Shown here piece after piece: positions 1 to 64,000 of a stretch of 64,000 nucleotides of DNA; positions within the stretch are counted from its first letter, which is position 1, and each line of letters starts with the position of its first letter. The position numbers and the translations under genes are program-made. The notes under the pieces are model-generated. The model made no database searches and had not been told where the DNA came from. It saw nothing but the letters and a program-made list of their open reading frames with translations. The DNA comes from Flavivirga eckloniae (GTDB taxonomy: Bacteria; Bacteroidota; Bacteroidia; Flavobacteriales; Flavobacteriaceae): positions 2,929,001 through 2,993,000 of the forward strand of contig NZ_CP025791.1 of NCBI RefSeq assembly GCF_002886045.1, written 5' to 3'.

Positions 1-336
1 GGCAATAAAACAGCTATACACGATCTTATTTCCTGGAGCGAAGATATAGCCAAAACCGGGCGGGAAACACAAAAGCAATTTTTACATTTTTGTTTAGATT
101 TTTTTAGGCAGGCATTGTTATTAAACTATAACGCCACAGATTTAGTTTATTTAGAGCCTAAAACACCAAAATTTAAGTTGGAAAACTTTGCGCCTTTTAT
201 ACATGGCAACAATATTTTAGAAATTAGCGACGAACTTCAAGATGCTATTTATCATATTGAACGTAATGGGAATTCTAAAATTATTTTAACCGATTTATCG
301 ATCAAACTTACGAGATTACTCCACAAGAAGCCCTAG
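1..336 (+). CDS. holB: DNA polymerase III subunit delta-prime, C-terminal part (partial)
   Basis: The frame is open from the first base, so this gene starts outside the window; 111 residues and a TAG stop are visible. The residues FFRQALLLNY and IERNGNSKIILTDLSIKL resemble the C-terminal helical collar domain of flavobacterial delta-prime clamp-loader subunits. That subunit works with gamma/tau and delta to load the sliding clamp during replication. The N-terminal AAA+ part (Walker A, zinc site) is not visible, so the call rests on the tail only. The next gene is convergent and ends 19 bases away. A GTP- or ATP-dependent relative cannot be fully excluded. Confidence 0.7.
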   Translation, partial: GNKTAIHDLISWSEDIAKTGRETQKQFLHFCLDFFRQALLLNYNATDLVYLEPKTPKFKLENFAPFIHGNNILEISDELQDAIYHIERNGNSKIILTDLSIKLTRLLHKKP

Positions 337-355
337 TGATACAATTCTTAGATTT

Positions 356-2728
356 TTAAAATTCTAATCTAAACGAAAGGTTTGGAATAATACCTAATGA
401 GGATTTATTAATTTCTTGAAATACACTAAATTTTTCTCCATTAGCTGTGAAGTTAATTGTTTTATAAGATTTACCTAAGAAGTTTTTTCTACCTGTAATG
501 TTTAATACAGACAGTCCTAATTTAGCTCGCCATTTTTCATTTTTGGAAAAGTTGAATTTATATGTGGTTGAGAAATCCAATCTGCTATAATTAGGTAAAC
601 GATACGCATTTGTTTTAGAATAATCGATTTCTATATTGTTGTTCTCCTCAAGAAAACTTATAGCTTTTGTATATGGTGTTCCGGTTCTTAAATTCCAGCC
701 TAAAGAAAAGTTAAAATTATTCCATAAATACGAATGCGTCCATGTAAAATTGTGTCTTATATCAAAATTTCCCGGAAATGGTGCTCCTCCATTAATTCCT
801 TCAAAAGTAAATTGATTATCTGTAATGGAATAGCTTAAACAAGTTCTATAATTGTCTATCTTCTTTTTTACTAATACATCCAAACCCAGAACATCACTTT
901 TACCTTTAAAAAAATGTTTATTTTCCTCATTTTCAAACCCTTTCGTTAACGATGTTAAACCATCTACTCTTTTTGCATAACCATCTACATCAACATTCCA
1001 CCCCTTTTTACTAAACGAAAACCCACTTGTTATTTGAAAACTTTTTAATACTGGAATGTCTTTTCTATTTGATAAGACCCAAACTTGATTTTCCAATCCA
1101 AAATCTTTTGTCTGAAATTCCACTATTTGGCTTACCTCCTGATGTAACTTTTCCAATGAAGATTTAAATCTTAAATGCGGTGCTATTTTAAAATCCAAAT
1201 GTAACCTTGGCTCAAAATAAAGCCTCTTGAAAGCAGACATGTAATTGGTTCTTAGCCCCGTATTAATAATTAGTTTATCATCATTTTTATATTGGTAATC
1301 TGCATAAAAAGCATGATTGTTATTTAAGTTTGTATTTCCTATCGATTCTATTTCAAACTCACCAGTTGGTGTTAAATCTCTATAACCTAATTCATAACCT
1401 ATTTCATTTGATGTAAATTGATAACCAATCCCCAACTCATTTTTCTTGTTGATTTCCCAATTGGTGTCGAAAGACATTCCAATATCACGAACTGCATTCT
1501 TTTTTGTTGTATCATAACTTATCACCCCTACTTGTCCTTCATAAGTTGAACCATTATATTCTAAATCAAAATTCGAATAATACGACCGAAAGGCATGCGA
1601 AAACGTCTTGCTGTATTTATGATTCCACGAAAAACTGGTTCCTCTATTATTTATATCTATATTATCACTTATAAATACGTTTAATAGGCTTGAAAATTCA
1701 TTATCCAATTCGTTTCTCGTATATAGGTTACTAACTACAATCTCATTATTATCATTTGGCTTTATAATGCCTTTTATGGTATAGTCTGAAAAATAAAAGC
1801 GTTCAATAAGGTGATTGACCTGATACCCTTGAGTAGATCTCTTACCATCAGTAATTTTTGTGTTTTGAAAAACCCTCTTAGATATATTCTTAAATGTAAT
1901 TGATTCAAAAAAGTCTGTAAACGATCGTCTTGCAGAAGCAATCAATGCTATTTTTTTGGCTACAGGAATTTTTATATACAAGTCTGAATGCATCATATTA
2001 AAACCAAAACCGCCCTCAACTTTTTTAGGAATTTTATTCGATGATGTAATATCTATCACGCTAGAAATCTTGCTGCCATACCTGGCTTTTGTTCCACCAG
2101 TATAAAACTTCACATTTTCGGTTATATACGGATTAAAGGATGAAATCATACCAAAAAAATGACCTGAGTGATACATTTTTATGCCATCCCAAAGAATTAG
2201 ATTTTGATCGGGAGTACCCCCTCTTACGTATAGTCCCGATGCTGTTTCCGACGGGCTTTGTATTCCCGGTAGCAACTGTAAACTTTGCAACACATCCGGC
2301 TCGGTTAATCCCGGTAGAATTCCCAAACTACTTGGTGTTAATGTGATAGATCCGTTTAATTTTTTGCTAATTCCAGAGGTGAAATACTCGTTAATAACAA
2401 CCTCATTAAGCCGTTGGGTCGTTGTTAAGTCTCTTGGATTTTTTTGCTTAAGAATATAATAACGCTCCGATACTTTAAAAAACTTAATACCGGTTTGCTC
2501 TTCTATAAACTGCAACACATCATCTAAAAGCACACCTTTACCTTGAAAAGTTACTGATTGGTTTTCAACTAATTTGGAGTTGAAAGACAGTTTAATATTA
2601 AACTCTTTTTCAAGTTCGACTATAACGTAATTTAAAGGTGTATTACTGTATAAAAATGAAGCTCTTTTTTGAGAGAACGCTTGTAATAACGAACAAATAA
2701 TAATAAAAACAGTTAATATTAACTTCAT
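356..2728 (-). CDS. TonB-dependent receptor with N-terminal STN domain (FecA-like)
   Basis: This is a 790-residue outer-membrane active transporter. A signal peptide (about residues 1-20, ending AFSQ) is followed by a secretin/TonB short N-terminal (STN) domain at about 23-95. A plug domain with LYVRGGTPDQN spans about 125-235, and a long beta-barrel ends in the aromatic LSFRLEF. The STN domain is typical of receptors that signal to an anti-sigma factor. The anti-sigma (FecR) and ECF sigma genes lie directly upstream on the same strand, 59 and 55 bases apart, so the three form a cell-surface signalling cassette. No SusD-like lipoprotein follows, so it is more likely a siderophore, cofactor or small-ligand receptor than a SusC. 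The ligand cannot be read from sequence. Confidence 0.88.
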   Translation of the reverse strand: MKLILTVFIIICSLLQAFSQKRASFLYSNTPLNYVIVELEKEFNIKLSFNSKLVENQSVTFQGKGVLLDDVLQFIEEQTGIKFFKVSERYYILKQKNPRDLTTTQRLNEVVINEYFTSGISKKLNGSITLTPSSLGILPGLTEPDVLQSLQLLPGIQSPSETASGLYVRGGTPDQNLILWDGIKMYHSGHFFGMISSFNPYITENVKFYTGGTKARYGSKISSVIDITSSNKIPKKVEGGFGFNMMHSDLYIKIPVAKKIALIASARRSFTDFFESITFKNISKRVFQNTKITDGKRSTQGYQVNHLIERFYFSDYTIKGIIKPNDNNEIVVSNLYTRNELDNEFSSLLNVFISDNIDINNRGTSFSWNHKYSKTFSHAFRSYYSNFDLEYNGSTYEGQVGVISYDTTKKNAVRDIGMSFDTNWEINKKNELGIGYQFTSNEIGYELGYRDLTPTGEFEIESIGNTNLNNNHAFYADYQYKNDDKLIINTGLRTNYMSAFKRLYFEPRLHLDFKIAPHLRFKSSLEKLHQEVSQIVEFQTKDFGLENQVWVLSNRKDIPVLKSFQITSGFSFSKKGWNVDVDGYAKRVDGLTSLTKGFENEENKHFFKGKSDVLGLDVLVKKKIDNYRTCLSYSITDNQFTFEGINGGAPFPGNFDIRHNFTWTHSYLWNNFNFSLGWNLRTGTPYTKAISFLEENNNIEIDYSKTNAYRLPNYSRLDFSTTYKFNFSKNEKWRAKLGLSVLNITGRKNFLGKSYKTINFTANGEKFSVFQEINKSSLGIIPNLSFRLEF

Positions 2729-2787
2729 TTACTACTAACCATATACATAATTAAATCGATCCTTAGTTTTTCTAAAGATCTTACTTT

Positions 2788-3717
2788 TTAATGCCCTTTA
2801 TTAACGAGCATTATTTTGTTTTTGTCTTTAATAACGTAGGAAATATTCATAGTCTCAAAAACGGTAGTTAGGGCTAACTTTAAATTTTTATGAGTAAATC
2901 CTCCTGTAAACTTTTGATTGATGTCAATTTTAGAAGCATTAAAAGTTACATTAAACTGGTTTTCAAAAGTTTTAATAACTTGAAATAATGGTGTATTCGT
3001 AAAAGTACTTTCTCCTAAAAGCCATGATGCATTCTTATTACTAAACGTCCACTCTTCAATAGTACCATTTACTATTCTAAACGCTTTTCCTTCTGTAAGC
3101 ACGGCGGCTTCATTTACATCAATACCCTTAACTTTTACGCGTCCTTCGTAACATTGAATTTCAAAGAAATTTGGTCTTGCTATCACATTAAATTCTGTGC
3201 CCAGAACCTCAACAACTCCTATGTCTGTACATACCTTAAAGGTGCTTCCTTTTTCCACATCGAAAAAAGCTTCTCCTACAAGTTTTACTTCTCTATTGTT
3301 GCTCCACAGTTTTGAATTAAAATCAACCTGCGAATTGGCATTAAGCTGTACCTTGGAATTATCTGGAAGCGTAATGGCTAACTGTTCACCAAACCCTGTT
3401 TTATAATGAGATTTTAAATTTAAAAAGTAAAATATCCCAAACACTATTACCAATATTGCTGCTGCGCCATATACCCATTTAGGCATAATATGTTTTTCTG
3501 TCTTCTTATTTGCTTTTTCTACCTCTAAACGTTCTTGTAACTTACTAAAAACATCCTGTTTATTATATGTTGGTGCTTTTAATTTTTCAGCGGCTTCATT
3601 AATTTTATTAAATTTATTATAGTCGCTCGATTTTTTAAACGCTTCTAACTCTTCGGCAGAAAGATCACCCGAAACCCATCGTGCTAAAAAAGTATCGTCT
3701 AAAAAAAATTTCCCCAT
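2788..3717 (-). CDS. FecR-family anti-sigma factor
   Basis: This 309-residue inner-membrane protein has a cytoplasmic N-terminal sigma-binding region and one membrane segment at about residues 82-102 (YGAAAILVIVFGIFYFL). A periplasmic FecR domain follows at about 110-210 (LPDNSKVQLNANSQ, VLGTEFNV), then a C-terminal DUF4974-type domain (FENQFNVTFNAS). Proteins of this type relay the receptor's STN signal to an ECF sigma factor. It sits between the sigma gene upstream and the receptor gene downstream, all on the minus strand, which fits one transcript. Its target sigma factor is inferred to be the adjacent gene. Confidence 0.92.
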   Translation of the reverse strand: MGKFFLDDTFLARWVSGDLSAEELEAFKKSSDYNKFNKINEAAEKLKAPTYNKQDVFSKLQERLEVEKANKKTEKHIMPKWVYGAAAILVIVFGIFYFLNLKSHYKTGFGEQLAITLPDNSKVQLNANSQVDFNSKLWSNNREVKLVGEAFFDVEKGSTFKVCTDIGVVEVLGTEFNVIARPNFFEIQCYEGRVKVKGIDVNEAAVLTEGKAFRIVNGTIEEWTFSNKNASWLLGESTFTNTPLFQVIKTFENQFNVTFNASKIDINQKFTGGFTHKNLKLALTTVFETMNISYVIKDKNKIMLVNKGH

Positions 3718-3772
3718 TTTTTTAGTTTTTGGTTATATAGTTAAAACAGTTATCTTTTTCTTTACCCTACTT

Positions 3773-4285
3773 TTAAATATCTCCTATACGGTCTCTTAAC
3801 ATTATTAAGGCTTGACTCATACGCTTTTCTACAGCTTTTACAGAAATTCCAACAATATCCGATATTTCAGAATACTTTTTTTTATCAATTCTACTAAGTA
3901 AAAAAACTTCGCGCTGTTTTTCAGGTAAATCGGCTAATGCCTTTTTTAATTTTCCCATAAATTCCTGTTCTTCAAGCAAAAACTCAGGGGTCTCGTTTGT
4001 CCGATCCGATACTAAATGAACTTGATGTTGTAATACCACTTTTTTATGAGCTACTTCATTAAAAAAAATATTTTTTGCTACGGTATACAAATACGATTTT
4101 GCTTTTTCAAAAATAACCTTTGCGCAATTACTCCAAAGCTTTACAAATGATTCTTGAACAATATCTTCGGCCTGTTCTATATCACCGCACTTGTAATAAA
4201 TAAAGTTTCGTAAAGTTTCCGAATGCTCATTAAAAATCGACTCATATGTTTTTTCTTCACAAACGGATCGTGTTTCCTTACTCAT
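3773..4285 (-). CDS. ECF sigma-70 factor (FecI-like)
   Basis: This is a 170-residue sigma factor with only regions 2 and 4. Region 2 includes AEDIVQESFVKLW and AKSYLYTVAKN. Region 4 includes LPEKQREVFLLSRI and the helix-turn-helix SEISDIVGISVKAVEKRMSQ. The size and the LSRIDKKKYSEIS signature are typical of Bacteroidota ECF factors paired with FecR. It is the first gene of the minus-strand cassette with the anti-sigma factor and the TonB receptor, and probably activates that cassette. A TAGATTTG element lies about 30 bases upstream of the start codon. Confidence 0.93.
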   Translation of the reverse strand: MSKETRSVCEEKTYESIFNEHSETLRNFIYYKCGDIEQAEDIVQESFVKLWSNCAKVIFEKAKSYLYTVAKNIFFNEVAHKKVVLQHQVHLVSDRTNETPEFLLEEQEFMGKLKKALADLPEKQREVFLLSRIDKKKYSEISDIVGISVKAVEKRMSQALIMLRDRIGDI

Positions 4286-4632
4286 CAGTAAATCAATAGT
4301 TACAATTTTTTGTTCAAATCTAAAGATTATTTAACAACTGAAAAGGGAATTAGTTTTTTTAACTTTTCTTTTAATAAGAAACGTTAAAACAGAAAATAAA
4401 GTGTCAAATTTTGTAAAATTTTAAGAACACCATGTTAACTGCCCAATGATTCACTTGCGATAGTATTATCAATTTTGGCACAAGATGTTTTATTTGTTTA
4501 AACTTCGTAAATAAGCACCTAAATAAAAAAACACTTGCATTCATGTATTCATTTTTATTTGAACAAAATAGTAGGGTAAAAATCTAGCTTCCTGTTCTAG
4601 GAACAATAAAAATCATTAAAAAAATTGAAAAC
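4286..4632. promoter_or_regulatory. Divergent intergenic region with sigma-gene promoter element
   Basis: This 347-base AT-rich gap separates the minus-strand sigma gene from the plus-strand repeat lipoprotein gene. On the minus strand, TAGATTTG (read as CAAATCTA at 4315-4322) fits the Bacteroidota -7 consensus TAnnTTTG. I do not see a -33 TTG at the usual distance. No clear promoter element was found for the plus-strand gene, and no hairpin or repeat stands out. Confidence 0.35.
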
Positions 4633-5361
4633 ATGAAAAATTTATTAAAATTATTACCTGTACTTTTTTTGTTTGCCACTGTATTGGTTGCATGCGATAA
4701 AGATGACGACCCTGTTATTAAATCTCCAAAATTAACTGCGGTTAAGTATAACCCAAACAGTATAACAAGTAAACCTAAAATTGCTTTTAAGAGCTCGGCA
4801 ATTGAAATAACTCCTGATAAAGCCAAAGCTACTTTTACAATTAAAGACATAAAAAAAGACGGGGAGAAGTTTACAAATCCAGGTAAAAAAGAAGGGTTTC
4901 AGATCGATGCTAACGGAAAAGTTTTTGCCGATAAAGATCATAAATTAGGAAATGGTGTTTACGTTGTAACCGTGTCTGCAAAAGATGCGTCGGATAGTAA
5001 AAACGTAAAAACAACAACTATAAAAGTTATTATTAGCGATTTAGAAAAACTAACTTCCATTGTCTATGACCCAAACAACATTACAGGAAAACTTAAAAAA
5101 GATTTTAAGAGTTCGGCAGTTAAAATAACTCCAACCAAGGCACAAGCGACTTTTACAATTAGTAAAATAACTAAAGATGAAAAAGATTTTACAAATCCTG
5201 GAGAAGGAAAAGGATTTAAGATTGATGCTTCAAAAGGGGAAGTTTATGCCGAAACAGAACATAAATTAGAAAAAGCCACTTACGTTGTAACCGTTACAGC
5301 AAAAGACAAACTAGATAACGACGTGGTTAAAACAACAACATTAAAAGTGGTTATCGATTAA
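4633..5361 (+). CDS. Lipoprotein with two tandem ~105-residue repeats
   Basis: This is a 242-residue predicted lipoprotein: hydrophobic signal with lipobox LVAC and lipidated Cys21, followed by an acidic DKDDD tail. Such Asp-rich tails are common on surface-exported Bacteroidota lipoproteins. The mature part is two copies of one unit starting near residues 34 and 140. Each contains an ITPDKAKATFTI or ITPTKAQATFTI strand, a DFTNPG-type turn, a GFKIDA segment, and a closing YVVTVTAKD strand like a cadherin or Ig-type beta-sandwich edge. I do not recognise a named family. A decayed copy of the same unit lies just downstream (5479-5718), so the locus has gained and lost repeats. Role unknown, possibly adhesion or surface binding. 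Confidence 0.75.
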   Translation: MKNLLKLLPVLFLFATVLVACDKDDDPVIKSPKLTAVKYNPNSITSKPKIAFKSSAIEITPDKAKATFTIKDIKKDGEKFTNPGKKEGFQIDANGKVFADKDHKLGNGVYVVTVSAKDASDSKNVKTTTIKVIISDLEKLTSIVYDPNNITGKLKKDFKSSAVKITPTKAQATFTISKITKDEKDFTNPGEGKGFKIDASKGEVYAETEHKLEKATYVVTVTAKDKLDNDVVKTTTLKVVID

Positions 5362-5478
5362 GCTTTTTAAATTATAACCAAATACCTTAAACTAGGAAAG
5401 TTTGCTTTACCGACAGGAAAATAAATTATGCCCCTCCTGTACAAAAAAGCAGCTTTCCTGCTTTAAACTAATGAAAAT

Positions 5479-5718
5479 ATGGAGGTCCTTTTTAGATTAA
5501 TCTCAGCAGCAAAACCATTACATACCATCAAAAAGATTACTAAAGACGGGACAAACTTTCCAAACCCTCCAAAAGGGTTTAAAATTGATTCTACAGGAAA
5601 AGTCTATACAGACGCTACTCATGAATTACCTTCTGGCAACTATATTGCAACTATTTCTACAAAAGATGAATTAAATAGAGGTATAAAATGTTACTATTGG
5701 CAATTAATACTTATTTAA
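5479..5718 (+). pseudogene. Degenerate extra repeat unit of the upstream lipoprotein
   Basis: The 79-codon frame reads IKKITKDGTNFPNP, KGFKIDSTGKVYTD and YIATISTKDELN. These match the second half of the repeat unit in the lipoprotein gene ending at 5361. There is no signal peptide; the first dozen residues and the last dozen do not match the repeat. The end looks frameshifted where the parent continues with a VVKTTTLKVVID-like strand. It probably is the remnant of a third repeat or of a second lipoprotein gene broken by deletion. A short expressed peptide cannot be excluded. Confidence 0.6.
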
Positions 5719-6015
5719 AAATATCTTAGTTTTTTAAAAACACTCGTAATAAAAACAACGTTTTATTTCATATATATTGACTTAAAATCAACTAAATAGC
5801 CCTTTAAAATCTTCAAAAAAATGCTATAAAACTTAACCCATTTTTTATGGTTCTTCATGGTCTAAGTCAAACGCTAATTAACGATGACGATAAAAATATC
5901 GTAACACACTTCAATCGTATTATTTAAAACTAATTTCTAATCATCTAAAAAAATTAGAGGGTTTTACAAACTACAATCGTTACATACTTACAATCCATTT
6001 TAATACCCCAATATC
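5719..6015. other. Gene-free AT-rich spacer
   Basis: About 297 bases after the degenerate repeat. I see no open frame with family resemblance, no strong hairpin with a T tract, and no promoter matching TAnnTTTG at a useful position. It may hold further decayed remains of the repeat gene. Confidence 0.3.
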
Positions 6016-6183
6016 ATGAAAAAAGATTTACTCTTAATTTCTCTCTCTCTCTTACTTAATAATAGCAAAACACAAATAGGTAAAAATATCGAAACGATTG
6101 GCGGTAAAACAAACCTACTACATACTTGTAATGTACAAGTTTTAAAAAAACAAAAACTTAGTTATCAACAAATTAGAAATTAA
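6016..6183 (+). CDS. Short ORF with signal-peptide-like start, unknown or gene remnant
   Basis: A 55-codon ATG frame starts MKKDLLLISLSLLLNNSKTQ, a lysine-plus-leucine start like a secretion signal, then runs through a polar stretch and stops at TAA. The phrase after the signal (IGKNIETIGG) loosely recalls the start of the T9SS propeller proteins (SQTPIGTEISS) nearby. It may therefore be the remnant 5' end of such a gene. The Crp-like regulator starts 5 bases after its stop, so the two could be translated from one message. Not recognised as any family. Confidence 0.3.
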   Translation: MKKDLLLISLSLLLNNSKTQIGKNIETIGGKTNLLHTCNVQVLKKQKLSYQQIRN

Positions 6184-6188
6184 TTAAG

Positions 6189-6755
6189 ATGACTAAATTT
6201 TTAATAGACACGTTTAAAATAACACTAAGAGAAGCTCAAATAATTTCATCCTCATTCGATAAAAAAGAATATCGCAAAGGCGAGGTATTTATAAAGAACC
6301 TAAGCATTTGCAATAAAATTGGATTTGTTAAAAAAGGCGCTTTAAAAAGCATCTCTATTGGGGATAAAAAAGAGCTTATCGATGATTTCATTTTTGAAAA
6401 TCAATTCGTATCAAACTGTTATAGTCACTTAACAAAAAAAGCTTCGAACAAATACATTGTTTGTATTGAAAACTGTACTATATATGTGATCAAATGGAAA
6501 AAGTTTGAGGAATTATCTAATAAACACCAGTTTATTGATCAAATAAGAAGAAAAGTTATTGAACGGCTATACATTTCCATGCAACAAAGATTTGATGATC
6601 TAAGACTTTTAAGCGCAGAAGAAAGATATTTAAAATTACTTTATTCAAATAAAAGAGTTGTTAATGAAATGCCACAATACGAAATCGCTTCCTATTTAAG
6701 TATAAGTGCCGAAACAGTTAGCAGAATTAGAAAAAACATTACTGTACGTTCTTGA
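6189..6755 (+). CDS. Crp/Fnr-family transcriptional regulator
   Basis: This 188-residue cytoplasmic regulator has a cNMP-binding-like beta-roll at about residues 20-115 (YRKGEVFIKNLSICNKIGFV). A connecting helix follows, then a C-terminal winged helix at about 145-185 with YEIASYLSISAETVSRIRK as the recognition region. The effector-binding residues of true cAMP receptors (the RxS motif) are not seen, so the ligand is unknown. This is usual for the many Crp-like proteins of Flavobacteriaceae. It lies 99 bases upstream of a T9SS propeller gene and may control it, which is inference from position only. Confidence 0.87.
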   Translation: MTKFLIDTFKITLREAQIISSSFDKKEYRKGEVFIKNLSICNKIGFVKKGALKSISIGDKKELIDDFIFENQFVSNCYSHLTKKASNKYIVCIENCTIYVIKWKKFEELSNKHQFIDQIRRKVIERLYISMQQRFDDLRLLSAEERYLKLLYSNKRVVNEMPQYEIASYLSISAETVSRIRKNITVRS

Positions 6756-6854
6756 TCTAAGTCAATGAAAAACAAATTAGGTTTTCAGATTTTTGTATAT
6801 AAAAACATACATTCAGTTTCTGTATCAAATCCTTGTATTATGCCTCCCAACACT

Positions 6855-8294
6855 ATGAAACAAATTTTACACTTAATTTTTCTCATTCCTTTTTTTTGTT
6901 TAAGTCAAACACCCATCGGTACTGAAATTAGTAGCGCAGGACATAGTGTATCACTCTCTTCTAACGGTTCTATAGTCGCTATAGGTAATCCATTTAATAA
7001 TACTAATGGTAATAATTCCGGTCATGTCCAGATTTATCAAAAAACGTCAACTGGATGGGTGAAGATGGGCAATGATATTGAAGGTATAGCAGCTGAAAAT
7101 CGATTAGGTTACAGTGTTTCCATTTCCAAAGATAACTCCACAGTAGCTATTGGAGCACCAAACAAAAATAAAGATGCTACGAGTTTAGGTTATGTAAGTA
7201 TTTATAAAAATGAGTCCGGCACTTGGACAAAGATGGGTAATAATATTGATGGAACTCTTTTAAATAGTGAATTTGGCGCTAGTGTATCGCTTTCATATGA
7301 TGGTTCTATTGTTGCCATCGGAGAGCCTTCTGGTAAAAACAACAATGGTCATAAAACAGGACAAGTACAAGTTTATAATTATAATACAACATCAAAAAAC
7401 TGGGAGCTGTTAGGCAATGGTATCTATGGTGAAGAATATGTTGATAACTTAGGTCACAGCATATCACTCTCTTCTAATGGGAACGTAATAGCTATTGGTG
7501 CTCCTTATAATAATGGCAGTCTTTCAGATCCCAAACTTAGTATTGGGAGCGTAAAAGTTTATGAATATAACTTATCATCAAAAGATTGGATACAAATTGG
7601 TTTAGATATTGACGGTGTAGCAAACTCTGATTATTTAGGTGCTAGCGTATCACTTTCCAAAGATGGTGATATTGTTGCTATTGGGGCAACTTCTATAGGT
7701 TCGAAGGGTTATGTGAAAGTTTTTGAAAATATTTCGGGCACATGGACGCTGATAGGAAATGTTATTGATGGAGAAGCTTCCAGTGAAGAAGCCGGTACAA
7801 GTGTATCGCTTTCTGCCAATGGTGATATTGTTGCTATTGGTGCCCCAAGTAATAATGAGAACGGAAATGATTCTGGCCAGGTAAGAATTTATAAAAACAT
7901 TTCTGGGAACTGGCAAAAAATAGGTGATGGCATCGAAGGCAAAACACCTAATAGTGTATTAGGTTTAAGTGTATCACTTTCCGATGATGGTTCTTTTATT
8001 GCTATTGGAGCATTAGGTCATGTAGATATTTATGACTTAAGTCCCGTACTATCATCAGATAGCTTCGCTCTGTCCCAATTTAGTATGTTTCCCAATCCTT
8101 CAACCTACCAAACAACCATTAAATTAAACAAAGGATTAACCTTAAAAAAAGTTGCAATCTATAATAATCTGGGTCAGTTTATAGAATCTACCCAAAAAGA
8201 TGTTATAAATACATCCCAACTGTCCTCTGGACTTTACTATGTAAAAATCACAACAAATAAAGGCGAAGCCACTAAAAAATTAATAATAGAATAA
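6855..8294 (+). CDS. Secreted FG-GAP-like beta-propeller protein with T9SS type A sorting domain
   Basis: The chosen ATG gives a clean signal peptide (MKQILHLIFLIPFFCLSQ); an upstream in-frame ATG at 6765 would put 30 polar residues before it. The 479-residue protein holds about seven repeats of 50-60 residues, each with a strand like VSLSSNGSIVAIGAP and a segment like GQVRIYKNISGNWQKIG, an integrin/hyalin-type propeller. The last 75 residues (FSMFPNPSTYQTTIKL, LSSGLYYVKITTNKG, KKLIIE) form a type A carboxy-terminal domain recognised by the type IX secretion system. It should be exported to or beyond the cell surface. A close paralogue lies at 53726-55174. Ligand or adhesion role unknown. Confidence 0.85.
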   Translation: MKQILHLIFLIPFFCLSQTPIGTEISSAGHSVSLSSNGSIVAIGNPFNNTNGNNSGHVQIYQKTSTGWVKMGNDIEGIAAENRLGYSVSISKDNSTVAIGAPNKNKDATSLGYVSIYKNESGTWTKMGNNIDGTLLNSEFGASVSLSYDGSIVAIGEPSGKNNNGHKTGQVQVYNYNTTSKNWELLGNGIYGEEYVDNLGHSISLSSNGNVIAIGAPYNNGSLSDPKLSIGSVKVYEYNLSSKDWIQIGLDIDGVANSDYLGASVSLSKDGDIVAIGATSIGSKGYVKVFENISGTWTLIGNVIDGEASSEEAGTSVSLSANGDIVAIGAPSNNENGNDSGQVRIYKNISGNWQKIGDGIEGKTPNSVLGLSVSLSDDGSFIAIGALGHVDIYDLSPVLSSDSFALSQFSMFPNPSTYQTTIKLNKGLTLKKVAIYNNLGQFIESTQKDVINTSQLSSGLYYVKITTNKGEATKKLIIE

Positions 8295-8341
8295 ATTACA
8301 ACAATATAAAGCCCTTTTTGCCCTCAAAATCTCAAACTATC

Positions 8342-9373
8342 ATGAAAAAAACCTACTTTCTTATAGCCTTTTTAGTTTTAAGTTCTGTTAAACTTATAGC
8401 ACAGGTTACCGATGTTATTGATGGATTAAATGGCCCTGCTGGAATTTTACTTAATGGAAATGACCTATATATTGCAGAAGGGCTCGGTATTTCTAAAATA
8501 AATACTACTGATACATCGCCATCGAAAACAAATGTTACCACACGTCTGGTTGCTCCTTTTGAAATGGTGCTCCATGGGAATGAAATGTATTTTACTCAAG
8601 GAAGAAAAATCTCTAAAATAAATATTACCGCGACAACACCAATTGTAGCCACAGATGTTGTTACTGGATTAAATTATCCGTCTAGTTTGGTTCTTAACGG
8701 GAATGATCTATATATAGCTGAAAGAGATAAAATTTCCCAAATAGATATTACCGCAACAACACCTATAGTTACAGAGGTTATAACCAGTTTAAGCAATCCT
8801 AGTAGTATGATAATTATTGGAGACGACTTGTATGTTGCAGAAGGAGGAAACAGGATTTTTAAAACAAACCTTAACTCTCCAACACCAATGGTTACAGATG
8901 TTATAATAGGATTGAATATGCCCTCCGCGATGATACTAGATGGAAATAATCTGTATGTTGCCGAAAGTGGCGATGGCATAATTTCTAAGATAAATATTAC
9001 TGAAACAAATCCAACGGCTATAGAAATAGTAAACGGGCTTGATCGTCCGTTAGGGTTAGCTATTAATGGAAATGACCTTTATATTTCAGATAACGGCACA
9101 AGGAAAATTTATAAATTCGATTTAAACACGTTATCAACAGGCAAACTTATTGATTTACCGAATTTAAAATTGTCTCCAAATCCCGCTTCGGATTTTATTC
9201 AAATTTCAGGATTAAACAGAGCAGAAAACTATACCATATATAATTGCTTGGGTGATAAAGTAAATACAGGAGTTATCTCTGCCAAACAAAAAACAGATAT
9301 TAAAAACCTTTCCAGCGGAATGTATTTTATACAGTTTAAAAATAGAAATACTATAAAGTTTCTCAAAGAATAG
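8342..9373 (+). CDS. Secreted NHL-like beta-propeller protein with T9SS type A sorting domain
   Basis: The ATG at 8342 starts a good signal peptide (MKKTYFLIAFLVLSSVKLIA); an in-frame ATG at 8318 would add eight polar residues. The 343-residue protein has six repeats of about 40 residues built around GNDLYIAE and ISKINIT, a six-bladed SMP-30/NHL-like propeller. The C-terminus (LKLSPNPASDFIQISGL, LSSGMYFIQFKN) is a T9SS type A domain. It starts 47 bases after the previous T9SS gene and may share its transcript. A terminator hairpin follows at 9405. Function unknown; adhesion or sugar-lactone hydrolysis are both possible for the fold. Confidence 0.82.
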   Translation: MKKTYFLIAFLVLSSVKLIAQVTDVIDGLNGPAGILLNGNDLYIAEGLGISKINTTDTSPSKTNVTTRLVAPFEMVLHGNEMYFTQGRKISKINITATTPIVATDVVTGLNYPSSLVLNGNDLYIAERDKISQIDITATTPIVTEVITSLSNPSSMIIIGDDLYVAEGGNRIFKTNLNSPTPMVTDVIIGLNMPSAMILDGNNLYVAESGDGIISKINITETNPTAIEIVNGLDRPLGLAINGNDLYISDNGTRKIYKFDLNTLSTGKLIDLPNLKLSPNPASDFIQISGLNRAENYTIYNCLGDKVNTGVISAKQKTDIKNLSSGMYFIQFKNRNTIKFLKE

Positions 9374-9404
9374 AGAATACGACATAAAACAAAATTACAT
9401 TTCG

Positions 9405-9443
9405 GAAAAGGTTTCTATTTATACAGAAACCTTTTCTTTTTTT
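9405..9443 (+). terminator. Intrinsic terminator after the NHL-like T9SS gene
   Basis: GAAAAGGTTTCT at 9405-9416 pairs with AGAAACCTTTTC at 9425-9436, followed by a run of seven T. It lies 32 bases after the stop codon at 9373 and is oriented for plus-strand transcription. Confidence 0.85.
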
Positions 9444-9484
9444 ATAGCTTAACATTAAAAAAATACCATTAAAAATATTAAATG

Positions 9485-9492
9485 TAACTTTG
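9485..9492 (+). promoter_or_regulatory. Candidate -7 promoter element for rnr
   Basis: TAACTTTG matches the Bacteroidota -7 consensus TAnnTTTG. It lies about 95 bases before the rnr start codon. I do not see a -33 TTG at 17-23 bases upstream, so the call is partial. Confidence 0.4.
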
Positions 9493-9587
9493 CACAAAAC
9501 TTAATGCAAAATCTTCACCAATTAATTAAGTTTAAAACTATTAACTCCTATATACCTTATAGGAAACGATTATGAATTAAATTATAA

Positions 9588-11831
9588 ATGACAAGAAAGA
9601 AAAAAAGGAAATCGAAGAAAGGAATTTCCAACTTAACAAATACCATTCTAAGTATTTTAAAAAAAGATAGAAACCAATCATTCAACTATAAACAAATTGC
9701 TGCGAAACTAGGTGTTAATGATGCCAGTAGCAGAAATCAAATTATAAAAACCTTAGCCAAACTTGCTGCCAAACAAGAGATTATACAAGTAGATAGAGGC
9801 AAGTTTAAAGCAGTAGTTAATACAGAATACCATACTGGTATTTTAGATTTATCGGCCAAAGGATCTGGCTACATTATTTGTGAAGACTTTGATGATGATG
9901 TTTTTATAGCATCCAATAATATAAATAGAGCATTGGATGGCGACGAAGTAGAATTCTATGTTTATAAACGTAGAAAAAGAGGAAAATTAGAAGGAGAGAT
10001 AACCAACATTATAAAACGCGACAAAAGTGAGTATGTTGGTGTTATTCAAATACATAGCAACTACGCATTTGTAATTGCAGATAGCTCAAAAATGTATAAG
10101 GATATTTTTATTCCTATTAACAAAGCCTTTAAAGCAGAAGACGGAGATAAAGTATTAGTAAAACTTGAAGATTGGCCAGAAAATGCCGATTCGCCATACG
10201 GAAAAGTAATCCAAGTTCTTGGTAAACCCGGAGATCATAATACCGAAATCCATTCTATTCTTGCAGAATACGGGTTACCACACGAATTTCCACACGAAGT
10301 AGAAGCATTTGCCAATAAATTAGACACCTCTATTACTCCGGAAGAAATTGCTAAACGTAGAGACATGCGTAAAGATTTAACCTTTACGATCGATCCTAAA
10401 GATGCCAAAGATTTTGATGATGCTTTATCTTTTGAAGTTCTGGATAACGGATTATACGAAATAGGAATTCATATTGCAGACGTATCTCATTATTTACAGG
10501 AAGGCACTGTTTTAGACGATGAAGCTTACGAGCGTGCCACATCCATTTATTTAGTAGACAGAGTTGTGCCTATGCTTCCCGAAGTGCTATCAAATAAAGC
10601 CTGTTCATTACGTCCGCATGAAGAAAAGTACACCTTTTCTGCTGTGTTTCAAATAAATGATAAATGCGAAATTAAAAACGAATGGTTTGGCCGTACCGTA
10701 ACCTATAGTGATGCACGATATGCTTACGAAGAAGCCCAGGCTATTATAGAAAATAATATAGGGCTTGTCATTCCTGCGAAGGCAGGAATCCACAACATTA
10801 ACGAAATTAATAATACCATACCAAAAGAAGTATCACTTACAGGTAAAGAATATCAAACACCTAAAGAAATAGCGCAAGCCATTTTAAAAATGGATGAACT
10901 GGCTAAAATTATGCGTAAAAAGCGTATGAGGTCTGGCGCCATTTCCTTCGACAAAGTAGAAGTAAAATTCAACTTAGATGAAAAGAATAATCCAGTTGGT
11001 GTATTCTTTAAAACGAGCAAAGATGCCAATAAACTTATTGAGGAATTTATGCTTTTGGCAAATCGAAAAGTATCCGAATTTATTGGTAAAAAAGATCCTA
11101 AAAAAACTTTTGTATATCGAGTACACGACGAACCAGACGATAGCAAATTAGCAGGATTACAAGGTGTTGTTTCTAAATTTGGTTACAAACTTAATTTTAA
11201 AGACAGAAAAACCACATCGGCGTCTCTAAACAATCTACTTAAAGAAGTAAACGGTAAAAAAGAGCAAAACCTCGTAGATACACTAGCCATTAGAAGTATG
11301 AGTAAAGCCGAATATACCACAAATAACATTGGACATTATGGTTTGGCGTTCGATTATTACAGTCATTTTACATCGCCCATTCGTCGTTATCCAGATGTTA
11401 TGGCACACCGTTTATTACAACACTATTTAGATGGTGGTAAATCTGTAAACGAAGAAGTTTACGAAGATAAGTGCAGCCATTCAAGTGCCATGGAGAATCT
11501 TGCAGCCAAAGCAGAACGGGATTCCATAAAATACATGCAAATTAAATTTATGCAAGACCATAAAGACGAAACGTTTTTAGGTGTTATTTCTGGAGTAACC
11601 GATTGGGGTATTTATGTTGAAATTATTTCCAACAAATGTGAAGGCATGGTAAGCGTACGTGATATGACAGACGATCACTATGCGTTCGACCAAGATCTAT
11701 ACGCTATGGTTGGAAGAAATACTAAAATGATGTATCAACTTGGTGACGAAGTTATCGTAAAAGTTAAAAACGCAGATTTAGTTAAAAAACATCTGGATTT
11801 CAACCTAATAGGGAAAAACGAAACAGAATAG
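9588..11831 (+). CDS. rnr: Ribonuclease R (3'-5' exoribonuclease)
   Basis: This 747-residue RNase II/RNB-family enzyme degrades structured RNA. It has a lysine-rich start, an N-terminal winged helix (about 10-80), two cold-shock OB domains (about 85-230), the RNB catalytic domain (about 255-590) and a C-terminal S1 domain (about 660-742). The metal-binding aspartates are seen in DPKDAKDFDDAL (Asp269, Asp275, Asp277, Asp278). The HFTSPIRRYPDVMAHRLL motif is also intact. Oddly, the sequence around residues 388-408 contains VIPAKAGIH, encoded by a palindromic repeat at 10767-10790 that appears to be inserted in frame. All catalytic motifs flank it unbroken, so the enzyme should still work. Confidence 0.95.
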   Translation: MTRKKKRKSKKGISNLTNTILSILKKDRNQSFNYKQIAAKLGVNDASSRNQIIKTLAKLAAKQEIIQVDRGKFKAVVNTEYHTGILDLSAKGSGYIICEDFDDDVFIASNNINRALDGDEVEFYVYKRRKRGKLEGEITNIIKRDKSEYVGVIQIHSNYAFVIADSSKMYKDIFIPINKAFKAEDGDKVLVKLEDWPENADSPYGKVIQVLGKPGDHNTEIHSILAEYGLPHEFPHEVEAFANKLDTSITPEEIAKRRDMRKDLTFTIDPKDAKDFDDALSFEVLDNGLYEIGIHIADVSHYLQEGTVLDDEAYERATSIYLVDRVVPMLPEVLSNKACSLRPHEEKYTFSAVFQINDKCEIKNEWFGRTVTYSDARYAYEEAQAIIENNIGLVIPAKAGIHNINEINNTIPKEVSLTGKEYQTPKEIAQAILKMDELAKIMRKKRMRSGAISFDKVEVKFNLDEKNNPVGVFFKTSKDANKLIEEFMLLANRKVSEFIGKKDPKKTFVYRVHDEPDDSKLAGLQGVVSKFGYKLNFKDRKTTSASLNNLLKEVNGKKEQNLVDTLAIRSMSKAEYTTNNIGHYGLAFDYYSHFTSPIRRYPDVMAHRLLQHYLDGGKSVNEEVYEDKCSHSSAMENLAAKAERDSIKYMQIKFMQDHKDETFLGVISGVTDWGIYVEIISNKCEGMVSVRDMTDDHYAFDQDLYAMVGRNTKMMYQLGDEVIVKVKNADLVKKHLDFNLIGKNETE
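10767..10790 (+). repeat. Palindromic repeat inserted in frame within rnr
   Basis: ATTCCTGC at 10770-10777 and GCAGGAAT at 10782-10789 form a perfect 8-bp inverted repeat around GAAG. It encodes VIPAKAGI (residues 394-401 of ribonuclease R). The same ATTCCTG/CAGGAAT core occurs in the intergenic elements at 42833 and 57501. Peptides like this from REP-type repeats inside genes are known in other bacteria, for example the Rickettsia palindromic elements. Its presence here as an insertion is inferred from the gap it makes relative to remembered RNase R sequences. Confidence 0.7.
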
Positions 11832-11879
11832 CCTTGTAACAATTGTTATAGCCATGCAACTAACAATAAAAATAAAGTC

Positions 11880-12179
11880 ATGATTTTAACAACAACACAT
11901 TCAATAGAAGGGCACACCATACAAGACTACTTGGGCATCGTTACAGGTGTTAATACAAGCATGCCCAAAACCACTTTTTCTTTTAACATGACTAAATATT
12001 ACCGGTCGTACGAGAAAAAAGTCAACGAAACAAAAGAAGAAGCCTTTCAAAAGCTTAAGGAAAATGCTATTAATTTAAAAGCAAATGCTATTGTTGGGAT
12101 TATAGTAGATATAGAAACAAATCCAACTACAGGTTTAATCATAGTATCCATTACAGGAACAGCTGTAAAAATTATTTAA
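11880..12179 (+). CDS. YbjQ/UPF0145 family protein (DUF74)
   Basis: This 99-residue protein matches the YbjQ family along its length. It begins with a TTTHSIEGHTIQDYLGIVTG strand-turn, continues with a helix rich in Lys and Glu (KKVNETKEEAFQKLKENAIN), and has the family's LKANAIVGI segment and a C-terminal GTAVKI strand. The fold is a pentameric dodecin-like domain. The family was once annotated as heavy-metal binding, but no biochemical role is established. It starts 48 bases after rnr, and the DUF2807 gene follows in the same direction. Confidence 0.88.
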   Translation: MILTTTHSIEGHTIQDYLGIVTGVNTSMPKTTFSFNMTKYYRSYEKKVNETKEEAFQKLKENAINLKANAIVGIIVDIETNPTTGLIIVSITGTAVKII

Positions 12180-12243
12180 TTTAAAAAAAGGAATAATTAT
12201 TGATAACTTTACGTTTAAATCAAAAAACATAAAATTATTACAC

Positions 12244-12918
12244 ATGAAACGCTTAATAATCATATTAACAATATTAGTTTCTACAATAGCCGTAGCACAA
12301 AAGCCGATAAAAAAATCTATTGGGGAATTTACAACCTTAAAAGTATTCGATTTGATGAAAGTTGAACTCATTAAATCTGATGAAAATAGAATTGTTATCT
12401 CAGGAGAAAACAATAGAGATGTTCTTGTAAACAATAAAAATGGAACACTAAAAATTAAAATGAAGCTTGAAGAAGCTTTTGATGGCGATAAAACAAAAAT
12501 ACAATTATACTATACAAATGTAGACGTAATTGATGTTAACGAAGGAGCAAAAGTTCATTCAGACGATATCATTAAACAATTCGAAATAGATTTAAATGCT
12601 CAAGAAGGTGGCCGTATAAATGTAAAGCTGGATGTAAATTATGCCAATATCAGATCCGTTACAGGAGCTACCATTCACGCTTCAGGAATTGCCAAGCATC
12701 AAGATGTATCTATTTATACAGGTGGTATTTACCAGGGAGAAGATCTTAAAACAGAATATACAGACGTTTCTGTACGAATTGCAGGAGAAGCACACGTTCG
12801 TTCCCAAAAGTTAGTTAATGCTAAAATAAGAGCAGGGGGCGATGTGTATATTTATGGTAAACCAGAACGTATAGATGAAAGTAGAGTATTCGGAGGCAGA
12901 ATAAAACGTATGGACTAG
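12244..12918 (+). CDS. Periplasmic or surface DUF2807 (head GIN domain) protein
   Basis: This 224-residue protein has a signal peptide (MKRLIIILTILVSTIAVAQ) and a DUF2807 beta-helix. The fold shows as repeated short strands with Gly and Asn turns, such as TTLKVFDLMKVELIKSD, VIDVNEGAKVHSDD and VTGATIHASG. Such domains are auto-transporter-like adhesion or scaffold modules of unknown function common in Bacteroidota. It ends 17 bases before a strong terminator, which closes the short rnr-ybjQ-DUF2807 run. Confidence 0.85.
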   Translation: MKRLIIILTILVSTIAVAQKPIKKSIGEFTTLKVFDLMKVELIKSDENRIVISGENNRDVLVNNKNGTLKIKMKLEEAFDGDKTKIQLYYTNVDVIDVNEGAKVHSDDIIKQFEIDLNAQEGGRINVKLDVNYANIRSVTGATIHASGIAKHQDVSIYTGGIYQGEDLKTEYTDVSVRIAGEAHVRSQKLVNAKIRAGGDVYIYGKPERIDESRVFGGRIKRMD

Positions 12919-12935
12919 ACATATTTATTTTTTTA

Positions 12936-12968
12936 ACAAAAGCCCGCTCTTGAAGCGGGCTTTTTTGT
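12936..12968 (+). terminator. Intrinsic terminator after the DUF2807 gene
   Basis: AAAGCCCGCT pairs with AGCGGGCTTT around a CTTGA loop, followed by a run of T. This is the most GC-rich hairpin in the region and lies directly after the stop codon at 12918. The A-rich left flank would let it work on both strands. Confidence 0.92.
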
Positions 12969-13050
12969 TAATTCACATTTCATCTTACCCATACAATATC
13001 TCCTACAACTCTAATTTTTACTATCTTAGTAATACAACAACTAAGATTAA

Positions 13051-15858
13051 TTGAAACGATATAGCTTTCTGTTTTTTAATACATTCTTTTGCGTATATAG
13101 CCTTTTATATGCTCAAGAACACCCTCCTATTGAAGTTTTTTCGCCAAAAGATTACGGTGCCGAAATTCAAAATTGGTCCATTTCCCAGTCCAAAGAAAAT
13201 TATATCTATGTAGCTAATAATAAAGGGTTGCTTGAATTTAATGGCGCCAATTGGCAATTATACCTATCACCTAACGAAACGATTATACGATCTGTAAACG
13301 TTATAGACAATTTAATATACACCGGTGCCAATAGAGAGTTCGGATATTGGCAAAGAAACGAATTCGGGTTACTATATTATACCTCACTTTCTAAAAAACT
13401 AAACGTAGATTTTTTAGAAGACGAAGAATTCTGGAACATTATAAGTATAGATGAATACATACTATTTCAGTCCCTAAAGCGAATATATATTTACAACAAA
13501 ACAAGTGGCTCCTATAGCATCATTGACTCAGAAACCATTATCTACAAAATGTTTAAAGTTAATGGAACAATCTATTATCAAAAAACAAAAGATGGTATTT
13601 ACAAGATTGAAAAAGGCGAATCAAAACTAGTTTCTAACAACCCTATTCTTAAAGAAAACAGGCTAGTTAACATTTTTAATAAAAATGACAATCTATTAAT
13701 AGAAACAGAAAATAATGGATTTTATATTTTTAATAACGGAAACCTATCTAAATGGAATATCCCTGCCAACCAGAAATTATCGGAAGTAAGTGTATTTCGT
13801 AGTATTCAATTAAAAGACAATAGCTTTATATTAGGAACTCGATCTAACGGTATTTTGCATTTAACTGCAAATGGTACTATCGATTATAATATAGATACCA
13901 ACCATGGATTAAGTAACAATACCGTTCATTCTGTTTTCGAAGATGCCGAAAATAACATCTGGCTAGCTTTAGAAAATGGGATTAATTGCGTAAATATTAA
14001 ATCGCCATTTAGTATTTATACCGATGAAGAAGGAAAAATAGGAACAGTATACACCTCTGCGGTTTTTAATAACAATTTATATTTAGGTACAAATCAAGGA
14101 CTCTTTTATAAGCCCTTGGGAAAAAATGACGACTTTAAACTTATTGAAACTATCCAGGAAGCCGTTTGGTCTCTAACCATAATAGATAATACATTGTTTT
14201 GTGGTCATGATACAGGAACATCCATTATAAATAACGATACAGGAGAAAAAATTAAAGGCATACAACACGGTACCTGGAATATAAAACCAATACACGGTAA
14301 AACAGACTTACTAATACAAGGCAATTACGATGGACTCTACATGCTTCAAAAAGTTAATAACAGTTGGGTATTTAGAAACAAAATAGAAGGGTTTGACCTC
14401 TCAAGTAAATTCTTTGAAATCTATAACGATCACATTTTTGTTAGTCACGAATACAAAGGTGTTTTTAAAATTAATGTAGACCAAAATTTTACAAAAGTAT
14501 TAGAAATCAAGAAGGATCCAGACCTTGGTAAAGAACCAAACTCTAGCATTATTAAGTATAATAACAATTTATTGTATACACATAAAGAGGGCGTGTTAAA
14601 GTACAATACCAAAGCCAATAAGTTTTTAAAAGACACTGTTTTAAGTACCCTGTTTACAAAACAAGATTATACCTCTGGAAGACTAGAATTTAATAAAATA
14701 CCCAATACCCTATGGTGCTTTTCTAAAACAAACTTAAGCTATATAACTCCGGGAAAATTAAGTAATACCCCAAAGGTCAATAAAATCCCTTTTTCCAAGG
14801 TATTGCCTCGAGGGTTAACAGGTTACGAAAACATCTCCTATCTCGATAATCAAAGGTATTTAATAGGAACCTCAACAGGGTTCGTTATTATAGATTTAGA
14901 CAAAGTATCCCATAAATCTTACGATATTTCAATTAATACCATAACAAAACACAGTATAGTTACAAGCCCCGAAATTGTAAACAAAAATGGAAACAGAAGC
15001 TTTATAAACCAAGACAATAATCTGGAATTCTTGTTTAGTGTTCAAGAATATGACAAATATCTCGATACAGAATATCAGTACCAATTAGTAGGCATGTATC
15101 CAAATTGGAGCAATTGGTCTTTCAAATCTAATACACTATTTGAAAACCTACCTCATGGCGATTACATATTTAATGTTAGAGCCCGAATAGGCAATACCAT
15201 GTCTAAAAATATAGCATCTTATAGCTTTAATATTGAAAGACCCTGGTACCTTTCAAATGCCATGATAGTTACATATGTGGTTTTAGTTTTATTGTTTTCA
15301 TTAATAATGCACAATATTTATAAACGCTACTACAGAAAACAAAGAGAAGCATTATTACAAAAAACCACACGCGAACTGGAGCTAAAAGAGTTGGAAAACA
15401 AACAGCAGTTTATGCGTTTTAATAACGAAAAATTAAGACAGGATATAGATAACAAAAATCGTGAGCTAGGTATTTCAACCATGAGCTTAATTAAAAAGAA
15501 CGAGTTTTTAAATAGTATAAAAAAGGAATTAAAAAATATTGATGACATTAATAAGATAAAACATGTTATTAAAATAATTGACAGGAATATAAATAATACA
15601 GACGACTGGCATGTTTTTGAAGAAGCCTTTAATAATGCCGATAAAGACTTTCTTAAAAAGATAAAACAAGAACACCCTGCGCTTACTTCAAACGATTTAA
15701 GATTATGTGCTTATTTAAGGCTCAATCTATCGTCAAAAGAAATTGCCCCATTACTTAACATTTCATCCAGAAGCGTAGAAGTAAAACGTTACAGATTGCG
15801 AAAAAAGATGAATTTACCGCACGAATCAAGCTTAACGGACTATATTTTGGAAATATAA
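13051..15858 (+). CDS. Transmembrane propeller/Y_Y_Y/LuxR-type regulator of the glucan locus
   Basis: This 935-residue one-component membrane regulator uses a TTG start. A signal peptide (ends SLLYAQ) precedes a long periplasmic region of two-component-regulator propeller repeats (for example NTVHSVFEDAENNIWLALEN at about 288-308). A Y_Y_Y sandwich (about 663-727) is followed by one membrane helix (about 736-757), a coiled coil (about 760-840) and a LuxR-type helix-turn-helix (LSSKEIAPLLNISSRSVEVK, about 893-912). No histidine kinase or receiver domain is present. It resembles SusR-like and hybrid sensors that detect oligosaccharides in the periplasm. Placed just upstream of the glucan genes in the same direction, it probably activates them. 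Confidence 0.88.
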   Translation: MKRYSFLFFNTFFCVYSLLYAQEHPPIEVFSPKDYGAEIQNWSISQSKENYIYVANNKGLLEFNGANWQLYLSPNETIIRSVNVIDNLIYTGANREFGYWQRNEFGLLYYTSLSKKLNVDFLEDEEFWNIISIDEYILFQSLKRIYIYNKTSGSYSIIDSETIIYKMFKVNGTIYYQKTKDGIYKIEKGESKLVSNNPILKENRLVNIFNKNDNLLIETENNGFYIFNNGNLSKWNIPANQKLSEVSVFRSIQLKDNSFILGTRSNGILHLTANGTIDYNIDTNHGLSNNTVHSVFEDAENNIWLALENGINCVNIKSPFSIYTDEEGKIGTVYTSAVFNNNLYLGTNQGLFYKPLGKNDDFKLIETIQEAVWSLTIIDNTLFCGHDTGTSIINNDTGEKIKGIQHGTWNIKPIHGKTDLLIQGNYDGLYMLQKVNNSWVFRNKIEGFDLSSKFFEIYNDHIFVSHEYKGVFKINVDQNFTKVLEIKKDPDLGKEPNSSIIKYNNNLLYTHKEGVLKYNTKANKFLKDTVLSTLFTKQDYTSGRLEFNKIPNTLWCFSKTNLSYITPGKLSNTPKVNKIPFSKVLPRGLTGYENISYLDNQRYLIGTSTGFVIIDLDKVSHKSYDISINTITKHSIVTSPEIVNKNGNRSFINQDNNLEFLFSVQEYDKYLDTEYQYQLVGMYPNWSNWSFKSNTLFENLPHGDYIFNVRARIGNTMSKNIASYSFNIERPWYLSNAMIVTYVVLVLLFSLIMHNIYKRYYRKQREALLQKTTRELELKELENKQQFMRFNNEKLRQDIDNKNRELGISTMSLIKKNEFLNSIKKELKNIDDINKIKHVIKIIDRNINNTDDWHVFEEAFNNADKDFLKKIKQEHPALTSNDLRLCAYLRLNLSSKEIAPLLNISSRSVEVKRYRLRKKMNLPHESSLTDYILEI

Positions 15859-16199
15859 ACACACAACATTTGTTTTTTTTACCTATACAACACCACAACA
15901 TTTGCGTTTTTTCTTACTTTTTAAAACTTATGTGATTGTAAGAAGACCCCTAACAAAAGCTTAAAAACATTGAGGTTTTAGTAATAAAACTCGATTTTTT
16001 TATAATGTATGCTTTTTGTTGAGGTCTTTTTTATGGATTTCGTAATTAATACAGGTAATTTTACTTCAAACCATAAAGTCCCTTTTCTGGTATTTATAAA
16101 ATTCCTAATCAATTTATAATACAACTCATTGAAAGCAGGAACAATACAATAAAGTATTTCTGAATATAAAATAGACTAACTAAATAATTAAACAAAACT
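15859..16199. promoter_or_regulatory. Leader and control region of the glucan operon
   Basis: This 341-base gap between the regulator and the first glucan gene holds two direct copies of CACAACATTTG (15862-15872 and 15894-15904) with their starts 32 bases apart, each followed by a T-rich stretch. An imperfect 18-bp inverted repeat (15943-15960 with 16011-16028) encloses a terminator-like hairpin at 15969-16001. The direct repeats are spaced near three helical turns, as expected for a dimeric activator. That they bind the upstream regulator is inference. I found no good TAnnTTTG element before 16200. Confidence 0.45.
15969..16001 (+). terminator. Terminator or attenuator hairpin before the glucan operon
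   Basis: ATTGAG-G-TTTTA at 15969-15980 pairs with TAAAACTCGAT at 15985-15995, with one bulged G and a GTAA loop, followed by seven T. It may simply end the regulator transcript. Because it lies inside a larger inverted repeat (15943-16028), it could also attenuate read-through into the glucan genes. Confidence 0.6.
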
Positions 16200-19100
16200 A
16201 TGAAAAACGTTCTTTTAAGATTAGTACTTTTCTTATTTGCAATAACTACACTTGCGCAGTCTCAAAAGGTGTCCGTTGTAAGTAATGAGGAGGGCATGAA
16301 ATTAGTTGTGAATGGAAAAGATTTCATGATTAATGGTATGAATTGGGATTATTTCCCAATAGGTACCAATTACAATTACAGTCTATGGAAACAATCCGAT
16401 GATGTTATTAAAGCAGCATTAGACGCCGAAATGGGACTGCTAAAAAACATGGGCGTAAATGTTATTAGGCAGTATACAGGCGTACAACCTAAATGGATTC
16501 AATACATCTACGAAAACTATGGAATCTATACCATGCTCAACCATTCCTTTGGTAGATATGGGTTAACAATAAACGGAGCCTGGGTAGCAGTAACAGATTA
16601 CAGAGACCCAGCAACACAGAAACTATTAATATCTGAAGTCTCTCAGATGGCAGAAACCTACAGAAACACACCGGGAATGTTACTGTTCCTCTTAGGAAAC
16701 GAAAACAACTATGGTTTGTTCTGGGCAGGAGCCGAAACCGAAGATTTTCCAGATGAAGAAGATAAGAAGCGGGAAGTCGGCGAAAAGCGGGGAAGACCCA
16801 TGTATAAGCTAATGAATGATGCCGTGCTTAAAATGAAGTCCATTGATGCATCGCATCCAGTGGCCATTTGTAACGGAGATTTATTGTTTGCAGATATTAT
16901 AGCAGAAGAATGTAAAGACGTAGATATTTATGGCGTAAACATGTATCGAGGTAAATCTTTTGGAGACGCTTTCGAACGCGTTAAAAAAGAATTGAACAAA
17001 CCCATCATGTTTACCGAATTCGGATGCGATGCATTTAATGCCAAAACCAATCAAGAGGACCAAAAGATGCAAGCATTTTTTATGGTAGAAAACTGGAAAG
17101 AGATCTACCAAAATGCTGCTGGGTTAGGAAAATCAGGAAATTCGATAGGAGGTTTTACCTTTCAGTTTAGCGACGGATGGTGGAAATTTGGTCAAACTAA
17201 AAACCTTGATATTCACGATACTAACGCATCCTGGTCAAACGGAGGCTACTACTTAGATTTAGATCCAGGAGAAAACAATATGAACGAAGAGTGGTTTGGT
17301 ATTTGTGCCAAAGGACCAACAAACGAAAGAGGACTTTACAGTTTATACCCAAGAGCAGCATACTACGCCTTAAAAGAAGCACATAGCCTAGATCCTTATG
17401 CCAAAGATGTAACCTCAGATTTTGTTGATAATTATTTCAACAATATAGAGCTAATGGACGCTGTACTTAGGGCAAGAGGCGATAAAGCCGCACTTGGAGC
17501 AACTAGCGCTGGTAAAGTAAGATTAAGCAATTTACGCGCTGAGTTTACCACATTTAGTACAGGAGGTACTTTATTAACAACCCCAGAGACTGCAAATCCA
17601 GATGAAGCAGCATTTCCTAATCAGCTTGGTTTTGACCACATGCAATCTTATTATGTTGGTGTTGAAGGGAATCCAACCTCAAACATGCGTGCAGAAGTTA
17701 ATTTCAATATTCTTGGTAATGTAGCACAAAACCCTATTAATGAGATATTTTACGAGAACGTAGGTAGACCAGTTAAAGTTATCAATACAAACGGCGAAGA
17801 AGTTATTATTACAGATAACAATAGAGTGAGGGTGTACAATGCTGAGTTTGAATGGAACTCTAAAGTGGCAGATGTAAGAGGGTTTTACAGAACCGGCCAC
17901 TACCACTGGGGGTATGAAGGCGATTTCTTTGGCTTATACCCAGAAGCTAATTACGGCCCTAACCTAGACATATACAACGGAGAAATTCTAGGTGTAGAAG
18001 TAGATGGTAAAAAAGCCTTAAAAGGACTAAAAGCAGCTTTTGGACCACAATTATGGTGGGGAGCAAATCCAACGATATTATTAAAATACAGAACTCATTT
18101 TAAGCATTGGGATATTACTGGTATTTATCATAGAGATTTAGATACGAGCCTAGAATTTGACGATAATGGACTACGATTTTTAAATGCTAATCAGGTACAA
18201 AGTGGTGTTATTCCACCTTGGCCCACAGAACGTGCGACCATAGTTTTAGAAAGAGACTTTGGAGCCTTTGGTATTTCATTAGGAGGTATCTGGGGAGGAA
18301 GTCCTCTTAACGGTAGTACATTTCAAGATGTAACAGGTGAATCTGGAAACTATGTAGTATATCAAGATAAAATCAACTCAGATGATAACTGGGGCGGGAA
18401 AGCCAAAATAACCTATGAAAAAGGACGATTTAATTTCTATGCACAAGCGGCATATATGGGATTGGTTGCCAATGGAGGCGCAGATGCTACAAGAACATTT
18501 ACAGGTTGGAAACTTAAAGATTCTGGAAGTGGCAATCAAACCAACATACTTTCTGGTTTCACATACAGCATTGGAGATTGGCAAATAGCACCAAATTTCC
18601 TTTGGCAAAAACCTTTAGTAGATCCTATGCCTAATGATGTAACCGCACCAGGAAGATTAAGAAACTTTATTGATGATCCATTCGCTGTAAGAGGTAACAG
18701 AGAAACCACAGCAGGAGAATTACTCTTAACCTTCGATCCAACACCTGGATCCTGGTTTTATGAGTGGGACAATGATCGGGCGGAAGATGCAAAATTGGCT
18801 TTTAACTTAGGTTTTGTATTTAGACATCAGCCAACATCACAAGATGCGCATATTGGGTTTTTAGCAAATCGTACCTTTTTTGCTTTTCCGCAGGCTGCGC
18901 CAGCACAAGACCTCTGGGAATTAAGTTCTCGTGTTGTTTCTAAAGTAAGTCCAGACTTAGGGATCATTGGAAATCTTTATGGAGGCAACGCTCAGGCAAA
19001 TGGTGATAGTGACAGAACTATAGAACGCTTTGGTGGTAACATCAAAATGATATACAAAAAGTGGAAAATAGAATACGGTTTCAAAGTTAACGATTGGGGG

Positions 19101-19379
19101 CCTTTTGATTACCATCGTGATTTCAACTTGACTTTCCCTGTACAAAACATGATCGATATTTCTACGTCCATAGGTAAGCCTGATTGGTTTATTCTTCCAG
19201 ATACTAAAATAGGTGTCCGTGGTACTTGGCGTTCCTTAAATGAAAACTCACCTAGATATTCACCTATTGCTGTTCCTCCAAACACGTTTCCAGCTATACC
19301 GCCAATTAGCCCTGTTGGATTTGATGATGGAAATGAGTGGGAAATCAGAACATATATACACATCAATATTGGTAAATAA
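16200..19379 (+). CDS. Glycoside hydrolase (clan-A TIM barrel) fused to a predicted outer-membrane beta-barrel
   Basis: This 1059-residue exported protein has a signal peptide (residues 1-20). Residues about 30-395 form a GH2-like/clan-A TIM barrel with the expected catalytic pair: acid/base Glu168 in LLGNENNYG and nucleophile Glu273 in MFTEFGCDAF. From about 430 to the end, the sequence alternates aromatic and polar strands with Gly/Asn/Asp turns (FNFYAQAAYMGL, LAFNLGFVFRH, WKIEYGFKVNDWG). It ends in a strand EWEIRTYIHINIGK, the pattern of an outer-membrane beta-barrel. There is no SusC or SusD in the locus, so this fusion may be both pore and enzyme. The substrate is inferred from its GH16/GH17/GH30 neighbours to be a beta-1,3-glucan. 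The exact GH family is uncertain; GH72-like transglycosylation is an alternative. Confidence 0.75.
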   Translation: MKNVLLRLVLFLFAITTLAQSQKVSVVSNEEGMKLVVNGKDFMINGMNWDYFPIGTNYNYSLWKQSDDVIKAALDAEMGLLKNMGVNVIRQYTGVQPKWIQYIYENYGIYTMLNHSFGRYGLTINGAWVAVTDYRDPATQKLLISEVSQMAETYRNTPGMLLFLLGNENNYGLFWAGAETEDFPDEEDKKREVGEKRGRPMYKLMNDAVLKMKSIDASHPVAICNGDLLFADIIAEECKDVDIYGVNMYRGKSFGDAFERVKKELNKPIMFTEFGCDAFNAKTNQEDQKMQAFFMVENWKEIYQNAAGLGKSGNSIGGFTFQFSDGWWKFGQTKNLDIHDTNASWSNGGYYLDLDPGENNMNEEWFGICAKGPTNERGLYSLYPRAAYYALKEAHSLDPYAKDVTSDFVDNYFNNIELMDAVLRARGDKAALGATSAGKVRLSNLRAEFTTFSTGGTLLTTPETANPDEAAFPNQLGFDHMQSYYVGVEGNPTSNMRAEVNFNILGNVAQNPINEIFYENVGRPVKVINTNGEEVIITDNNRVRVYNAEFEWNSKVADVRGFYRTGHYHWGYEGDFFGLYPEANYGPNLDIYNGEILGVEVDGKKALKGLKAAFGPQLWWGANPTILLKYRTHFKHWDITGIYHRDLDTSLEFDDNGLRFLNANQVQSGVIPPWPTERATIVLERDFGAFGISLGGIWGGSPLNGSTFQDVTGESGNYVVYQDKINSDDNWGGKAKITYEKGRFNFYAQAAYMGLVANGGADATRTFTGWKLKDSGSGNQTNILSGFTYSIGDWQIAPNFLWQKPLVDPMPNDVTAPGRLRNFIDDPFAVRGNRETTAGELLLTFDPTPGSWFYEWDNDRAEDAKLAFNLGFVFRHQPTSQDAHIGFLANRTFFAFPQAAPAQDLWELSSRVVSKVSPDLGIIGNLYGGNAQANGDSDRTIERFGGNIKMIYKKWKIEYGFKVNDWGPFDYHRDFNLTFPVQNMIDISTSIGKPDWFILPDTKIGVRGTWRSLNENSPRYSPIAVPPNTFPAIPPISPVGFDDGNEWEIRTYIHINIGK

Positions 19380-19391
19380 AATAAAACTAAG

Positions 19392-20819
19392 ATGAAAAAT
19401 ATAAAATTTACATATACAAAAATGATCTGCCTTTTAGGATTCATTTTTACAATTTTAGTAAGCTGCGAAAGAGAATTGTCTGATGAAGCCGTATTTGCAA
19501 CATTCCCAAACACAGCAGAAGTTTTTACGGACGCCCCTGTTGGTTTAGGTACTAATTTTTATTTTCCTTATATCGGATCAAAAGCCACAGCCTGGTCAGT
19601 AGATAATGAGGTAAGCTATGAAGGTACTGCATCTATGCGTTTTGATGTGCCAAATGCAAACGATCCTAATGGAAATTATGCTGGAGCCATCTTTAGAATC
19701 GATGGGGAAGGCTCTGGTAGAGATTTATCAGGTTTTGATGCCTTAACGTTTTGGGCAAAGGCTTCTCAGGCTGTTACGATAGGAGAAGTGGGGTTTGGCG
19801 AAGATTTTGGTGAAAATAAACATATCGTTACCAGAACAAATATAGACTTAACAACAAATTGGATAAAATATATTATTCCTATCCCAGACCCGTCTAAGTT
19901 GATTCAAGAACGTGGCATGTTAAGATACTCTGCAGGAGGTATAGGTCCAGTAGGTAGCGAAGTAGGATACACTTTTTGGATAGATGAGGTTAAGTTTGAA
20001 AAACTAGGAACTGTTGCTCAATCACAACCTTTTATTTTAGGCGGTCAGGATGTTGAGCAACAATCTTTTAATGGCAGTGAAATAGACTTGGCAGCTAGTG
20101 GTCTTACACAAACGTTTAATGTCAATGGAAGCAATGTAACAGTAAATACCACACCAGCATATTTCTCCTTTTCTTCATCAACACCAAATATCGCTTCGGT
20201 AAATGAAAAAGGGTTGGTTACTATTCTTAATCAAGGCACAACAGTCATAACGGCTGTTTTAGCAGGTGTAGCTGCTAAGGGTTCTTTGAAAATAACATCG
20301 AGTGGTGATTTACCAGATTCCCCAGAACCAACAAGACCAGAGGCTAATGTTAAATCTATTTATAGTGATACATACGCAACAGAAACTGAAAGTAATTTTA
20401 ATCCAGGTTTTGGAGGTTCGACCACACAAACTACAGAAGCAACTTCAAATGGTAATAATGTTCAAATCTATACCAATAACAATTTTACTGGTATCATTTT
20501 TAACAATACTGTAGACGCATCAGCACTAACTCATCTTCATGTTGATGTTTATACGCAACAATCAGATACTAATTTTGAAATACAAATACGAGATATTGGT
20601 GGAAATGGAGAACTAGAAACAAATGTTTTCAATGGCGCTCCCGATGGAGACGATAAAGATTTCAGGTTTACTGTTTCAGGTTTAACTCAAGGTGTCTGGA
20701 CATCTTTCGATATTCCACTAGGCGGTGATATAGCTACTCAAAAAAATAATTTAGGTGCTCTTATATTAGCAGGTGGCCCTGATTTCATATTGGACAACAT
20801 TTACTTCTACACAGAATAA
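19392..20819 (+). CDS. Surface glycan-binding lipoprotein with CBM-like modules
   Basis: This 475-residue lipoprotein has a lipobox (LVSC, Cys25). An N-terminal jelly-roll-like domain (about 40-205) has DLSGFDALTFWAKA and a YTFWIDEVKFEKLG end strand. A bacterial Ig-like (BIG_2) segment with NEKGLVTILNQGTTVITAV follows at about 210-305. A C-terminal module (about 313-475) contains ANVKSIYSDTY, SGLTQGVWTSFDIPL and FILDNIYFYTE. That last module is homologous to the triple repeat of the protein encoded at 21721. The protein probably captures beta-glucan at the cell surface. It lies 12 bases after the fusion enzyme gene and just before GH16. Confidence 0.8.
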   Translation: MKNIKFTYTKMICLLGFIFTILVSCERELSDEAVFATFPNTAEVFTDAPVGLGTNFYFPYIGSKATAWSVDNEVSYEGTASMRFDVPNANDPNGNYAGAIFRIDGEGSGRDLSGFDALTFWAKASQAVTIGEVGFGEDFGENKHIVTRTNIDLTTNWIKYIIPIPDPSKLIQERGMLRYSAGGIGPVGSEVGYTFWIDEVKFEKLGTVAQSQPFILGGQDVEQQSFNGSEIDLAASGLTQTFNVNGSNVTVNTTPAYFSFSSSTPNIASVNEKGLVTILNQGTTVITAVLAGVAAKGSLKITSSGDLPDSPEPTRPEANVKSIYSDTYATETESNFNPGFGGSTTQTTEATSNGNNVQIYTNNNFTGIIFNNTVDASALTHLHVDVYTQQSDTNFEIQIRDIGGNGELETNVFNGAPDGDDKDFRFTVSGLTQGVWTSFDIPLGGDIATQKNNLGALILAGGPDFILDNIYFYTE

Positions 20820-20851
20820 GCTAGGTAACATAAATTTTAAAAAGAAATAAG

Positions 20852-21700
20852 ATGAATAAAAAGCATACATATAAAATGAGAACAAAAACACTGTTCTTGA
20901 TGTCCTTCTTGATGATTTCCTTTTTTGTGATATCCAGCTGTGAAACTGATGAAACACAAACTGTAGCTACGTTCACAGAGCTCGTTATGGCAGATGAGTT
21001 TGATACCGATGGTGCTCCTAACTCAACAATTTGGGGGTTTGATATTGGTACAGGACAAAACGGTTGGGGTAATAACGAGTTACAATATTATACAGATCGT
21101 TCAGAAAATGTAACCGTACAGAATGGCGTATTGATAATAACAGCTAAAGAAGAGGCCTTTAATGGTGCTTCTTATACCTCAGCAAGATTGTTAACTAAAG
21201 GAAAGTTTGAACAAACCTATGGGCGTTTTGAAGCTCGTATCAGGTTGCCTTATGGAAAAGGGCTTTGGCCAGCATTTTGGTTGTTAGGTGACGATTCTAA
21301 TGGTACAGAAGTATGGCCACAAATTGGAGAAATTGATATTATGGAATATGTTGGAAGTGAACCAACTATAATGTTTGGTACCGTTCATGGTCCAGGTTAT
21401 TCAGGAGGTCAATCTATAGGTAAGCCTTATCAATTAGAGAACGATAGGTTTGATACTGGATTTCACATTTTCGGAATAGAATGGGGACCAGATTATATCA
21501 ATTACTATGTAGATGATATATTATACAATCAGATAACTCCAGATGATGTTCCCGGAGAATGGGTGTTTAATCGAGGCCCTTTCTACATTATATTAAACGT
21601 AGCCGTTGGAGGCCAATTACCAGGTGCACCAAATGCAGAAACCGTATTCCCTCAAACTATGTTGGTAGACTATGTACGTGTTTATAATAGAAGAAACTAA
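20852..21700 (+). CDS. GH16 endo-beta-1,3-glucanase (laminarinase), lipoprotein
   Basis: This 282-residue lipoprotein (lipobox ISSC, Cys30) is built almost wholly of a GH16 beta-jelly-roll. The catalytic signature GEIDIMEYVG is present, with nucleophile Glu160, Asp162 and acid/base Glu165. The substrate-cleft motifs WGNNELQYYTD and GLWPAFWLLG are typical of bacterial laminarinases rather than agarases or carrageenases. It should cut internal beta-1,3 bonds of laminarin at the cell surface. A second in-frame ATG at 20876 would shorten the signal by eight residues. It lies between two glycan-binding lipoprotein genes. Confidence 0.93.
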   Translation: MNKKHTYKMRTKTLFLMSFLMISFFVISSCETDETQTVATFTELVMADEFDTDGAPNSTIWGFDIGTGQNGWGNNELQYYTDRSENVTVQNGVLIITAKEEAFNGASYTSARLLTKGKFEQTYGRFEARIRLPYGKGLWPAFWLLGDDSNGTEVWPQIGEIDIMEYVGSEPTIMFGTVHGPGYSGGQSIGKPYQLENDRFDTGFHIFGIEWGPDYINYYVDDILYNQITPDDVPGEWVFNRGPFYIILNVAVGGQLPGAPNAETVFPQTMLVDYVRVYNRRN

Positions 21701-21720
21701 CTAACTCAAAATAAAAAACA

Positions 21721-24700
21721 ATGAAAACTATAACAAAAACATTTAAATATATATCCATTTTGATATTGGCATTATCCTTCAATGCATGTGAAGATGATGA
21801 TGCCGTATTACCAAGAGTTGAAGCTGGTTTTAGTTATACTGTTGATATGAATACGGGAACCGTAACCTTTATCAATATATCAGAAAACGCAAATACCTAT
21901 GAATGGAATTTTGGAGATGATGACACATCTACTCTTATTAATCCAGTAAAAGTTTACACCAATGGTACTTACACTATTACACTTAAAGCCCTGAATGTTG
22001 CAGGAGCATCTGATACATTTGAAGATAACATTGAAATATCGATTCCAGAAGCCGTTGCGTTTCCAATTTCATTCGATTCGAACAATGTAAATTATGGTGG
22101 TGATCCTTTTAGTGGCGCTTCTTTTGCAATAGTAGATAACCCCGACCCTTCAGGGTCAAACACTGATGCTTCAAAAGTTGGAGCATTAACCAATAGCGGA
22201 GCTACTTTTGAAGGTATTGCTTTCGAGTTAGGAACTTCAATAGACCTATCTACAGAAAAAACCATAAAAATGGATTTTTGGTCAGACGCTCCAATAAGCG
22301 TACTGCTTAAACTTGAAATTTCAGAAAATGATTTTGTCGAAGTTACGGTTAATCATGGCGGTACAGGATGGGAAGAATTATCTTTTAACTTCTCCGACTC
22401 GGGAACATATCCTAAACTCGTAATTTTTGTAGATGGTCCGGGTACAGCCTCAGGAACTTTTTACTTCGATAATTTAGAGCAAGTTGAAACAGATACTACT
22501 GGTGGGGCATGTACAGATACACCTGTTGCCGCAACCGCATTCCCTGTAGATTTTGAAGCATGCGAATCTTTTATAGACTCATTTGCAAACGATGGAAGTA
22601 TTACCACTGAGCTTTCGGGCAACCCAGATAAAACAGGTGTAAACACTTCAGATAATGTATTAAAAGTCGTTAAAGCTAACGGAACTAATAGATGGGCTGG
22701 ATTTCAAAATGCATTTCCTGAAAATTTTGATGCTACAAAAACACTTAAGGTAAAGGTATACTCATCTAAAGCTAATGCTGTTATGAAATTTGAGGTAAAT
22801 AGCAACCCTCAACCTGCTGGCTCTGGAAACCCCGGACCTCAATATGCAACTATAACAGATGCTAACACTTGGACTGAAGTAGAAGTAATGTTTACAGGAA
22901 TACCTGGTAATAATACAGGTCTTAATCAATTGGTTATAAAACCAGATAATCCAGATGGTACAGACGGTACCTTAACAGATTCTGAAGAAACTTATTATTT
23001 TGATGATATTTCCTTTGGTGACGGAGGTGGTACATCTACAGAACCATCAATGGCAGCTCCAACACCAACTCAGGATGCTGCGAATGTTAAATCTGTATTT
23101 AGTGATGCATATACCGATATAGCGGGTACTAACTTAGATACCAACTGGCAAGGTGATTTAGTTTCCGAAACAGTATCTATTCAAGGTAATAATGCCATAA
23201 AATATAGCAATGTAAAATTCATAGGCATGCAATTGGCAGGAGATACTGATTTCTCTGATATGGAATTTTTACATGTCGATATTTGGACGCCGGATGCTAC
23301 GGTATTAGAAATAACGCCAATAAGCCCTCCAAACGAATTATTAGTCGGCTTACCAAGTTTAACACAAGGTGAATGGAAGAGTTACGACATTCCGGTAACT
23401 GATTTTACAGGGGTTGATTTTACTAAAATATTACAGTTCAAAATTGATGCACAAAAAGGTGTGAATCCGGCTGTGGTTTATATGGACAACCTGTATTTCT
23501 ATAAATCAGGATCAACTGGTGGTGGCACAGAACCAACCATGGCTGCTCCAACACCAACCCAAGATGCAGCAAATGTAAAATCTGTATTTAGTGATACATA
23601 TACCGATATAGCAGGTACTAATTTAGATACCAATTGGCAAGGTGATTTAGTTTCTGAAACTGTAGCTATTCAAGGTAACGATGCCATAAAATATAGGAAT
23701 GTAAAATTCATTGGAATGCAATTGGCAGGAGATACCGATTTCTCTGATATGGAATTTTTACATGTCGATATTTGGACGCCGGATGCCACCGTTCTAGAAA
23801 TAACCCCGATAAGCCCTCCAAACGAATTATTAGTCGGCTTACCAAGTTTAACACAAGGTGAATGGAAGAGTTACGACATTCCGGTAACTGATTTTACAGG
23901 GGTTGATTTTACTAAAATATTACAGTTCAAAATTGATGCGCAAAAAGGCGTTAATCCAGCTGTGGTGTACATGGACAACCTGTATTTCTATAAATCAGGA
24001 CCAGCACCTACAGAGCCAACCATGGCAGCACCAACACCAACTCAGGATGCTGCAAATGTAAAATCTGTATTCAGCGATACTTACACAGACATAGCAGGTA
24101 CTAATTTAGATACCAACTGGCAAGGCGATTTAGTTTCTGAAACTGTAGCTATTCAAGGTAACGATGCCATAAAGTATAGTAATGTAAAGTTTATAGGCAT
24201 GCAGTTGGCAGGAGATACCGATTTCTCCGATATGGAATTTTTACATGTCGATATTTGGACGCCAGATGCCACCGTTTTAGAAATAACCCCGATAAGCCCT
24301 CCAAACGAATTATTAGTCGGCTTACCAAATTTAACACAAGGTGAATGGAAGAGTTACGACATTCCAGTAACTGATTTTACAGGGGTTGATTTTACTAAAA
24401 TATTACAGTTCAAAATTGATGCGCAAAAAGGCGTTAATCCGGCTGTGGTTTTCATGGATAACCTGTATTTCTATAAATCAGGATCAACTGGTGGTACAGG
24501 AGGTTGTTCAGGTTCACCTGTAGCGGCAACAGCATTCCCAGTAAATTTTGAAAGCTGCGAGTCTTTCATCAGCACCTTTGCTAATGATGGAAGTATTACA
24601 ACAGAGCTTTCGGCAAATCCAGCAAAAACAGGAATAAATACTTCAGATAATGTATTGAAAGTCGTTAAAGCTAACGGAACAAATAGATGGGCTGGTTTCC

Positions 24701-25017
24701 AAAACCCATTCCCTAGTAATTTTGATGCTACTAAAACATTCAAGTTTAAAGTGTATTCAACCAAAGCGAATGTTGTCATGAAATTTGAGGTAAATACCAA
24801 TCCTCAACCTCCTAGTTCTGGAAACCCTGGACCACAATATAGAACCATAACAGAAGCTAATACCTGGACAGAGATCGAAGTAGTATTTACAGGAATCCCA
24901 GGTAATAACACAGGACTTAATCAACTGGTTATAAAACCAGATAATCCAGATGGTACAGATGGTACGCTTACAGATTCTGAAGAAACCTACTATTTTGATG
25001 ATATAAGACTTGAATAA
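21721..25017 (+). CDS. Large multi-module glycan-binding lipoprotein (PKD plus repeated CBM-like modules)
   Basis: This 1098-residue lipoprotein (Cys23 followed by EDDD) has no visible catalytic motif. Order: PKD domain (about 33-110, with YEWNFGDDDTS); a jelly-roll-like domain (about 111-258); module B1 (about 264-434); three tandem near-identical C modules (about 441-596, 604-757, 765-920); and module B2 (about 929-1098), about 80% like B1. Each B contains GTNRWAGFQN and ends YYFDDI; each C contains LTQGEWKSYDIPVTDF and MDNLYFYKSG. The C module is related to the C-terminus of the lipoprotein encoded at 19392. It probably is a multivalent surface receptor that holds glucan for GH16. A terminator follows directly. 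Confidence 0.83.
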   Translation: MKTITKTFKYISILILALSFNACEDDDAVLPRVEAGFSYTVDMNTGTVTFINISENANTYEWNFGDDDTSTLINPVKVYTNGTYTITLKALNVAGASDTFEDNIEISIPEAVAFPISFDSNNVNYGGDPFSGASFAIVDNPDPSGSNTDASKVGALTNSGATFEGIAFELGTSIDLSTEKTIKMDFWSDAPISVLLKLEISENDFVEVTVNHGGTGWEELSFNFSDSGTYPKLVIFVDGPGTASGTFYFDNLEQVETDTTGGACTDTPVAATAFPVDFEACESFIDSFANDGSITTELSGNPDKTGVNTSDNVLKVVKANGTNRWAGFQNAFPENFDATKTLKVKVYSSKANAVMKFEVNSNPQPAGSGNPGPQYATITDANTWTEVEVMFTGIPGNNTGLNQLVIKPDNPDGTDGTLTDSEETYYFDDISFGDGGGTSTEPSMAAPTPTQDAANVKSVFSDAYTDIAGTNLDTNWQGDLVSETVSIQGNNAIKYSNVKFIGMQLAGDTDFSDMEFLHVDIWTPDATVLEITPISPPNELLVGLPSLTQGEWKSYDIPVTDFTGVDFTKILQFKIDAQKGVNPAVVYMDNLYFYKSGSTGGGTEPTMAAPTPTQDAANVKSVFSDTYTDIAGTNLDTNWQGDLVSETVAIQGNDAIKYRNVKFIGMQLAGDTDFSDMEFLHVDIWTPDATVLEITPISPPNELLVGLPSLTQGEWKSYDIPVTDFTGVDFTKILQFKIDAQKGVNPAVVYMDNLYFYKSGPAPTEPTMAAPTPTQDAANVKSVFSDTYTDIAGTNLDTNWQGDLVSETVAIQGNDAIKYSNVKFIGMQLAGDTDFSDMEFLHVDIWTPDATVLEITPISPPNELLVGLPNLTQGEWKSYDIPVTDFTGVDFTKILQFKIDAQKGVNPAVVFMDNLYFYKSGSTGGTGGCSGSPVAATAFPVNFESCESFISTFANDGSITTELSANPAKTGINTSDNVLKVVKANGTNRWAGFQNPFPSNFDATKTFKFKVYSTKANVVMKFEVNTNPQPPSSGNPGPQYRTITEANTWTEIEVVFTGIPGNNTGLNQLVIKPDNPDGTDGTLTDSEETYYFDDIRLE
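23041..24485 (+). repeat. Three tandem DNA repeats of ~485 bp within the lipoprotein gene
   Basis: Copies begin at 23041, 23530 and 24013 (spacing 489 and 483 bases). They share long identical stretches even at silent positions, for example around GACGCC(G/A)GATGC and the segment encoding SPPNELLVGL. Such near identity suggests recent duplication or gene conversion, and the copy number may vary between strains. Confidence 0.93.
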
Positions 25018-25046
25018 GATTAGTTCAATAATAATTACAACGTAAA

Positions 25047-25088
25047 GAAAAGGCTAGCACAAATTCAATCAACTAGCTAGCCTTTTTA
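25047..25088 (+). terminator. Terminator inside the glucan locus
   Basis: AAAAGGCTAG (25047-25056) pairs with CTAGCCTTTT (25076-25085, with a short extension) and a T tract follows. It lies 30 bases after the large lipoprotein gene and before the phosphorylase gene. It may reduce read-through from the surface genes into the cytosolic and transport genes. Confidence 0.8.
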
Positions 25089-25113
25089 TTAAAATAAACT
25101 TTAAAAAAGCTAA

Positions 25114-28100
25114 ATGAATAATACAGTTTTTAAAGATGAGCCTAAAATTTCAAATACTATGAATACCATAAAAGGAGATTTAGTAGATTTTGAAAATGAG
25201 ATCTATTACAAGATTACCAATAGTGATGCCATGCGTCCTTTCTTTATGAGCATAGTAAGTGATTCAAATCATTGGATGTTCATATCGAGTAATGGCGGAG
25301 TATCTGCTGGAAGAAAAAACGCCGAGTCTTCATTGTTTCCGTATTACACAGACGATAAAATAACCGAGTCGGCAGACATTACGGGAAGTAAAACCATATT
25401 TCAAATCCATTCAAATGAGAAAATCCACATCTGGGAACCTTTCTCAATACGCCAAATGGGTGTTTACAACATATCAAGAAATATATATAAAAACACCTAT
25501 GGGAATAAAGTGATTTTTGAGGAAATTAATGTTGATTTGGGCTTAACATTCAGGTATCAATGGAATTCTAGTAATGAATTCGGTTTTGTAAAAAAGTCAA
25601 CATTAATAAACAATACATCTTCTAAGATTCGTATTACTGTTTTAGATGGTTTACAAAACATATTGCCTACTGGAGTTACTTCAGATTTACAAAATAGTAG
25701 AAGTAATTTAGTAGACGCCTACAAAAAAAACGAGCTATTGCCCGATTCTGGTCTAGGTGTATATACATTAAGTGCCATAATTGTTGACAAAGCAGAACCT
25801 AGTGAAGCTTTAAAAGCAAATATCGTTTGGTCGGCTGGTTTTGAAAACCCACTTTATTTAATCTCATCAACACAACTTGATAACTTTAGGAGCAAAAAAC
25901 CCTTAAAACAAGAAGTTGATGTAAAAGCCGAAAAAGGAGCCTATTTTGTATCATCGAATATAGATTTAAAAGCAAATTCGGAGAAAAACTGGATGTTTGT
26001 TGCCAATGTAAATCAAACAATATCTGGAGTGGTTGAAATATCAGAAACTATTAAAAACCATGCATATATTTCAGACATTGTAAATGATACTATCGATACT
26101 GGAACAAAACGTTTGATAGAATTAACAGGGGCTTCAGATGGTTTACAACTAACAGCAGACCCTTTAATAAACAACAGGCATTTTTCCAACACGCTGTTTA
26201 ACATTATGCGAGGCGGTATTTTTGATGATGACTATAACATTGAAAAACCAGACTTTATTAAATACATAGCAAACGCCAATAAGCAATTCTTTAGTAAAAA
26301 GAACAGCCAACTAAAAAACTTACCCGAAACATTCACACTTAACTATTTAAAAGACCTTGCAGAACAGGATGTTGATGCTATTTTTAAACGACTTAGTTTT
26401 GAATATTTACCTCTAAAATTCAGTAGAAGGCATGGAGACCCAAGTAGACCTTGGAATAAGTTTTCAATAAATACACATAGCGAAATAGATGGCTCTAAAA
26501 TTTTGGACTACGAAGGTAACTGGCGAGATATTTTTCAAAACTGGGAAGCTCTAGCATATTCATATCCGGAGTTTATAGAAAGTATGATTCATAAGTTTTT
26601 AAATGCCACTACATTTGAAGGCTATAATCCATATCGTGTTACAAAAGATGGTTTCGATTGGGAAGTTATTGAGGAGAACGATCCGTGGTCGTATATAGGC
26701 TACTGGGGCGATCATCAAATTATTTACCTGTTGAAGTTTTTAGAATTTATAGAAAACCATTATCCCGGTAAACTCGAAGCCCGTTTCGATCAAGATATAT
26801 TTGTATACGCCAATGTACCTTATAAAATAAAAAGTTACGAAGACATACTTTCTAATCCTAAAGATACTATTGATTTTGATCATGATCTAGATGCAAAAAT
26901 CAATGAAGCAAAACAAAAAATAGGTGCAGATGGCACTTTACTACAAGATAAAAACAATGCCATCTATAAAGTTAACCTAATTGAAAAGCTTTTAGCCACA
27001 GTACTGGCCAAGGTATCTAATTTTATCCCAGAAGGCGGCATTTGGTTAAACACACAACGTCCAGAGTGGAACGATGCCAACAACGCATTAGTAGGTAATG
27101 GTGTGTCCATGGTTACCCTGTACTATTTAAATCGCTTTTTTAATTTCCTAGAAAAGGTTATCAATACATCTGAAACAAAACAAATTAAAATCTCTGAAGA
27201 ACTTAAACAATTTTTGGATGAAACTGCTTCAATACTTGAAGAAAACAAGCATATTCTTTCGGGAAAAATATCAGATAAAAACAGAAAAACGGTTTTAGAT
27301 GGGCTGGGTTCTGCAGGAAGTAAGTACAGAACAACCATTTATAATAACGGTTTTAACAACAATAAATCTGTAATAACCAAAACCGCGCTTTTAAGTTTTA
27401 TAAAAACCACCAAAGATTATTTACAACATACCATTGATGCCAACAAACGACCTGATAATATGTACCACGCATATAACTTAATGACAGTCGAAAATAAAAA
27501 AGAAGTATCCATATCCTATCTGCCAGAAATGCTAGAGGGTCAAGTGGCTGCTTTAAGTTCCGGTTACCTGGCACCAAAAGACGCATTAGCACTGCTTGAT
27601 GGTTTAAAAAATAGTTCACTCTTTAGAGCCGATCAATACAGTTATATATTATATCCGGACAAAGAATTACCCCGATTTGATAAGAAGAATAATATCCCTT
27701 CTGATAAAGTAGAACAATCCGACTTATTAAAACAATTAATAAAAGACGGTAATACTCATATTATTGAAAAGGATGTTTTAGGGAACTACCATTTTAATGG
27801 TAATTTTAACAATGCCAATAGCTTACAAGAGGCCTTAACAACGCTTTCTAAAGACGCTTATAAATCCCTTATAAAGAAAGATACCGAACTATTATTAGAA
27901 ACTTTCGAAGACATCTTCGATCATAAATCATTCACAGGGCGCTCAGGAACATTCTTTGGCTATGAAGGCTTAGGATCCATTTATTGGCATATGGTTTCCA
28001 AATTACTATTAGCCGTTCAAGAAAATTGTTTATTAGCAGTAAACACGAATAAAAATGAAAAGCTTATTGGGAAGCTTTTAGATCATTATTATGAAATAAA

Positions 28101-28572
28101 TGCAGGTATAGGTGTACATAAATCACCCGAACTTTACGGAGCTTTTCCAACCGACCCTTATTCTCATACACCAGCAACCAAAGGTGCGCAACAACCTGGA
28201 ATGACAGGTCAGGTAAAAGAAGATATTCTAAGTAGAATTGGCGAACTGGGTGTTTTTGTAAAAAATGGATGTATCACATTCAATCCTTGTTTACTACGTA
28301 AAGAAGAGTTTTTAAAAACCCCTAAAGTTTTCAGATACAGTGATGTTAAAAAAGAGGAATGGGAAATACTATTAGACCCAAATACACTTTGCTTTACTTA
28401 TTGCCAAGTGCTAATTATATATAAGCTTTCAGATAAAAATAGCTTAAACGTAATTTTTAATAATGACAGACAATTGAACTTTGATAATTTAAGTCTTGAT
28501 TCAAAAATTTCAGAATCAATATTTCAAAGAAAAGGGCAAATAAGCCAGATAAATGTATTGCTAAAAAGATAA
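25114..28572 (+). CDS. Predicted beta-1,3-oligoglucan phosphorylase (GH149-like)
   Basis: This 1152-residue protein has no signal peptide, so it should be cytosolic. Length and layout fit GH149 phosphorylases: an N-terminal beta-sandwich region (about 20-330, with WMFISSNGGVSAG and IHIWEPFSIRQMGVY) and an (alpha/alpha)6 catalytic part. That part has DPWSYIGYWGDHQ and RPEWNDANNALVG, the latter like the GDWND acid motif of related GH94 enzymes, making Asp654 the likely general acid. Such enzymes split beta-1,3-glucan oligosaccharides with phosphate into glucose 1-phosphate. The neighbours (GH16, GH17, GH30, sugar symporter) support this. An alternative ATG lies at 25159. GH94 or GH161 membership is possible but the size fits GH149 better. 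Confidence 0.72.
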   Translation: MNNTVFKDEPKISNTMNTIKGDLVDFENEIYYKITNSDAMRPFFMSIVSDSNHWMFISSNGGVSAGRKNAESSLFPYYTDDKITESADITGSKTIFQIHSNEKIHIWEPFSIRQMGVYNISRNIYKNTYGNKVIFEEINVDLGLTFRYQWNSSNEFGFVKKSTLINNTSSKIRITVLDGLQNILPTGVTSDLQNSRSNLVDAYKKNELLPDSGLGVYTLSAIIVDKAEPSEALKANIVWSAGFENPLYLISSTQLDNFRSKKPLKQEVDVKAEKGAYFVSSNIDLKANSEKNWMFVANVNQTISGVVEISETIKNHAYISDIVNDTIDTGTKRLIELTGASDGLQLTADPLINNRHFSNTLFNIMRGGIFDDDYNIEKPDFIKYIANANKQFFSKKNSQLKNLPETFTLNYLKDLAEQDVDAIFKRLSFEYLPLKFSRRHGDPSRPWNKFSINTHSEIDGSKILDYEGNWRDIFQNWEALAYSYPEFIESMIHKFLNATTFEGYNPYRVTKDGFDWEVIEENDPWSYIGYWGDHQIIYLLKFLEFIENHYPGKLEARFDQDIFVYANVPYKIKSYEDILSNPKDTIDFDHDLDAKINEAKQKIGADGTLLQDKNNAIYKVNLIEKLLATVLAKVSNFIPEGGIWLNTQRPEWNDANNALVGNGVSMVTLYYLNRFFNFLEKVINTSETKQIKISEELKQFLDETASILEENKHILSGKISDKNRKTVLDGLGSAGSKYRTTIYNNGFNNNKSVITKTALLSFIKTTKDYLQHTIDANKRPDNMYHAYNLMTVENKKEVSISYLPEMLEGQVAALSSGYLAPKDALALLDGLKNSSLFRADQYSYILYPDKELPRFDKKNNIPSDKVEQSDLLKQLIKDGNTHIIEKDVLGNYHFNGNFNNANSLQEALTTLSKDAYKSLIKKDTELLLETFEDIFDHKSFTGRSGTFFGYEGLGSIYWHMVSKLLLAVQENCLLAVNTNKNEKLIGKLLDHYYEINAGIGVHKSPELYGAFPTDPYSHTPATKGAQQPGMTGQVKEDILSRIGELGVFVKNGCITFNPCLLRKEEFLKTPKVFRYSDVKKEEWEILLDPNTLCFTYCQVLIIYKLSDKNSLNVIFNNDRQLNFDNLSLDSKISESIFQRKGQISQINVLLKR

Positions 28573-28582
28573 AAGCAAGCAG

Positions 28583-29872
28583 ATGAAAACGAATTTAAAA
28601 AAACTCCTATTACTAACCATTTTAATTGCAACAATTGGATGTGCAAATAAGTCTAAAAAAGCAAGTGAAAAAGTGATTGAAGAAAAACATATAACTGCAG
28701 CAGATATTTTAGGTAACCCCAAATACTTAGCCATTTCATATGGTGGTTATAGGCAGGTATCACGAGATATCCAACCAACCATCCCACAGTTAAAAGAAGA
28801 TATGAAAATATTGGCTGCTATGGGTATTAAAATATTACGTACTTACAATGTACAACTGCAGCAAGCCCCTAACATACTAAAAGCCATTAGTGAATTAAAA
28901 AACGAAGATCCTACTTTTGAAATGTACGTTATGCTAGGTGCATGGATTGATTGCCAAAATGCATGGACAGACAAAGCGCCTAATCATGACGTTGAGAGTG
29001 AAAACAACGCCGCAGAAATTGAAAGAGCGGTGTCTCTGGCAAAGACATACCCAGACATTATAAAAATAATAGCCGTTGGGAATGAAGCCATGGTAAACTG
29101 GGCAGCAAGCTATTTTGTTCGCCCCAATATGATACTAAAATGGGTAAACCATTTACAAGAATTAAAAAAAGCCGGAGAACTTCCCCAATCGTTATGGATT
29201 ACCAGCTCCGATGATTTTTCCTCCTGGGGTGGTGGAGATGCCAGTTATCATACTAAAGACCTGGAAAAACTAATCAATGCAGTCGATTATATTTCTATGC
29301 ATACCTATCCGATGCATAATTCTCATTATAATCCGGAATTTTGGTTATCCCCAGAAAACGAAATAGACCTTACAGATAGCGAAAAAATAGAATCTGCTAT
29401 GCAGCGAGCTCTTGCCTTCGCAAAAAAACAATACGATAGTGTTACCAACTACATGAAAAGCTTGGGTGTAAATAAGCCTATTCATATAGGAGAAACAGGT
29501 TGGTCAACAACCTCTAACGGGCATTACGGCAAAAACGGATCGAGAGCTACAGATGAATATAAGTCTGGACGTTACCACGAATTAATACGAAACTGGACCA
29601 ATAAGGCAAACATTTCCTGCTTCTACTTTGAAGCATTTGATGAGCAGTGGAAAGATGCTGCAAACAAACTAGGATCAGAAAACCATTTTGGTCTTATAAA
29701 CTTAAAAGGTCAGGCAAAATATGCCCTATGGGATATGGTTGACAGAGGCCTTTTTGATGGATTGACAAGAGATGGTAACCCAATAACAAAAACCTACAAT
29801 GGAGACAAAGAAGCGTTAATGCAGGAAGTTTTGGTCCCGCCAACTCATGCAGAATTTAGTACAACACATTAG
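28583..29872 (+). CDS. GH17 beta-1,3-glucanase-type lipoprotein
   Basis: This 429-residue lipoprotein (IGC, Cys20) has a GH17 TIM barrel. LAISYGGYR opens the first strand, and ILRTYNVQLQ, the acid/base motif AVGNEAM (Glu168) and the nucleophile motif IGETGWST (Glu304) are all present. EAFDEQWKD closes the barrel, as in plant and bacterial GH17 enzymes. It probably releases small oligosaccharides from laminarin chains in the periplasm or at the surface. It follows the phosphorylase gene by 10 bases and precedes GH30 by 10 bases, so it is in one operon. Confidence 0.9.
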   Translation: MKTNLKKLLLLTILIATIGCANKSKKASEKVIEEKHITAADILGNPKYLAISYGGYRQVSRDIQPTIPQLKEDMKILAAMGIKILRTYNVQLQQAPNILKAISELKNEDPTFEMYVMLGAWIDCQNAWTDKAPNHDVESENNAAEIERAVSLAKTYPDIIKIIAVGNEAMVNWAASYFVRPNMILKWVNHLQELKKAGELPQSLWITSSDDFSSWGGGDASYHTKDLEKLINAVDYISMHTYPMHNSHYNPEFWLSPENEIDLTDSEKIESAMQRALAFAKKQYDSVTNYMKSLGVNKPIHIGETGWSTTSNGHYGKNGSRATDEYKSGRYHELIRNWTNKANISCFYFEAFDEQWKDAANKLGSENHFGLINLKGQAKYALWDMVDRGLFDGLTRDGNPITKTYNGDKEALMQEVLVPPTHAEFSTTH

Positions 29873-29882
29873 TTTTTAAATA

Positions 29883-31379
29883 ATGAACATGAAACTTTTA
29901 ACATATTATTTCTACTGTCTTTTATTCACGATGATGAGTTGTATCAATACAGAAAATAAACTACGGGTCGAAGTTTTCGAAACTTCCGCCAAAGGAAATC
30001 AACTAACTAAAATTACTGAGTTCCTTGACTCTGATACGAAAGTAACCATCAAACTAACTCCAGAACAAACTTTTCAAACCATCACAGGTTTTGGAGGTGC
30101 TTTTACCGAGTCTTCGGCTTACCTATTAAACAAGTTAAGTAAAAAGAATCGCGATACAATTTTGAGAGCCTATTTTGCTAAAGAAGGCGCTAGATATTCC
30201 TTAACGAGAACACACATGAACTCATGCGATTTCTCGTTAACCAACTATTCGTACTCGCCTGTAGAAGGAGATAAAAACCTAGAACACTTCACCATCGAGG
30301 AAGATAGGGACGATTTAATTCCAATGATAAAAGATGCCATAGCCATATCAGAAGACGGTTTCAAAATATTCGCATCGCCATGGACCGCAGCACCCTGGAT
30401 GAAAGATAACAACCATTGGGTAGGAGGCAAACTGCTCCCGGAATATTACGATACCTGGGCTTTGTTCTTTTCCAAATACTTAGATGCTTATAAAGCAGAG
30501 GGTATCGACATTTGGGGGTTTACCGTTGAAAATGAACCTCATGGAAATGGTAATAACTGGGAAAGCATGCATTTTTCTCCAAAGGAAATGACCGATTTTG
30601 TTCAGTTTCACTTAGGGCCAAAATTAGAAAATGACGGGTATGGCGATAAAATTATTTTAGGTTACGATCAAAACAGAGCAGGTTTAAAAGAATGGGTTGA
30701 TGAAATGTATCGCGACGAAGCATCATCAAAATATTTTGATGGTACGGCTATACATTGGTATGAAAGCACTTATGATTATTTCCCAGAAGCACTCCAATAT
30801 GCACACTATAAAGCCCCAGACAAATACCTGATAGAAACCGAAGGATGTGTGGATTCTGAAATACCTAAGTGGCAAGACGATGCCTGGTATTGGAGTAAAG
30901 AAGCAACAGATTGGGGGTGGGATTGGGCCTCCGAAGCCGAAAAATATCTTCATCCTAAGTATGCACCCGTAAACCGATATGCGAGAGACATCATCGGGTG
31001 CTTAAATAACTGGGTTGATGGGTGGGTAGACTGGAATATGGTCTTAGATAGGCAGGGAGGCCCTAATTGGTTCAAAAACTGGTGCGTTGCACCTGTTATT
31101 GTTGATCCTGATGCAGATGAAGTCTACTTCACACCGATTTATTATATCATGGCTCACTTTAGTAAATACATTAGACCTGAAGCAAAAATAATTGGTCATG
31201 AAAATTCAGACGATACCCTCATGGTAACAGCGGCCATAAACCCTGACGACACTACAACTGTGGTGATTTTCAATGAAACAGAAGTTCCAAAAAACATTAA
31301 CCTGTCTGTGAACGGTAAAACTGTGGATTTTGCAATAGACGCCAAGGCGATTCAAACTGTTGTAATTCCTAAAGCATAA
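29883..31379 (+). CDS. GH30 beta-glucosidase/beta-1,6-glucanase-type lipoprotein
   Basis: This 498-residue lipoprotein (MMSC, Cys20) has a GH30 (beta/alpha)8 barrel with a C-terminal beta-sandwich. Seen: ITGFGGAFTESSAYLL near the start, FASPWTAAPWMK, acid/base Glu218 in TVENEPHGNG, nucleophile Glu320 in LIETEGC, and WVDWNMVLDRQGGP. GH30 members in marine laminarin loci remove beta-1,6-linked glucose branches, which fits this locus. The in-frame ATG two codons later (29889) is also possible. Linkage specificity is inferred from context, not read from the sequence. Confidence 0.9.
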   Translation: MNMKLLTYYFYCLLFTMMSCINTENKLRVEVFETSAKGNQLTKITEFLDSDTKVTIKLTPEQTFQTITGFGGAFTESSAYLLNKLSKKNRDTILRAYFAKEGARYSLTRTHMNSCDFSLTNYSYSPVEGDKNLEHFTIEEDRDDLIPMIKDAIAISEDGFKIFASPWTAAPWMKDNNHWVGGKLLPEYYDTWALFFSKYLDAYKAEGIDIWGFTVENEPHGNGNNWESMHFSPKEMTDFVQFHLGPKLENDGYGDKIILGYDQNRAGLKEWVDEMYRDEASSKYFDGTAIHWYESTYDYFPEALQYAHYKAPDKYLIETEGCVDSEIPKWQDDAWYWSKEATDWGWDWASEAEKYLHPKYAPVNRYARDIIGCLNNWVDGWVDWNMVLDRQGGPNWFKNWCVAPVIVDPDADEVYFTPIYYIMAHFSKYIRPEAKIIGHENSDDTLMVTAAINPDDTTTVVIFNETEVPKNINLSVNGKTVDFAIDAKAIQTVVIPKA

Positions 31380-31409
31380 AAGAAGTTTAACTAACTAAAC
31401 AAAAAGATT

Positions 31410-32975
31410 ATGTCGAATATTAAAACTACAGTAAAAGATAGAGTTCCTATAGGTCAAAAAGCAGCCTTTGGTGCTGGACATTTTATACTAAACATTTTAC
31501 CTGGAACTTTAGGTGTTTTTATTCAATTCTTCTTACTTACCGCTTGGGGTGTAGACCCCTTATGGGCTGGACTTTTGGGAGGTTTACCAAGAATATTTGA
31601 TGCTATTACAGATCCTATAATGGGTTTTATATCAGACAATACGAAATCTAAATGGGGACGGCGACGACCTTACATCTTTTTAGGAGCGATAATAAGCGGT
31701 ATACTTTTCTTTTTAATGTGGCAGATTGACGACAATGCTTCGCAAACGTATATTATTTGGCATGTTATGGTTCTTCAAATTCTATTCCTTGTAGGAAACA
31801 CCATGTTTGCCACGCCTCTGGTAGGTTTGGGTTATGAAATGACTTCAGACTATAATGAGCGTACACGTTTAATGGCATTTTCGAATACAATGGGACAAAT
31901 TGCCTGGATGATTGTTCCTTGGTTATATGTTATTATACCAGATTCGAACACATTTAATACACAAACCGAAGGTGTGCGAACTATGGCCCTTATTGTTGGT
32001 GCGATGTGTGTGGTTTTTGGAATTCTGCCTTCTCTGTTTTGTAAAGGTATCGACTCTGCACACATGGAGAACAGAAAAGAAATTAATTTTAAGACACTTG
32101 CATCCAATATGAAAGAATTGTTTAAAGGCATAGCTCAAGTGTCCAAGAACAAACCATTTATGAAATTATGCGGAGCTACCTTTTTAGTCTTTAACGGATT
32201 TCAACTTGTGGCGGCATTTGGTGTATTCATTATTGTATTTTACATGTATAATGGCAGCTATGAAATGGCAGGTACTTGGCCCGCTTGGTTTAATACGATT
32301 AATGCCATAATTACCGCCTTTATTGTGATACCCATTATTTCAAAAATGGCTAATAAATGGGGAAAGAAAAAAGCTTTCATAATTTCCACGGTTTTATCGA
32401 TTGCAGGCTACTTGTTAAAGTGGTGGGGGTTCGATAAAGAATTAAACAACAAGTTTAATGAAACGGGATTAGGTAAAGGGTTAAATTCTGGTGTTGGTGC
32501 ATTGTTCGAGTCTTTAAATCCAATGCTAGATAAAATTGGTATGTCTTGGTTTAGCATAGACCCAGGAAGTGAAATACCTTGGTTAATATTTTTACCTATT
32601 CCATTATTTGCGTTCGGAATGGGAGGCCTGTTTACCTTAATGATGTCTATGACGGCAGATGTTTGCGATTTAGATGAACTAAAAAACGGTATGCCACGTA
32701 AGGAAGGTACTTTTGGCGCAATTTATTGGTGGATGGTCAAATTAGGACAAGCCATTGCACTCGTTTTAGGCGGATTGATTTTAAAGATCGTAGGCTTCGA
32801 TCCGAATGTTACCGAGCAAACCTTAGAGACAATGAATAGGCTTAGAGTAGCTGATATTGTAATTCCCTCACTTACTGCAGCCCTAGCTATTTGGGTGATG
32901 TGGAAATATAGTCTTAGTGAATCAAGAGCTAAAGAAATTAAAGCAGAATTAGTAAAACGAAGAGGTGAACTTTAA
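31410..32975 (+). CDS. MFS/GPH-type sugar:cation symporter
   Basis: This 521-residue protein has about 12 membrane segments and the MelB-type signature RIFDAITDPIMGFISDNTKS followed by WGRRRPYIF, which marks glycoside-pentoside-hexuronide symporters. It should carry small glucan oligosaccharides or glucose across the inner membrane. It lies between the GH30 gene and the cytosolic GH17 gene with short gaps (30 and 12 bases), so transport and intracellular processing are coupled. A long loop near residues 340-390 between two membrane segments is slightly larger than usual. Confidence 0.92.
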   Translation: MSNIKTTVKDRVPIGQKAAFGAGHFILNILPGTLGVFIQFFLLTAWGVDPLWAGLLGGLPRIFDAITDPIMGFISDNTKSKWGRRRPYIFLGAIISGILFFLMWQIDDNASQTYIIWHVMVLQILFLVGNTMFATPLVGLGYEMTSDYNERTRLMAFSNTMGQIAWMIVPWLYVIIPDSNTFNTQTEGVRTMALIVGAMCVVFGILPSLFCKGIDSAHMENRKEINFKTLASNMKELFKGIAQVSKNKPFMKLCGATFLVFNGFQLVAAFGVFIIVFYMYNGSYEMAGTWPAWFNTINAIITAFIVIPIISKMANKWGKKKAFIISTVLSIAGYLLKWWGFDKELNNKFNETGLGKGLNSGVGALFESLNPMLDKIGMSWFSIDPGSEIPWLIFLPIPLFAFGMGGLFTLMMSMTADVCDLDELKNGMPRKEGTFGAIYWWMVKLGQAIALVLGGLILKIVGFDPNVTEQTLETMNRLRVADIVIPSLTAALAIWVMWKYSLSESRAKEIKAELVKRRGEL

Positions 32976-32987
32976 AAATTAGAAGTT

Positions 32988-33896
32988 ATGTCGTACAGAG
33001 CAGATAAAATAATGGCCTTAACTGGAGCTGAACTTAATAATAGAACAACCAAAGGCTTAGAAAATATATTTAAAAGAATACTAAAAAATGGTATGCATGG
33101 GTTGTGTTTTAGCCCTTATGAAGAAGGTCAAAAACCAGGTGATCAAATTACCGAAGGACAAATTAGACGCCGAATGAAAATTATAAAGCCATATACCAAA
33201 TGGATACGGTCGTTTTCCTGCACAGATGGTAATGAATTAATTCCTGTTATCGCTAAAGAGTTTGGCATTAAAACCTTGGTAGGTGCTTGGTTGGGAAATG
33301 ATGCGGATATTAACCGCAAAGAAATAGCAGGTCTTATTGAGTTAGCCAAACAAGGCTATGTAGATATTGCAGCCGTTGGAAACGAGGTAATGTATAGAGG
33401 TGACCTAACCGAAGAAGAGCTTTTAACATTTATATACGAGGTAAAGGAAAAAATTTCCAATATTCCTGTTGGTTATGTTGATGCCTATTATGAATTTACG
33501 CAAAGACCAAATATAACAGAAGCCTGCGATATTATCCTGGCCAATTGTTATCCTTACTGGGAGGGTTGTAGTAATGAATACGCATTAATTTACATGAAGG
33601 ACATGTTTAACCAAGCACTTAAAGCAGCCAATGGAAAAAAAGTTATTATATCCGAAACAGGATGGCCAAGTGAAGGAGAAGGTCTAAACGGCGCCTTGCC
33701 CTCTTATGAAAATGCTATGAAATACTTCATCAATGCACAACAATGGTCCAAACAAGATAATATTGATATTTTTTATTTTTCGTCTTTTGACGAATCATGG
33801 AAAGTAGGAGACGAAGGAGACGTTGGTGCATTTTGGGGTGTATGGGATAAAGATGAAGTACCAAAGTTCTACAGGAAATCTCTGGCTCTGAAATGA
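32988..33896 (+). CDS. Cytosolic GH17-family protein
   Basis: This 302-residue GH17 barrel has no signal peptide. Catalytic motifs are intact: AAVGNEVMYRG (Glu133) and IISETGWPSEG (Glu223), with FYFSSFDESWKVG closing the barrel. A cytosolic GH17 is unusual next to a lipoprotein GH17 in the same operon. Bacterial GH17 domains can act as transglycosylases, as in NdvC-type cyclic glucan synthesis, so it may remodel or shorten imported beta-1,3-oligosaccharides ahead of the phosphorylase. It is the last gene of the locus, 12 bases after the symporter gene. Confidence 0.88.
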   Translation: MSYRADKIMALTGAELNNRTTKGLENIFKRILKNGMHGLCFSPYEEGQKPGDQITEGQIRRRMKIIKPYTKWIRSFSCTDGNELIPVIAKEFGIKTLVGAWLGNDADINRKEIAGLIELAKQGYVDIAAVGNEVMYRGDLTEEELLTFIYEVKEKISNIPVGYVDAYYEFTQRPNITEACDIILANCYPYWEGCSNEYALIYMKDMFNQALKAANGKKVIISETGWPSEGEGLNGALPSYENAMKYFINAQQWSKQDNIDIFYFSSFDESWKVGDEGDVGAFWGVWDKDEVPKFYRKSLALK

Positions 33897-34150
33897 TATA
33901 AATATTTACGCATAAGTAAATATAAATCAGCGTTTTTAAGTATCGTTTACCTTAAATACCTGTAAGTAGTTTCAATACTGGTTTTTGATGTATTGGTAAA
34001 AAATACTAGCATCAGCTCCTGAATTAAATGTAGTATCAATTGATGGCTCTATTTTGAAGTCAGGATTGTATTTTACACAAAAAAACCCTTAATAGAACTA
34101 GTAGCCTTAAATTAGTTAAGAAATAGTTTCGTAATTAATTTAGTTTGTTG

Positions 34151-34183
34151 AAAGCGTGTGATGTTCTTATCACACGCTTTTTA
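34151..34183 (+). terminator. Intrinsic terminator downstream of the glucan locus
   Basis: AAAGCGTGTGAT pairs perfectly with ATCACACGCTTT around a six-base loop, followed by TTATTT. It probably ends the glucan operon about 255 bases after the last stop codon, and isolates the LysE-type gene. Confidence 0.85.
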
Positions 34184-34204
34184 TTTGTAGTTGACTACCT
34201 TATA

Positions 34205-34231
34205 TTTGTTGCGAAATATTTCTTTACTTTG
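34205..34231 (+). promoter_or_regulatory. Promoter of the LysE-type gene
   Basis: TTTG at 34205-34208 and TACTTTG at 34225-34231 are 16 bases apart and lie just before the ATG at 34252. They resemble the Bacteroidota -33 (TTTG) and -7 (TAnnTTTG) boxes; the -7 box is one base short of consensus. Confidence 0.5.
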
Positions 34232-34251
34232 TGTAAACCTTCGCTTAAGTT

Positions 34252-34947
34252 ATGTTTGACGATATTTTAACCGCCATTCCCTTTGGGGTAATACTAGCCT
34301 TTACAATAGGCCCGGTATTTTTTGTGCTTTTGGAAACAAGTGCCACAAAAGGTTTTAGAAGTGCTTTAACATTCGATCTTGGTGTGTTATTTGCTGATGT
34401 TATTTTTATAGTTGTAGCATTTTACAGTACCAATAATTTTAGAGGGAAAATAAGCAGCGACCCCAACTTTTTAATATTCGGTGGCATGTTACTAACCATC
34501 TATGGTATCATCTCTTTTATAAAAACCTCAAAATCCTTTAGGGCTATCGTAAAGGAATATCATAAGGTTGAAATTCAAAAAGACTACGGGAAACTTTTTA
34601 TAAAAGGTTTCCTTCTTAATTTTATAAATATTGGGGTTTTAATAGGCTGGTTGGGATTTATGGTATTAGGGGATTCATTAACAAAATCTGAAAACGGTGA
34701 TATTGTTTTTGTAGTCACTATGGTTGTATCTTATTTTGTTACAGACCTCGTTAAAATTGTAATCGCTAAAAGATTGAAAGCTAAATTAACTCCTCGACTT
34801 ATTTTTAAAACCAAAAAAGTAATAGCAGTTGTTATTTTAGGCTTTGGAATTTTATTATTTGTTCAAGGTTTGTTTCCTGAAGCTTACGAAAAAAATAAAG
34901 AAAAGTTAGAACAAATAAACCCTATAAAAGAAAAGCTTCCAGAATAA
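34252..34947 (+). CDS. LysE/RhtB-family exporter
   Basis: This 231-residue inner-membrane protein has about six membrane segments and the family's opening PFGVILAFTIGPVFFVLLET, with a conserved GP motif and small residues. LysE-type proteins export amino acids or related small molecules. The substrate cannot be assigned. It is a single gene, with its own promoter and a terminator that overlaps the last codons. The charged tail (KNKEKLEQINPIKEKLPE) is partly encoded by the terminator stem. Confidence 0.88.
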   Translation: MFDDILTAIPFGVILAFTIGPVFFVLLETSATKGFRSALTFDLGVLFADVIFIVVAFYSTNNFRGKISSDPNFLIFGGMLLTIYGIISFIKTSKSFRAIVKEYHKVEIQKDYGKLFIKGFLLNFINIGVLIGWLGFMVLGDSLTKSENGDIVFVVTMVVSYFVTDLVKIVIAKRLKAKLTPRLIFKTKKVIAVVILGFGILLFVQGLFPEAYEKNKEKLEQINPIKEKLPE

Positions 34948-34963
34948 TCTGGAAGCTTTTTTT
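34931..34963 (+). terminator. Terminator overlapping the end of the LysE-type gene
   Basis: AAAAGCTTCCAGA (34931-34943) pairs with TCTGGAAGCTTTT (34948-34960) and three more T follow. The stop codon lies in the loop. The A-rich left arm would also serve the minus-strand tRNA-Cys that ends at 34965. Confidence 0.88.
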
Positions 34964-34964
34964 G

Positions 34965-35035
34965 AGGCGTCGAGCGGATTCGAACCGCTGTAAAAGGTTT
35001 TGCAGACCTCTGCCTAGCCACTCGGCCACGACGCC
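34965..35035 (-). tRNA. tRNA-Cys (anticodon GCA)
   Basis: Read on the minus strand, 71 bases fold as a tRNA. The acceptor arm GGCGTCG pairs with CGACGCC, and the D-arm region is GGCCGAGTGGCTAGGC. The anticodon loop CTGCAAA carries GCA, and the T arm contains GGTTCGAATCC. The discriminator base is U, the identity base for cysteine. The 3' CCA is not encoded. Confidence 0.95.
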
Positions 35036-35094
35036 GTTACGGAGTACAAATGTAAAAAAAAATATAAGTTTTCCTTACTTTATATTATTTTATA

Positions 35095-35457
35095 TTAATT
35101 TTTACGTTCATCGGTCATTTTTATCGTTACCCGATCAACATCACCGCCGATTGGCGGATTTAATTTACTTACACAGACCGTGGCTTTTTGTACAAGTTTG
35201 TCCTCATTAAAAATTCGATCAAGTATCCTTCTGGCAACAGTTTCCAATAAATAAGCAGGAATACCCATTTCTTCCTTAATAATCCTGTTTAAAAACACAT
35301 AGTCAACCGTATCAGATAACCTATCTGTTTTTGCAGAGGTTTGTAAATCTGCCTCAACTTCTAAATCGACAAGGTAGTCACTGCCGATTTTGGTTTCTTC
35401 TTTTAAACATCCATGGTAAGCAAATATGCGAATGTTCTCAACTTTTATAATTCCCAT
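35095..35457 (-). CDS. folB: Dihydroneopterin aldolase
   Basis: This 120-residue enzyme splits 7,8-dihydroneopterin to 6-hydroxymethyl-dihydropterin and glycolaldehyde in folate synthesis. Seen are the opening IKVENIRIFAYHGCLKEE, the YLVDLEVEADL strand, the DTVDYVFLNRII segment with the conserved TVDY, and the CVSKLNPPIGGDVDRV end with the conserved Pro-Pro. The length is typical. Its ATG overlaps the stop of the upstream zinc-ribbon gene (TAATG), so the two are probably translationally coupled. Confidence 0.93.
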   Translation of the reverse strand: MGIIKVENIRIFAYHGCLKEETKIGSDYLVDLEVEADLQTSAKTDRLSDTVDYVFLNRIIKEEMGIPAYLLETVARRILDRIFNEDKLVQKATVCVSKLNPPIGGDVDRVTIKMTDERKN

Positions 35458-35666
35458 TAATTTGTAAATAAATCAAAAATATTACTTATTGCACTAGTTT
35501 TAGCTTTATAAAACTCGGTATAAGTACAGCGTGTACAAGTTACAGAAGTAAATTTTTTATTTTGGACATCAAAAATTTTGGATAAAGTTCCACCAGTTGC
35601 TCTCATTTCGCTTACTTCATATTCAGAATTATGGCATTTTGGGCAACTGTAATTTACATTTCTCAT
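35457..35666 (-). CDS. Small zinc-ribbon protein (COG3478-like)
   Basis: This 69-residue protein has two CxxC knuckles (YSCPKCHN and VTCTRCTYTEFY) that form a zinc ribbon, with the phrase RATGGTLSKIFDVQNKKF between them. The pattern matches the predicted nucleic-acid-binding zinc-ribbon family COG3478. Its stop overlaps the folB start by one base. Function unknown. Confidence 0.8.
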   Translation of the reverse strand: MRNVNYSCPKCHNSEYEVSEMRATGGTLSKIFDVQNKKFTSVTCTRCTYTEFYKAKTSAISNIFDLFTN

Positions 35667-35905
35667 TTTAAATCGTTTTAATTAATAACATTTAGTAAAT
35701 AAGTCACTACTAATTAAAATTTGTTACGCTTCTTAAACCTATCATACTAAAAATACATCCAAATAGTTGATCAAGAAATGGAATTATTTTTTGACTTGTT
35801 CAGGTAAAAAATCTAATCGATAACCTTAGTTATGATAACGTTTTCCAACAATGATAAAGTAAAAAACAAACCGTTTATACAGAACACTTAGGAATGTTTT
35901 TAGTA

Positions 35906-35939
35906 TTGGGCTAAAATAACTCGAATTTCCGTAATTTTG
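35906..35939 (+). promoter_or_regulatory. Promoter of glnS
   Basis: TTG at 35906-35908 and TAATTTTG at 35932-35939 are separated by 23 bases, matching TTG-N17-23-TAnnTTTG of Bacteroidota. The -7 box lies about 30 bases before the glnS ATG at 35970. Confidence 0.55.
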
Positions 35940-35969
35940 AGGCTTATTTAGTTGAATAAATCAGAAAAA

Positions 35970-37976
35970 ATGTCTGAAGAAAAAAAATCGCTCAATTTCA
36001 TCGAGCAAATTATAGAAGAAGACTTATCTAATGGAATGTCTAGAAATAATTTACGTTTCAGGTTTCCGCCAGAACCTAATGGTTATTTGCATATTGGCCA
36101 TACAAAAGCTATAGGTATTAGTTTTGGTTTAGGTGAAAAATACAATGCGCCTGTTAACTTACGTTTCGACGACACAAACCCCGCCAAAGAGGAACAAGAA
36201 TATGTTGATGCCATTAAACAAGATGTGGCTTGGTTAGGTTATAAATGGGATAAGGAATTATTTTCTTCAGATTATTTTCAACAACTTTACGATTGGGCCA
36301 TTCTTTTTATAAAAGAAGGGAAAGCCTATGTAGATTCGCAATCTAGCGAAGCCATGGCAGAACAAAAAGGTACTCCAACACAACCGGGAGTAGATGGTCC
36401 GTACAGAAATAGGAGCGTTGCCGAAAATTTAGAATTATTCGAACGCATGAAAAATGGTGAGTTCGATGAAGGGTCTCACATACTCCGTGCTAAAATAGAT
36501 ATGCAGCATCCAAATATGCTTATGCGCGACCCTATCATGTACCGTATTTTAAAAAAGGATCATCATAGAACAGGAAACGATTGGTGTATTTACCCAATGT
36601 ACGACTGGACACATGGTGAAAGCGATTATATAGAACAAATATCACATTCGTTATGCTCTTTAGAGTTTAAGCCTCATAGAGAGCTTTACGATTGGTTTCT
36701 GGATCAGGTTGTAGACCCAGACCTTATAAGGCCTAAGCAACGTGAATTTGCACGTTTAAATTTAAGTTACACCATTATGAGTAAGCGTAAGTTGCTCCAA
36801 TTGGTTAACGATGGTATAGTAAACGGATGGGACGACCCGCGCATGCCAACAATATCTGGACTACGTCGACGCGGGTACACGCCAAGTGCTCTTAGAAAAT
36901 TTGTTGAAACTGCAGGTGTTGCAAAACGCGATAATGTTATTGATGTATCGCTTTTAGAGTTTTGTATTCGTGAAGACTTAAACAAAACCGCTCCACGGGT
37001 TATGGCAGTTTTAAACCCTTTAAAATTGGTCATTACAAATTATCCAGATGATGGCGTAGAATGGCTAGAAGCAGAGAATAATCAGGAAGACGAAAGTGCC
37101 GGATTTAGAAAAGTACCTTTTTCTCGCGAATTATATATTGAAAAAGAAGACTTTAAGGAGGAAGCCGGAAATAAGTTTTTCAGATTAAAACTAGGCGGTG
37201 AGGTTCGTCTTAAAAATGCCTATATCATTAAAGCCGAAAGTGTTGTAAAAGATGCTAATGGAAACATTACAGAAGTACAGTGTACCTATTCTAAAGATAC
37301 ATCTAAAAAAGTAAAAGGAACCTTGCATTGGGTATCTATTAATCATGCCATAAAAGCAGAAGTTAGAGAATACGATCGCTTGTTTATGGATGAAGCACCA
37401 GATAGTCATCAAGACAAGGATTTCATGGATTTTATAAATCCAAATTCCTTAAAAACTATCGAAGCCTTTATTGAGCCAAGTTTAAAGGATGCTAAAATAG
37501 GAGAGAGATTTCAGTTTCAGCGTTTGGGTTATTTTAATGTGGACGATGATGCTACTCCAGAAAAACTGGTCTTTAATAAAACTGTAGGGTTGCGTGATTC
37601 TTGGGCGAAACAAAGTCAGGCGAAGCAGAATCAAAACAAACCCAATCAAAATAAGCAGAATAACAAACCCCAGCCTAAACGAAAAGCCATTGATGTGATT
37701 CAGCAACTGGGAAAAAAATACACGAATTTACCAGAAGTAAAACAACAAAAAGTAAAAGCAGAAATTAAGGAACTCGCTAAAAATGTTACTTACGAAGAAC
37801 TAGAACCTTTGTTTAATACAGCTGCTAAAAAAGTAGGGACTAGAATTGCCGTAGCGATTTCTTTAGGTGTTTTAATTGAAAACGGACAAGCTAAAAATGA
37901 TGCCATAAATAGCTTTATCGCTAAGGCTCTTGAGGATAAAAATGAGTTGTTAGTTACTGAGGCTGAGGCAATTTAA
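35970..37976 (+). CDS. glnS: Glutaminyl-tRNA synthetase with C-terminal extension
   Basis: This 668-residue class I synthetase charges tRNA-Gln. The HIGH-type motif is PPEPNGYLHIGHTKA and the KMSKS-type motif TIMSKRKL; DDTNPAKEEQEYV and GNDWCIYPMYDWTHG are GlnRS signatures. The ATG at 35970 is preferred over the TTG at 35952. The protein is about 110 residues longer than the usual ~555. After a Gln/Asn/Lys-rich linker (about 544-574) there is a helical extension of roughly 95 residues (VIQQLGKKYTNLPEVKQQK, EELEPLFNTAAKKVGTRIAV). It may add tRNA binding, as the YqeY-like tail does in Deinococcus GlnRS, though I cannot assign the family. Confidence 0.95.
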   Translation: MSEEKKSLNFIEQIIEEDLSNGMSRNNLRFRFPPEPNGYLHIGHTKAIGISFGLGEKYNAPVNLRFDDTNPAKEEQEYVDAIKQDVAWLGYKWDKELFSSDYFQQLYDWAILFIKEGKAYVDSQSSEAMAEQKGTPTQPGVDGPYRNRSVAENLELFERMKNGEFDEGSHILRAKIDMQHPNMLMRDPIMYRILKKDHHRTGNDWCIYPMYDWTHGESDYIEQISHSLCSLEFKPHRELYDWFLDQVVDPDLIRPKQREFARLNLSYTIMSKRKLLQLVNDGIVNGWDDPRMPTISGLRRRGYTPSALRKFVETAGVAKRDNVIDVSLLEFCIREDLNKTAPRVMAVLNPLKLVITNYPDDGVEWLEAENNQEDESAGFRKVPFSRELYIEKEDFKEEAGNKFFRLKLGGEVRLKNAYIIKAESVVKDANGNITEVQCTYSKDTSKKVKGTLHWVSINHAIKAEVREYDRLFMDEAPDSHQDKDFMDFINPNSLKTIEAFIEPSLKDAKIGERFQFQRLGYFNVDDDATPEKLVFNKTVGLRDSWAKQSQAKQNQNKPNQNKQNNKPQPKRKAIDVIQQLGKKYTNLPEVKQQKVKAEIKELAKNVTYEELEPLFNTAAKKVGTRIAVAISLGVLIENGQAKNDAINSFIAKALEDKNELLVTEAEAI

Positions 37977-38066
37977 AACAGCTACCAAAGTTTATAAATC
38001 TTTAAATAATAATATTGATGTTATTATTTTACATATATTTATGTTCTAACTGTAACTAAAATTATT

Positions 38067-38552
38067 ATGGATTTATTCAACTTCCCAGCAATTATTGTTG
38101 CTGCAGTTTCGGCATTAGTTGTCGGATTTATTTGGTACAACCCAAAAGTATTTGGAAATGCTTGGATGCAAGCAGCAGGTATGACGGACGAGCAGGTAAA
38201 AGGTGGAAATATGGCTAAGATTTTTGGTTTAGCTCTATTCTTTGCTTTCTTATTAGCAACCGCTCTTCCCGGTATTGTTATTCATCAAATGGGTGTTTTT
38301 AGTTTAGTTGGCGGTGATCCGTCAACTGCATTACCATCTTACGAAGCCATAATGAATGATTATGGAGATGCTTTCAGAACTTTTAAACATGGTGCTTTGC
38401 ATGGTGTTCTAACCGGTGTTTTTATTGCACTCCCAATTATAGGTACAAATGCTTTATTCGAACGAAAAGGAGCCAAATACATTTTTATTAATAGTGGCTA
38501 TTGGATTGTTACTTTAGGTGTTATGGGTGCTATTATATGCGGATGGAAATAA
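38067..38552 (+). CDS. DUF1761 family membrane protein
   Basis: This 161-residue protein has four membrane segments (NFPAIIVAAVSALVVGFIWY, FGLALFFAFLLATALPGIVI, a third near 110-130, and a C-terminal IVTLGVMGAIICGW). The WYNPKVFGNAWMQAAGMT phrase after the first helix is typical of DUF1761. Function unknown. It is followed by a terminator. Confidence 0.85.
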   Translation: MDLFNFPAIIVAAVSALVVGFIWYNPKVFGNAWMQAAGMTDEQVKGGNMAKIFGLALFFAFLLATALPGIVIHQMGVFSLVGGDPSTALPSYEAIMNDYGDAFRTFKHGALHGVLTGVFIALPIIGTNALFERKGAKYIFINSGYWIVTLGVMGAIICGWK

Positions 38553-38578
38553 TCATTTTGTAAAGTTTTAACATATTT

Positions 38579-38610
38579 AAAGACTGAAAATTGTAGTTTT
38601 CAGTCTTTTT
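38579..38610 (+). terminator. Terminator after the DUF1761 gene
   Basis: AAAGACTGAAAA pairs with TTTTCAGTCTTT around a six-base loop and is followed by more T. It lies 26 bases after the stop codon at 38552. Confidence 0.88.
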
Positions 38611-38619
38611 AATTTCCTA

Positions 38620-39786
38620 TTGAATATAACATCTAAAATCTATTATTCTGCGAACAACCTTCCTATAGGTTGGAGTGCTTTGGTTAAGCATGATATCTTT
38701 TTGCAGGCACATTATTTAAAAGCTTTAGAGGAAGCTTCTCCCAATAACATTAGGCTTTTCTATGTTGGTGTTTTTAATGAAGATCGTTTAGTTGGCGTTG
38801 CCATTGTTCAGCGTGTGCAATTGTATTTAAAGGACATGTTTAGGAAAACCCAGGTTTCTTGCATAAGGGAGTTTTTTAAAGATATTGTTTCAAAAATTTT
38901 AAAGGGAAACATTCTAGTTGTTGGTAATTTAACACATACGGGGCAGCATGGGGTGTTTTTTAATAGAGAGGACATTTCTCAATCTGCATATTTGGAATCT
39001 GTTTTTAGTGCTTTAGAAAACATTAAAAAGGAAATCAAGGAAAAGCAGAACAAAAAGATTCGTGCCATTATGTTTAAAGACTATTTTCTCAATGATGGTA
39101 TACACACCGAGAAATCTTTCTTTAACTCGCACAAACTATACAAAGTTTCGGTACAGCCCAATATGATTATGAAAATACGACCGGAGTGGAAGGTTTTTGA
39201 CAATTATATTGCCAATAAGACTAAAAAATACCGTGGGCGTTATAAACGGGCAAAAAAGAAATTAGGAACCATTACATGCCATGAATTAGACTTGGAAGCC
39301 ATTAAAAACAATGCGACCAAATTGCATGGTTTATATTTAAATGTTTCTAACAATGCTAAGTTTAACACATTCCTGTTACCAGAAAATCATTTTTATAGTT
39401 TAAAGTTTCATTTAAAAGAAAACTTTAAAGTTTTTGGATATTACTTAAACAATAGGTTAGTTGGATTTTTTACGCTAATATTAAACAATAAAGACTTAGA
39501 AACTTATTTTTTAGGTTACGATAGCGAGCATCAATATGCCAATCAGCTTTATTTAAATATGTTGTACAGAATGGCAAATTATGGTATTGATAATGCATTC
39601 TCTGCCATTGTTTATGCAAGAACAGCTATGGAAATTAAAAGCTCTGTAGGTGCTAGACCTGAAGCTATGGCTGTATACATGAAACATACTAATAATTTTG
39701 TTAATGGGCTTTTAAAGCAAATATTTCGTTTAATGAACCCCAAACAGGACTGGAAAGAACGCCACCCTTTTAAACAAATCGATTAA
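38620..39786 (+). CDS. GNAT-like (BioF2/FemAB-type) acyltransferase
   Basis: This 388-residue cytosolic protein uses a TTG start directly after the terminator. Its C-terminal half (about 185-345) resembles the GNAT-type fold of peptidogalycan/BioF2-like enzymes (YIANKTKKYRGRYKRAKKK, KVFGYYLNNRLVGFFTLIL, ANQLYLNMLYRMANYGID). These transfer acyl or aminoacyl groups from CoA or tRNA. The substrate is not readable. An upstream in-frame start would have to cross the terminator, so TTG is preferred. Confidence 0.65.
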   Translation: MNITSKIYYSANNLPIGWSALVKHDIFLQAHYLKALEEASPNNIRLFYVGVFNEDRLVGVAIVQRVQLYLKDMFRKTQVSCIREFFKDIVSKILKGNILVVGNLTHTGQHGVFFNREDISQSAYLESVFSALENIKKEIKEKQNKKIRAIMFKDYFLNDGIHTEKSFFNSHKLYKVSVQPNMIMKIRPEWKVFDNYIANKTKKYRGRYKRAKKKLGTITCHELDLEAIKNNATKLHGLYLNVSNNAKFNTFLLPENHFYSLKFHLKENFKVFGYYLNNRLVGFFTLILNNKDLETYFLGYDSEHQYANQLYLNMLYRMANYGIDNAFSAIVYARTAMEIKSSVGARPEAMAVYMKHTNNFVNGLLKQIFRLMNPKQDWKERHPFKQID

Positions 39787-39829
39787 GTATTTACATATTT
39801 TTTCGACTCACTTGTAAAACATATCTATT

Positions 39830-40330
39830 ATGAAAAAATGGCTTTTCCTTTTATTAGTTCTTCCCATTTATGGTTTCTCCCAAAACATGAACAACGACAC
39901 GCTTCATGAAATCTATACCACCGTTAGTGATTCCATTCAAGGAAATAATGGTGCCTGGCAGTTTTTTATTAGGGAAGTTCCGATAATGTCTATTACAGAC
40001 ACGAACCACAACAGAATGCGCATTATTTCTCCCATTGCCGACTCAGGCAGTTTAACCGACGACTTAATTAAGGCTGCTTTGGTTGCTAACTTCCACACGG
40101 CGTTAGATGTTAAATATGCTGTTTCAGATGGCGTCATATGGTCGGTGTTTATTCATCCGCTTAAAGAACTGTCCGATGAACAGGTTAAAGATGCTGTAAG
40201 CCAAGTGTATTATGCTAATGTAAATTTCGGAACCACGTTTGCCAGTACAGGTTTAACATTTCCAAGTCGTTTAAATAAAAAGGAACCTGAGATAAAAGAA
40301 AATAAAAAGACTGAATTCAAAAAGTTATAG
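39830..40330 (+). CDS. Secreted protein of unknown function
   Basis: This 166-residue protein has a signal peptide ending YGFSQ. The mature part is polar with one hydrophobic beta region (WSVFIHPLKELSDEQVKDAV, YYANVNFGTTFASTG) and a Lys/Glu-rich tail. It resembles conserved hypothetical proteins of Flavobacteriaceae, but I cannot name a family. It starts 43 bases after the acyltransferase gene in the same direction. Confidence 0.55.
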   Translation: MKKWLFLLLVLPIYGFSQNMNNDTLHEIYTTVSDSIQGNNGAWQFFIREVPIMSITDTNHNRMRIISPIADSGSLTDDLIKAALVANFHTALDVKYAVSDGVIWSVFIHPLKELSDEQVKDAVSQVYYANVNFGTTFASTGLTFPSRLNKKEPEIKENKKTEFKKL

Positions 40331-40494
40331 ATTGAAAAAGGGTATGAAATGTATTTAACCTTAATTCTATACATTAAAATTTATAATCAATTACATATCC
40401 AAATGAGAACCTTTGCTATCTGCAATTACAGCAAATGAAGCCAAAGGAGTTTTCAAGATTGTTAGAGATTAAAACAAAATATATCAAACTGATG

Positions 40495-40527
40495 AGACCC
40501 GTCAGGTTTTAAAAACCTGACGGGTCT
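40495..40527. repeat. Perfect 16-bp-arm palindrome (GACCCGTCAGG type)
   Basis: AGACCCGTCAGGTTTT pairs perfectly with AAAACCTGACGGGTCT around a single A. No T tract follows, so it is not a standard terminator. Similar CCGTCAGGTTTT palindromes are, from memory, scattered in Bacteroidota genomes; only one copy is in this window. Confidence 0.6.
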
Positions 40528-40532
40528 ATAAT

Positions 40533-40562
40533 AAAAAAACATCTCGAATTGAGATGTTTTTG
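40533..40562. terminator. Bidirectional terminator between convergent genes
   Basis: AAAACATCTC pairs with GAGATGTTTT around GAATT, with A runs to the left and T runs to the right. It lies between the plus-strand secreted-protein gene and the minus-strand gene ending at 40625, and can serve both. Confidence 0.8.
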
Positions 40563-40624
40563 GCTCTTCTATTATGAAGACGTTTTATATTCCATTCAAC
40601 AGTTTATTTTAAACTTTTTATATA

Positions 40625-41152
40625 TCAAATTTTTTCGCTTGTAGTACTGTCCTCGGGTATTTTTAAACTTGTTTTAAAATTTGGGAATACTTTGTCCATC
40701 ATAGCTTTATTTTTTAATTCTTTAGCTTCAACAAAATACCAAAAATTTGCTTCGCTATTATAAATTCCCAATAAATAACTTTTAGATTTTATTCGCATAC
40801 CATTGAACACCATTTGATTAAAATTTTCGATATAACATCTGTATTCATTATCCTCAAAAACGATTTCCGAAACACCCAAAACATCTGCCTTTTCAAAAAC
40901 AAATCCATTTTCTTTCATCGTGCTAAATGTTGTCTCTATTAATTCCATAGCTTTTTCTTTACCTCCCATTATTTTTAAAGCATTTGGGTGCGTATAGTCT
41001 AAAACCTTATCAAAGTCCATTTTGAGAGTTGCCTGAGAAGCTATTTTAGCATCTCTTAATGCCGATGCTTTTAATTCTTCATTTGTTTGCGCAAAAGAAA
41101 TGCTGCTACAACATAGTAACAGCATTAAAAAGGTTAATTTTATTTTATTCAT
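40625..41152 (-). CDS. Secreted protein of unknown function (SnoaL-like size)
   Basis: The ATG at 41152 gives the signal peptide MNKIKLTFLMLLLCCSSISFA; an upstream in-frame ATG at 41170 adds MPKKIR. The mature 150 residues begin with an ASQATLKMDFDKVLDYTHP helix like NTF2/SnoaL-like domains, then strands such as EYRCYIENFNQMVFNGMRI. The start overlaps the stop of the upstream SPFH gene by eight bases, so they are co-transcribed. No enzyme motif is visible. Confidence 0.6.
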   Translation of the reverse strand: MNKIKLTFLMLLLCCSSISFAQTNEELKASALRDAKIASQATLKMDFDKVLDYTHPNALKIMGGKEKAMELIETTFSTMKENGFVFEKADVLGVSEIVFEDNEYRCYIENFNQMVFNGMRIKSKSYLLGIYNSEANFWYFVEAKELKNKAMMDKVFPNFKTSLKIPEDSTTSEKI

Positions 41153-42071
41153 TCTTATCTTTTTTGGCATTCTTCATAGCTTCACCAATTTGATTGCTTG
41201 CTGCAAAACTAGCTACCATGTCGTTTAACATATTGCTTCCGGCTTGAGGAGCATTAGGTAATAAAATCAAATTACTATTGGTCTCTTCTCCTAAAGATTG
41301 TAACGTATCGTAATGTTGTGTTACAACAATAAGCGCAGAAGCTTCCTGGCTATTTATTCCAACTCTATTTAATACTTCTACAGATTCTTCTAAACCACGT
41401 GCAATTTCGCGACGCTGGTCTGCAATACCTTGTCCTTGTAAACGCTTGCTCTCTGCTTCGGCTTTTGCTTTTTCAACAATTAAAATACGTTGTGCATCAC
41501 CTTCGAACTGTGCCGCAATTTTTTCACGTTCTGAGGCATTAATTCTATTCATTGCTTCCTTTACCTGCCCATCTGGATCGATATCTGTTACCAGTGTTTT
41601 AATAATATCGTAACCATATTCTATCATGGCATCATTTAATTCGGCTTTAACAGCTATGGCAATATCGTCTTTTTTAACGAAAACATCATCCAATTTCATT
41701 TTTGGTACCTCGGCACGAACTACGTCAAATACGTACGATGTAATTTGATCGTGCGGGTAGTCTAGTTTATAAAAAGCATCAAACACTTTTTCTCGTATTA
41801 CTTTGTACTGAACAGAAACTTTAAGGCGTACAAATACATCATCAAGTGTTTTGGTTTCTATTATAACGTCGAGCTGTTGAATTTTCAAACTTAACCGACC
41901 AACAACCCTATCTATAAAAGGGATTTTAAACCTTAGTCCGGCATGACGAATAGCTACAAATTTTCCAAAACGCTCTACTATAGCAGCGGTTTGTTGTTTA
42001 ACAGTAAAAATGAATGAAAATAGAAGTAAAAGGCTGAAAATAGCCACAGGTATTATAAGAAAAAAATTCAT
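41145..42071 (-). CDS. SPFH/band 7 (stomatin-like) membrane protein
   Basis: This 308-residue protein has an N-terminal membrane segment (IIPVAIFSLLLLFSFIFTV). A band-7 domain at about 25-200 contains AAIVERFGKFVAIRHAGLRF and VVRAEVPKMKLDDVF. A long Ala/Glu-rich helix follows, and a C-terminal ANAPQAGSNMLNDMV-type tail. Such proteins form oligomeric membrane scaffolds; HflC and stomatin are relatives. It precedes the small secreted-protein gene, overlapping it. Direct partner proteins cannot be read. Confidence 0.9.
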   Translation of the reverse strand: MNFFLIIPVAIFSLLLLFSFIFTVKQQTAAIVERFGKFVAIRHAGLRFKIPFIDRVVGRLSLKIQQLDVIIETKTLDDVFVRLKVSVQYKVIREKVFDAFYKLDYPHDQITSYVFDVVRAEVPKMKLDDVFVKKDDIAIAVKAELNDAMIEYGYDIIKTLVTDIDPDGQVKEAMNRINASEREKIAAQFEGDAQRILIVEKAKAEAESKRLQGQGIADQRREIARGLEESVEVLNRVGINSQEASALIVVTQHYDTLQSLGEETNSNLILLPNAPQAGSNMLNDMVASFAASNQIGEAMKNAKKDKNE

Positions 42072-42147
42072 AATAAGTTGTATAAATTGTTAGAAAATAC
42101 TGAGTTACTAATTTAAGTTATATTTGGTCATTTATCCCGAAATTATC

Positions 42148-42828
42148 ATGAAAAAACAACTTATTTTATTAGTAGCAGTTACTGCTATTTTTGTTACACC
42201 CATTTTTGCACAAAAAGGATACTACAGAATTAACAACGGTATTGGAATCACCGGAGGACTTACCAAATTTAACATTATTACCGACAATTTTATTACTAAG
42301 CAAGGCAATGGTTTTTTAGGCGGATTAACCGCAACAGTAGATCTGGCCCACAAGCCTTACGATTTAAGTTATGGTATGCAATTATCTGAAAGTATTGTTG
42401 AAATTTCCGGAAGACCTACAATGGCAAGTACCGAAGAAACTTTTGTTGAATACAAAGTGTTTGCAGCTCAATTAGCTTTTCTAGGGCATATAAAGATTAT
42501 TCCATATCATTTTACCATAGATTTAGGCCCAATGGTACAATATAACAGTAAGTTAGAGCTTAAAGATAAAGAACAAAAAGGCTATTATATTAATAACTAC
42601 GAAAACATAACTGCCGAAGATATTGCAAATATCTCGCGATTTAATGTGAACGGTGCTATAGGTGCCTCTGCGGGTATTAAAAACTTAAAACTAAAAGCGC
42701 AATATATTTACGGTTTTACCAATATGTTGAAAAAGCTTGAAAAGCAAAACTTAGATACTACTGGAGGAAGTACAAGCTTTAAAGGAAACCAATCTATGAT
42801 AGTTCTTAGTGCTATGTTCTCGTTTTAA
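42148..42828 (+). CDS. Probable outer-membrane beta-barrel protein, unknown
   Basis: The ATG at 42148 starts a signal peptide (MKKQLILLVAVTAIFVTPIFA); the upstream ATG at 42124 adds eight residues. The 226-residue protein shows alternating strands (GIGITGGLTKFNIITDN, KAQYIYGFTNML) and ends in an IVLSAMFSF strand with terminal phenylalanine, as in OmpA/PorT-like eight-stranded barrels. No name can be assigned. Confidence 0.65.
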   Translation: MKKQLILLVAVTAIFVTPIFAQKGYYRINNGIGITGGLTKFNIITDNFITKQGNGFLGGLTATVDLAHKPYDLSYGMQLSESIVEISGRPTMASTEETFVEYKVFAAQLAFLGHIKIIPYHFTIDLGPMVQYNSKLELKDKEQKGYYINNYENITAEDIANISRFNVNGAIGASAGIKNLKLKAQYIYGFTNMLKKLEKQNLDTTGGSTSFKGNQSMIVLSAMFSF

Positions 42829-42832
42829 TAAA

Positions 42833-42924
42833 TTGTTATTCCTGCCCTCTCAGGAATCTTATCCATTGAACTCGACAATTCTATGAGGATTCCTGTTTTC
42901 ACAGGAATGACAACATATTATTAG
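42833..42924. repeat. Inverted palindromic element with two ATTCCTG hairpins
   Basis: Two hairpins, ATTCCTG/CAGGAAT at 42838-42857 and at 42899-42918, sit head to head. The ends GTTATTCCTG and CAGGAATGACAAC are inverted. Starting 5 bases after the barrel gene and ending 2 bases before the minus-strand SGNH gene, it may also stabilise or end both messages. It shares its core with the insertion in rnr. Confidence 0.65.
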
Positions 42925-42925
42925 A

Positions 42926-43885
42926 TTACTTGTTTAGCTGTGTTTTAAAAATCTCATCATCTAATTTTTTCACCTGTTCTTGTGTTGCAGATATTTCGTT
43001 AGATTTTACAACTGCTTCTCTTTTATAACCAATATAATTAAGCCAACCTTCGGATCTTATTTGTCTGCGTTTGCTGGATAATAAAAACAATGGATCGTTT
43101 TTAAGCTTCTCTATTTCGGTAACAGGATCGTCAATTTGAATTTTTGGATATAAATCGTTCAATATCTTTTTTGCCATTAAAAAGTGACCGGTCTGATTCG
43201 GATGGATACCATCTGGAAGAAAAGAAGCATCACCTTTATGCGCTTTCATTTCTGCTAAATTAGCATTTAGGTATTTATGTAAATTTATAACCTGTATATC
43301 TTTAAAACCAAGTAGCCAGTTTGCATAGCTTTTTAAAACATCATTGTATTTGTAATATGGGTGTTTGTAACCCACAACATCTTCACTTTTATTTACAATA
43401 TCTTTTATAGGAGTAGGGTCGAAAATAGTAGGTGTTAAAAGAATTAGCGTAGCTCCTTGCTTTTCTATTTTTCTTTTAAGCTCATAAATGCCTTCTTTAT
43501 AAGCATTAAAACGTTCCCTATTGTTTGCAGAAAAAATACCATCGTTCATACCATAACAAGCTATTACCAATTCTGGTTTTACAGCTTGCAATGCATCATT
43601 TAAGCGCGTATGAATATTTGGTCTTGGAAATTCATGAGCTGGTTCTGAATTTCCTGAAACTGTTTCGCTGGATAGCCCGATACTTATAATATCCAAAGGT
43701 TTTTCTGGATGATTTTTACGTAAATAATATTCTAAAAAATCAACGTACTTCCCATCTTGAGTAATGCTATTTCCAAGAATTAGAACTTTTTTTTCGTGAA
43801 GCGGGTACATGGCTTTATCTGCTTTTGTACATGAAAGTATACAGATCATTAGAAAAATAAAAAAATGCTTTCTTTTAAGTTTCAT
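42926..43885 (-). CDS. SGNH/GDSL-type hydrolase, lipoprotein
   Basis: This 319-residue lipoprotein (ILSC lipobox, Cys19) has an SGNH esterase fold. Block I is LILGNSITQDGKYVDF with the nucleophile Ser in GNSIT. Block III is ACYGMNDGIF with Asn, and block V DGIHPNQTGH carries the catalytic Asp and His. Members deacetylate sugars or hydrolyse lipids and esters; a carbohydrate esterase role is possible. The gene stands alone on the minus strand, with a palindromic element on each side. Confidence 0.88.
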   Translation of the reverse strand: MKLKRKHFFIFLMICILSCTKADKAMYPLHEKKVLILGNSITQDGKYVDFLEYYLRKNHPEKPLDIISIGLSSETVSGNSEPAHEFPRPNIHTRLNDALQAVKPELVIACYGMNDGIFSANNRERFNAYKEGIYELKRKIEKQGATLILLTPTIFDPTPIKDIVNKSEDVVGYKHPYYKYNDVLKSYANWLLGFKDIQVINLHKYLNANLAEMKAHKGDASFLPDGIHPNQTGHFLMAKKILNDLYPKIQIDDPVTEIEKLKNDPLFLLSSKRRQIRSEGWLNYIGYKREAVVKSNEISATQEQVKKLDDEIFKTQLNK

Positions 43886-43920
43886 AAATAAAAAAAGTGT
43901 TAGTACAAAATATACTATAT

Positions 43921-43992
43921 GTCCGTTCGAACGCGGTCGAGAACTTTTTAATGTCTTGGTATTTAAGACATCTCGATTACCCTCGATGAGAC
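43921..43992. repeat. Long imperfect palindrome with inner hairpin
   Basis: The left arm GTCCGTTCGA...GGTCGAGA (43921-43942) pairs imperfectly with TCTCGATTACCCTCGATGAGAC (43971-43992; 22 bases, arms rich in TCGA). Between them ATGTCTT/AAGACAT form a short hairpin. It has the look of a mobile or REP-like intergenic repeat and lies between gltX and the SGNH gene. Confidence 0.5.
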
Positions 43993-44027
43993 AATTTTTA
44001 GTTTAGAATTTATTTAAACTAATCGTA

Positions 44028-45542
44028 TTATAAAGAAGCAATAGCCGTTTCTATACGCTTAATACTTTCCTTTTCTCCAATCATAAACATAATATCAAAC
44101 ACATCAGGGCCTTGTAAAGCGCCTACTAATGCTAAACGTAAAGGCATCATTACCTTACCAAAACCTATTTCGTTATCTGTAATCCATCCTTTAATTTTGG
44201 TTTGAAGGTTTTCTACAGAAAAATCCTCAATGCCATTAATTATAGAAACCAATTCCTGCATAAGTTCTTTTGTTCCTTCTTTAAAAGCTTTTTTCGATGC
44301 TTTTTCATCGTAACTATTCGGTGCTTGAAAAAAGAAATGGCTTAATCCCCAAAGATCGGAAACAAAAGTGGCACGTTCTTTTATTAAACCAATGACTAAA
44401 GCTATGTAGTTTATATCGATCTCATTTACTTTTTCATCTACAATCGGTTTAAATAATTCAGCCAAATCATCATTATTTTGTTCTTGCATGTAGTGATGAT
44501 TAAACCACTTTGTTTTATCAGGATCGAAACGGGCACCCGATTTATTAACACGACTTAAATCGAAAGCTTCAATAAGGGCATCCATGCTAAAAATTTCTTG
44601 TTCCGTTCCTGGATTCCATCCTAAAAATGCTAGGAAGTTTACCATGGCTTCCGGAAAATAGCCATCTTCTTTATAACCTCTGGAAACGTCTTTAGTTTTA
44701 GGATCTGTCCATTCTAAAGGAAATACCGGGAACCCTAATTTATCACCATCGCGCTTGCTTAGCTTTCCTTTTCCTGTTGGCTTTAAAATTAAAGGTAAAT
44801 GAGCAAACTCCGGAGCATCCCATCCAAAGGCTTTATATAATTGATAATGTAGAGCCAAAGACGGTAGCCATTCTTCACCACGAATAACGTGAGTTATTTC
44901 CATTAAATGGTCGTCTACAATATTCGCTAAATGATACGTTGGCATACCATCGCTTTTAAACAATACCTTATCATCTAATATATTAGTATCAATTTTTATA
45001 TCACCACGAATAATATCTGTTAAGTGTAGTGTTTCATCTTGAGGAGATTTAAATCGAATCACGTAATCTTCTCCAGCATCTAATTTTGCTTTTACTTCTT
45101 CCTCACTAAGCGATAAAGAATTACTCAATTTTAAACGATTATGCCAGTTGTAAATAAACGTTTTCCCTTTTGTTTCATGGTCTTTTCTGTGAAAATCCAA
45201 TGTTTCAGCAGTATCGAAAGCATAGTATGCATTACCAGATGCTATTAACTCATCGGCATATTGCTTGTATAAGTGCTTACGTTCGCTTTGTCTGTAAGGT
45301 CCAAATGTTTCATTCTTACCCGGGCCCTCATCATAAGCCATATCACACCAGTTAAGCGCATCTATGATATACTTTTCGGCACCTTCAACATATCTTGTTT
45401 GGTCGGTATCTTCAATTCTAAGAACAAAAGTTCCGTTGTATTTTTTTGCAAATAAATAGTTGAATAAAGCCGTACGTACGCCTCCTATGTGTAAAGGTCC
45501 TGTTGGGCTTGGTGCAAAACGCACGCGAACGTTTTTGGTCAT
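44028..45542 (-). CDS. gltX: Glutamyl-tRNA synthetase
   Basis: This 504-residue class I synthetase charges tRNA-Glu. The HIGH-type motif is APSPTGPLHIGGVRTALFNY and the KMSKS-type motif KLSKRDGDKLG. RGEEWLPSLALHYQLY is conserved GluRS sequence, and the anticodon-binding helical part ends at IKRIETAIASL. Because a full GlnRS gene lies at 35970, this one need not misacylate tRNA-Gln. A TATCTTTG box on the minus strand (45614-45621) is its likely -7 element. Confidence 0.95.
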   Translation of the reverse strand: MTKNVRVRFAPSPTGPLHIGGVRTALFNYLFAKKYNGTFVLRIEDTDQTRYVEGAEKYIIDALNWCDMAYDEGPGKNETFGPYRQSERKHLYKQYADELIASGNAYYAFDTAETLDFHRKDHETKGKTFIYNWHNRLKLSNSLSLSEEEVKAKLDAGEDYVIRFKSPQDETLHLTDIIRGDIKIDTNILDDKVLFKSDGMPTYHLANIVDDHLMEITHVIRGEEWLPSLALHYQLYKAFGWDAPEFAHLPLILKPTGKGKLSKRDGDKLGFPVFPLEWTDPKTKDVSRGYKEDGYFPEAMVNFLAFLGWNPGTEQEIFSMDALIEAFDLSRVNKSGARFDPDKTKWFNHHYMQEQNNDDLAELFKPIVDEKVNEIDINYIALVIGLIKERATFVSDLWGLSHFFFQAPNSYDEKASKKAFKEGTKELMQELVSIINGIEDFSVENLQTKIKGWITDNEIGFGKVMMPLRLALVGALQGPDVFDIMFMIGEKESIKRIETAIASL

Positions 45543-45893
45543 GTTTTGTAATTAAAAATGGTTTAAGTGTCGATTAAAATTGTTGTTCCGAAGTTGTTTC
45601 AGAAATTTGTTTGCAAAGATACAATTAACACTTAATTATAAACTCTGTACTAAATAAAATTGTAGTTTAGTAAGTTATTAAATATGAAGATGTCTGAAAA
45701 ACGTCATTGCAAAGCCTGTCTGAGATAGGCAGGAAGATACAACTACAGTCTGTAGCTTAGTAAAAATGTAGCAATCTTTATGATTTTAGTTTCATTAAAG
45801 CTAAAGTACTTAACCTGACAAATCGAATTACTAAGACTTTTCAGATATTTTCTATTAAATTTATAATTCTCGACATATATTAAGACTATACTT
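45543..45893. other. Intergenic region with gltX promoter and repeat element
   Basis: On the minus strand TATCTTTG (CAAAGATA on plus, 45614-45621) fits a -7 box for gltX. From 45703 to about 45793 there is an element beginning GTCATTGC and ending GCAATCTTTATGATTTTAGT, similar to 57583-57650. A GCCTGTCT/AGGCAGG hairpin lies inside it at 45714-45733. No gene is seen. Confidence 0.5.
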
Positions 45894-48800
45894 ATGGATA
45901 GTAATTTTAAAAACATACAGAACAAATTAGAAGCCTTTATTAAGCGCTATTATACCAATGAATTGCTTAAAGGCTCTATTTTATTCTTTGCTATTGGCTT
46001 GTTATATTTTTTATTCACATTATTTATTGAACATATTCTATGGCTAAGCACATTGGCTAGAACGGTTTTGTTTTGGTTGTTCATAGCAGTAGAATTGGCG
46101 CTTATTATTAAGTTTATAGCCATTCCTTTAGCTAAATTATTCAAACTTCAAAAAGGAATTAATTACGAAGATGCGTCGAGAATTATCGGGCAACATTTCC
46201 CTGAGGTGAATGATAAGTTACTAAACGTTCTTCAACTACACCAAAATAAATCGCAGTCTGAATTACTTTTAGCGGGCATCGAACAGAAATCTTTAGAACT
46301 TAGTCCGGTTCCTTTTAAATTGGCTATTAATTTAAAAAAGAATCTAGGTTATTTAAAATACGCTGCTATTCCTGTAGTAATTTTATTACTCACCTTTTTA
46401 ACTGGTAATTTTAGTTGGTTTAGCGATAGTTACGAACGTGTGGTTCATTACAAGACTGCTTACGAGCCGCCAGCACCGTTTCAATTTTTTGTAGTAAACG
46501 ACAATTTAAAAGCTATAGAGAACAACGATTTCAAATTAATCGTGAAAACGGCAGGGGAACTCACCCCAGAAAGTGCACAAATAACGTATAACGACGAAAC
46601 CTATTTTTTACAACAAAAGGGAATAGGTGAGTTTGAATATGTGTTTTCGCAACTTAAATCGGATGTAACTTTTGAGCTATCGGCTAATGACGTAAGATCT
46701 AAACCTTATGACATTAAAGTTGTTGAGGTACCATCTTTATTGAGCTTCGAAATGGTTCTTGATTATCCTAATTATACCAAAAAGAAAGATGAAACTTTAA
46801 AAAGTACCGGGAATGCCTTGGTACCTGAAGGCACAAATATTGTTTGGCAATTAAAAACCAAAGCGACCGAGCAGGTGTATTTGTACGCCAACGATACGAT
46901 TAGTTTTTCTTCTGACGAACCAGGAGCTTTTGAAGCTTCTAAGCGTGTTTATAAAAATTTAGATTACAGCTTAAGTACTAGTAATAAAAACCTTAAAAAT
47001 TACGAAAATTTAGCGTTCAGCATTGGTGTGGTTAAAGATGAATATCCGGAAATTAATTTAAAAGTAGAAACGGATAGCTTGGATTTACAAACACTTTATT
47101 TTTATGGTCAGGTGAGCGACGATTATGGCTTTAGTAAATTACAGCTCGTTTACTATCCTTCGGATAATGAAAAAGACAAGAAGTTTGAAAAGATTCCTGT
47201 TTCTAATTCGAACATAGCCGACTTTATTAGTGCTTTTCCCAATAACTTGAATATTAAAGAGGGGATTCCTTATGAATTATATTTTCAGGTATTCGATAAT
47301 GATGCCGTTAATAAATATAAATCTGTTAAAAGTAATATCTTTTCATATAGAAAAAGAACCAAGGAAGAAGAGGCTCAAAAGAATTTACAAGAACAAAATG
47401 AAACCATTAAAGATTTAAATAAATCTTTAGAAAAATTTGATGAGCAGGACAAAAAATTAGAAGAGCTTACCAAAACACAAAAAGAAAAATCCACATTAAA
47501 TTTTAACGATAAGAAAAAGTTAGAGTCATTTTTTAAACGTCAGAAACAACAGGACGAAATGATGAAAAACTTCAACAAAAAGTTAAAGGATAATTTGGAA
47601 GAATTTCAAAAGGATAATTTAAAAGAAGATCAGTTTAAAGAGGACTTAAAAAAGCGTTTAGAAGAAAACGAGGAGCAACTCAAAAAAGATGAAAAGATTC
47701 TAGATGAGTTAAAAGAACTTCTAGAAAAAATAAATAAAGAAGAGGAGCTCACTCAAAAAATGGAAGAGCTTGCCAAGCAGAATAAAAATAAAAAACGAAG
47801 CTTGGAACAGCTACTGGAATTAACAAAGCGCTTTTATGTAGAAAAGAAATTAGAAAAACTTAAGGATGATTTAAAAAAACTTGCCGAGGAACAAGAAGAA
47901 CTATCTAATAAATCTGAGCAGGAAAATACCAAAGAAAAGCAAGAAGAACTCAATAAAGAATTTGAAGAATTTACAAAACAATTAGAAGAGCTAAAAAAGG
48001 ATAGTAAGGCTTTAAAAAAACCAATTGATATTCCTCAAGACAAATTAGAGGAAAATGAAATTAAAAAAGAACAAAAAAATGCTTCAGAGGAATTAGAAAA
48101 AAAAGAAGGAGAACAACCTTCTGAGGAAAAGAAGGAGAATCAAGAAGAGCAACAAAAGAAGAACGAAAATTTAAAGAACGCACAAAAGAGTCAGAAAAAA
48201 GCAGCTCAGAAAATGAAAAAAATGAGCCAGCAAATGCAAAGTTCTATGCAAGCAGGTGGTGGTGAACAAATGCAAGAAGATGTTGAAATGCTCAGACAAA
48301 TTTTAGATAATCTTGTATTGTTTTCTTTCGATCAGGAAGACGTCATGAAAAAGTTTAAAAACATAGATGCTAATCATAATAAGTTTGCTTCGTATTTACG
48401 TAAACAAAATAATTTAAAAGAACATTTTGAGCATATAGACGATAGCTTGTTTGCCTTATCGCTACGTCAGCCAAAAATATCAGAAAAAGTAAATAAAGAA
48501 ATTACGGAGGTTTATTATAACATAGATAAATCTCTAGATCAATTAGCCGAGAATAGATTATATCAAGGTATCTCTAGTCAACAATTTGCTGTAACGGCAG
48601 CAAATAACTTAGCTAACTTTTTAAGTGATGTTCTGGACAATATGCAGGAGAATTTAAGTATGTCTCCAGGAAAAGGAGGAGATGGCGATATGCAATTACC
48701 AGATATTATTATGAGCCAAGAAGAACTTAATAAAATGATGAAGGAGGGTATGAAAAAAGGCGAACAAGGACAACCCAAACAAGAGGGTAAAGGAGAAAAG

Positions 48801-49334
48801 GAAGGTGAGAAAGGAGATAAAAAAGAAGGAGACAAAGGCGAACAAGGAGATAAAGAAGGGAAGGAAGGAAAAGGAAAAGATGGAAAACAAAACGGAGGAG
48901 AAGGTGAAGGAACCAACGAGGATTTAAATGGATTGTTATACGAAATATACCAACAACAACAACAGCTTCGAAAAGCTCTGGAAAAAAAATTAGCCAAAGA
49001 AGGAAAAGGAGGTAATGGAGATGCGTTGCTAAGAAAAATGGAAGATATTGAATTGGATTTATTGAACAAAGGATTCACGAATCAAACACTTCAAAAAATG
49101 CTCCAGTTAAAGCATCAATTATTAAAAATGGAGAATGCTACTTTTCAGCAAGGCGAAGATGATAAAAGAGAATCTAAAACGAATAAAAATAATTTCAATA
49201 ATAAAACAAACAATCAAATTCCAACAGCTAAACAATATTTTAAAACTACAGAAATATTAAACCGACAAGCTTTACCTTTGCAACAAGTTTATAAAAAGAA
49301 AGTGCAAGAATATTTTAAGCAGAATAATGATTAA
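45894..49334 (+). CDS. DUF4175 family membrane protein with coiled-coil region
   Basis: This 1146-residue protein has two close N-terminal membrane helices (LLKGSILFFAIGLLYFLFTL; VLFWLFIAVELALIIKFIAI) and a third near 155 (AAIPVVILLLTFLTG). A beta-rich part follows to about 480, then a highly charged Lys/Glu/Gln coiled coil (about 490-800). A low-complexity Gly/Lys/Glu stretch (about 950-1005, EGEKGDKKEGDKGEQGDKEG type) comes before a helical tail. The layout matches the large DUF4175 proteins of Bacteroidota, whose role is not established. The ybeY gene overlaps its last eight bases. Confidence 0.85.
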   Translation: MDSNFKNIQNKLEAFIKRYYTNELLKGSILFFAIGLLYFLFTLFIEHILWLSTLARTVLFWLFIAVELALIIKFIAIPLAKLFKLQKGINYEDASRIIGQHFPEVNDKLLNVLQLHQNKSQSELLLAGIEQKSLELSPVPFKLAINLKKNLGYLKYAAIPVVILLLTFLTGNFSWFSDSYERVVHYKTAYEPPAPFQFFVVNDNLKAIENNDFKLIVKTAGELTPESAQITYNDETYFLQQKGIGEFEYVFSQLKSDVTFELSANDVRSKPYDIKVVEVPSLLSFEMVLDYPNYTKKKDETLKSTGNALVPEGTNIVWQLKTKATEQVYLYANDTISFSSDEPGAFEASKRVYKNLDYSLSTSNKNLKNYENLAFSIGVVKDEYPEINLKVETDSLDLQTLYFYGQVSDDYGFSKLQLVYYPSDNEKDKKFEKIPVSNSNIADFISAFPNNLNIKEGIPYELYFQVFDNDAVNKYKSVKSNIFSYRKRTKEEEAQKNLQEQNETIKDLNKSLEKFDEQDKKLEELTKTQKEKSTLNFNDKKKLESFFKRQKQQDEMMKNFNKKLKDNLEEFQKDNLKEDQFKEDLKKRLEENEEQLKKDEKILDELKELLEKINKEEELTQKMEELAKQNKNKKRSLEQLLELTKRFYVEKKLEKLKDDLKKLAEEQEELSNKSEQENTKEKQEELNKEFEEFTKQLEELKKDSKALKKPIDIPQDKLEENEIKKEQKNASEELEKKEGEQPSEEKKENQEEQQKKNENLKNAQKSQKKAAQKMKKMSQQMQSSMQAGGGEQMQEDVEMLRQILDNLVLFSFDQEDVMKKFKNIDANHNKFASYLRKQNNLKEHFEHIDDSLFALSLRQPKISEKVNKEITEVYYNIDKSLDQLAENRLYQGISSQQFAVTAANNLANFLSDVLDNMQENLSMSPGKGGDGDMQLPDIIMSQEELNKMMKEGMKKGEQGQPKQEGKGEKEGEKGDKKEGDKGEQGDKEGKEGKGKDGKQNGGEGEGTNEDLNGLLYEIYQQQQQLRKALEKKLAKEGKGGNGDALLRKMEDIELDLLNKGFTNQTLQKMLQLKHQLLKMENATFQQGEDDKRESKTNKNNFNNKTNNQIPTAKQYFKTTEILNRQALPLQQVYKKKVQEYFKQNND

Positions 49335-49737
49335 CTTCAATTACGAAACCGAATTTTCTTTAAAAGATGAAAAGGTAATTTCCAACTGGATTTTAGATAC
49401 AATATCTGAAGAAGGGTATAAATTAGAGGAAATAAATTATGTGTTTTGTAATGATGAATACCTTCATAAACTAAATGTAGAATTTCTTAATCATGATACA
49501 CTAACAGATATTATTAGTTTTGATTATTCTGTTGGAAAACTCATCCAGGGAGATATCTTTATTTCTGTTGAAAGGGTAGAAGACAATGCTAAGGATTTCT
49601 CTGTTCCTTTTAAAGAAGAATTACACCGGGTTATTATTCATGGTATACTTCATTATTGTGGTTACAAAGATAAATCGGACTCGGAAGCCAAGTTAATGCG
49701 AGAAAAAGAAAACCATTATTTGGAGCAATTGGTTTAA
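49327..49737 (+). CDS. ybeY: Endoribonuclease YbeY (rRNA maturation/quality control)
   Basis: This 136-residue zinc RNase processes 16S rRNA and takes part in ribosome quality control. The metal motif reads RVIIHGILHYCGYKDKS. The first two His (HGxLH) are present, but the third position, normally His in GYDH, is Lys-Asp here, a form I recall from Bacteroidota. LTDIISFDYSVGK and GDIFISVERV are also family signatures. The ATG overlaps the end of the DUF4175 gene. mnmG follows after 243 bases. Confidence 0.9.
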   Translation: MINFNYETEFSLKDEKVISNWILDTISEEGYKLEEINYVFCNDEYLHKLNVEFLNHDTLTDIISFDYSVGKLIQGDIFISVERVEDNAKDFSVPFKEELHRVIIHGILHYCGYKDKSDSEAKLMREKENHYLEQLV

Positions 49738-49911
49738 TTTAAAAACAAACTTTCTGAAGCTATTCTTTTAAAGATTCTACTTAAATTTATCGCACCTACC
49801 AGACCACAAATTAGCCTATATAAATTTAATTACATATTAAAACCATAGGTGTAATAGGATTTAAAAATACCATATTCAAAATAGCAAAATATACGTTTTA
49901 AAGAAAGGGCG

Positions 49912-49919
49912 TATATTTG
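49912..49919 (+). promoter_or_regulatory. Candidate -7 promoter element for mnmG
   Basis: TATATTTG matches TAnnTTTG and is followed by CACAC and a parS-like palindrome before the ATG at 49981. No clear -33 TTG is present at the expected distance. Confidence 0.45.
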
Positions 49920-49939
49920 CACACTCAAATTATTTGATA

Positions 49940-49955
49940 TGTTCCACGTGGAACA
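49940..49955. promoter_or_regulatory. parS-like palindrome upstream of mnmG
   Basis: TGTTCCACGTGGAACA is a perfect 16-bp palindrome, two base changes per arm from the general ParB site TGTTTCACGTGAAACA pattern. It lies in the mnmG leader, and the same 16 bases plus flanks recur at 51861-51876. ParB binding is inferred from the match; parS sites cluster near the replication origin. Confidence 0.7.
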
Positions 49956-49980
49956 CTTATATTTTTAAAACACAAAACTT

Positions 49981-51852
49981 ATGTTTAACGAAGTGTATGA
50001 TGTTATAGTTGTTGGTGCAGGGCATGCAGGAAGCGAAGCTGCTGCGGCTGCCGCAAATATGGGTAGCAAAACATTGCTTGTTACCATGAACCTACAAAAC
50101 ATTGCACAGATGTCTTGCAATCCTGCTATGGGTGGAATTGCTAAAGGACAAATTGTACGAGAGATTGATGCCCTTGGTGGTTATAGTGGAATTGTTTCTG
50201 ATACTTCTGCTATACAATTTAAAATGCTCAACAAATCTAAAGGACCTGCCATGTGGAGTCCGAGAGTGCAGAGTGATAGAATGCGTTTTGCAGAAGACTG
50301 GAGGTTACTTTTAGAGCGTACTCCAAATCTTGATTTCTATCAGGAAATGGTATCTGGTTTAATTATAGAAAAAGGAAAAGTAACTGGTGTAAAAACATCA
50401 CTTGGTGTTGAAATAAAAGCCAAGTCTGTGGTGCTAACAAACGGTACTTTTTTAAATGGATTAATTCATATTGGAGACAAGAATTTTGGTGGTGGTAGAG
50501 CAGGGGAAAAAGCTGCAACTGGAATTACGGAACAACTCGTAAGTTTAGGTTTCGATTCTGGAAGAATGAAAACAGGAACACCTCCAAGAGTAGATGGACG
50601 TAGTTTAGATTTCTCTAAAATGGTAGAACAACCTGGTGATGATAATCCTGAAAAGTTCTCTTATTTAGATATCACAAAACCACTTAAAGAACAGCGTTCT
50701 TGTTACATGACTTATACCAGTTCTGAGGTTCATGATTTACTTCGTGAAGGCTTCGATAGGTCTCCAATGTTTAATGGTAGAATTAAAAGTTTAGGCCCTC
50801 GCTATTGTCCTTCTATAGAAGATAAGATAAATCGATTTGCAGATAAAGATAGACATCAATTATTTATTGAACCTGAAGGATGGAATACATGCGAAGTTTA
50901 TGTAAATGGGTTCTCTACTTCGCTACCAGAAGATGTCCAATTTAAAGCATTGCGATCTGTAATTGGTTTTGAAAACGTGAAGTTTTTTAGACCTGGATAC
51001 GCTATCGAATATGACTATTTTCCACCTACTCAATTAAAGCATACTTTAGAAACGAAGCTTGTAGAGGGATTGTATTTTGCAGGTCAAATTAATGGAACTA
51101 CAGGTTATGAAGAAGCAGCTTCTCAAGGATTAATGGCAGGTATAAATGCTAGTTTAAAAGTAAACAAAAAAGACCCTTTTACTCTTAAAAGGGATGAAGC
51201 TTATATAGGTGTTTTAATAGATGATCTAATTACTAAAGGCACAGAAGAGCCATATAGAATGTTTACATCAAGGGCTGAATATAGAACATTGTTGCGCCAG
51301 GATAATGCCGATTTAAGATTAACTCCTAAAGGTTTTGAATTAGGGTTGGCTAGTGAAGAACGTTTAAAGCGTATGGAGCAAAAACACAATGATGCAGAAA
51401 AGTTCGTAGAGTTCTTTACCAAAACAAGTGTAAAACCAGAAGAGGCAAATCCTGTTTTAGAAGCTAAAGGATCATCACCAGTTAAACAATCTGATAAGAT
51501 GTTTAAGATCTTTTCCAGACCAAAAATTACTATAGACGATGTTAGAAAATTTAAAGCTGTAGAACAATATATTCAAGATAATAATTTAGACAATGAGGTT
51601 ATTGAACAGACCGAAATTCAAGTTAAGTATTCTGGATATATAGCCAAAGAAAAAAACAATGCAGATAAATTAAGTAGGTTAGAGTATGTAAAAATTCCAG
51701 AGAATTTTGATTACTCACAAATCAAATCGATGAGTTTTGAAGCAAGGGAAAAACTCAAAAAAATACAACCCACAACCGTATCTCAAGCATCACGAATTAG
51801 TGGTGTATCTCCAAATGATATTTCTGTTTTATTAGTTTATATGGGTAGATAG
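49981..51852 (+). CDS. mnmG: tRNA uridine-5-carboxymethylaminomethyl modification enzyme
   Basis: This 623-residue FAD protein (GidA), with MnmE, installs cmnm5 groups on U34 of certain tRNAs. The FAD motif DVIVVGAGHAGSEAAAAAAN starts at residue 7, followed by NPAMGGIAKGQIVREIDALG, GRAGEKAATG and the GYEEAASQGLMAGINA FAD-binding end. Length and motifs are complete. Like in many bacteria, it may lie near the origin; it is bracketed by two identical parS-like palindromes. A methyltransferase gene follows 76 bases later. Confidence 0.96.
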   Translation: MFNEVYDVIVVGAGHAGSEAAAAAANMGSKTLLVTMNLQNIAQMSCNPAMGGIAKGQIVREIDALGGYSGIVSDTSAIQFKMLNKSKGPAMWSPRVQSDRMRFAEDWRLLLERTPNLDFYQEMVSGLIIEKGKVTGVKTSLGVEIKAKSVVLTNGTFLNGLIHIGDKNFGGGRAGEKAATGITEQLVSLGFDSGRMKTGTPPRVDGRSLDFSKMVEQPGDDNPEKFSYLDITKPLKEQRSCYMTYTSSEVHDLLREGFDRSPMFNGRIKSLGPRYCPSIEDKINRFADKDRHQLFIEPEGWNTCEVYVNGFSTSLPEDVQFKALRSVIGFENVKFFRPGYAIEYDYFPPTQLKHTLETKLVEGLYFAGQINGTTGYEEAASQGLMAGINASLKVNKKDPFTLKRDEAYIGVLIDDLITKGTEEPYRMFTSRAEYRTLLRQDNADLRLTPKGFELGLASEERLKRMEQKHNDAEKFVEFFTKTSVKPEEANPVLEAKGSSPVKQSDKMFKIFSRPKITIDDVRKFKAVEQYIQDNNLDNEVIEQTEIQVKYSGYIAKEKNNADKLSRLEYVKIPENFDYSQIKSMSFEAREKLKKIQPTTVSQASRISGVSPNDISVLLVYMGR

Positions 51853-51860
51853 TTTTCATA

Positions 51861-51876
51861 TGTTCCACGTGGAACA
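51861..51876. promoter_or_regulatory. parS-like palindrome downstream of mnmG
   Basis: A second TGTTCCACGTGGAACA, 8 bases after the mnmG stop codon. A 26-base block (51858-51883) is identical to 49937-49962 around the upstream site, so the two sites are true duplicates rather than chance matches. Confidence 0.7.
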
Positions 51877-51928
51877 CTTATATAAAATTTCAAATATTTC
51901 ATTCTAATAAATTTCGAATCTATTTTAA

Positions 51929-52780
51929 ATGAAACAAAATTTAAATAATTTTAAAGTAAAAGATCATTCCGTTTCTGGTGAAAAATTTAAGCTCATTATA
52001 AATTCTGAATATGGTTTTCTTGAAACTTCACCGCAACCTTCTTTAGAAAAATTACCGGATTATTATAAAAGTGAAGACTATATTTCTCATACAGATTCAA
52101 AACGAAATTTGTTTGAAAAAGTATATCATGTGATCAGAAAAATTTCATTGAAAAAGAAATTGAATTTGATTAATTCTTTTTCATCAGAAGAAAAAAACCT
52201 GTTAGATATTGGATGCGGAACTGGTGATTTTTTACAAATTGCAAAACAAAATAATTGGAATATTTTTGGAATCGAACCAAATGATGATGCTCGAAAAATA
52301 GCAAATAAAAAAACAAACAATTCAGTTTATAAAATTGAACAACTTCAAAAATTTGATTCAAATAGTTTCGATGTTATTTCTCTATGGCACGTTCTAGAAC
52401 ATTTACCAAATTTAAATGAACATATAAATATCTTTAAAAAATTATTAAAACCAAATGGTACTTTAATAATAGCTGTTCCTAATTACAAATCGTACGACGC
52501 AAAATATTATAAAGAATTTTGGGCTGCTTATGATGTACCTCGACATCTTTGGCATTTTGATAAAACATCAATTTCTAAATTATTTTCTAAAGTTTCAATG
52601 AAGCTGATAAAAACTAAACCCATGCGTTATGATGCATTTTATGTAAGTCTACTTTCTGAAAAATACAAGCATGGAAAAATGAATCCGATAAAAGGATTTT
52701 GGATTGGATTTATTTCAAATTTAAAAGCAATAAGTACAAAAGAGTCTTCTTCCTTAATTTACATCCTTAAAAATAGCTAA
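51929..52780 (+). CDS. Class I SAM-dependent methyltransferase
   Basis: This 283-residue protein has the SAM motif LLDIGCGTGDFLQIAKQN at about residues 90-108 and an acidic loop FGIEPNDDARKIANKK. The DVISLWHVLEHLPNLNEHI region fits motif II, and LLKPNGTLIIAVPNYKSYDAKY fits motif III. The HVLEHL phrase is typical of Methyltransf_23 enzymes that act on lipids, sugars or cell-wall precursors. The substrate is unknown. It follows mnmG and may be read from the same transcript. Confidence 0.88.
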   Translation: MKQNLNNFKVKDHSVSGEKFKLIINSEYGFLETSPQPSLEKLPDYYKSEDYISHTDSKRNLFEKVYHVIRKISLKKKLNLINSFSSEEKNLLDIGCGTGDFLQIAKQNNWNIFGIEPNDDARKIANKKTNNSVYKIEQLQKFDSNSFDVISLWHVLEHLPNLNEHINIFKKLLKPNGTLIIAVPNYKSYDAKYYKEFWAAYDVPRHLWHFDKTSISKLFSKVSMKLIKTKPMRYDAFYVSLLSEKYKHGKMNPIKGFWIGFISNLKAISTKESSSLIYILKNS

Positions 52781-52977
52781 AACTTATTTAAACAAACTAT
52801 TTCACCAGTTCTATATCTGAAACATCCAAATACAAGCAACGCTTTTAAAAGCCTCTTAAATCGCTTTAAATCGATTCTTTTTCAATAGATAATTATTATT
52901 TTACAATTAAAATTCTATAAATAATCGTTATAATCTAAATTCAAAATAATTTAACTTCATTTTTAGCTTTACTTTAT

Positions 52978-52985
52978 TACATTTG
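52978..52985 (+). promoter_or_regulatory. Candidate -7 element for the OmpH-like gene
   Basis: TACATTTG matches TAnnTTTG and lies 23 bases before the ATG at 53009. No -33 element is evident. Confidence 0.4.
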
Positions 52986-53008
52986 TTCGGATTTTAAAAA
53001 ATATTAAA

Positions 53009-53524
53009 ATGAGAAATATAGCATACGTATTATTGGTAGCATTTGTTTTTACTTCTTGTCAAAAAGAAAAAAGAATAGGATTTATAGACAACGGAATTGT
53101 TATAAATGATTTTCAAGAAAAAAAAGATTTAGAAACTAAATTCCAAGCTAAAGAAGTTGCCTTTAGAAAAAAATTCGATAGCATTGACCAGGCTTTTGAT
53201 TTAGAAGTACAGAAGTTTCAATTAGAGGCTAAAAAAATGTCTCAGAAAAAAGCTCAGGAAAGATACCAGGAATTGGGTCAGAAAAAACAACTACTAGATC
53301 AACAAAAACAAATGGAAGGTCAACAGTTTCAACAAGCCTTTCAAGCAGAAATTGATTCTGTGATAATAAGAGTAAAAGATTTTGTTAAGGATTATGGAAA
53401 GAAAAATGGTTACACATATATTTTAGGTACAAGTGATGCTGCAGCCAATGTTTTATATGGTACAGATGAAAACGATCTTACACAAACTATTTTAGACGCT
53501 TTAAACGAGGATTACAAAAAATAA
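53009..53524 (+). CDS. OmpH/Skp-family periplasmic chaperone, lipoprotein
   Basis: This 171-residue protein has a lipobox (FTSC, Cys16) and a Skp/OmpH architecture: an N-terminal strand (RIGFIDNGIVINDFQ), long coiled-coil arms rich in Lys and Gln (KKMSQKKAQERYQELGQKKQ), and a C-terminal YTYILGTSDAAANVLYG segment. Skp chaperones carry unfolded outer-membrane proteins through the periplasm. A terminator follows at 53541. Confidence 0.85.
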   Translation: MRNIAYVLLVAFVFTSCQKEKRIGFIDNGIVINDFQEKKDLETKFQAKEVAFRKKFDSIDQAFDLEVQKFQLEAKKMSQKKAQERYQELGQKKQLLDQQKQMEGQQFQQAFQAEIDSVIIRVKDFVKDYGKKNGYTYILGTSDAAANVLYGTDENDLTQTILDALNEDYKK

Positions 53525-53540
53525 GTTTTTTCTCATATAT

Positions 53541-53578
53541 AAAAAAAAGAGCTTTATTCTAATAAAGCTCTTTTTTTT
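53541..53578 (+). terminator. Terminator after the OmpH-like gene
   Basis: AAAAAAAAGAGCTTTATT pairs with AATAAAGCTCTTTTTTTT around a two-base loop. It lies 17 bases after the stop codon and can work on both strands. Confidence 0.9.
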
Positions 53579-53619
53579 ATATATTTAATCTAAGTTAGAT
53601 ATAACAATAAATATATCTA

Positions 53620-53640
53620 ATTAAATATCAATACTTTACA
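53620..53640. repeat. Left copy of a 21-bp inverted repeat
   Basis: ATTAAATATCAATACTTTAC followed by A at 53620-53640 is the exact inverse of 55947-55967, 2.3 kb away. The pair brackets the T9SS propeller gene and most of the gene-free AT-rich region. Confidence 0.6.
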
Positions 53641-53725
53641 TTAAAATATAGGGGAAACTTTTCTATTTTAATGAGTTTAACCTTAAATAAGATTCTTGTT
53701 AGTACAAACTCAGATTATTTATAAT

Positions 53726-55174
53726 TTATTCAATAATTAATTTCTTAGTTGCTTTACCTTTATTAGTTACTAATTCAAGAAAGTAAAGACCTGAAGATAA
53801 ACTAGAAGTATCTATGATTTCTTCTTTTGTGGTTTGTATAAACTGACCCAAACTATTGTAAATAGTTACAGTATACAATTCTATACCATCTTGCAATTTA
53901 ATGGTAGTTTGTATATTGGCAGGATTTGGCGATATACCAAATTTAGATACTAGATAAGTATCGGACGATAAAACAGTACCTAAACCATAAACTCTTACTT
54001 CTCCAGAATTAGGACCATTATCTGCATTTGTTGGAGCACCTATAACAAGAGTAGAACCATCTGAAGAAATTGACAAACTAGATCCAAAAAGATCTCCGCT
54101 TGCTTTACCATTCAAGCTGTTTCCAAATTTTGTCCAAGTACCAGATGTATTTTTATAAATACTAACTTGACCAGAATTAAAACCATTAACAGGATTACCA
54201 GGTGATCCTATAGTTAAAGTAGAACCATCGGAAGAAAGAGAAACTTTAGCACCTAAAAAACTATTAGCGCTTTCGCCATCAATAGGTAATCCTAACGGTG
54301 TCCAAGTACTAGATGTATATTCATAAATACGTACGCGACCAGAATTAGCCCCATTACTATTATAATAAGGAGCTCCAACAGCAACAATAGAACCATTGGA
54401 AGAAAGCGATACACTTGTACCTGCCACACTTTCCAAAAGCCCATCACTAAAAATATCTGTTCCTTTCTGTTGCCAGTTACTACCATTAAAATCAAAAACA
54501 CGAACATGACCGGAATTTCTATTACTTCCATCATGATAAGGAGAGCCTACAGCTACGGTAGAACCATTGGAAGAAAGCGATACGCTCCAACCAGAGGCAT
54601 CTCCCTCGGCTGCACCATTTATGTTACTACCCAACTTATTCCAACTTCCTGATACATTTTGGTAAACCGATACATGACCAGCGAAATCGCTTCCACCTTC
54701 ACTATTTGTAGAACCTATTGCAATCGTAGAACCATCGGAAGAAAGCGAAACACTAAAACCAAATTCATCGCCAGCTTTTTCCCCAACTAAATTTCCTATT
54801 TCTGTCCAACTATTAGATATGTATTCATAAATACGTACATCACCAGAATCTGTGCCATTGCCATCACCGTGGGGTGCACCTATAGCAAGAATATTACCAT
54901 TAGATGAGAGAGATGTACTAATAACAGATTGATTATCATTAACAACAATATTAATACTACTATCTAGTTGCATCCAATTTGTTCCTGTTTTTTCATAAAC
55001 AGTTACATTTCCAGAGCTATTCCTAATAGCGCTAATAGCAACAATACTACCATTGGAAGAAAGAGACACTTGATGACCTAACCGATCGTTTAATGCCCCT
55101 TTAAATTCTCCTATAGATTCCTGACTAATACAAAAGAAAGGTATAAATAAAATTAAAAAAAGGTTTTGTTTCAT
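53726..55174 (-). CDS. Secreted FG-GAP-like beta-propeller protein with T9SS type A sorting domain (paralogue)
   Basis: This 482-residue paralogue of the 6855-8294 protein has the same opening (MKQNLFLILFIPFFCISQ signal), seven or so propeller repeats of about 55 residues (VSLSSNGSTVAVGSPYHDG, SGHVRVFDFNGSNWQQKG) and a T9SS type A tail (FGISPNPANIQTTIKL, LSSGLYFLELVTNKG, KKLIIE). It should be exported by the type IX system. It stands alone on the minus strand between the OmpH gene and the AT-rich region. Function unknown. Confidence 0.85.
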   Translation of the reverse strand: MKQNLFLILFIPFFCISQESIGEFKGALNDRLGHQVSLSSNGSIVAISAIRNSSGNVTVYEKTGTNWMQLDSSINIVVNDNQSVISTSLSSNGNILAIGAPHGDGNGTDSGDVRIYEYISNSWTEIGNLVGEKAGDEFGFSVSLSSDGSTIAIGSTNSEGGSDFAGHVSVYQNVSGSWNKLGSNINGAAEGDASGWSVSLSSNGSTVAVGSPYHDGSNRNSGHVRVFDFNGSNWQQKGTDIFSDGLLESVAGTSVSLSSNGSIVAVGAPYYNSNGANSGRVRIYEYTSSTWTPLGLPIDGESANSFLGAKVSLSSDGSTLTIGSPGNPVNGFNSGQVSIYKNTSGTWTKFGNSLNGKASGDLFGSSLSISSDGSTLVIGAPTNADNGPNSGEVRVYGLGTVLSSDTYLVSKFGISPNPANIQTTIKLQDGIELYTVTIYNSLGQFIQTTKEEIIDTSSLSSGLYFLELVTNKGKATKKLIIE

Positions 55175-56146
55175 AATTATTAAAATTTTAAGATTTGGAT
55201 TACAAACATATAAAACATGAAACCGTTACAACTATATCTATATGTTTATACATAAACAAAAGATAAAAAAATCATTTTATCGAAATTAACATAAGTTTTA
55301 ACATTAAGAAACGCAACCTTATTCTTCTACGAAACTACCAAATCAATGCAATGAATAGCATACTATAATATATTCAGTGTACCTTTTAAAGCTATGATAA
55401 AAAATAAAGAATTTCTTAAAAATATAATAAGAACAAATTCGTAATCAATAAAATTTAGAAGACAAATCAGATAAAAAATACAGTTATCCACATTATATAT
55501 TATAATACTATTTTCTTTTAAAATTTAAAAAAATAAATGGTGGTTATTATAGTGTGTTAATAACTGGTATAACTTTTTTAAAGTTTATTTTGATAATAAT
55601 TAATTTACGTTCTATTAATAGTTTATTAACAATAGAAATTATTTTAATAACTTCATTTTTAATGAATTTTGATTTTATGTGAACACTTGTTAACAATCGA
55701 AGTTAACTACTTTTTCTTATAACTATTTTTAATTTTAGTGTTCACATCTGCTAATTTTAGTCTGATAAAATTGCCAAAAAAAATGAATTAAATTTTTGGT
55801 AAAGTCATGTTGCTTTTTGATTGGAAAAATAAATGGATTAACAATATTTTTCTTTTAGAAAGTAATGAACACTTATTAACAAGTAATGAATATAATAACG
55901 CACATTGTTAATTACGTTTTAATATTCAAAATTATATAATACCAATTGTAAAGTATTGATATTTAATGGTTTTATAGTTTTTATATGCTCTAAAATTATG
56001 TGAATATATCTGTTTATCAATTAGTTAATATTAAGACTTTGTACTTAATTCTAATAGTAAAGCAATCACAAGTCTTGTAAAACACACTAAGAATTTTTAA
56101 TATATAGTTAGTACCTTTATACCCTATAAAACAACATTATAAAATC
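55175..56146. other. Gene-free AT-rich region, possible oriC
   Basis: The longest gene-free stretch in the window (972 bases). It contains a perfect DnaA box TTATCCACA (55484-55492), a near copy TGTGAATAT (56000-56008), and two direct copies of GAACACTT(G/A)TTAACAA at 55681-55696 and 55867-55882. It also has GTGTTCACA (55739-55745 region) and long AT runs. With mnmG, parS-like sites and rnpA within 7 kb, an origin of replication is plausible. Against it: no dnaA in the window, and genes on the left point toward it. Support is moderate. Confidence 0.4.
55947..55967. repeat. Right copy of a 21-bp inverted repeat
   Basis: TGTAAAGTATTGATATTTAA followed by T is the exact inverse complement of 53620-53640. 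It lies within the gene-free AT-rich region upstream of rpiB. Confidence 0.6.
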
Positions 56147-56581
56147 ATGACAATTTCTATAGGTAATGATCACGCAGGTACAGATTATAAATTTGCAATT
56201 AAAGAATACTTAGAGGATAAAGGATATACTGTTAATAACTACGGAACAGATGCTAATGATAGTGTAGATTATCCAGATTTTGTACATCCGGTAGCTCAAG
56301 ATATTGAAAATAAAAAAGTAGATTTTGGTATTTTAATTTGTGGTAGTGCTAATGGTGTTGCTATGACTGCTAATAAGTATCAACAAGTTCGTGCCGGTTT
56401 ATGTTGGACCAAAGAAATTGTGGAACTTATAAGACAACATAATAATGCGAATATCTTATGTATTCCAGCACGCTACACAGCTATTCCTCAAGCCTTACAA
56501 ATGGTAGAAACTTTTTTAAATACTGAATTTGAAGGGGGAAGACATCAAAATAGAATAGATAAAATTCCGTTATCTTGTTAA
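56147..56581 (+). CDS. rpiB: Ribose 5-phosphate isomerase B
   Basis: This 144-residue RpiB/LacAB-family enzyme interconverts ribose 5-phosphate and ribulose 5-phosphate in the pentose phosphate pathway. The opening SIGNDHAGTDYKFAIKEYLE carries the substrate-binding Asp-His. CGSANGVAMTANKYQQVRAG contains the anion-hole and active-site loop. The family's catalytic Cys position is seen as ICGSANG. It ends directly against the next start (TAA then ATG), so it is coupled to the cation transporter gene. Confidence 0.94.
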   Translation: MTISIGNDHAGTDYKFAIKEYLEDKGYTVNNYGTDANDSVDYPDFVHPVAQDIENKKVDFGILICGSANGVAMTANKYQQVRAGLCWTKEIVELIRQHNNANILCIPARYTAIPQALQMVETFLNTEFEGGRHQNRIDKIPLSC

Positions 56582-57499
56582 ATGGGTCATTCACATACTC
56601 ATAATCATCACCATACACATCACGACTTAAAAGGACGTAACCTTTTTATTTCCATATTATTAAATATCCTTATTACTGCTGCTCAGGTAATAGGTGGTAT
56701 TGTTTCTGGTAGTTTGGCATTGTTAAGTGATGCCTTGCATAACTTTAGCGATGTACTTTCTTTAGTAGTAAGTTATGTGGCGAACAAATTAGCGAAAAAA
56801 GAAGCCTCTTTTCATAGAACATTTGGATACAAACGCGCGGAAATTTTAGCAGCTTTTATAAATGCATCTACCTTAATAATAGTTGCTATTTTGTTAATAA
56901 TTGAAGCCGTTAAAAGATTTCAAAATCCGGAAGAAATAGAATCTAATTTAGTTATTTGGTTGTCGCTTCTAGGTATTGTGGCTAATGGATTAAGTGTGCT
57001 TTTATTAAAAAAGGATTCGAAATCTAATATGAATATGAAAAGTGCTTATCTGCACTTATTAACAGATATGATGGCAAGTATTGCCGTACTTATAGGAGGC
57101 CTCTTAATGAAGTATTACCAGGTTTATTGGGTAGATAGTGTATTAACATTTGCAATAGCACTTTATTTAATCTGGATGGGTTACGATTTGTTAAAGACTT
57201 CAACAAAAGTTTTAATGCTATTTACTCCAGATGATATTCCTATAAAACAAATCGTAGCAGAGATTAATGCTTTTGAAAGTATTAAAAATGTACACCATGT
57301 TCATGTTTGGCAATTAAACGAAGAAGAAATTCATTTAGAAGCACATATCGATTTTAAGAACGACATAACGTTATCCCAATTCGATGTTATTTTGCATAAA
57401 ATAGAGGATTTAGTATTTAATAAATACGATATTAACCATGTAAATATCCAACCAGAGTTTGGTAAAGATGATGCTAAAGATGTGATTGTACAGGATTGA
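56582..57499 (+). CDS. Cation diffusion facilitator (Zn/Co/Cd efflux)
   Basis: This 305-residue CDF transporter has a His-rich N-terminus (GHSHTHNHHHTHHD), six membrane segments and the metal-site motifs SDALHNFSD (segment 2) and HLLTDMMAS (segment 5). It is followed by a cytosolic C-terminal domain (HVHVWQLNEEEIHLEAHIDF). It exports zinc or related divalent cations by proton antiport. It starts on the base after the rpiB stop. A cluster of palindromic repeats follows at 57501. Confidence 0.93.
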   Translation: MGHSHTHNHHHTHHDLKGRNLFISILLNILITAAQVIGGIVSGSLALLSDALHNFSDVLSLVVSYVANKLAKKEASFHRTFGYKRAEILAAFINASTLIIVAILLIIEAVKRFQNPEEIESNLVIWLSLLGIVANGLSVLLLKKDSKSNMNMKSAYLHLLTDMMASIAVLIGGLLMKYYQVYWVDSVLTFAIALYLIWMGYDLLKTSTKVLMLFTPDDIPIKQIVAEINAFESIKNVHHVHVWQLNEEEIHLEAHIDFKNDITLSQFDVILHKIEDLVFNKYDINHVNIQPEFGKDDAKDVIVQD

Positions 57500-57500
57500 T

Positions 57501-57570
57501 GAATTCCTGCCTTTCGACTGCCCGTCCGTCCGGCAGGAGGGCGCTCAAGATAAACTGCGGCAGGAATCTT
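57501..57570. repeat. Composite palindromic repeat (ATTCCTGCC type with nested insertion)
   Basis: TTCCTGCC (57504-57511) and GGCAGGAA (57559-57566) form the outer arms. Inside, the phrase TTTCGACTGC...CGCTCAAGATAAACTG appears interrupted by a CCGTCC/GGCAGG hairpin. This looks like one repeat inserted in another. It starts 1 base after the CDF stop codon. Confidence 0.55.
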
Positions 57571-57582
57571 ATTAATAGAGAT

Positions 57583-57700
57583 GTCATTGCGAATCACGCT
57601 TTTTAGCGTGATGTGGCAATCTGTATAATTGTAGTTTCAATTTAAGAGATCCTCTGCTTGCTTCAATTACGCTCAGCAGGAGTCGCTCTGAATGAACAAA
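57583..57700. repeat. GTCATTGC...GCAATC repeat element
   Basis: GTCATTGC at 57583 and GCAATC at 57616-57621 flank a perfect hairpin ATCACGCT/AGCGTGAT. The downstream phrase GCAATCTGTATAATTGTAGT parallels GCAATCTTTATGATTTTAGT near 45771. A GATCCTCTGCTTG...GCTCAGCAGGA hairpin-like stretch follows. It forms most of the 213-base gap before the GNAT gene. Confidence 0.55.
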
Positions 57701-57712
57701 TAACTTATAAAC

Positions 57713-58156
57713 ATGCTAACCATACAAATAAAAACATTCGAAGAACTAAGCAAGCAAGAATTATACGATTTACTACAATTACGGAGTGAGGTTTTTGTGG
57801 TGGAACAGGATTGTGTTTATCAAGATATTGACGGAAAAGACCAAAAGGCAATTCATGTTTTGGGTTATAAAGCAAATGAATTGGTGGCATATACGCGCGT
57901 TTTTAAGCCAGGAGATTATTTTAATGAGTCTAGTATAGGTCGAGTGGTCGTTGCTAAAAGAGAACGTGCTTATAAGTACGGATATGATATTATGACTGCC
58001 TCTATTAAAGCTATTGAAGAAAACCTTAATACGACGCTAATAAAAATATCTGCTCAGGTGTACTTAAAAAAATTCTATACTAATTTAGGTTTTACAGCTA
58101 TTGGTAAAGAATATCTGGAAGATGATATTCCGCATATCGCTATGATTAAAGAATAA
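57713..58156 (+). CDS. GNAT acetyltransferase (ElaA-like)
   Basis: This 147-residue GNAT-family protein opens LTIQIKTFEELSKQELYDLL and has the ElaA phrase LRSEVFVVEQDCVYQDIDG. The acetyl-CoA-binding loop follows as SIGRVVVAKRERAYKYGYD, then KISAQVYLKKFYTNLGF. The substrate of ElaA-type enzymes is not established. It stands alone after the repeat cluster. Confidence 0.88.
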   Translation: MLTIQIKTFEELSKQELYDLLQLRSEVFVVEQDCVYQDIDGKDQKAIHVLGYKANELVAYTRVFKPGDYFNESSIGRVVVAKRERAYKYGYDIMTASIKAIEENLNTTLIKISAQVYLKKFYTNLGFTAIGKEYLEDDIPHIAMIKE

Positions 58157-58160
58157 ATAA

Positions 58161-59507
58161 TCAACGTTTCAAGGTAAAATGTCCCCTAATAACTTCACCA
58201 GAGTTAAGAGTTATAATATACCAATAATCGTCTGTACTTAAAAGTTTGCCATTAAAAATGCCATTCCAACCTTGTGAATTTGGAGGTAACGATTTTAAAA
58301 GCTTTCCATGTTTATTAAAAATGTTTATCGTTTTTATGGAATTGTCACGATCAAAAACCTGCCACAAGTCGTTATAACCATCATTGTTTGGTGTGAAGTA
58401 TTTAGGTATGTAATAAGATTCATCAATAATTAATACATTAAAGCTAGACTCATTACTATCGCAAGCCGTTTCGTTGTAAATATAGATGGTTTGTGTGGTT
58501 GAAATGCTATCACCAGAATTAAGTTGAGAGCCATTACCGCCAGATTGTGTAAAGTAGTTTCCGTTTACAAGAATAGGTAAAATATAAGAGGTGTCTGTTA
58601 TAACATTTTCAAGGGTATCTACATTAACAAAATTGCTACAATCGTTTTGTGATTCAATGTAATTTGAAAACGAAACAGGTTTCCAGGTTGAATGATTTCC
58701 CGACGGATTATCGACTACAACACAGTTTAGATCAGGATTAAATCTAAAATCTACTGTGTTAAAATTACCATTATTACCATTCCTAAGATTCAACCGGCAT
58801 AAGTTGTTATTGCTACAATCCAATTCCGTAACATTTGGGTTATTCGATAAGTCTAATTCTCCCAAGTTATTAAAGGCACAATTTAATCGGATTAATTGTT
58901 TATTGTTGGATGCATCTAAATCAGTTAGTTGGTTATTTTCACAACGTAACGAAATTAAATTAGCGTTATTGGAAATATCTAAATTGGTTAATAAGTTATT
59001 ACCACATATAAATGTATCCAAATTAGTATTTTGAGTAACATTTATAGACGTTATTTGATTGTTCTCGCAAGCAAGGTCATTTAAAAACGGATTTTGCGTA
59101 AGATCTAAATTGGTTATGGTATTATTTTCACATCTTAGTGATGTTAATCTAGTGTTTTGTGAAACATCAATACTTGATAGCTGATTATTATGACACCACA
59201 AAATTTGCAGTGCTGTATTCTGGGAAACATCTAGAGTAGTTAACAGATTATTATCGCAAAACAATTGGGTTAATGCTGAAAAATCTTGAATACCGTTGAG
59301 ATTAGATATATTATAGCCGCTTACATTTAAATCTGCAAGGCCGTTTATATTTGCTGTTGGCACAAAATCATCTAAAGGTCCAGTATCGTGACCTAGATCT
59401 ATTAAAGCTTGTTCGAAATTATCGTCGGGAATAAATGTTTGTGAAATACCAATAGAACTTAGTAAAACAAAAAGGAAACAACATAAGTGTTTTTTATTTA
59501 CCCACAT
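58161..59507 (-). CDS. Leucine-rich-repeat protein with T9SS type B sorting domain
   Basis: This 448-residue secreted protein has a signal peptide (ends SIGISQ) and about nine leucine-rich repeats of 21 residues (LTTLDVSQNTALQILWCHNN, LTNLDISNNANLISLRCENN) with regular Cys in the consensus. The gliding-motility-type C-terminal domain (YFTPNNDGYNDLWQVFDRD, GWNGIFNGKLLSTDDYWYII) is the T9SS type B signal. Such proteins act in adhesion or as surface structures of gliding bacteria. It overlaps the end of the OmpA-type gene by 14 bases. Confidence 0.86.
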   Translation of the reverse strand: MWVNKKHLCCFLFVLLSSIGISQTFIPDDNFEQALIDLGHDTGPLDDFVPTANINGLADLNVSGYNISNLNGIQDFSALTQLFCDNNLLTTLDVSQNTALQILWCHNNQLSSIDVSQNTRLTSLRCENNTITNLDLTQNPFLNDLACENNQITSINVTQNTNLDTFICGNNLLTNLDISNNANLISLRCENNQLTDLDASNNKQLIRLNCAFNNLGELDLSNNPNVTELDCSNNNLCRLNLRNGNNGNFNTVDFRFNPDLNCVVVDNPSGNHSTWKPVSFSNYIESQNDCSNFVNVDTLENVITDTSYILPILVNGNYFTQSGGNGSQLNSGDSISTTQTIYIYNETACDSNESSFNVLIIDESYYIPKYFTPNNDGYNDLWQVFDRDNSIKTINIFNKHGKLLKSLPPNSQGWNGIFNGKLLSTDDYWYIITLNSGEVIRGHFTLKR

Positions 59508-60351
59508 AGGTTATTAATATTTCAACCCGCCTATCGTATTTGGGGTCTCCACCAAGCGGGAACTTTCGGCGCATTCCTAAATGACGCATACGTCGTTTAT
59601 CAACGCCTTTTTTTGCAAAATAGTCGTAAACATATTTCGCGCGTGCCTCAGATAAATTACGCTTTTTGGTCTTTCTATCTACAGCATCCCTACTATATTG
59701 TGTGCAGCATACATGCCCTTGAATCGTGAAATAAATATCCTCACGTTCTACAAGCGCTTTTGCTATAGCTTCCAGTGTTTTTTTAGAACTTGGCGTTACG
59801 GTACTATATCCTGTTTTAAAAAGAATATTTTTAAAAATTATTTTATCACCAACTTTAACATCTCCTTTTATTATCTCAGGAGTGTCTTTCTTTTTTTCTT
59901 TTTTAACAACCTTAGCAACAGGCTTTTTTACAACAGGTTTAGGAGGTATAGGTTTTACTATGATTTCTACTTTTCGGTTTAAACCTCTTATTTTTAGAAT
60001 GTTTTTTTCTTCAACAATCTTCAACAAGATCTCCCCTTTTCCATCAACATTAGTGATTAATTCATCACTAATTTCGTTGCTTGAAAAAATGGTTTTTATA
60101 GCATCGGCTCTTTGTTGGGAAAGCTTTAGATTGTAAGTATCGGCACCTCTATCATCACAAAACCCAAATATGGAAATGGATTCAATATCTACATCTGTTA
60201 AAGTAGAAATAAAGAGCAGTAAACGGTTTTCTTCTGTTGGCGGAAGATTATATTTATCCGTGTCAAAGTAAACCTCGTGCGTTAACTCCTTTTGAGAAAA
60301 AGCAAATGTACAATTAAGCGTTAAAAATACTAATACCAATAATTTATTCAT
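59494..60351 (-). CDS. Protein with two OmpA-like peptidoglycan-binding domains
   Basis: This 285-residue protein has a signal peptide ending FAFSQ and two OmpA-like modules. The first is at about 20-140 (SISIFGFCDDRGADTYNLKL, LSQQRADAIKTIF). The second is at about 175-285 (YFTIQGHVCCTQYS, SEARAKYVYDYFAKKGVDKR), after a Lys/Pro linker. The family's GHxD-type residues are altered in both (GFCDDRG, GHVCCTQ). It probably binds peptidoglycan. It lies in a minus-strand run with rnpA, the S41 protease and the type B protein. Confidence 0.8.
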   Translation of the reverse strand: MNKLLVLVFLTLNCTFAFSQKELTHEVYFDTDKYNLPPTEENRLLLFISTLTDVDIESISIFGFCDDRGADTYNLKLSQQRADAIKTIFSSNEISDELITNVDGKGEILLKIVEEKNILKIRGLNRKVEIIVKPIPPKPVVKKPVAKVVKKEKKKDTPEIIKGDVKVGDKIIFKNILFKTGYSTVTPSSKKTLEAIAKALVEREDIYFTIQGHVCCTQYSRDAVDRKTKKRNLSEARAKYVYDYFAKKGVDKRRMRHLGMRRKFPLGGDPKYDRRVEILITYVGK

Positions 60352-60419
60352 AGTAGGATAATAGAACAGGTATAAATATACTATTTTTAATTTTTTTTGA
60401 TATATAAATAAAACAAATC

Positions 60420-62063
60420 TTACTTCAAATAATTACCATAAACAGATGGATTACCAAGTATTTCCGTTGCTTTTTTAATTTTAGGATCATTTATTTTATA
60501 GTACTCATATAACCCTTCTCTGTAAACGTATCTTTTTACTATGTCTTCGGTTAATAATTCTAATAAATAATCTTTGTTTTCATCAATAACACTTGTTTTT
60601 GATGTCTCTAAATTCGCGATTAATGTATTGAAATCTTTTTCAATATTATCGTTTAATTCTTCATTGGTAGCTGTTTCAAAAGCTTTGTAAAGTGCTTTTT
60701 CCGTATCTGTTTTAAAAGAAAAATTATTGGTTTTTAAATAGCTTTTAAAATTTGAAAAATCGGCATTTGTAAGCTTTAAGCTTTCTACATCATTCAAGTT
60801 ATGTTTATAGTAGTAATCTGTAGCATAGTTAAATATTAAATCGCTACTCACTATGGCATTCGTAATGGCCGAATTTTTAGAAGCGTTAAAACTAACATCT
60901 GGAAACACACCGCCTCCATCGAAAACCTTACGACCATTTTTGGTTTTAAACTCGTTGTAATTTTCTTGTTTTACGCGAACGGCCTCCCCTTTTTCATTTC
61001 TGTTCCAGTAATCTAAAGATTGAATACATCTACCAGAAGGTGTATAATATCTGGAAATCGTTATTTTAATCTGTGTACCATAAGTTAGCTGTTTAGGGCG
61101 TTGTACTAGGCCTTTACCAAAACTTCTGGATCCCACAATAACAGCACGGTCTAAATCCTGTAACGAGCCCGATACAATTTCGCTGGCCGATGCACTTTTA
61201 CCGTCGATTAAAACCACTACAGGTATTTCGGTATCAATAGGTTCGCTTTTTGTATAGTAAGTTTTGTTATACTTTTCAACTTTAGATTTTGTAGTCACCA
61301 CCAACTGCCCTTTAGGAACAAATAGATTTACAATTTTAATGGCCTCATTAAGCAATCCGCCCGGATTTCCTCTTAAATCCAAAATAATACGTTCTGCTCC
61401 CTGGGCCTTTAAATCGCGTAATGCATAATTTGTTTCGGCGTGTGCCTTGCTGTTGAATCGACTTAAAACAATATATCCCGTTTTATCGTTAACCATTGAA
61501 AAATGAGGAACAGCTTTAATCTCTACTTCGGCTCTTTTTATAGTGGCTGTATGCGTTTTGCCCTGACGTTTATAAGTAACCTCTACAGGCGTATCTGAAG
61601 CCCCTTTTAATAAATTACCAGCATCTTCCTTGTAAGTTTCTATTAAAATATTGCCAACTTTAATAATTTCGTCTCCAGCTTTTAAGCCCGCTTTATCTGC
61701 AGGGTAGTCTTTGTAAGGCTCTACAATAACCAGTTTATCTTTAAATGTTTTTACTCTGGCACCTATACCTGTATAATCTCCGGTATTATTAATCCTGGCA
61801 GCTTCAACATCTTGCTCGTTCATAAAATTGGTATACGGATCCAGGTCTGCCAACATACTTTTTATAGCCGTATCCATTAAATCTCCCGGGTTGGTTTCAT
61901 CAACATAATTCATGTTGATTTCTTTAAAAAGCGTTGTAAAGATTTCTATTTGTTTCGCTATTTCAAAAAAGTCATTCTTAAAAGCCGTACTGGTAAAAAA
62001 TACGGTAAGAACCAGAATAGGAATTATAACTTTCTTTTTTATTAAATGTTTCATAGTGGGCAT
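60420..62063 (-). CDS. S41-family carboxy-terminal processing protease
   Basis: This 547-residue periplasmic serine protease has an N-terminal membrane anchor or signal (KVIIPILVLTVFFTSTAF) and a PDZ domain at about 85-165 (TGIGARVKTFKDKLVIVEPY, GLKAGDEIIKVGNI). The S41 catalytic domain has the Ser in DGKSASASEIVSG and the Lys in GSRSFGKGLVQ. Such enzymes trim C-termini of exported proteins. It follows rnpA by 6 bases. An alternative ATG lies at 62054. Confidence 0.92.
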   Translation of the reverse strand: MPTMKHLIKKKVIIPILVLTVFFTSTAFKNDFFEIAKQIEIFTTLFKEINMNYVDETNPGDLMDTAIKSMLADLDPYTNFMNEQDVEAARINNTGDYTGIGARVKTFKDKLVIVEPYKDYPADKAGLKAGDEIIKVGNILIETYKEDAGNLLKGASDTPVEVTYKRQGKTHTATIKRAEVEIKAVPHFSMVNDKTGYIVLSRFNSKAHAETNYALRDLKAQGAERIILDLRGNPGGLLNEAIKIVNLFVPKGQLVVTTKSKVEKYNKTYYTKSEPIDTEIPVVVLIDGKSASASEIVSGSLQDLDRAVIVGSRSFGKGLVQRPKQLTYGTQIKITISRYYTPSGRCIQSLDYWNRNEKGEAVRVKQENYNEFKTKNGRKVFDGGGVFPDVSFNASKNSAITNAIVSSDLIFNYATDYYYKHNLNDVESLKLTNADFSNFKSYLKTNNFSFKTDTEKALYKAFETATNEELNDNIEKDFNTLIANLETSKTSVIDENKDYLLELLTEDIVKRYVYREGLYEYYKINDPKIKKATEILGNPSVYGNYLK

Positions 62064-62069
62064 ATGTTA

Positions 62070-62444
62070 TTATTGTAAAACTTTGTTGGAAAATTTTTCG
62101 AACAAACGCTTCATTCTTGATTCTACTTGAGTAAAGGTTGGTTTTTCTTTGCCAATGTACAAAATCATAAACGCATATTGTGTTGTAATGTTGTTAAAAT
62201 GCTCAGCTTTGTTAAGTCTGTAAGCCTCTCGCAATAATCGTTTTATACGATTTCTATCCACGGCAGTTTTAAAATTTCGCTTACTTACAGAAACACCAGT
62301 TTTGGCAATTAGGTCCTCATCAAAACGGGTTTCAAGATAAACTAACCGCAAAGGAAAGGCAGAAACAGAACGTCCTTCTTTAAACAATTGCTCTATAAGC
62401 TTCTTGCTTTTTAGCTTTTCTTTTTTGGGATACGATGCTGACAT
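62070..62444 (-). CDS. rnpA: Ribonuclease P protein component
   Basis: This 124-residue basic protein helps RNase P RNA cut tRNA leaders. Seen are KEKLKSKKLIEQLFKEGRSV, SVSKRNFKTAVDRNRIKRL (the conserved RNR motif is VDRNRIKRLLRE), and an Arg/Lys-rich tail. The chosen ATG at 62444 gives the usual length; an ATG at 62555 would add 37 unrelated residues. TATTTTTG (62462-62469) with TTG 21 bases further upstream on the minus strand forms a good promoter just before this start, supporting the choice. Confidence 0.93.
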   Translation of the reverse strand: MSASYPKKEKLKSKKLIEQLFKEGRSVSAFPLRLVYLETRFDEDLIAKTGVSVSKRNFKTAVDRNRIKRLLREAYRLNKAEHFNNITTQYAFMILYIGKEKPTFTQVESRMKRLFEKFSNKVLQ

Positions 62445-62461
62445 AAATTTATATAAGATTA

Positions 62462-62493
62462 CAAAAATAGAAATAACTCTACGATCGTAGCAA
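62462..62493 (-). promoter_or_regulatory. Promoter of rnpA
   Basis: On the minus strand TTG (62491-62493) and TATTTTTG (62462-62469) are 21 bases apart, matching the Bacteroidota -33/-7 pattern. The -7 box ends 17 bases before the rnpA ATG at 62444. Confidence 0.5.
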
Positions 62494-62572
62494 TCAAGCA
62501 TGATAAAAATCATTTTTAAACTCGATGAATAGCAGTAATTTAATGGTTTTAACAAACACTAAACTATTAAAA

Positions 62573-64000
62573 ATGGGCGATTTAAATGTGACAAAATTAA
62601 AGACCAAAAAAGATAGAGCCAATTATATCCACCATTTATTGAACGACATTAAAGCACTTGATTTAATGATCGATAAAGGTATGATAGAGAAAGATGTTTT
62701 TAGAATAGGTGCAGAACAGGAGTTTTGTTTGGTTAACGATCAATTTTTACCAGAAAGTAAATCGTTAGAAATTTTAAAAGATATTGATGATGAACATTTT
62801 ACTACAGAAATAAGTAATTTTAATTTAGAGATAAATCTCGATGTTTTAGAACTTGGAAATACTTGCTTTTCTCAATTGCACAAGCAACTAGAAATGTTAC
62901 TGGAAAAAGCAAAAAAAGCAGCTTCTAAAAAAGGTGTTAAAATCGTGCTAACCGGCATTTTGCCATCACTTTCTATTAATAATGCCAACGTGAAGAGTAT
63001 GACCAATGTTGAGCGTTATTCTGTATTGAACGATGCTATAAAAGGCATCAGGCGGCAAAATTTCGATATCCATATTAAAGGAGTCGATGAATTAAATTTA
63101 TTGCATGATTCGGTTATGTTGGAAGGCTGCAATACCAGTTTTCAGATGCATTTACAACTAAGTCCAAAAACCTTTGTAGACAATTACAATTGGGCACAAG
63201 CCATTTCCGGACCTGTTTTAAGTGCCTGTACTAATTCTCCAATGTTGTTTGGTAAAGAGCTTTGGAGAGAAACCCGAATAGCGTTATTTACGCAAAGTGT
63301 CGATACCAGGGCTAATTCATATTTGTTAAACGAAAAACAATCGCGGGTTAGTTTTGGCAGCAGATGGCACACGGGATCGATAACCGATATTTTTAAAGAT
63401 AATATTTCCAGGTTTAGAAGTTTTATAACTACAGATTTTATTAAGGATAGTGTGGATATGTTAAACAATAATGAAGTTCCGGGGCTAAAAGCTTTGGGGC
63501 TGCATAATGGTACGGTATATCCCTGGAATCGGGTTTGCTATGGAAGAACAAATGGTAAACCAAACTTAAGAATTGAAAACCGGTATATTCCCGCTGGCCC
63601 AACAATTACAGATGAAATTGCAAATATGGCATTTTGGGTTGGAGTCATGTTAGGTAAACCCAAAAAGTATAACAACATACACAAGCAATGGGATTTTAAA
63701 GATATAAAAATGAATTTCTTTAATGCTGCTCGATATGGTATGGCTACCCAGTTTTTTTGGAATGGCAGCTATATTTCCAGTTACGATTTAATATTGAATG
63801 AGCTTTTACCTATGGCCTATAAAGGGTTGTATAGTGCCGGTGTGTCGCCACAAGACGCAGAGAGTTATTTAAGGGTTATAAAAAACAGAATACAAGCTCA
63901 TAGTGGTTCAGAATGGCTTATTAGAAATTATAGGCGATTATTAAAACACCATAAACGCTATGAGGCTATGCAAGTATTAACGTCTAAAATGTACGAAAAG
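62573..64000 (+). CDS. Glutamate-cysteine ligase family (GCS2-type) protein, partial
   Basis: The frame is open from the ATG at 62573 to the end of the window (476 codons, no stop), so the gene continues outside. Signs of a GCS2/carboxylate-amine ligase fold include FRIGAEQEFCLVNDQFLP, FNLEINLDVLELG, GCNTSFQMHLQLSPKTFV, PNLRIENRYIPAGPT and ENRYIPAGPTITD with conserved metal- and ATP-site acids. Flavobacterial relatives often add CBS domains downstream, which would lie outside this window. It is divergent from rnpA. The exact substrate is not certain. Confidence 0.8.
   Translation, partial: MGDLNVTKLKTKKDRANYIHHLLNDIKALDLMIDKGMIEKDVFRIGAEQEFCLVNDQFLPESKSLEILKDIDDEHFTTEISNFNLEINLDVLELGNTCFSQLHKQLEMLLEKAKKAASKKGVKIVLTGILPSLSINNANVKSMTNVERYSVLNDAIKGIRRQNFDIHIKGVDELNLLHDSVMLEGCNTSFQMHLQLSPKTFVDNYNWAQAISGPVLSACTNSPMLFGKELWRETRIALFTQSVDTRANSYLLNEKQSRVSFGSRWHTGSITDIFKDNISRFRSFITTDFIKDSVDMLNNNEVPGLKALGLHNGTVYPWNRVCYGRTNGKPNLRIENRYIPAGPTITDEIANMAFWVGVMLGKPKKYNNIHKQWDFKDIKMNFFNAARYGMATQFFWNGSYISSYDLILNELLPMAYKGLYSAGVSPQDAESYLRVIKNRIQAHSGSEWLIRNYRRLLKHHKRYEAMQVLTSKMYEK

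Follow-up and report, generated by a model that had tools for sequence, protein, structure and literature searches.

We find that a single gene of Flavivirga eckloniae encodes a protein in which a clan GH-A glycosidase is joined to a predicted outer-membrane β-barrel, and that in related loci this barrel is constantly accompanied by a CBM-like lipoprotein. On balance we favour a reading in which the unplugged barrel and a β-glucan-cutting enzyme on its periplasmic side work with the lipoprotein, and with a surface GH16 enzyme, as a compact uptake module for β-1,3-glucans, for example laminarin. Laminarin represents one of the largest marine carbon flows, and SusC/SusD are credited with bringing it into Bacteroidota. 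The gene lies in a glucan locus within the window, the whole 64,000-nucleotide stretch of DNA that was analysed (Table 1).

Table 1. Features of the glucan locus and of the fusion protein, in window coordinates.
Feature	Position	Strand	Basis or remarks
Regulator: two-component-type propeller, weak Y_Y_Y match (below cut-off), LuxR-type HTH	13051..15858	+	Pfam; upstream of the fusion
Fusion protein, 1059 aa: signal-peptide-like start (by eye), clan GH-A TIM barrel, predicted outer-membrane β-barrel	16200..19379	+	
TIM-barrel glycosidase domain, residues 22-400	16263..17399	+	N167-E168 at 16698-16703, E273 at 17016-17018
Helical linker, residues 405-437	17412..17510	+	Predicted helices 406-414 and 418-437
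Predicted outer-membrane β-barrel, about 24 strands, residues 440-1056	17517..19367	+	Structure prediction, fold matches, strand pattern
CBM-like lipoprotein, Ig-like middle	19392..20819	+	Lipobox-like ILVSC; lipobox and CBM-like reading by eye
GH16 endo-β-1,3-glucanase-like, lipoprotein-like start	20852..21700	+	PF00722; PDB matches named laminarinase, β-1,3-glucanase
PKD protein with repeated CBM-like modules	21721..25017	+	Pfam; 300-nt repeats
GH149 β-1,3-glucan phosphorylase	25114..28572	+	NCBIfam NF058639, 1806 bits against a cut-off of 1150
GH17 enzyme, lipoprotein-like start	28583..29872	+	PF00332
GH30	29883..31379	+	PF02055 and PF17189
MFS/GPH-type sugar transporter, inner membrane	31410..32975	+	PF13347; GPH family matches under cut-off
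GH17-type enzyme without evident signal peptide	32988..33896	+	PF00332

The fusion gene is a single open frame, and the opposite strand in the same register carries stops throughout. In Pfam, residues 33-286 match PF02836, the GH2-type TIM barrel, at 33.9 bits, above the cut-off of 21. The N-terminal sugar-binding and Ig-like sandwich domains typical of GH2 (PF02837 and PF00703) gave no match in the protein at E ≤ 0.01. Residues N167, E168 and E273, which form the clan GH-A catalytic pair, are unchanged in all 65 sequences of an alignment of the query with 64 others at 69-92% identity to it; an earlier note on this DNA had named Glu168 and Glu273 as that pair and had placed them correctly. As a single-sequence query against the PDB, the fusion protein gave no match at E ≤ 1; matches for the enzyme part required profiles, and the profile search matched nothing in the barrel part. 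GH158 enzymes topped both the fold list and the profile search for the TIM-barrel part, the latter by a narrow margin, with GH158 entries at E values of 1.7e-12 and 4.5e-11, a GH2-type glucuronidase at 3.2e-10 and the GH157 enzyme 9g4n at 7.9e-8. The N167-E168 and E273 residues correspond to N136, E137 and E220 of BuGH158, that is, the Asn-Glu of strand 4 and the Glu of strand 7. The substrate and the bond cut by the fused enzyme are uncertain, as the lead of GH158 over other clan-A families is small; fold and gene context together point to a β-glucan.

The AlphaFold2 model of the full protein, a prediction that the earlier note had proposed, shows a TIM barrel joined to a barrel of about 24 strands starting at residue 440 (pLDDT 72.3, pTM 0.54), and residues 404-1059 alone gave a pLDDT of 75.2 and a pTM of 0.73. 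The alignments behind these models comprised the window sequence and 64 of the 80 loci kept from a species-genome scan, which returned at least 585 relatives. By title, the best 50 Foldseek and the best 50 VIA-align matches to the C-terminal model are all membrane β-barrels, one of them (VDAC) mitochondrial, with low Foldseek TM-scores of 0.23-0.38 by query length. When the strands are delimited by the model, their two-sided hydrophobicity is more pronounced than in any of 5000 within-strand permutations or of 2000 equal-length segment sets from the TIM-barrel domain, bearing out the barrel-like alternation that the earlier note had read in the C-terminal part. The C-terminal 659 residues have no credible Pfam family, the sole match having an E value of 0.084 and falling under its cut-off, and the barrel as a whole has neither a Pfam nor an NCBIfam family. 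Profiles of plugs and TonB-dependent receptors (PF07715, PF00593, TIGR04056) and the autotransporter families of Pfam find no match in the fusion protein, which also lacks the combination of 24-strand barrel and usher sequence profile that defines a chaperone-usher outer-membrane usher. With moderate model confidence, the C-terminal part is thus predicted to be an unplugged outer-membrane β-barrel of about 24 strands, its closed transmembrane fold being a matter of prediction only, and the union of TIM barrel and membrane barrel put forward in the earlier note is borne out at that level. Calling it a porin, meaning an open, sugar-conducting barrel, is a further prediction; the long outer loops are about as conserved as the remainder of the barrel (0.78 and 0.79, respectively) and could close it.

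The strongest new evidence is the link between barrel and lipoprotein. In all 79 loci with sequence left, the first recognised gene to follow the fusion is the lipoprotein, at a distance of at most 218 nt; the 80th locus, where the sequence ends 75 nt past the fusion, was left out of the count. On a tree of 61 enzyme domains, with two rows at contig ends left uncounted, a lipoprotein profile match occurs near 47 of 47 fused enzymes and near none of 12 stand-alone ones. The profile also catches the CBM modules of PKD proteins and so errs towards finding; in G144 it picks up a related CBM protein encoded at the opposite side of the fusion gene. The tree requires at least five changes between the fused and the stand-alone state, most simply one gain and several losses, and the lipoprotein goes with the barrel in five of five independent pairs (sign test p 0.0625, the floor for five pairs), as judged from neighbourhoods of unequal length, not whole genomes. 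Barrel and lipoprotein therefore look like one outer-membrane module. The idea of a single protein that combines pore and enzyme survives as a predicted fusion, but probably not as a protein acting alone, given its CBM-like companion.

The barrel occurs in 35 of 395 sampled Bacteroidota genomes, that of F. eckloniae included: 32 carry it in one fused frame, in G204 the gene is split by contig ends, and in G119 and G235 it is broken. The fusion is accordingly carried by 33 genomes. An intact free-standing barrel was found in none of the 395, either by single-sequence search or with a profile of 65 barrels, which returned the same 35 genomes. The enzyme is present in 46 genomes, 33 of them with the fused form, one (G235) with a broken form, nine with stand-alone close relatives and three with distant ones. 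Two of the nine close relatives have peculiarities: that of G119 has a decayed barrel remnant behind it, and that of G332 is cut N-terminally by a contig end. Decay of the fusion was seen in two genomes: in one, the enzyme frame is open but is followed by a stop-ridden remnant of the barrel (L203, in G119), and in the other the gene is in pieces (L158, in G235). Distant stand-alone relatives of the enzyme, at 21-24% identity, lie among GH17, GH149 and MFS genes in L160 and L162 (G077 and G139), which ties this clan-A family to glucan loci beyond the fusion. Among 72,556 plasmid records, two hold the fusion, one a megaplasmid of Persicobacter, the other a record from Bacteroides finegoldii (L207, NZ_OY725931.1, 'plasmid 29'); the latter also holds valine-tRNA ligase and rpsA, encoding ribosomal protein S1, and is probably a piece of chromosome for that reason. 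This gut-species locus contains GH16 and BglX, and its fusion is 64% identical to the query in the enzyme and 54% in the barrel, with a lipoprotein profile match at E 1.7e-123. The core of fusion, lipoprotein and GH16 recurs in both B. finegoldii and Persicobacter, in stretches where neither SusC nor SusD was matched.

How the fusion relates to SusC/SusD bears directly on the main rival, in which the barrel serves merely as an anchor or docking site, keeping the glucanase at the outer membrane's inner face, possibly alongside SusC/SusD or another transporter. The window has no match to the SusC profile TIGR04056, in line with the lack of a SusC/SusD pair that the earlier note had observed, and the locus therefore falls outside the SusC/SusD-defined polysaccharide utilization loci. 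This absence is not a trait of the fusion. In 24 of the 68 loci with at least 9 kb of upstream sequence, SusC and SusD occur on the same strand in the upstream flank, beside an intact fusion; the count includes L040 and L071, where a regulator sits between the pair and the fusion, and omits the opposite-strand SusC of L035 and the opposite-strand pair of L080. Of the other 23 SusC proteins, 22 share 44-78% identity with that of L014 (two of them as fragments, at 51-53%), and that of L008 shares 33%. Some stand-alone enzymes also have SusC/SusD beside them (L155, L197 and, for G123, L202). The fusion can thus exist with or without a locus-type pair, and its coexistence with the pair in 24 loci means that it is no simple substitute for it.

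The same coexistence favours an anchor, as do the conserved loops, which might close the pore, and the many other SusC proteins of the host, whose genome has 60 SusC-matched places, some of them pieces. One host SusC/SusD pair, accompanied by a hybrid two-component regulator, has another GH16 gene no more than 5 kb away (L149, C1:3382001-3402000); this GH16 is a more distant β-1,3-glucanase relative, with a best PDB E value of 1.3e-23 against 1.3e-70 for the GH16 of the fusion locus. A locus-type pair serving the locus from elsewhere in the host was considered and rejected, the best identities to SusC and SusD being only 37% and 34%, respectively; the possibility, raised earlier, of service by a distant pair fails for that type of pair, although an unrelated pair may still serve it. 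In 21 of 22 other genomes that lack a pair beside the fusion, no locus-type SusC reaches E ≤ 1e-200; the remaining one, that of L044, has it elsewhere. This search covered 22 of the 44 loci whose upstream flank has no SusC/SusD, scored the best 32 candidates per genome and recovered three of three positive controls. A barrel of 620 residues would also be a costly anchor, given that stand-alone homologues in L155, L156, L157 and L200 have lipobox-like starts (by eye), and its tie to a lipoprotein of glycan-binding type fits surface contact better than anchoring alone. We regard the anchor as unlikely, though it is a serious contender.

The placement of the enzyme separates the uptake module from a second rival, an autotransporter-like protein whose barrel exports the enzyme or anchors it on the cell surface. 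In the predicted strand order, odd strands are mostly followed by long loops (the exceptions among the twelve having 7, 7 and 13 residues) and even strands by short ones, apart from a single loop of 20 residues. In the usual arrangement of outside and inside loops, this pattern places both barrel ends, and hence the enzyme, in the periplasm. Nine stand-alone homologues of the enzyme terminate at the equivalents of about residues 419-438, inside the linker or at its end, so that the linker belongs largely to the enzyme and leaves few residues to thread the barrel. From the loop pattern and a linker apparently too short to pass through the barrel, we infer that the enzyme lies on the periplasmic side; the pTM of the full model says little on how the two domains face each other. 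Surface display would suit an N-terminal enzyme followed by a helix before strand 1, and laminarin is large for ordinary porins. Type Va autotransporters, however, have a 12-strand barrel, half the number of strands predicted here, no autotransporter family was matched, and the stand-alone homologues end in the helix that would have to cross the barrel. Display at the surface thus appears improbable.

The genes around the fusion point to glucan breakdown. A homologue of the regulator is present in 70 of the 80 related loci. The PKD gene contains three similar 300-nt repeats (88-89% to a reference copy) and a second pair (82%), a pattern that points to duplicated glycan-binding modules. A separate gene set on the minus strand (356-4285), some 12 kb upstream of the fusion, comprises a TonB-dependent receptor bearing a domain of the FecR C-terminal type and, both by eye, an anti-sigma-like protein and an ECF sigma factor; PADLOC gave no match. 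Catabolic neighbours (GH16, GH17, GH30, GH149 and a sugar transporter) argue against export, in which the protein would pass and trim a polysaccharide made by the cell, as in AlgE or Wzi systems; the fold matches lend it nothing, being tied within one Z unit with porins scoring about equal, and we consider export very improbable.

The locus itself is in print. A laminarin locus of Muricauda contains a LuxR-type regulator, a 'GH2' gene, GH16, PKD, GH149, GH17, GH30, MFS and a second GH17 (PMC13188888), the same contents and gene order as found here, with the fusion at the position of the gene there called a 'GH2' β-glycosidase; its discussion names the 'GH2' enzyme a β-1,6-glucosidase. In the genome of Muricauda spongiicola 2012CJ35-5, a strain named in that paper, the only GH149 gene sits behind the fusion in L031, which makes it very probable that the published cluster is this locus, even though the contig number cited there is a different one from the same assembly. 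The passages of that paper on the locus mention no outer-membrane barrel for the 'GH2' protein, and our guess is that the lipoprotein is among its hypothetical genes. GH149 clusters without susCD have also been mentioned (PMC5827456), and in PUL 2 of Formosa sp. Hel1_33_131 one GH16 was detected on laminarin and not on other substrates (PMC6246565). A MAG named for that strain (L048) has the order fusion-lipoprotein-GH16-PKD-GH149-GH17, which suggests that its fusion belongs to PUL 2. To call it a candidate for an 'undescribed system', as the earlier note did, is therefore too strong: the locus is known and the gene annotated, and what is new, as far as these sources go, is that the protein has a predicted barrel, that its enzyme probably lies in the periplasm, and that a lipoprotein always accompanies the barrel and disappears together with it. 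Searches of an open-licence library, judged by titles and the first lines of abstracts, yielded no description of an enzyme-barrel fusion or a SusC-free route. The GH2 label persists in databases, where the Bacteroides homologue is named 'glycoside hydrolase family 2 TIM barrel-domain containing protein', yet an ordinary soluble GH2-type enzyme with an unremarkable C-terminal β domain is the least credible reading of all, in view of the missing sandwich domains, the membrane-barrel fold matches and a strand alternation beyond every permutation.

Returning to the favoured uptake module, we envisage that the lipoprotein would bind glucan at the cell surface and the surface GH16 would shorten it. 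Fragments would then enter through the barrel, and the fused enzyme would cut them at the periplasmic exit, keeping the inward gradient steep. One GH17 may act in the periplasm, from where the MFS protein would import the products, and GH30, the other GH17 and GH149 may act in the cytoplasm; locations for GH17A, GH30 and GH17B have been proposed in the paper on the Muricauda locus (PMC13188888). Passage of sugar through the barrel is here inferred from its predicted structure and setting, and no energy source for uptake is evident. More tentatively, these elements could amount to a β-glucan route that is free of SusC/SusD and independent of TonB, running from marine Flavobacteria to gut Bacteroides, with an unplugged 24-strand barrel, a glucanase at its periplasmic mouth, an obligate outer CBM lipoprotein and hydrolysis at the exit that pulls fragments in.

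The occurrence of fusion and lipoprotein in many Bacteroidota, marine and gut, suggests an overlooked mode of β-glucan (laminarin) uptake. If this is true, an enzyme-pore fusion would be a second outer-membrane module for laminarin, present also in a gut Bacteroides, and would alter genome-based prediction of glycan use. Such a route would have been missed because locus predictors seek SusC/SusD and annotation pipelines label the gene GH2. It would also offer a natural model of hydrolysis coupled to passage through a pore.

The fusion can be compared with several known systems. With GH158 (BuGH158, 6pal; GH158(Pro), 9oro) it shares the clan-A TIM barrel, the Asn-Glu acid/base and the Glu nucleophile, but identity is about 19%, and the C-terminus of BuGH158 is an Ig-like domain, where the fusion has a predicted outer-membrane barrel. 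LamB, chitoporin, AlgE, Wzi and OprD, several of which pass or bind sugars, are alike in barrel fold; unlike them, the fusion has about 24 predicted strands and a fused enzyme, and no sequence relative was found. Sugar porins and polysaccharide barrels of the LamB type have 16-18 strands. SusC/SusD importers likewise set an outer-membrane barrel beside a surface lipoprotein of glycan-binding type in a glycan locus, whereas the fusion has no plug and no TonB-receptor family match, carries an enzyme and has a CBM-like partner in place of SusD. The MFS-GH17 fusion FORMB_24740 of Formosa also joins a transporter to a glucanase in the same pathway (PMC6246565); that protein, as described there, is an inner-membrane transporter, whereas the fusion presented here would bring the same pairing to the outer membrane.
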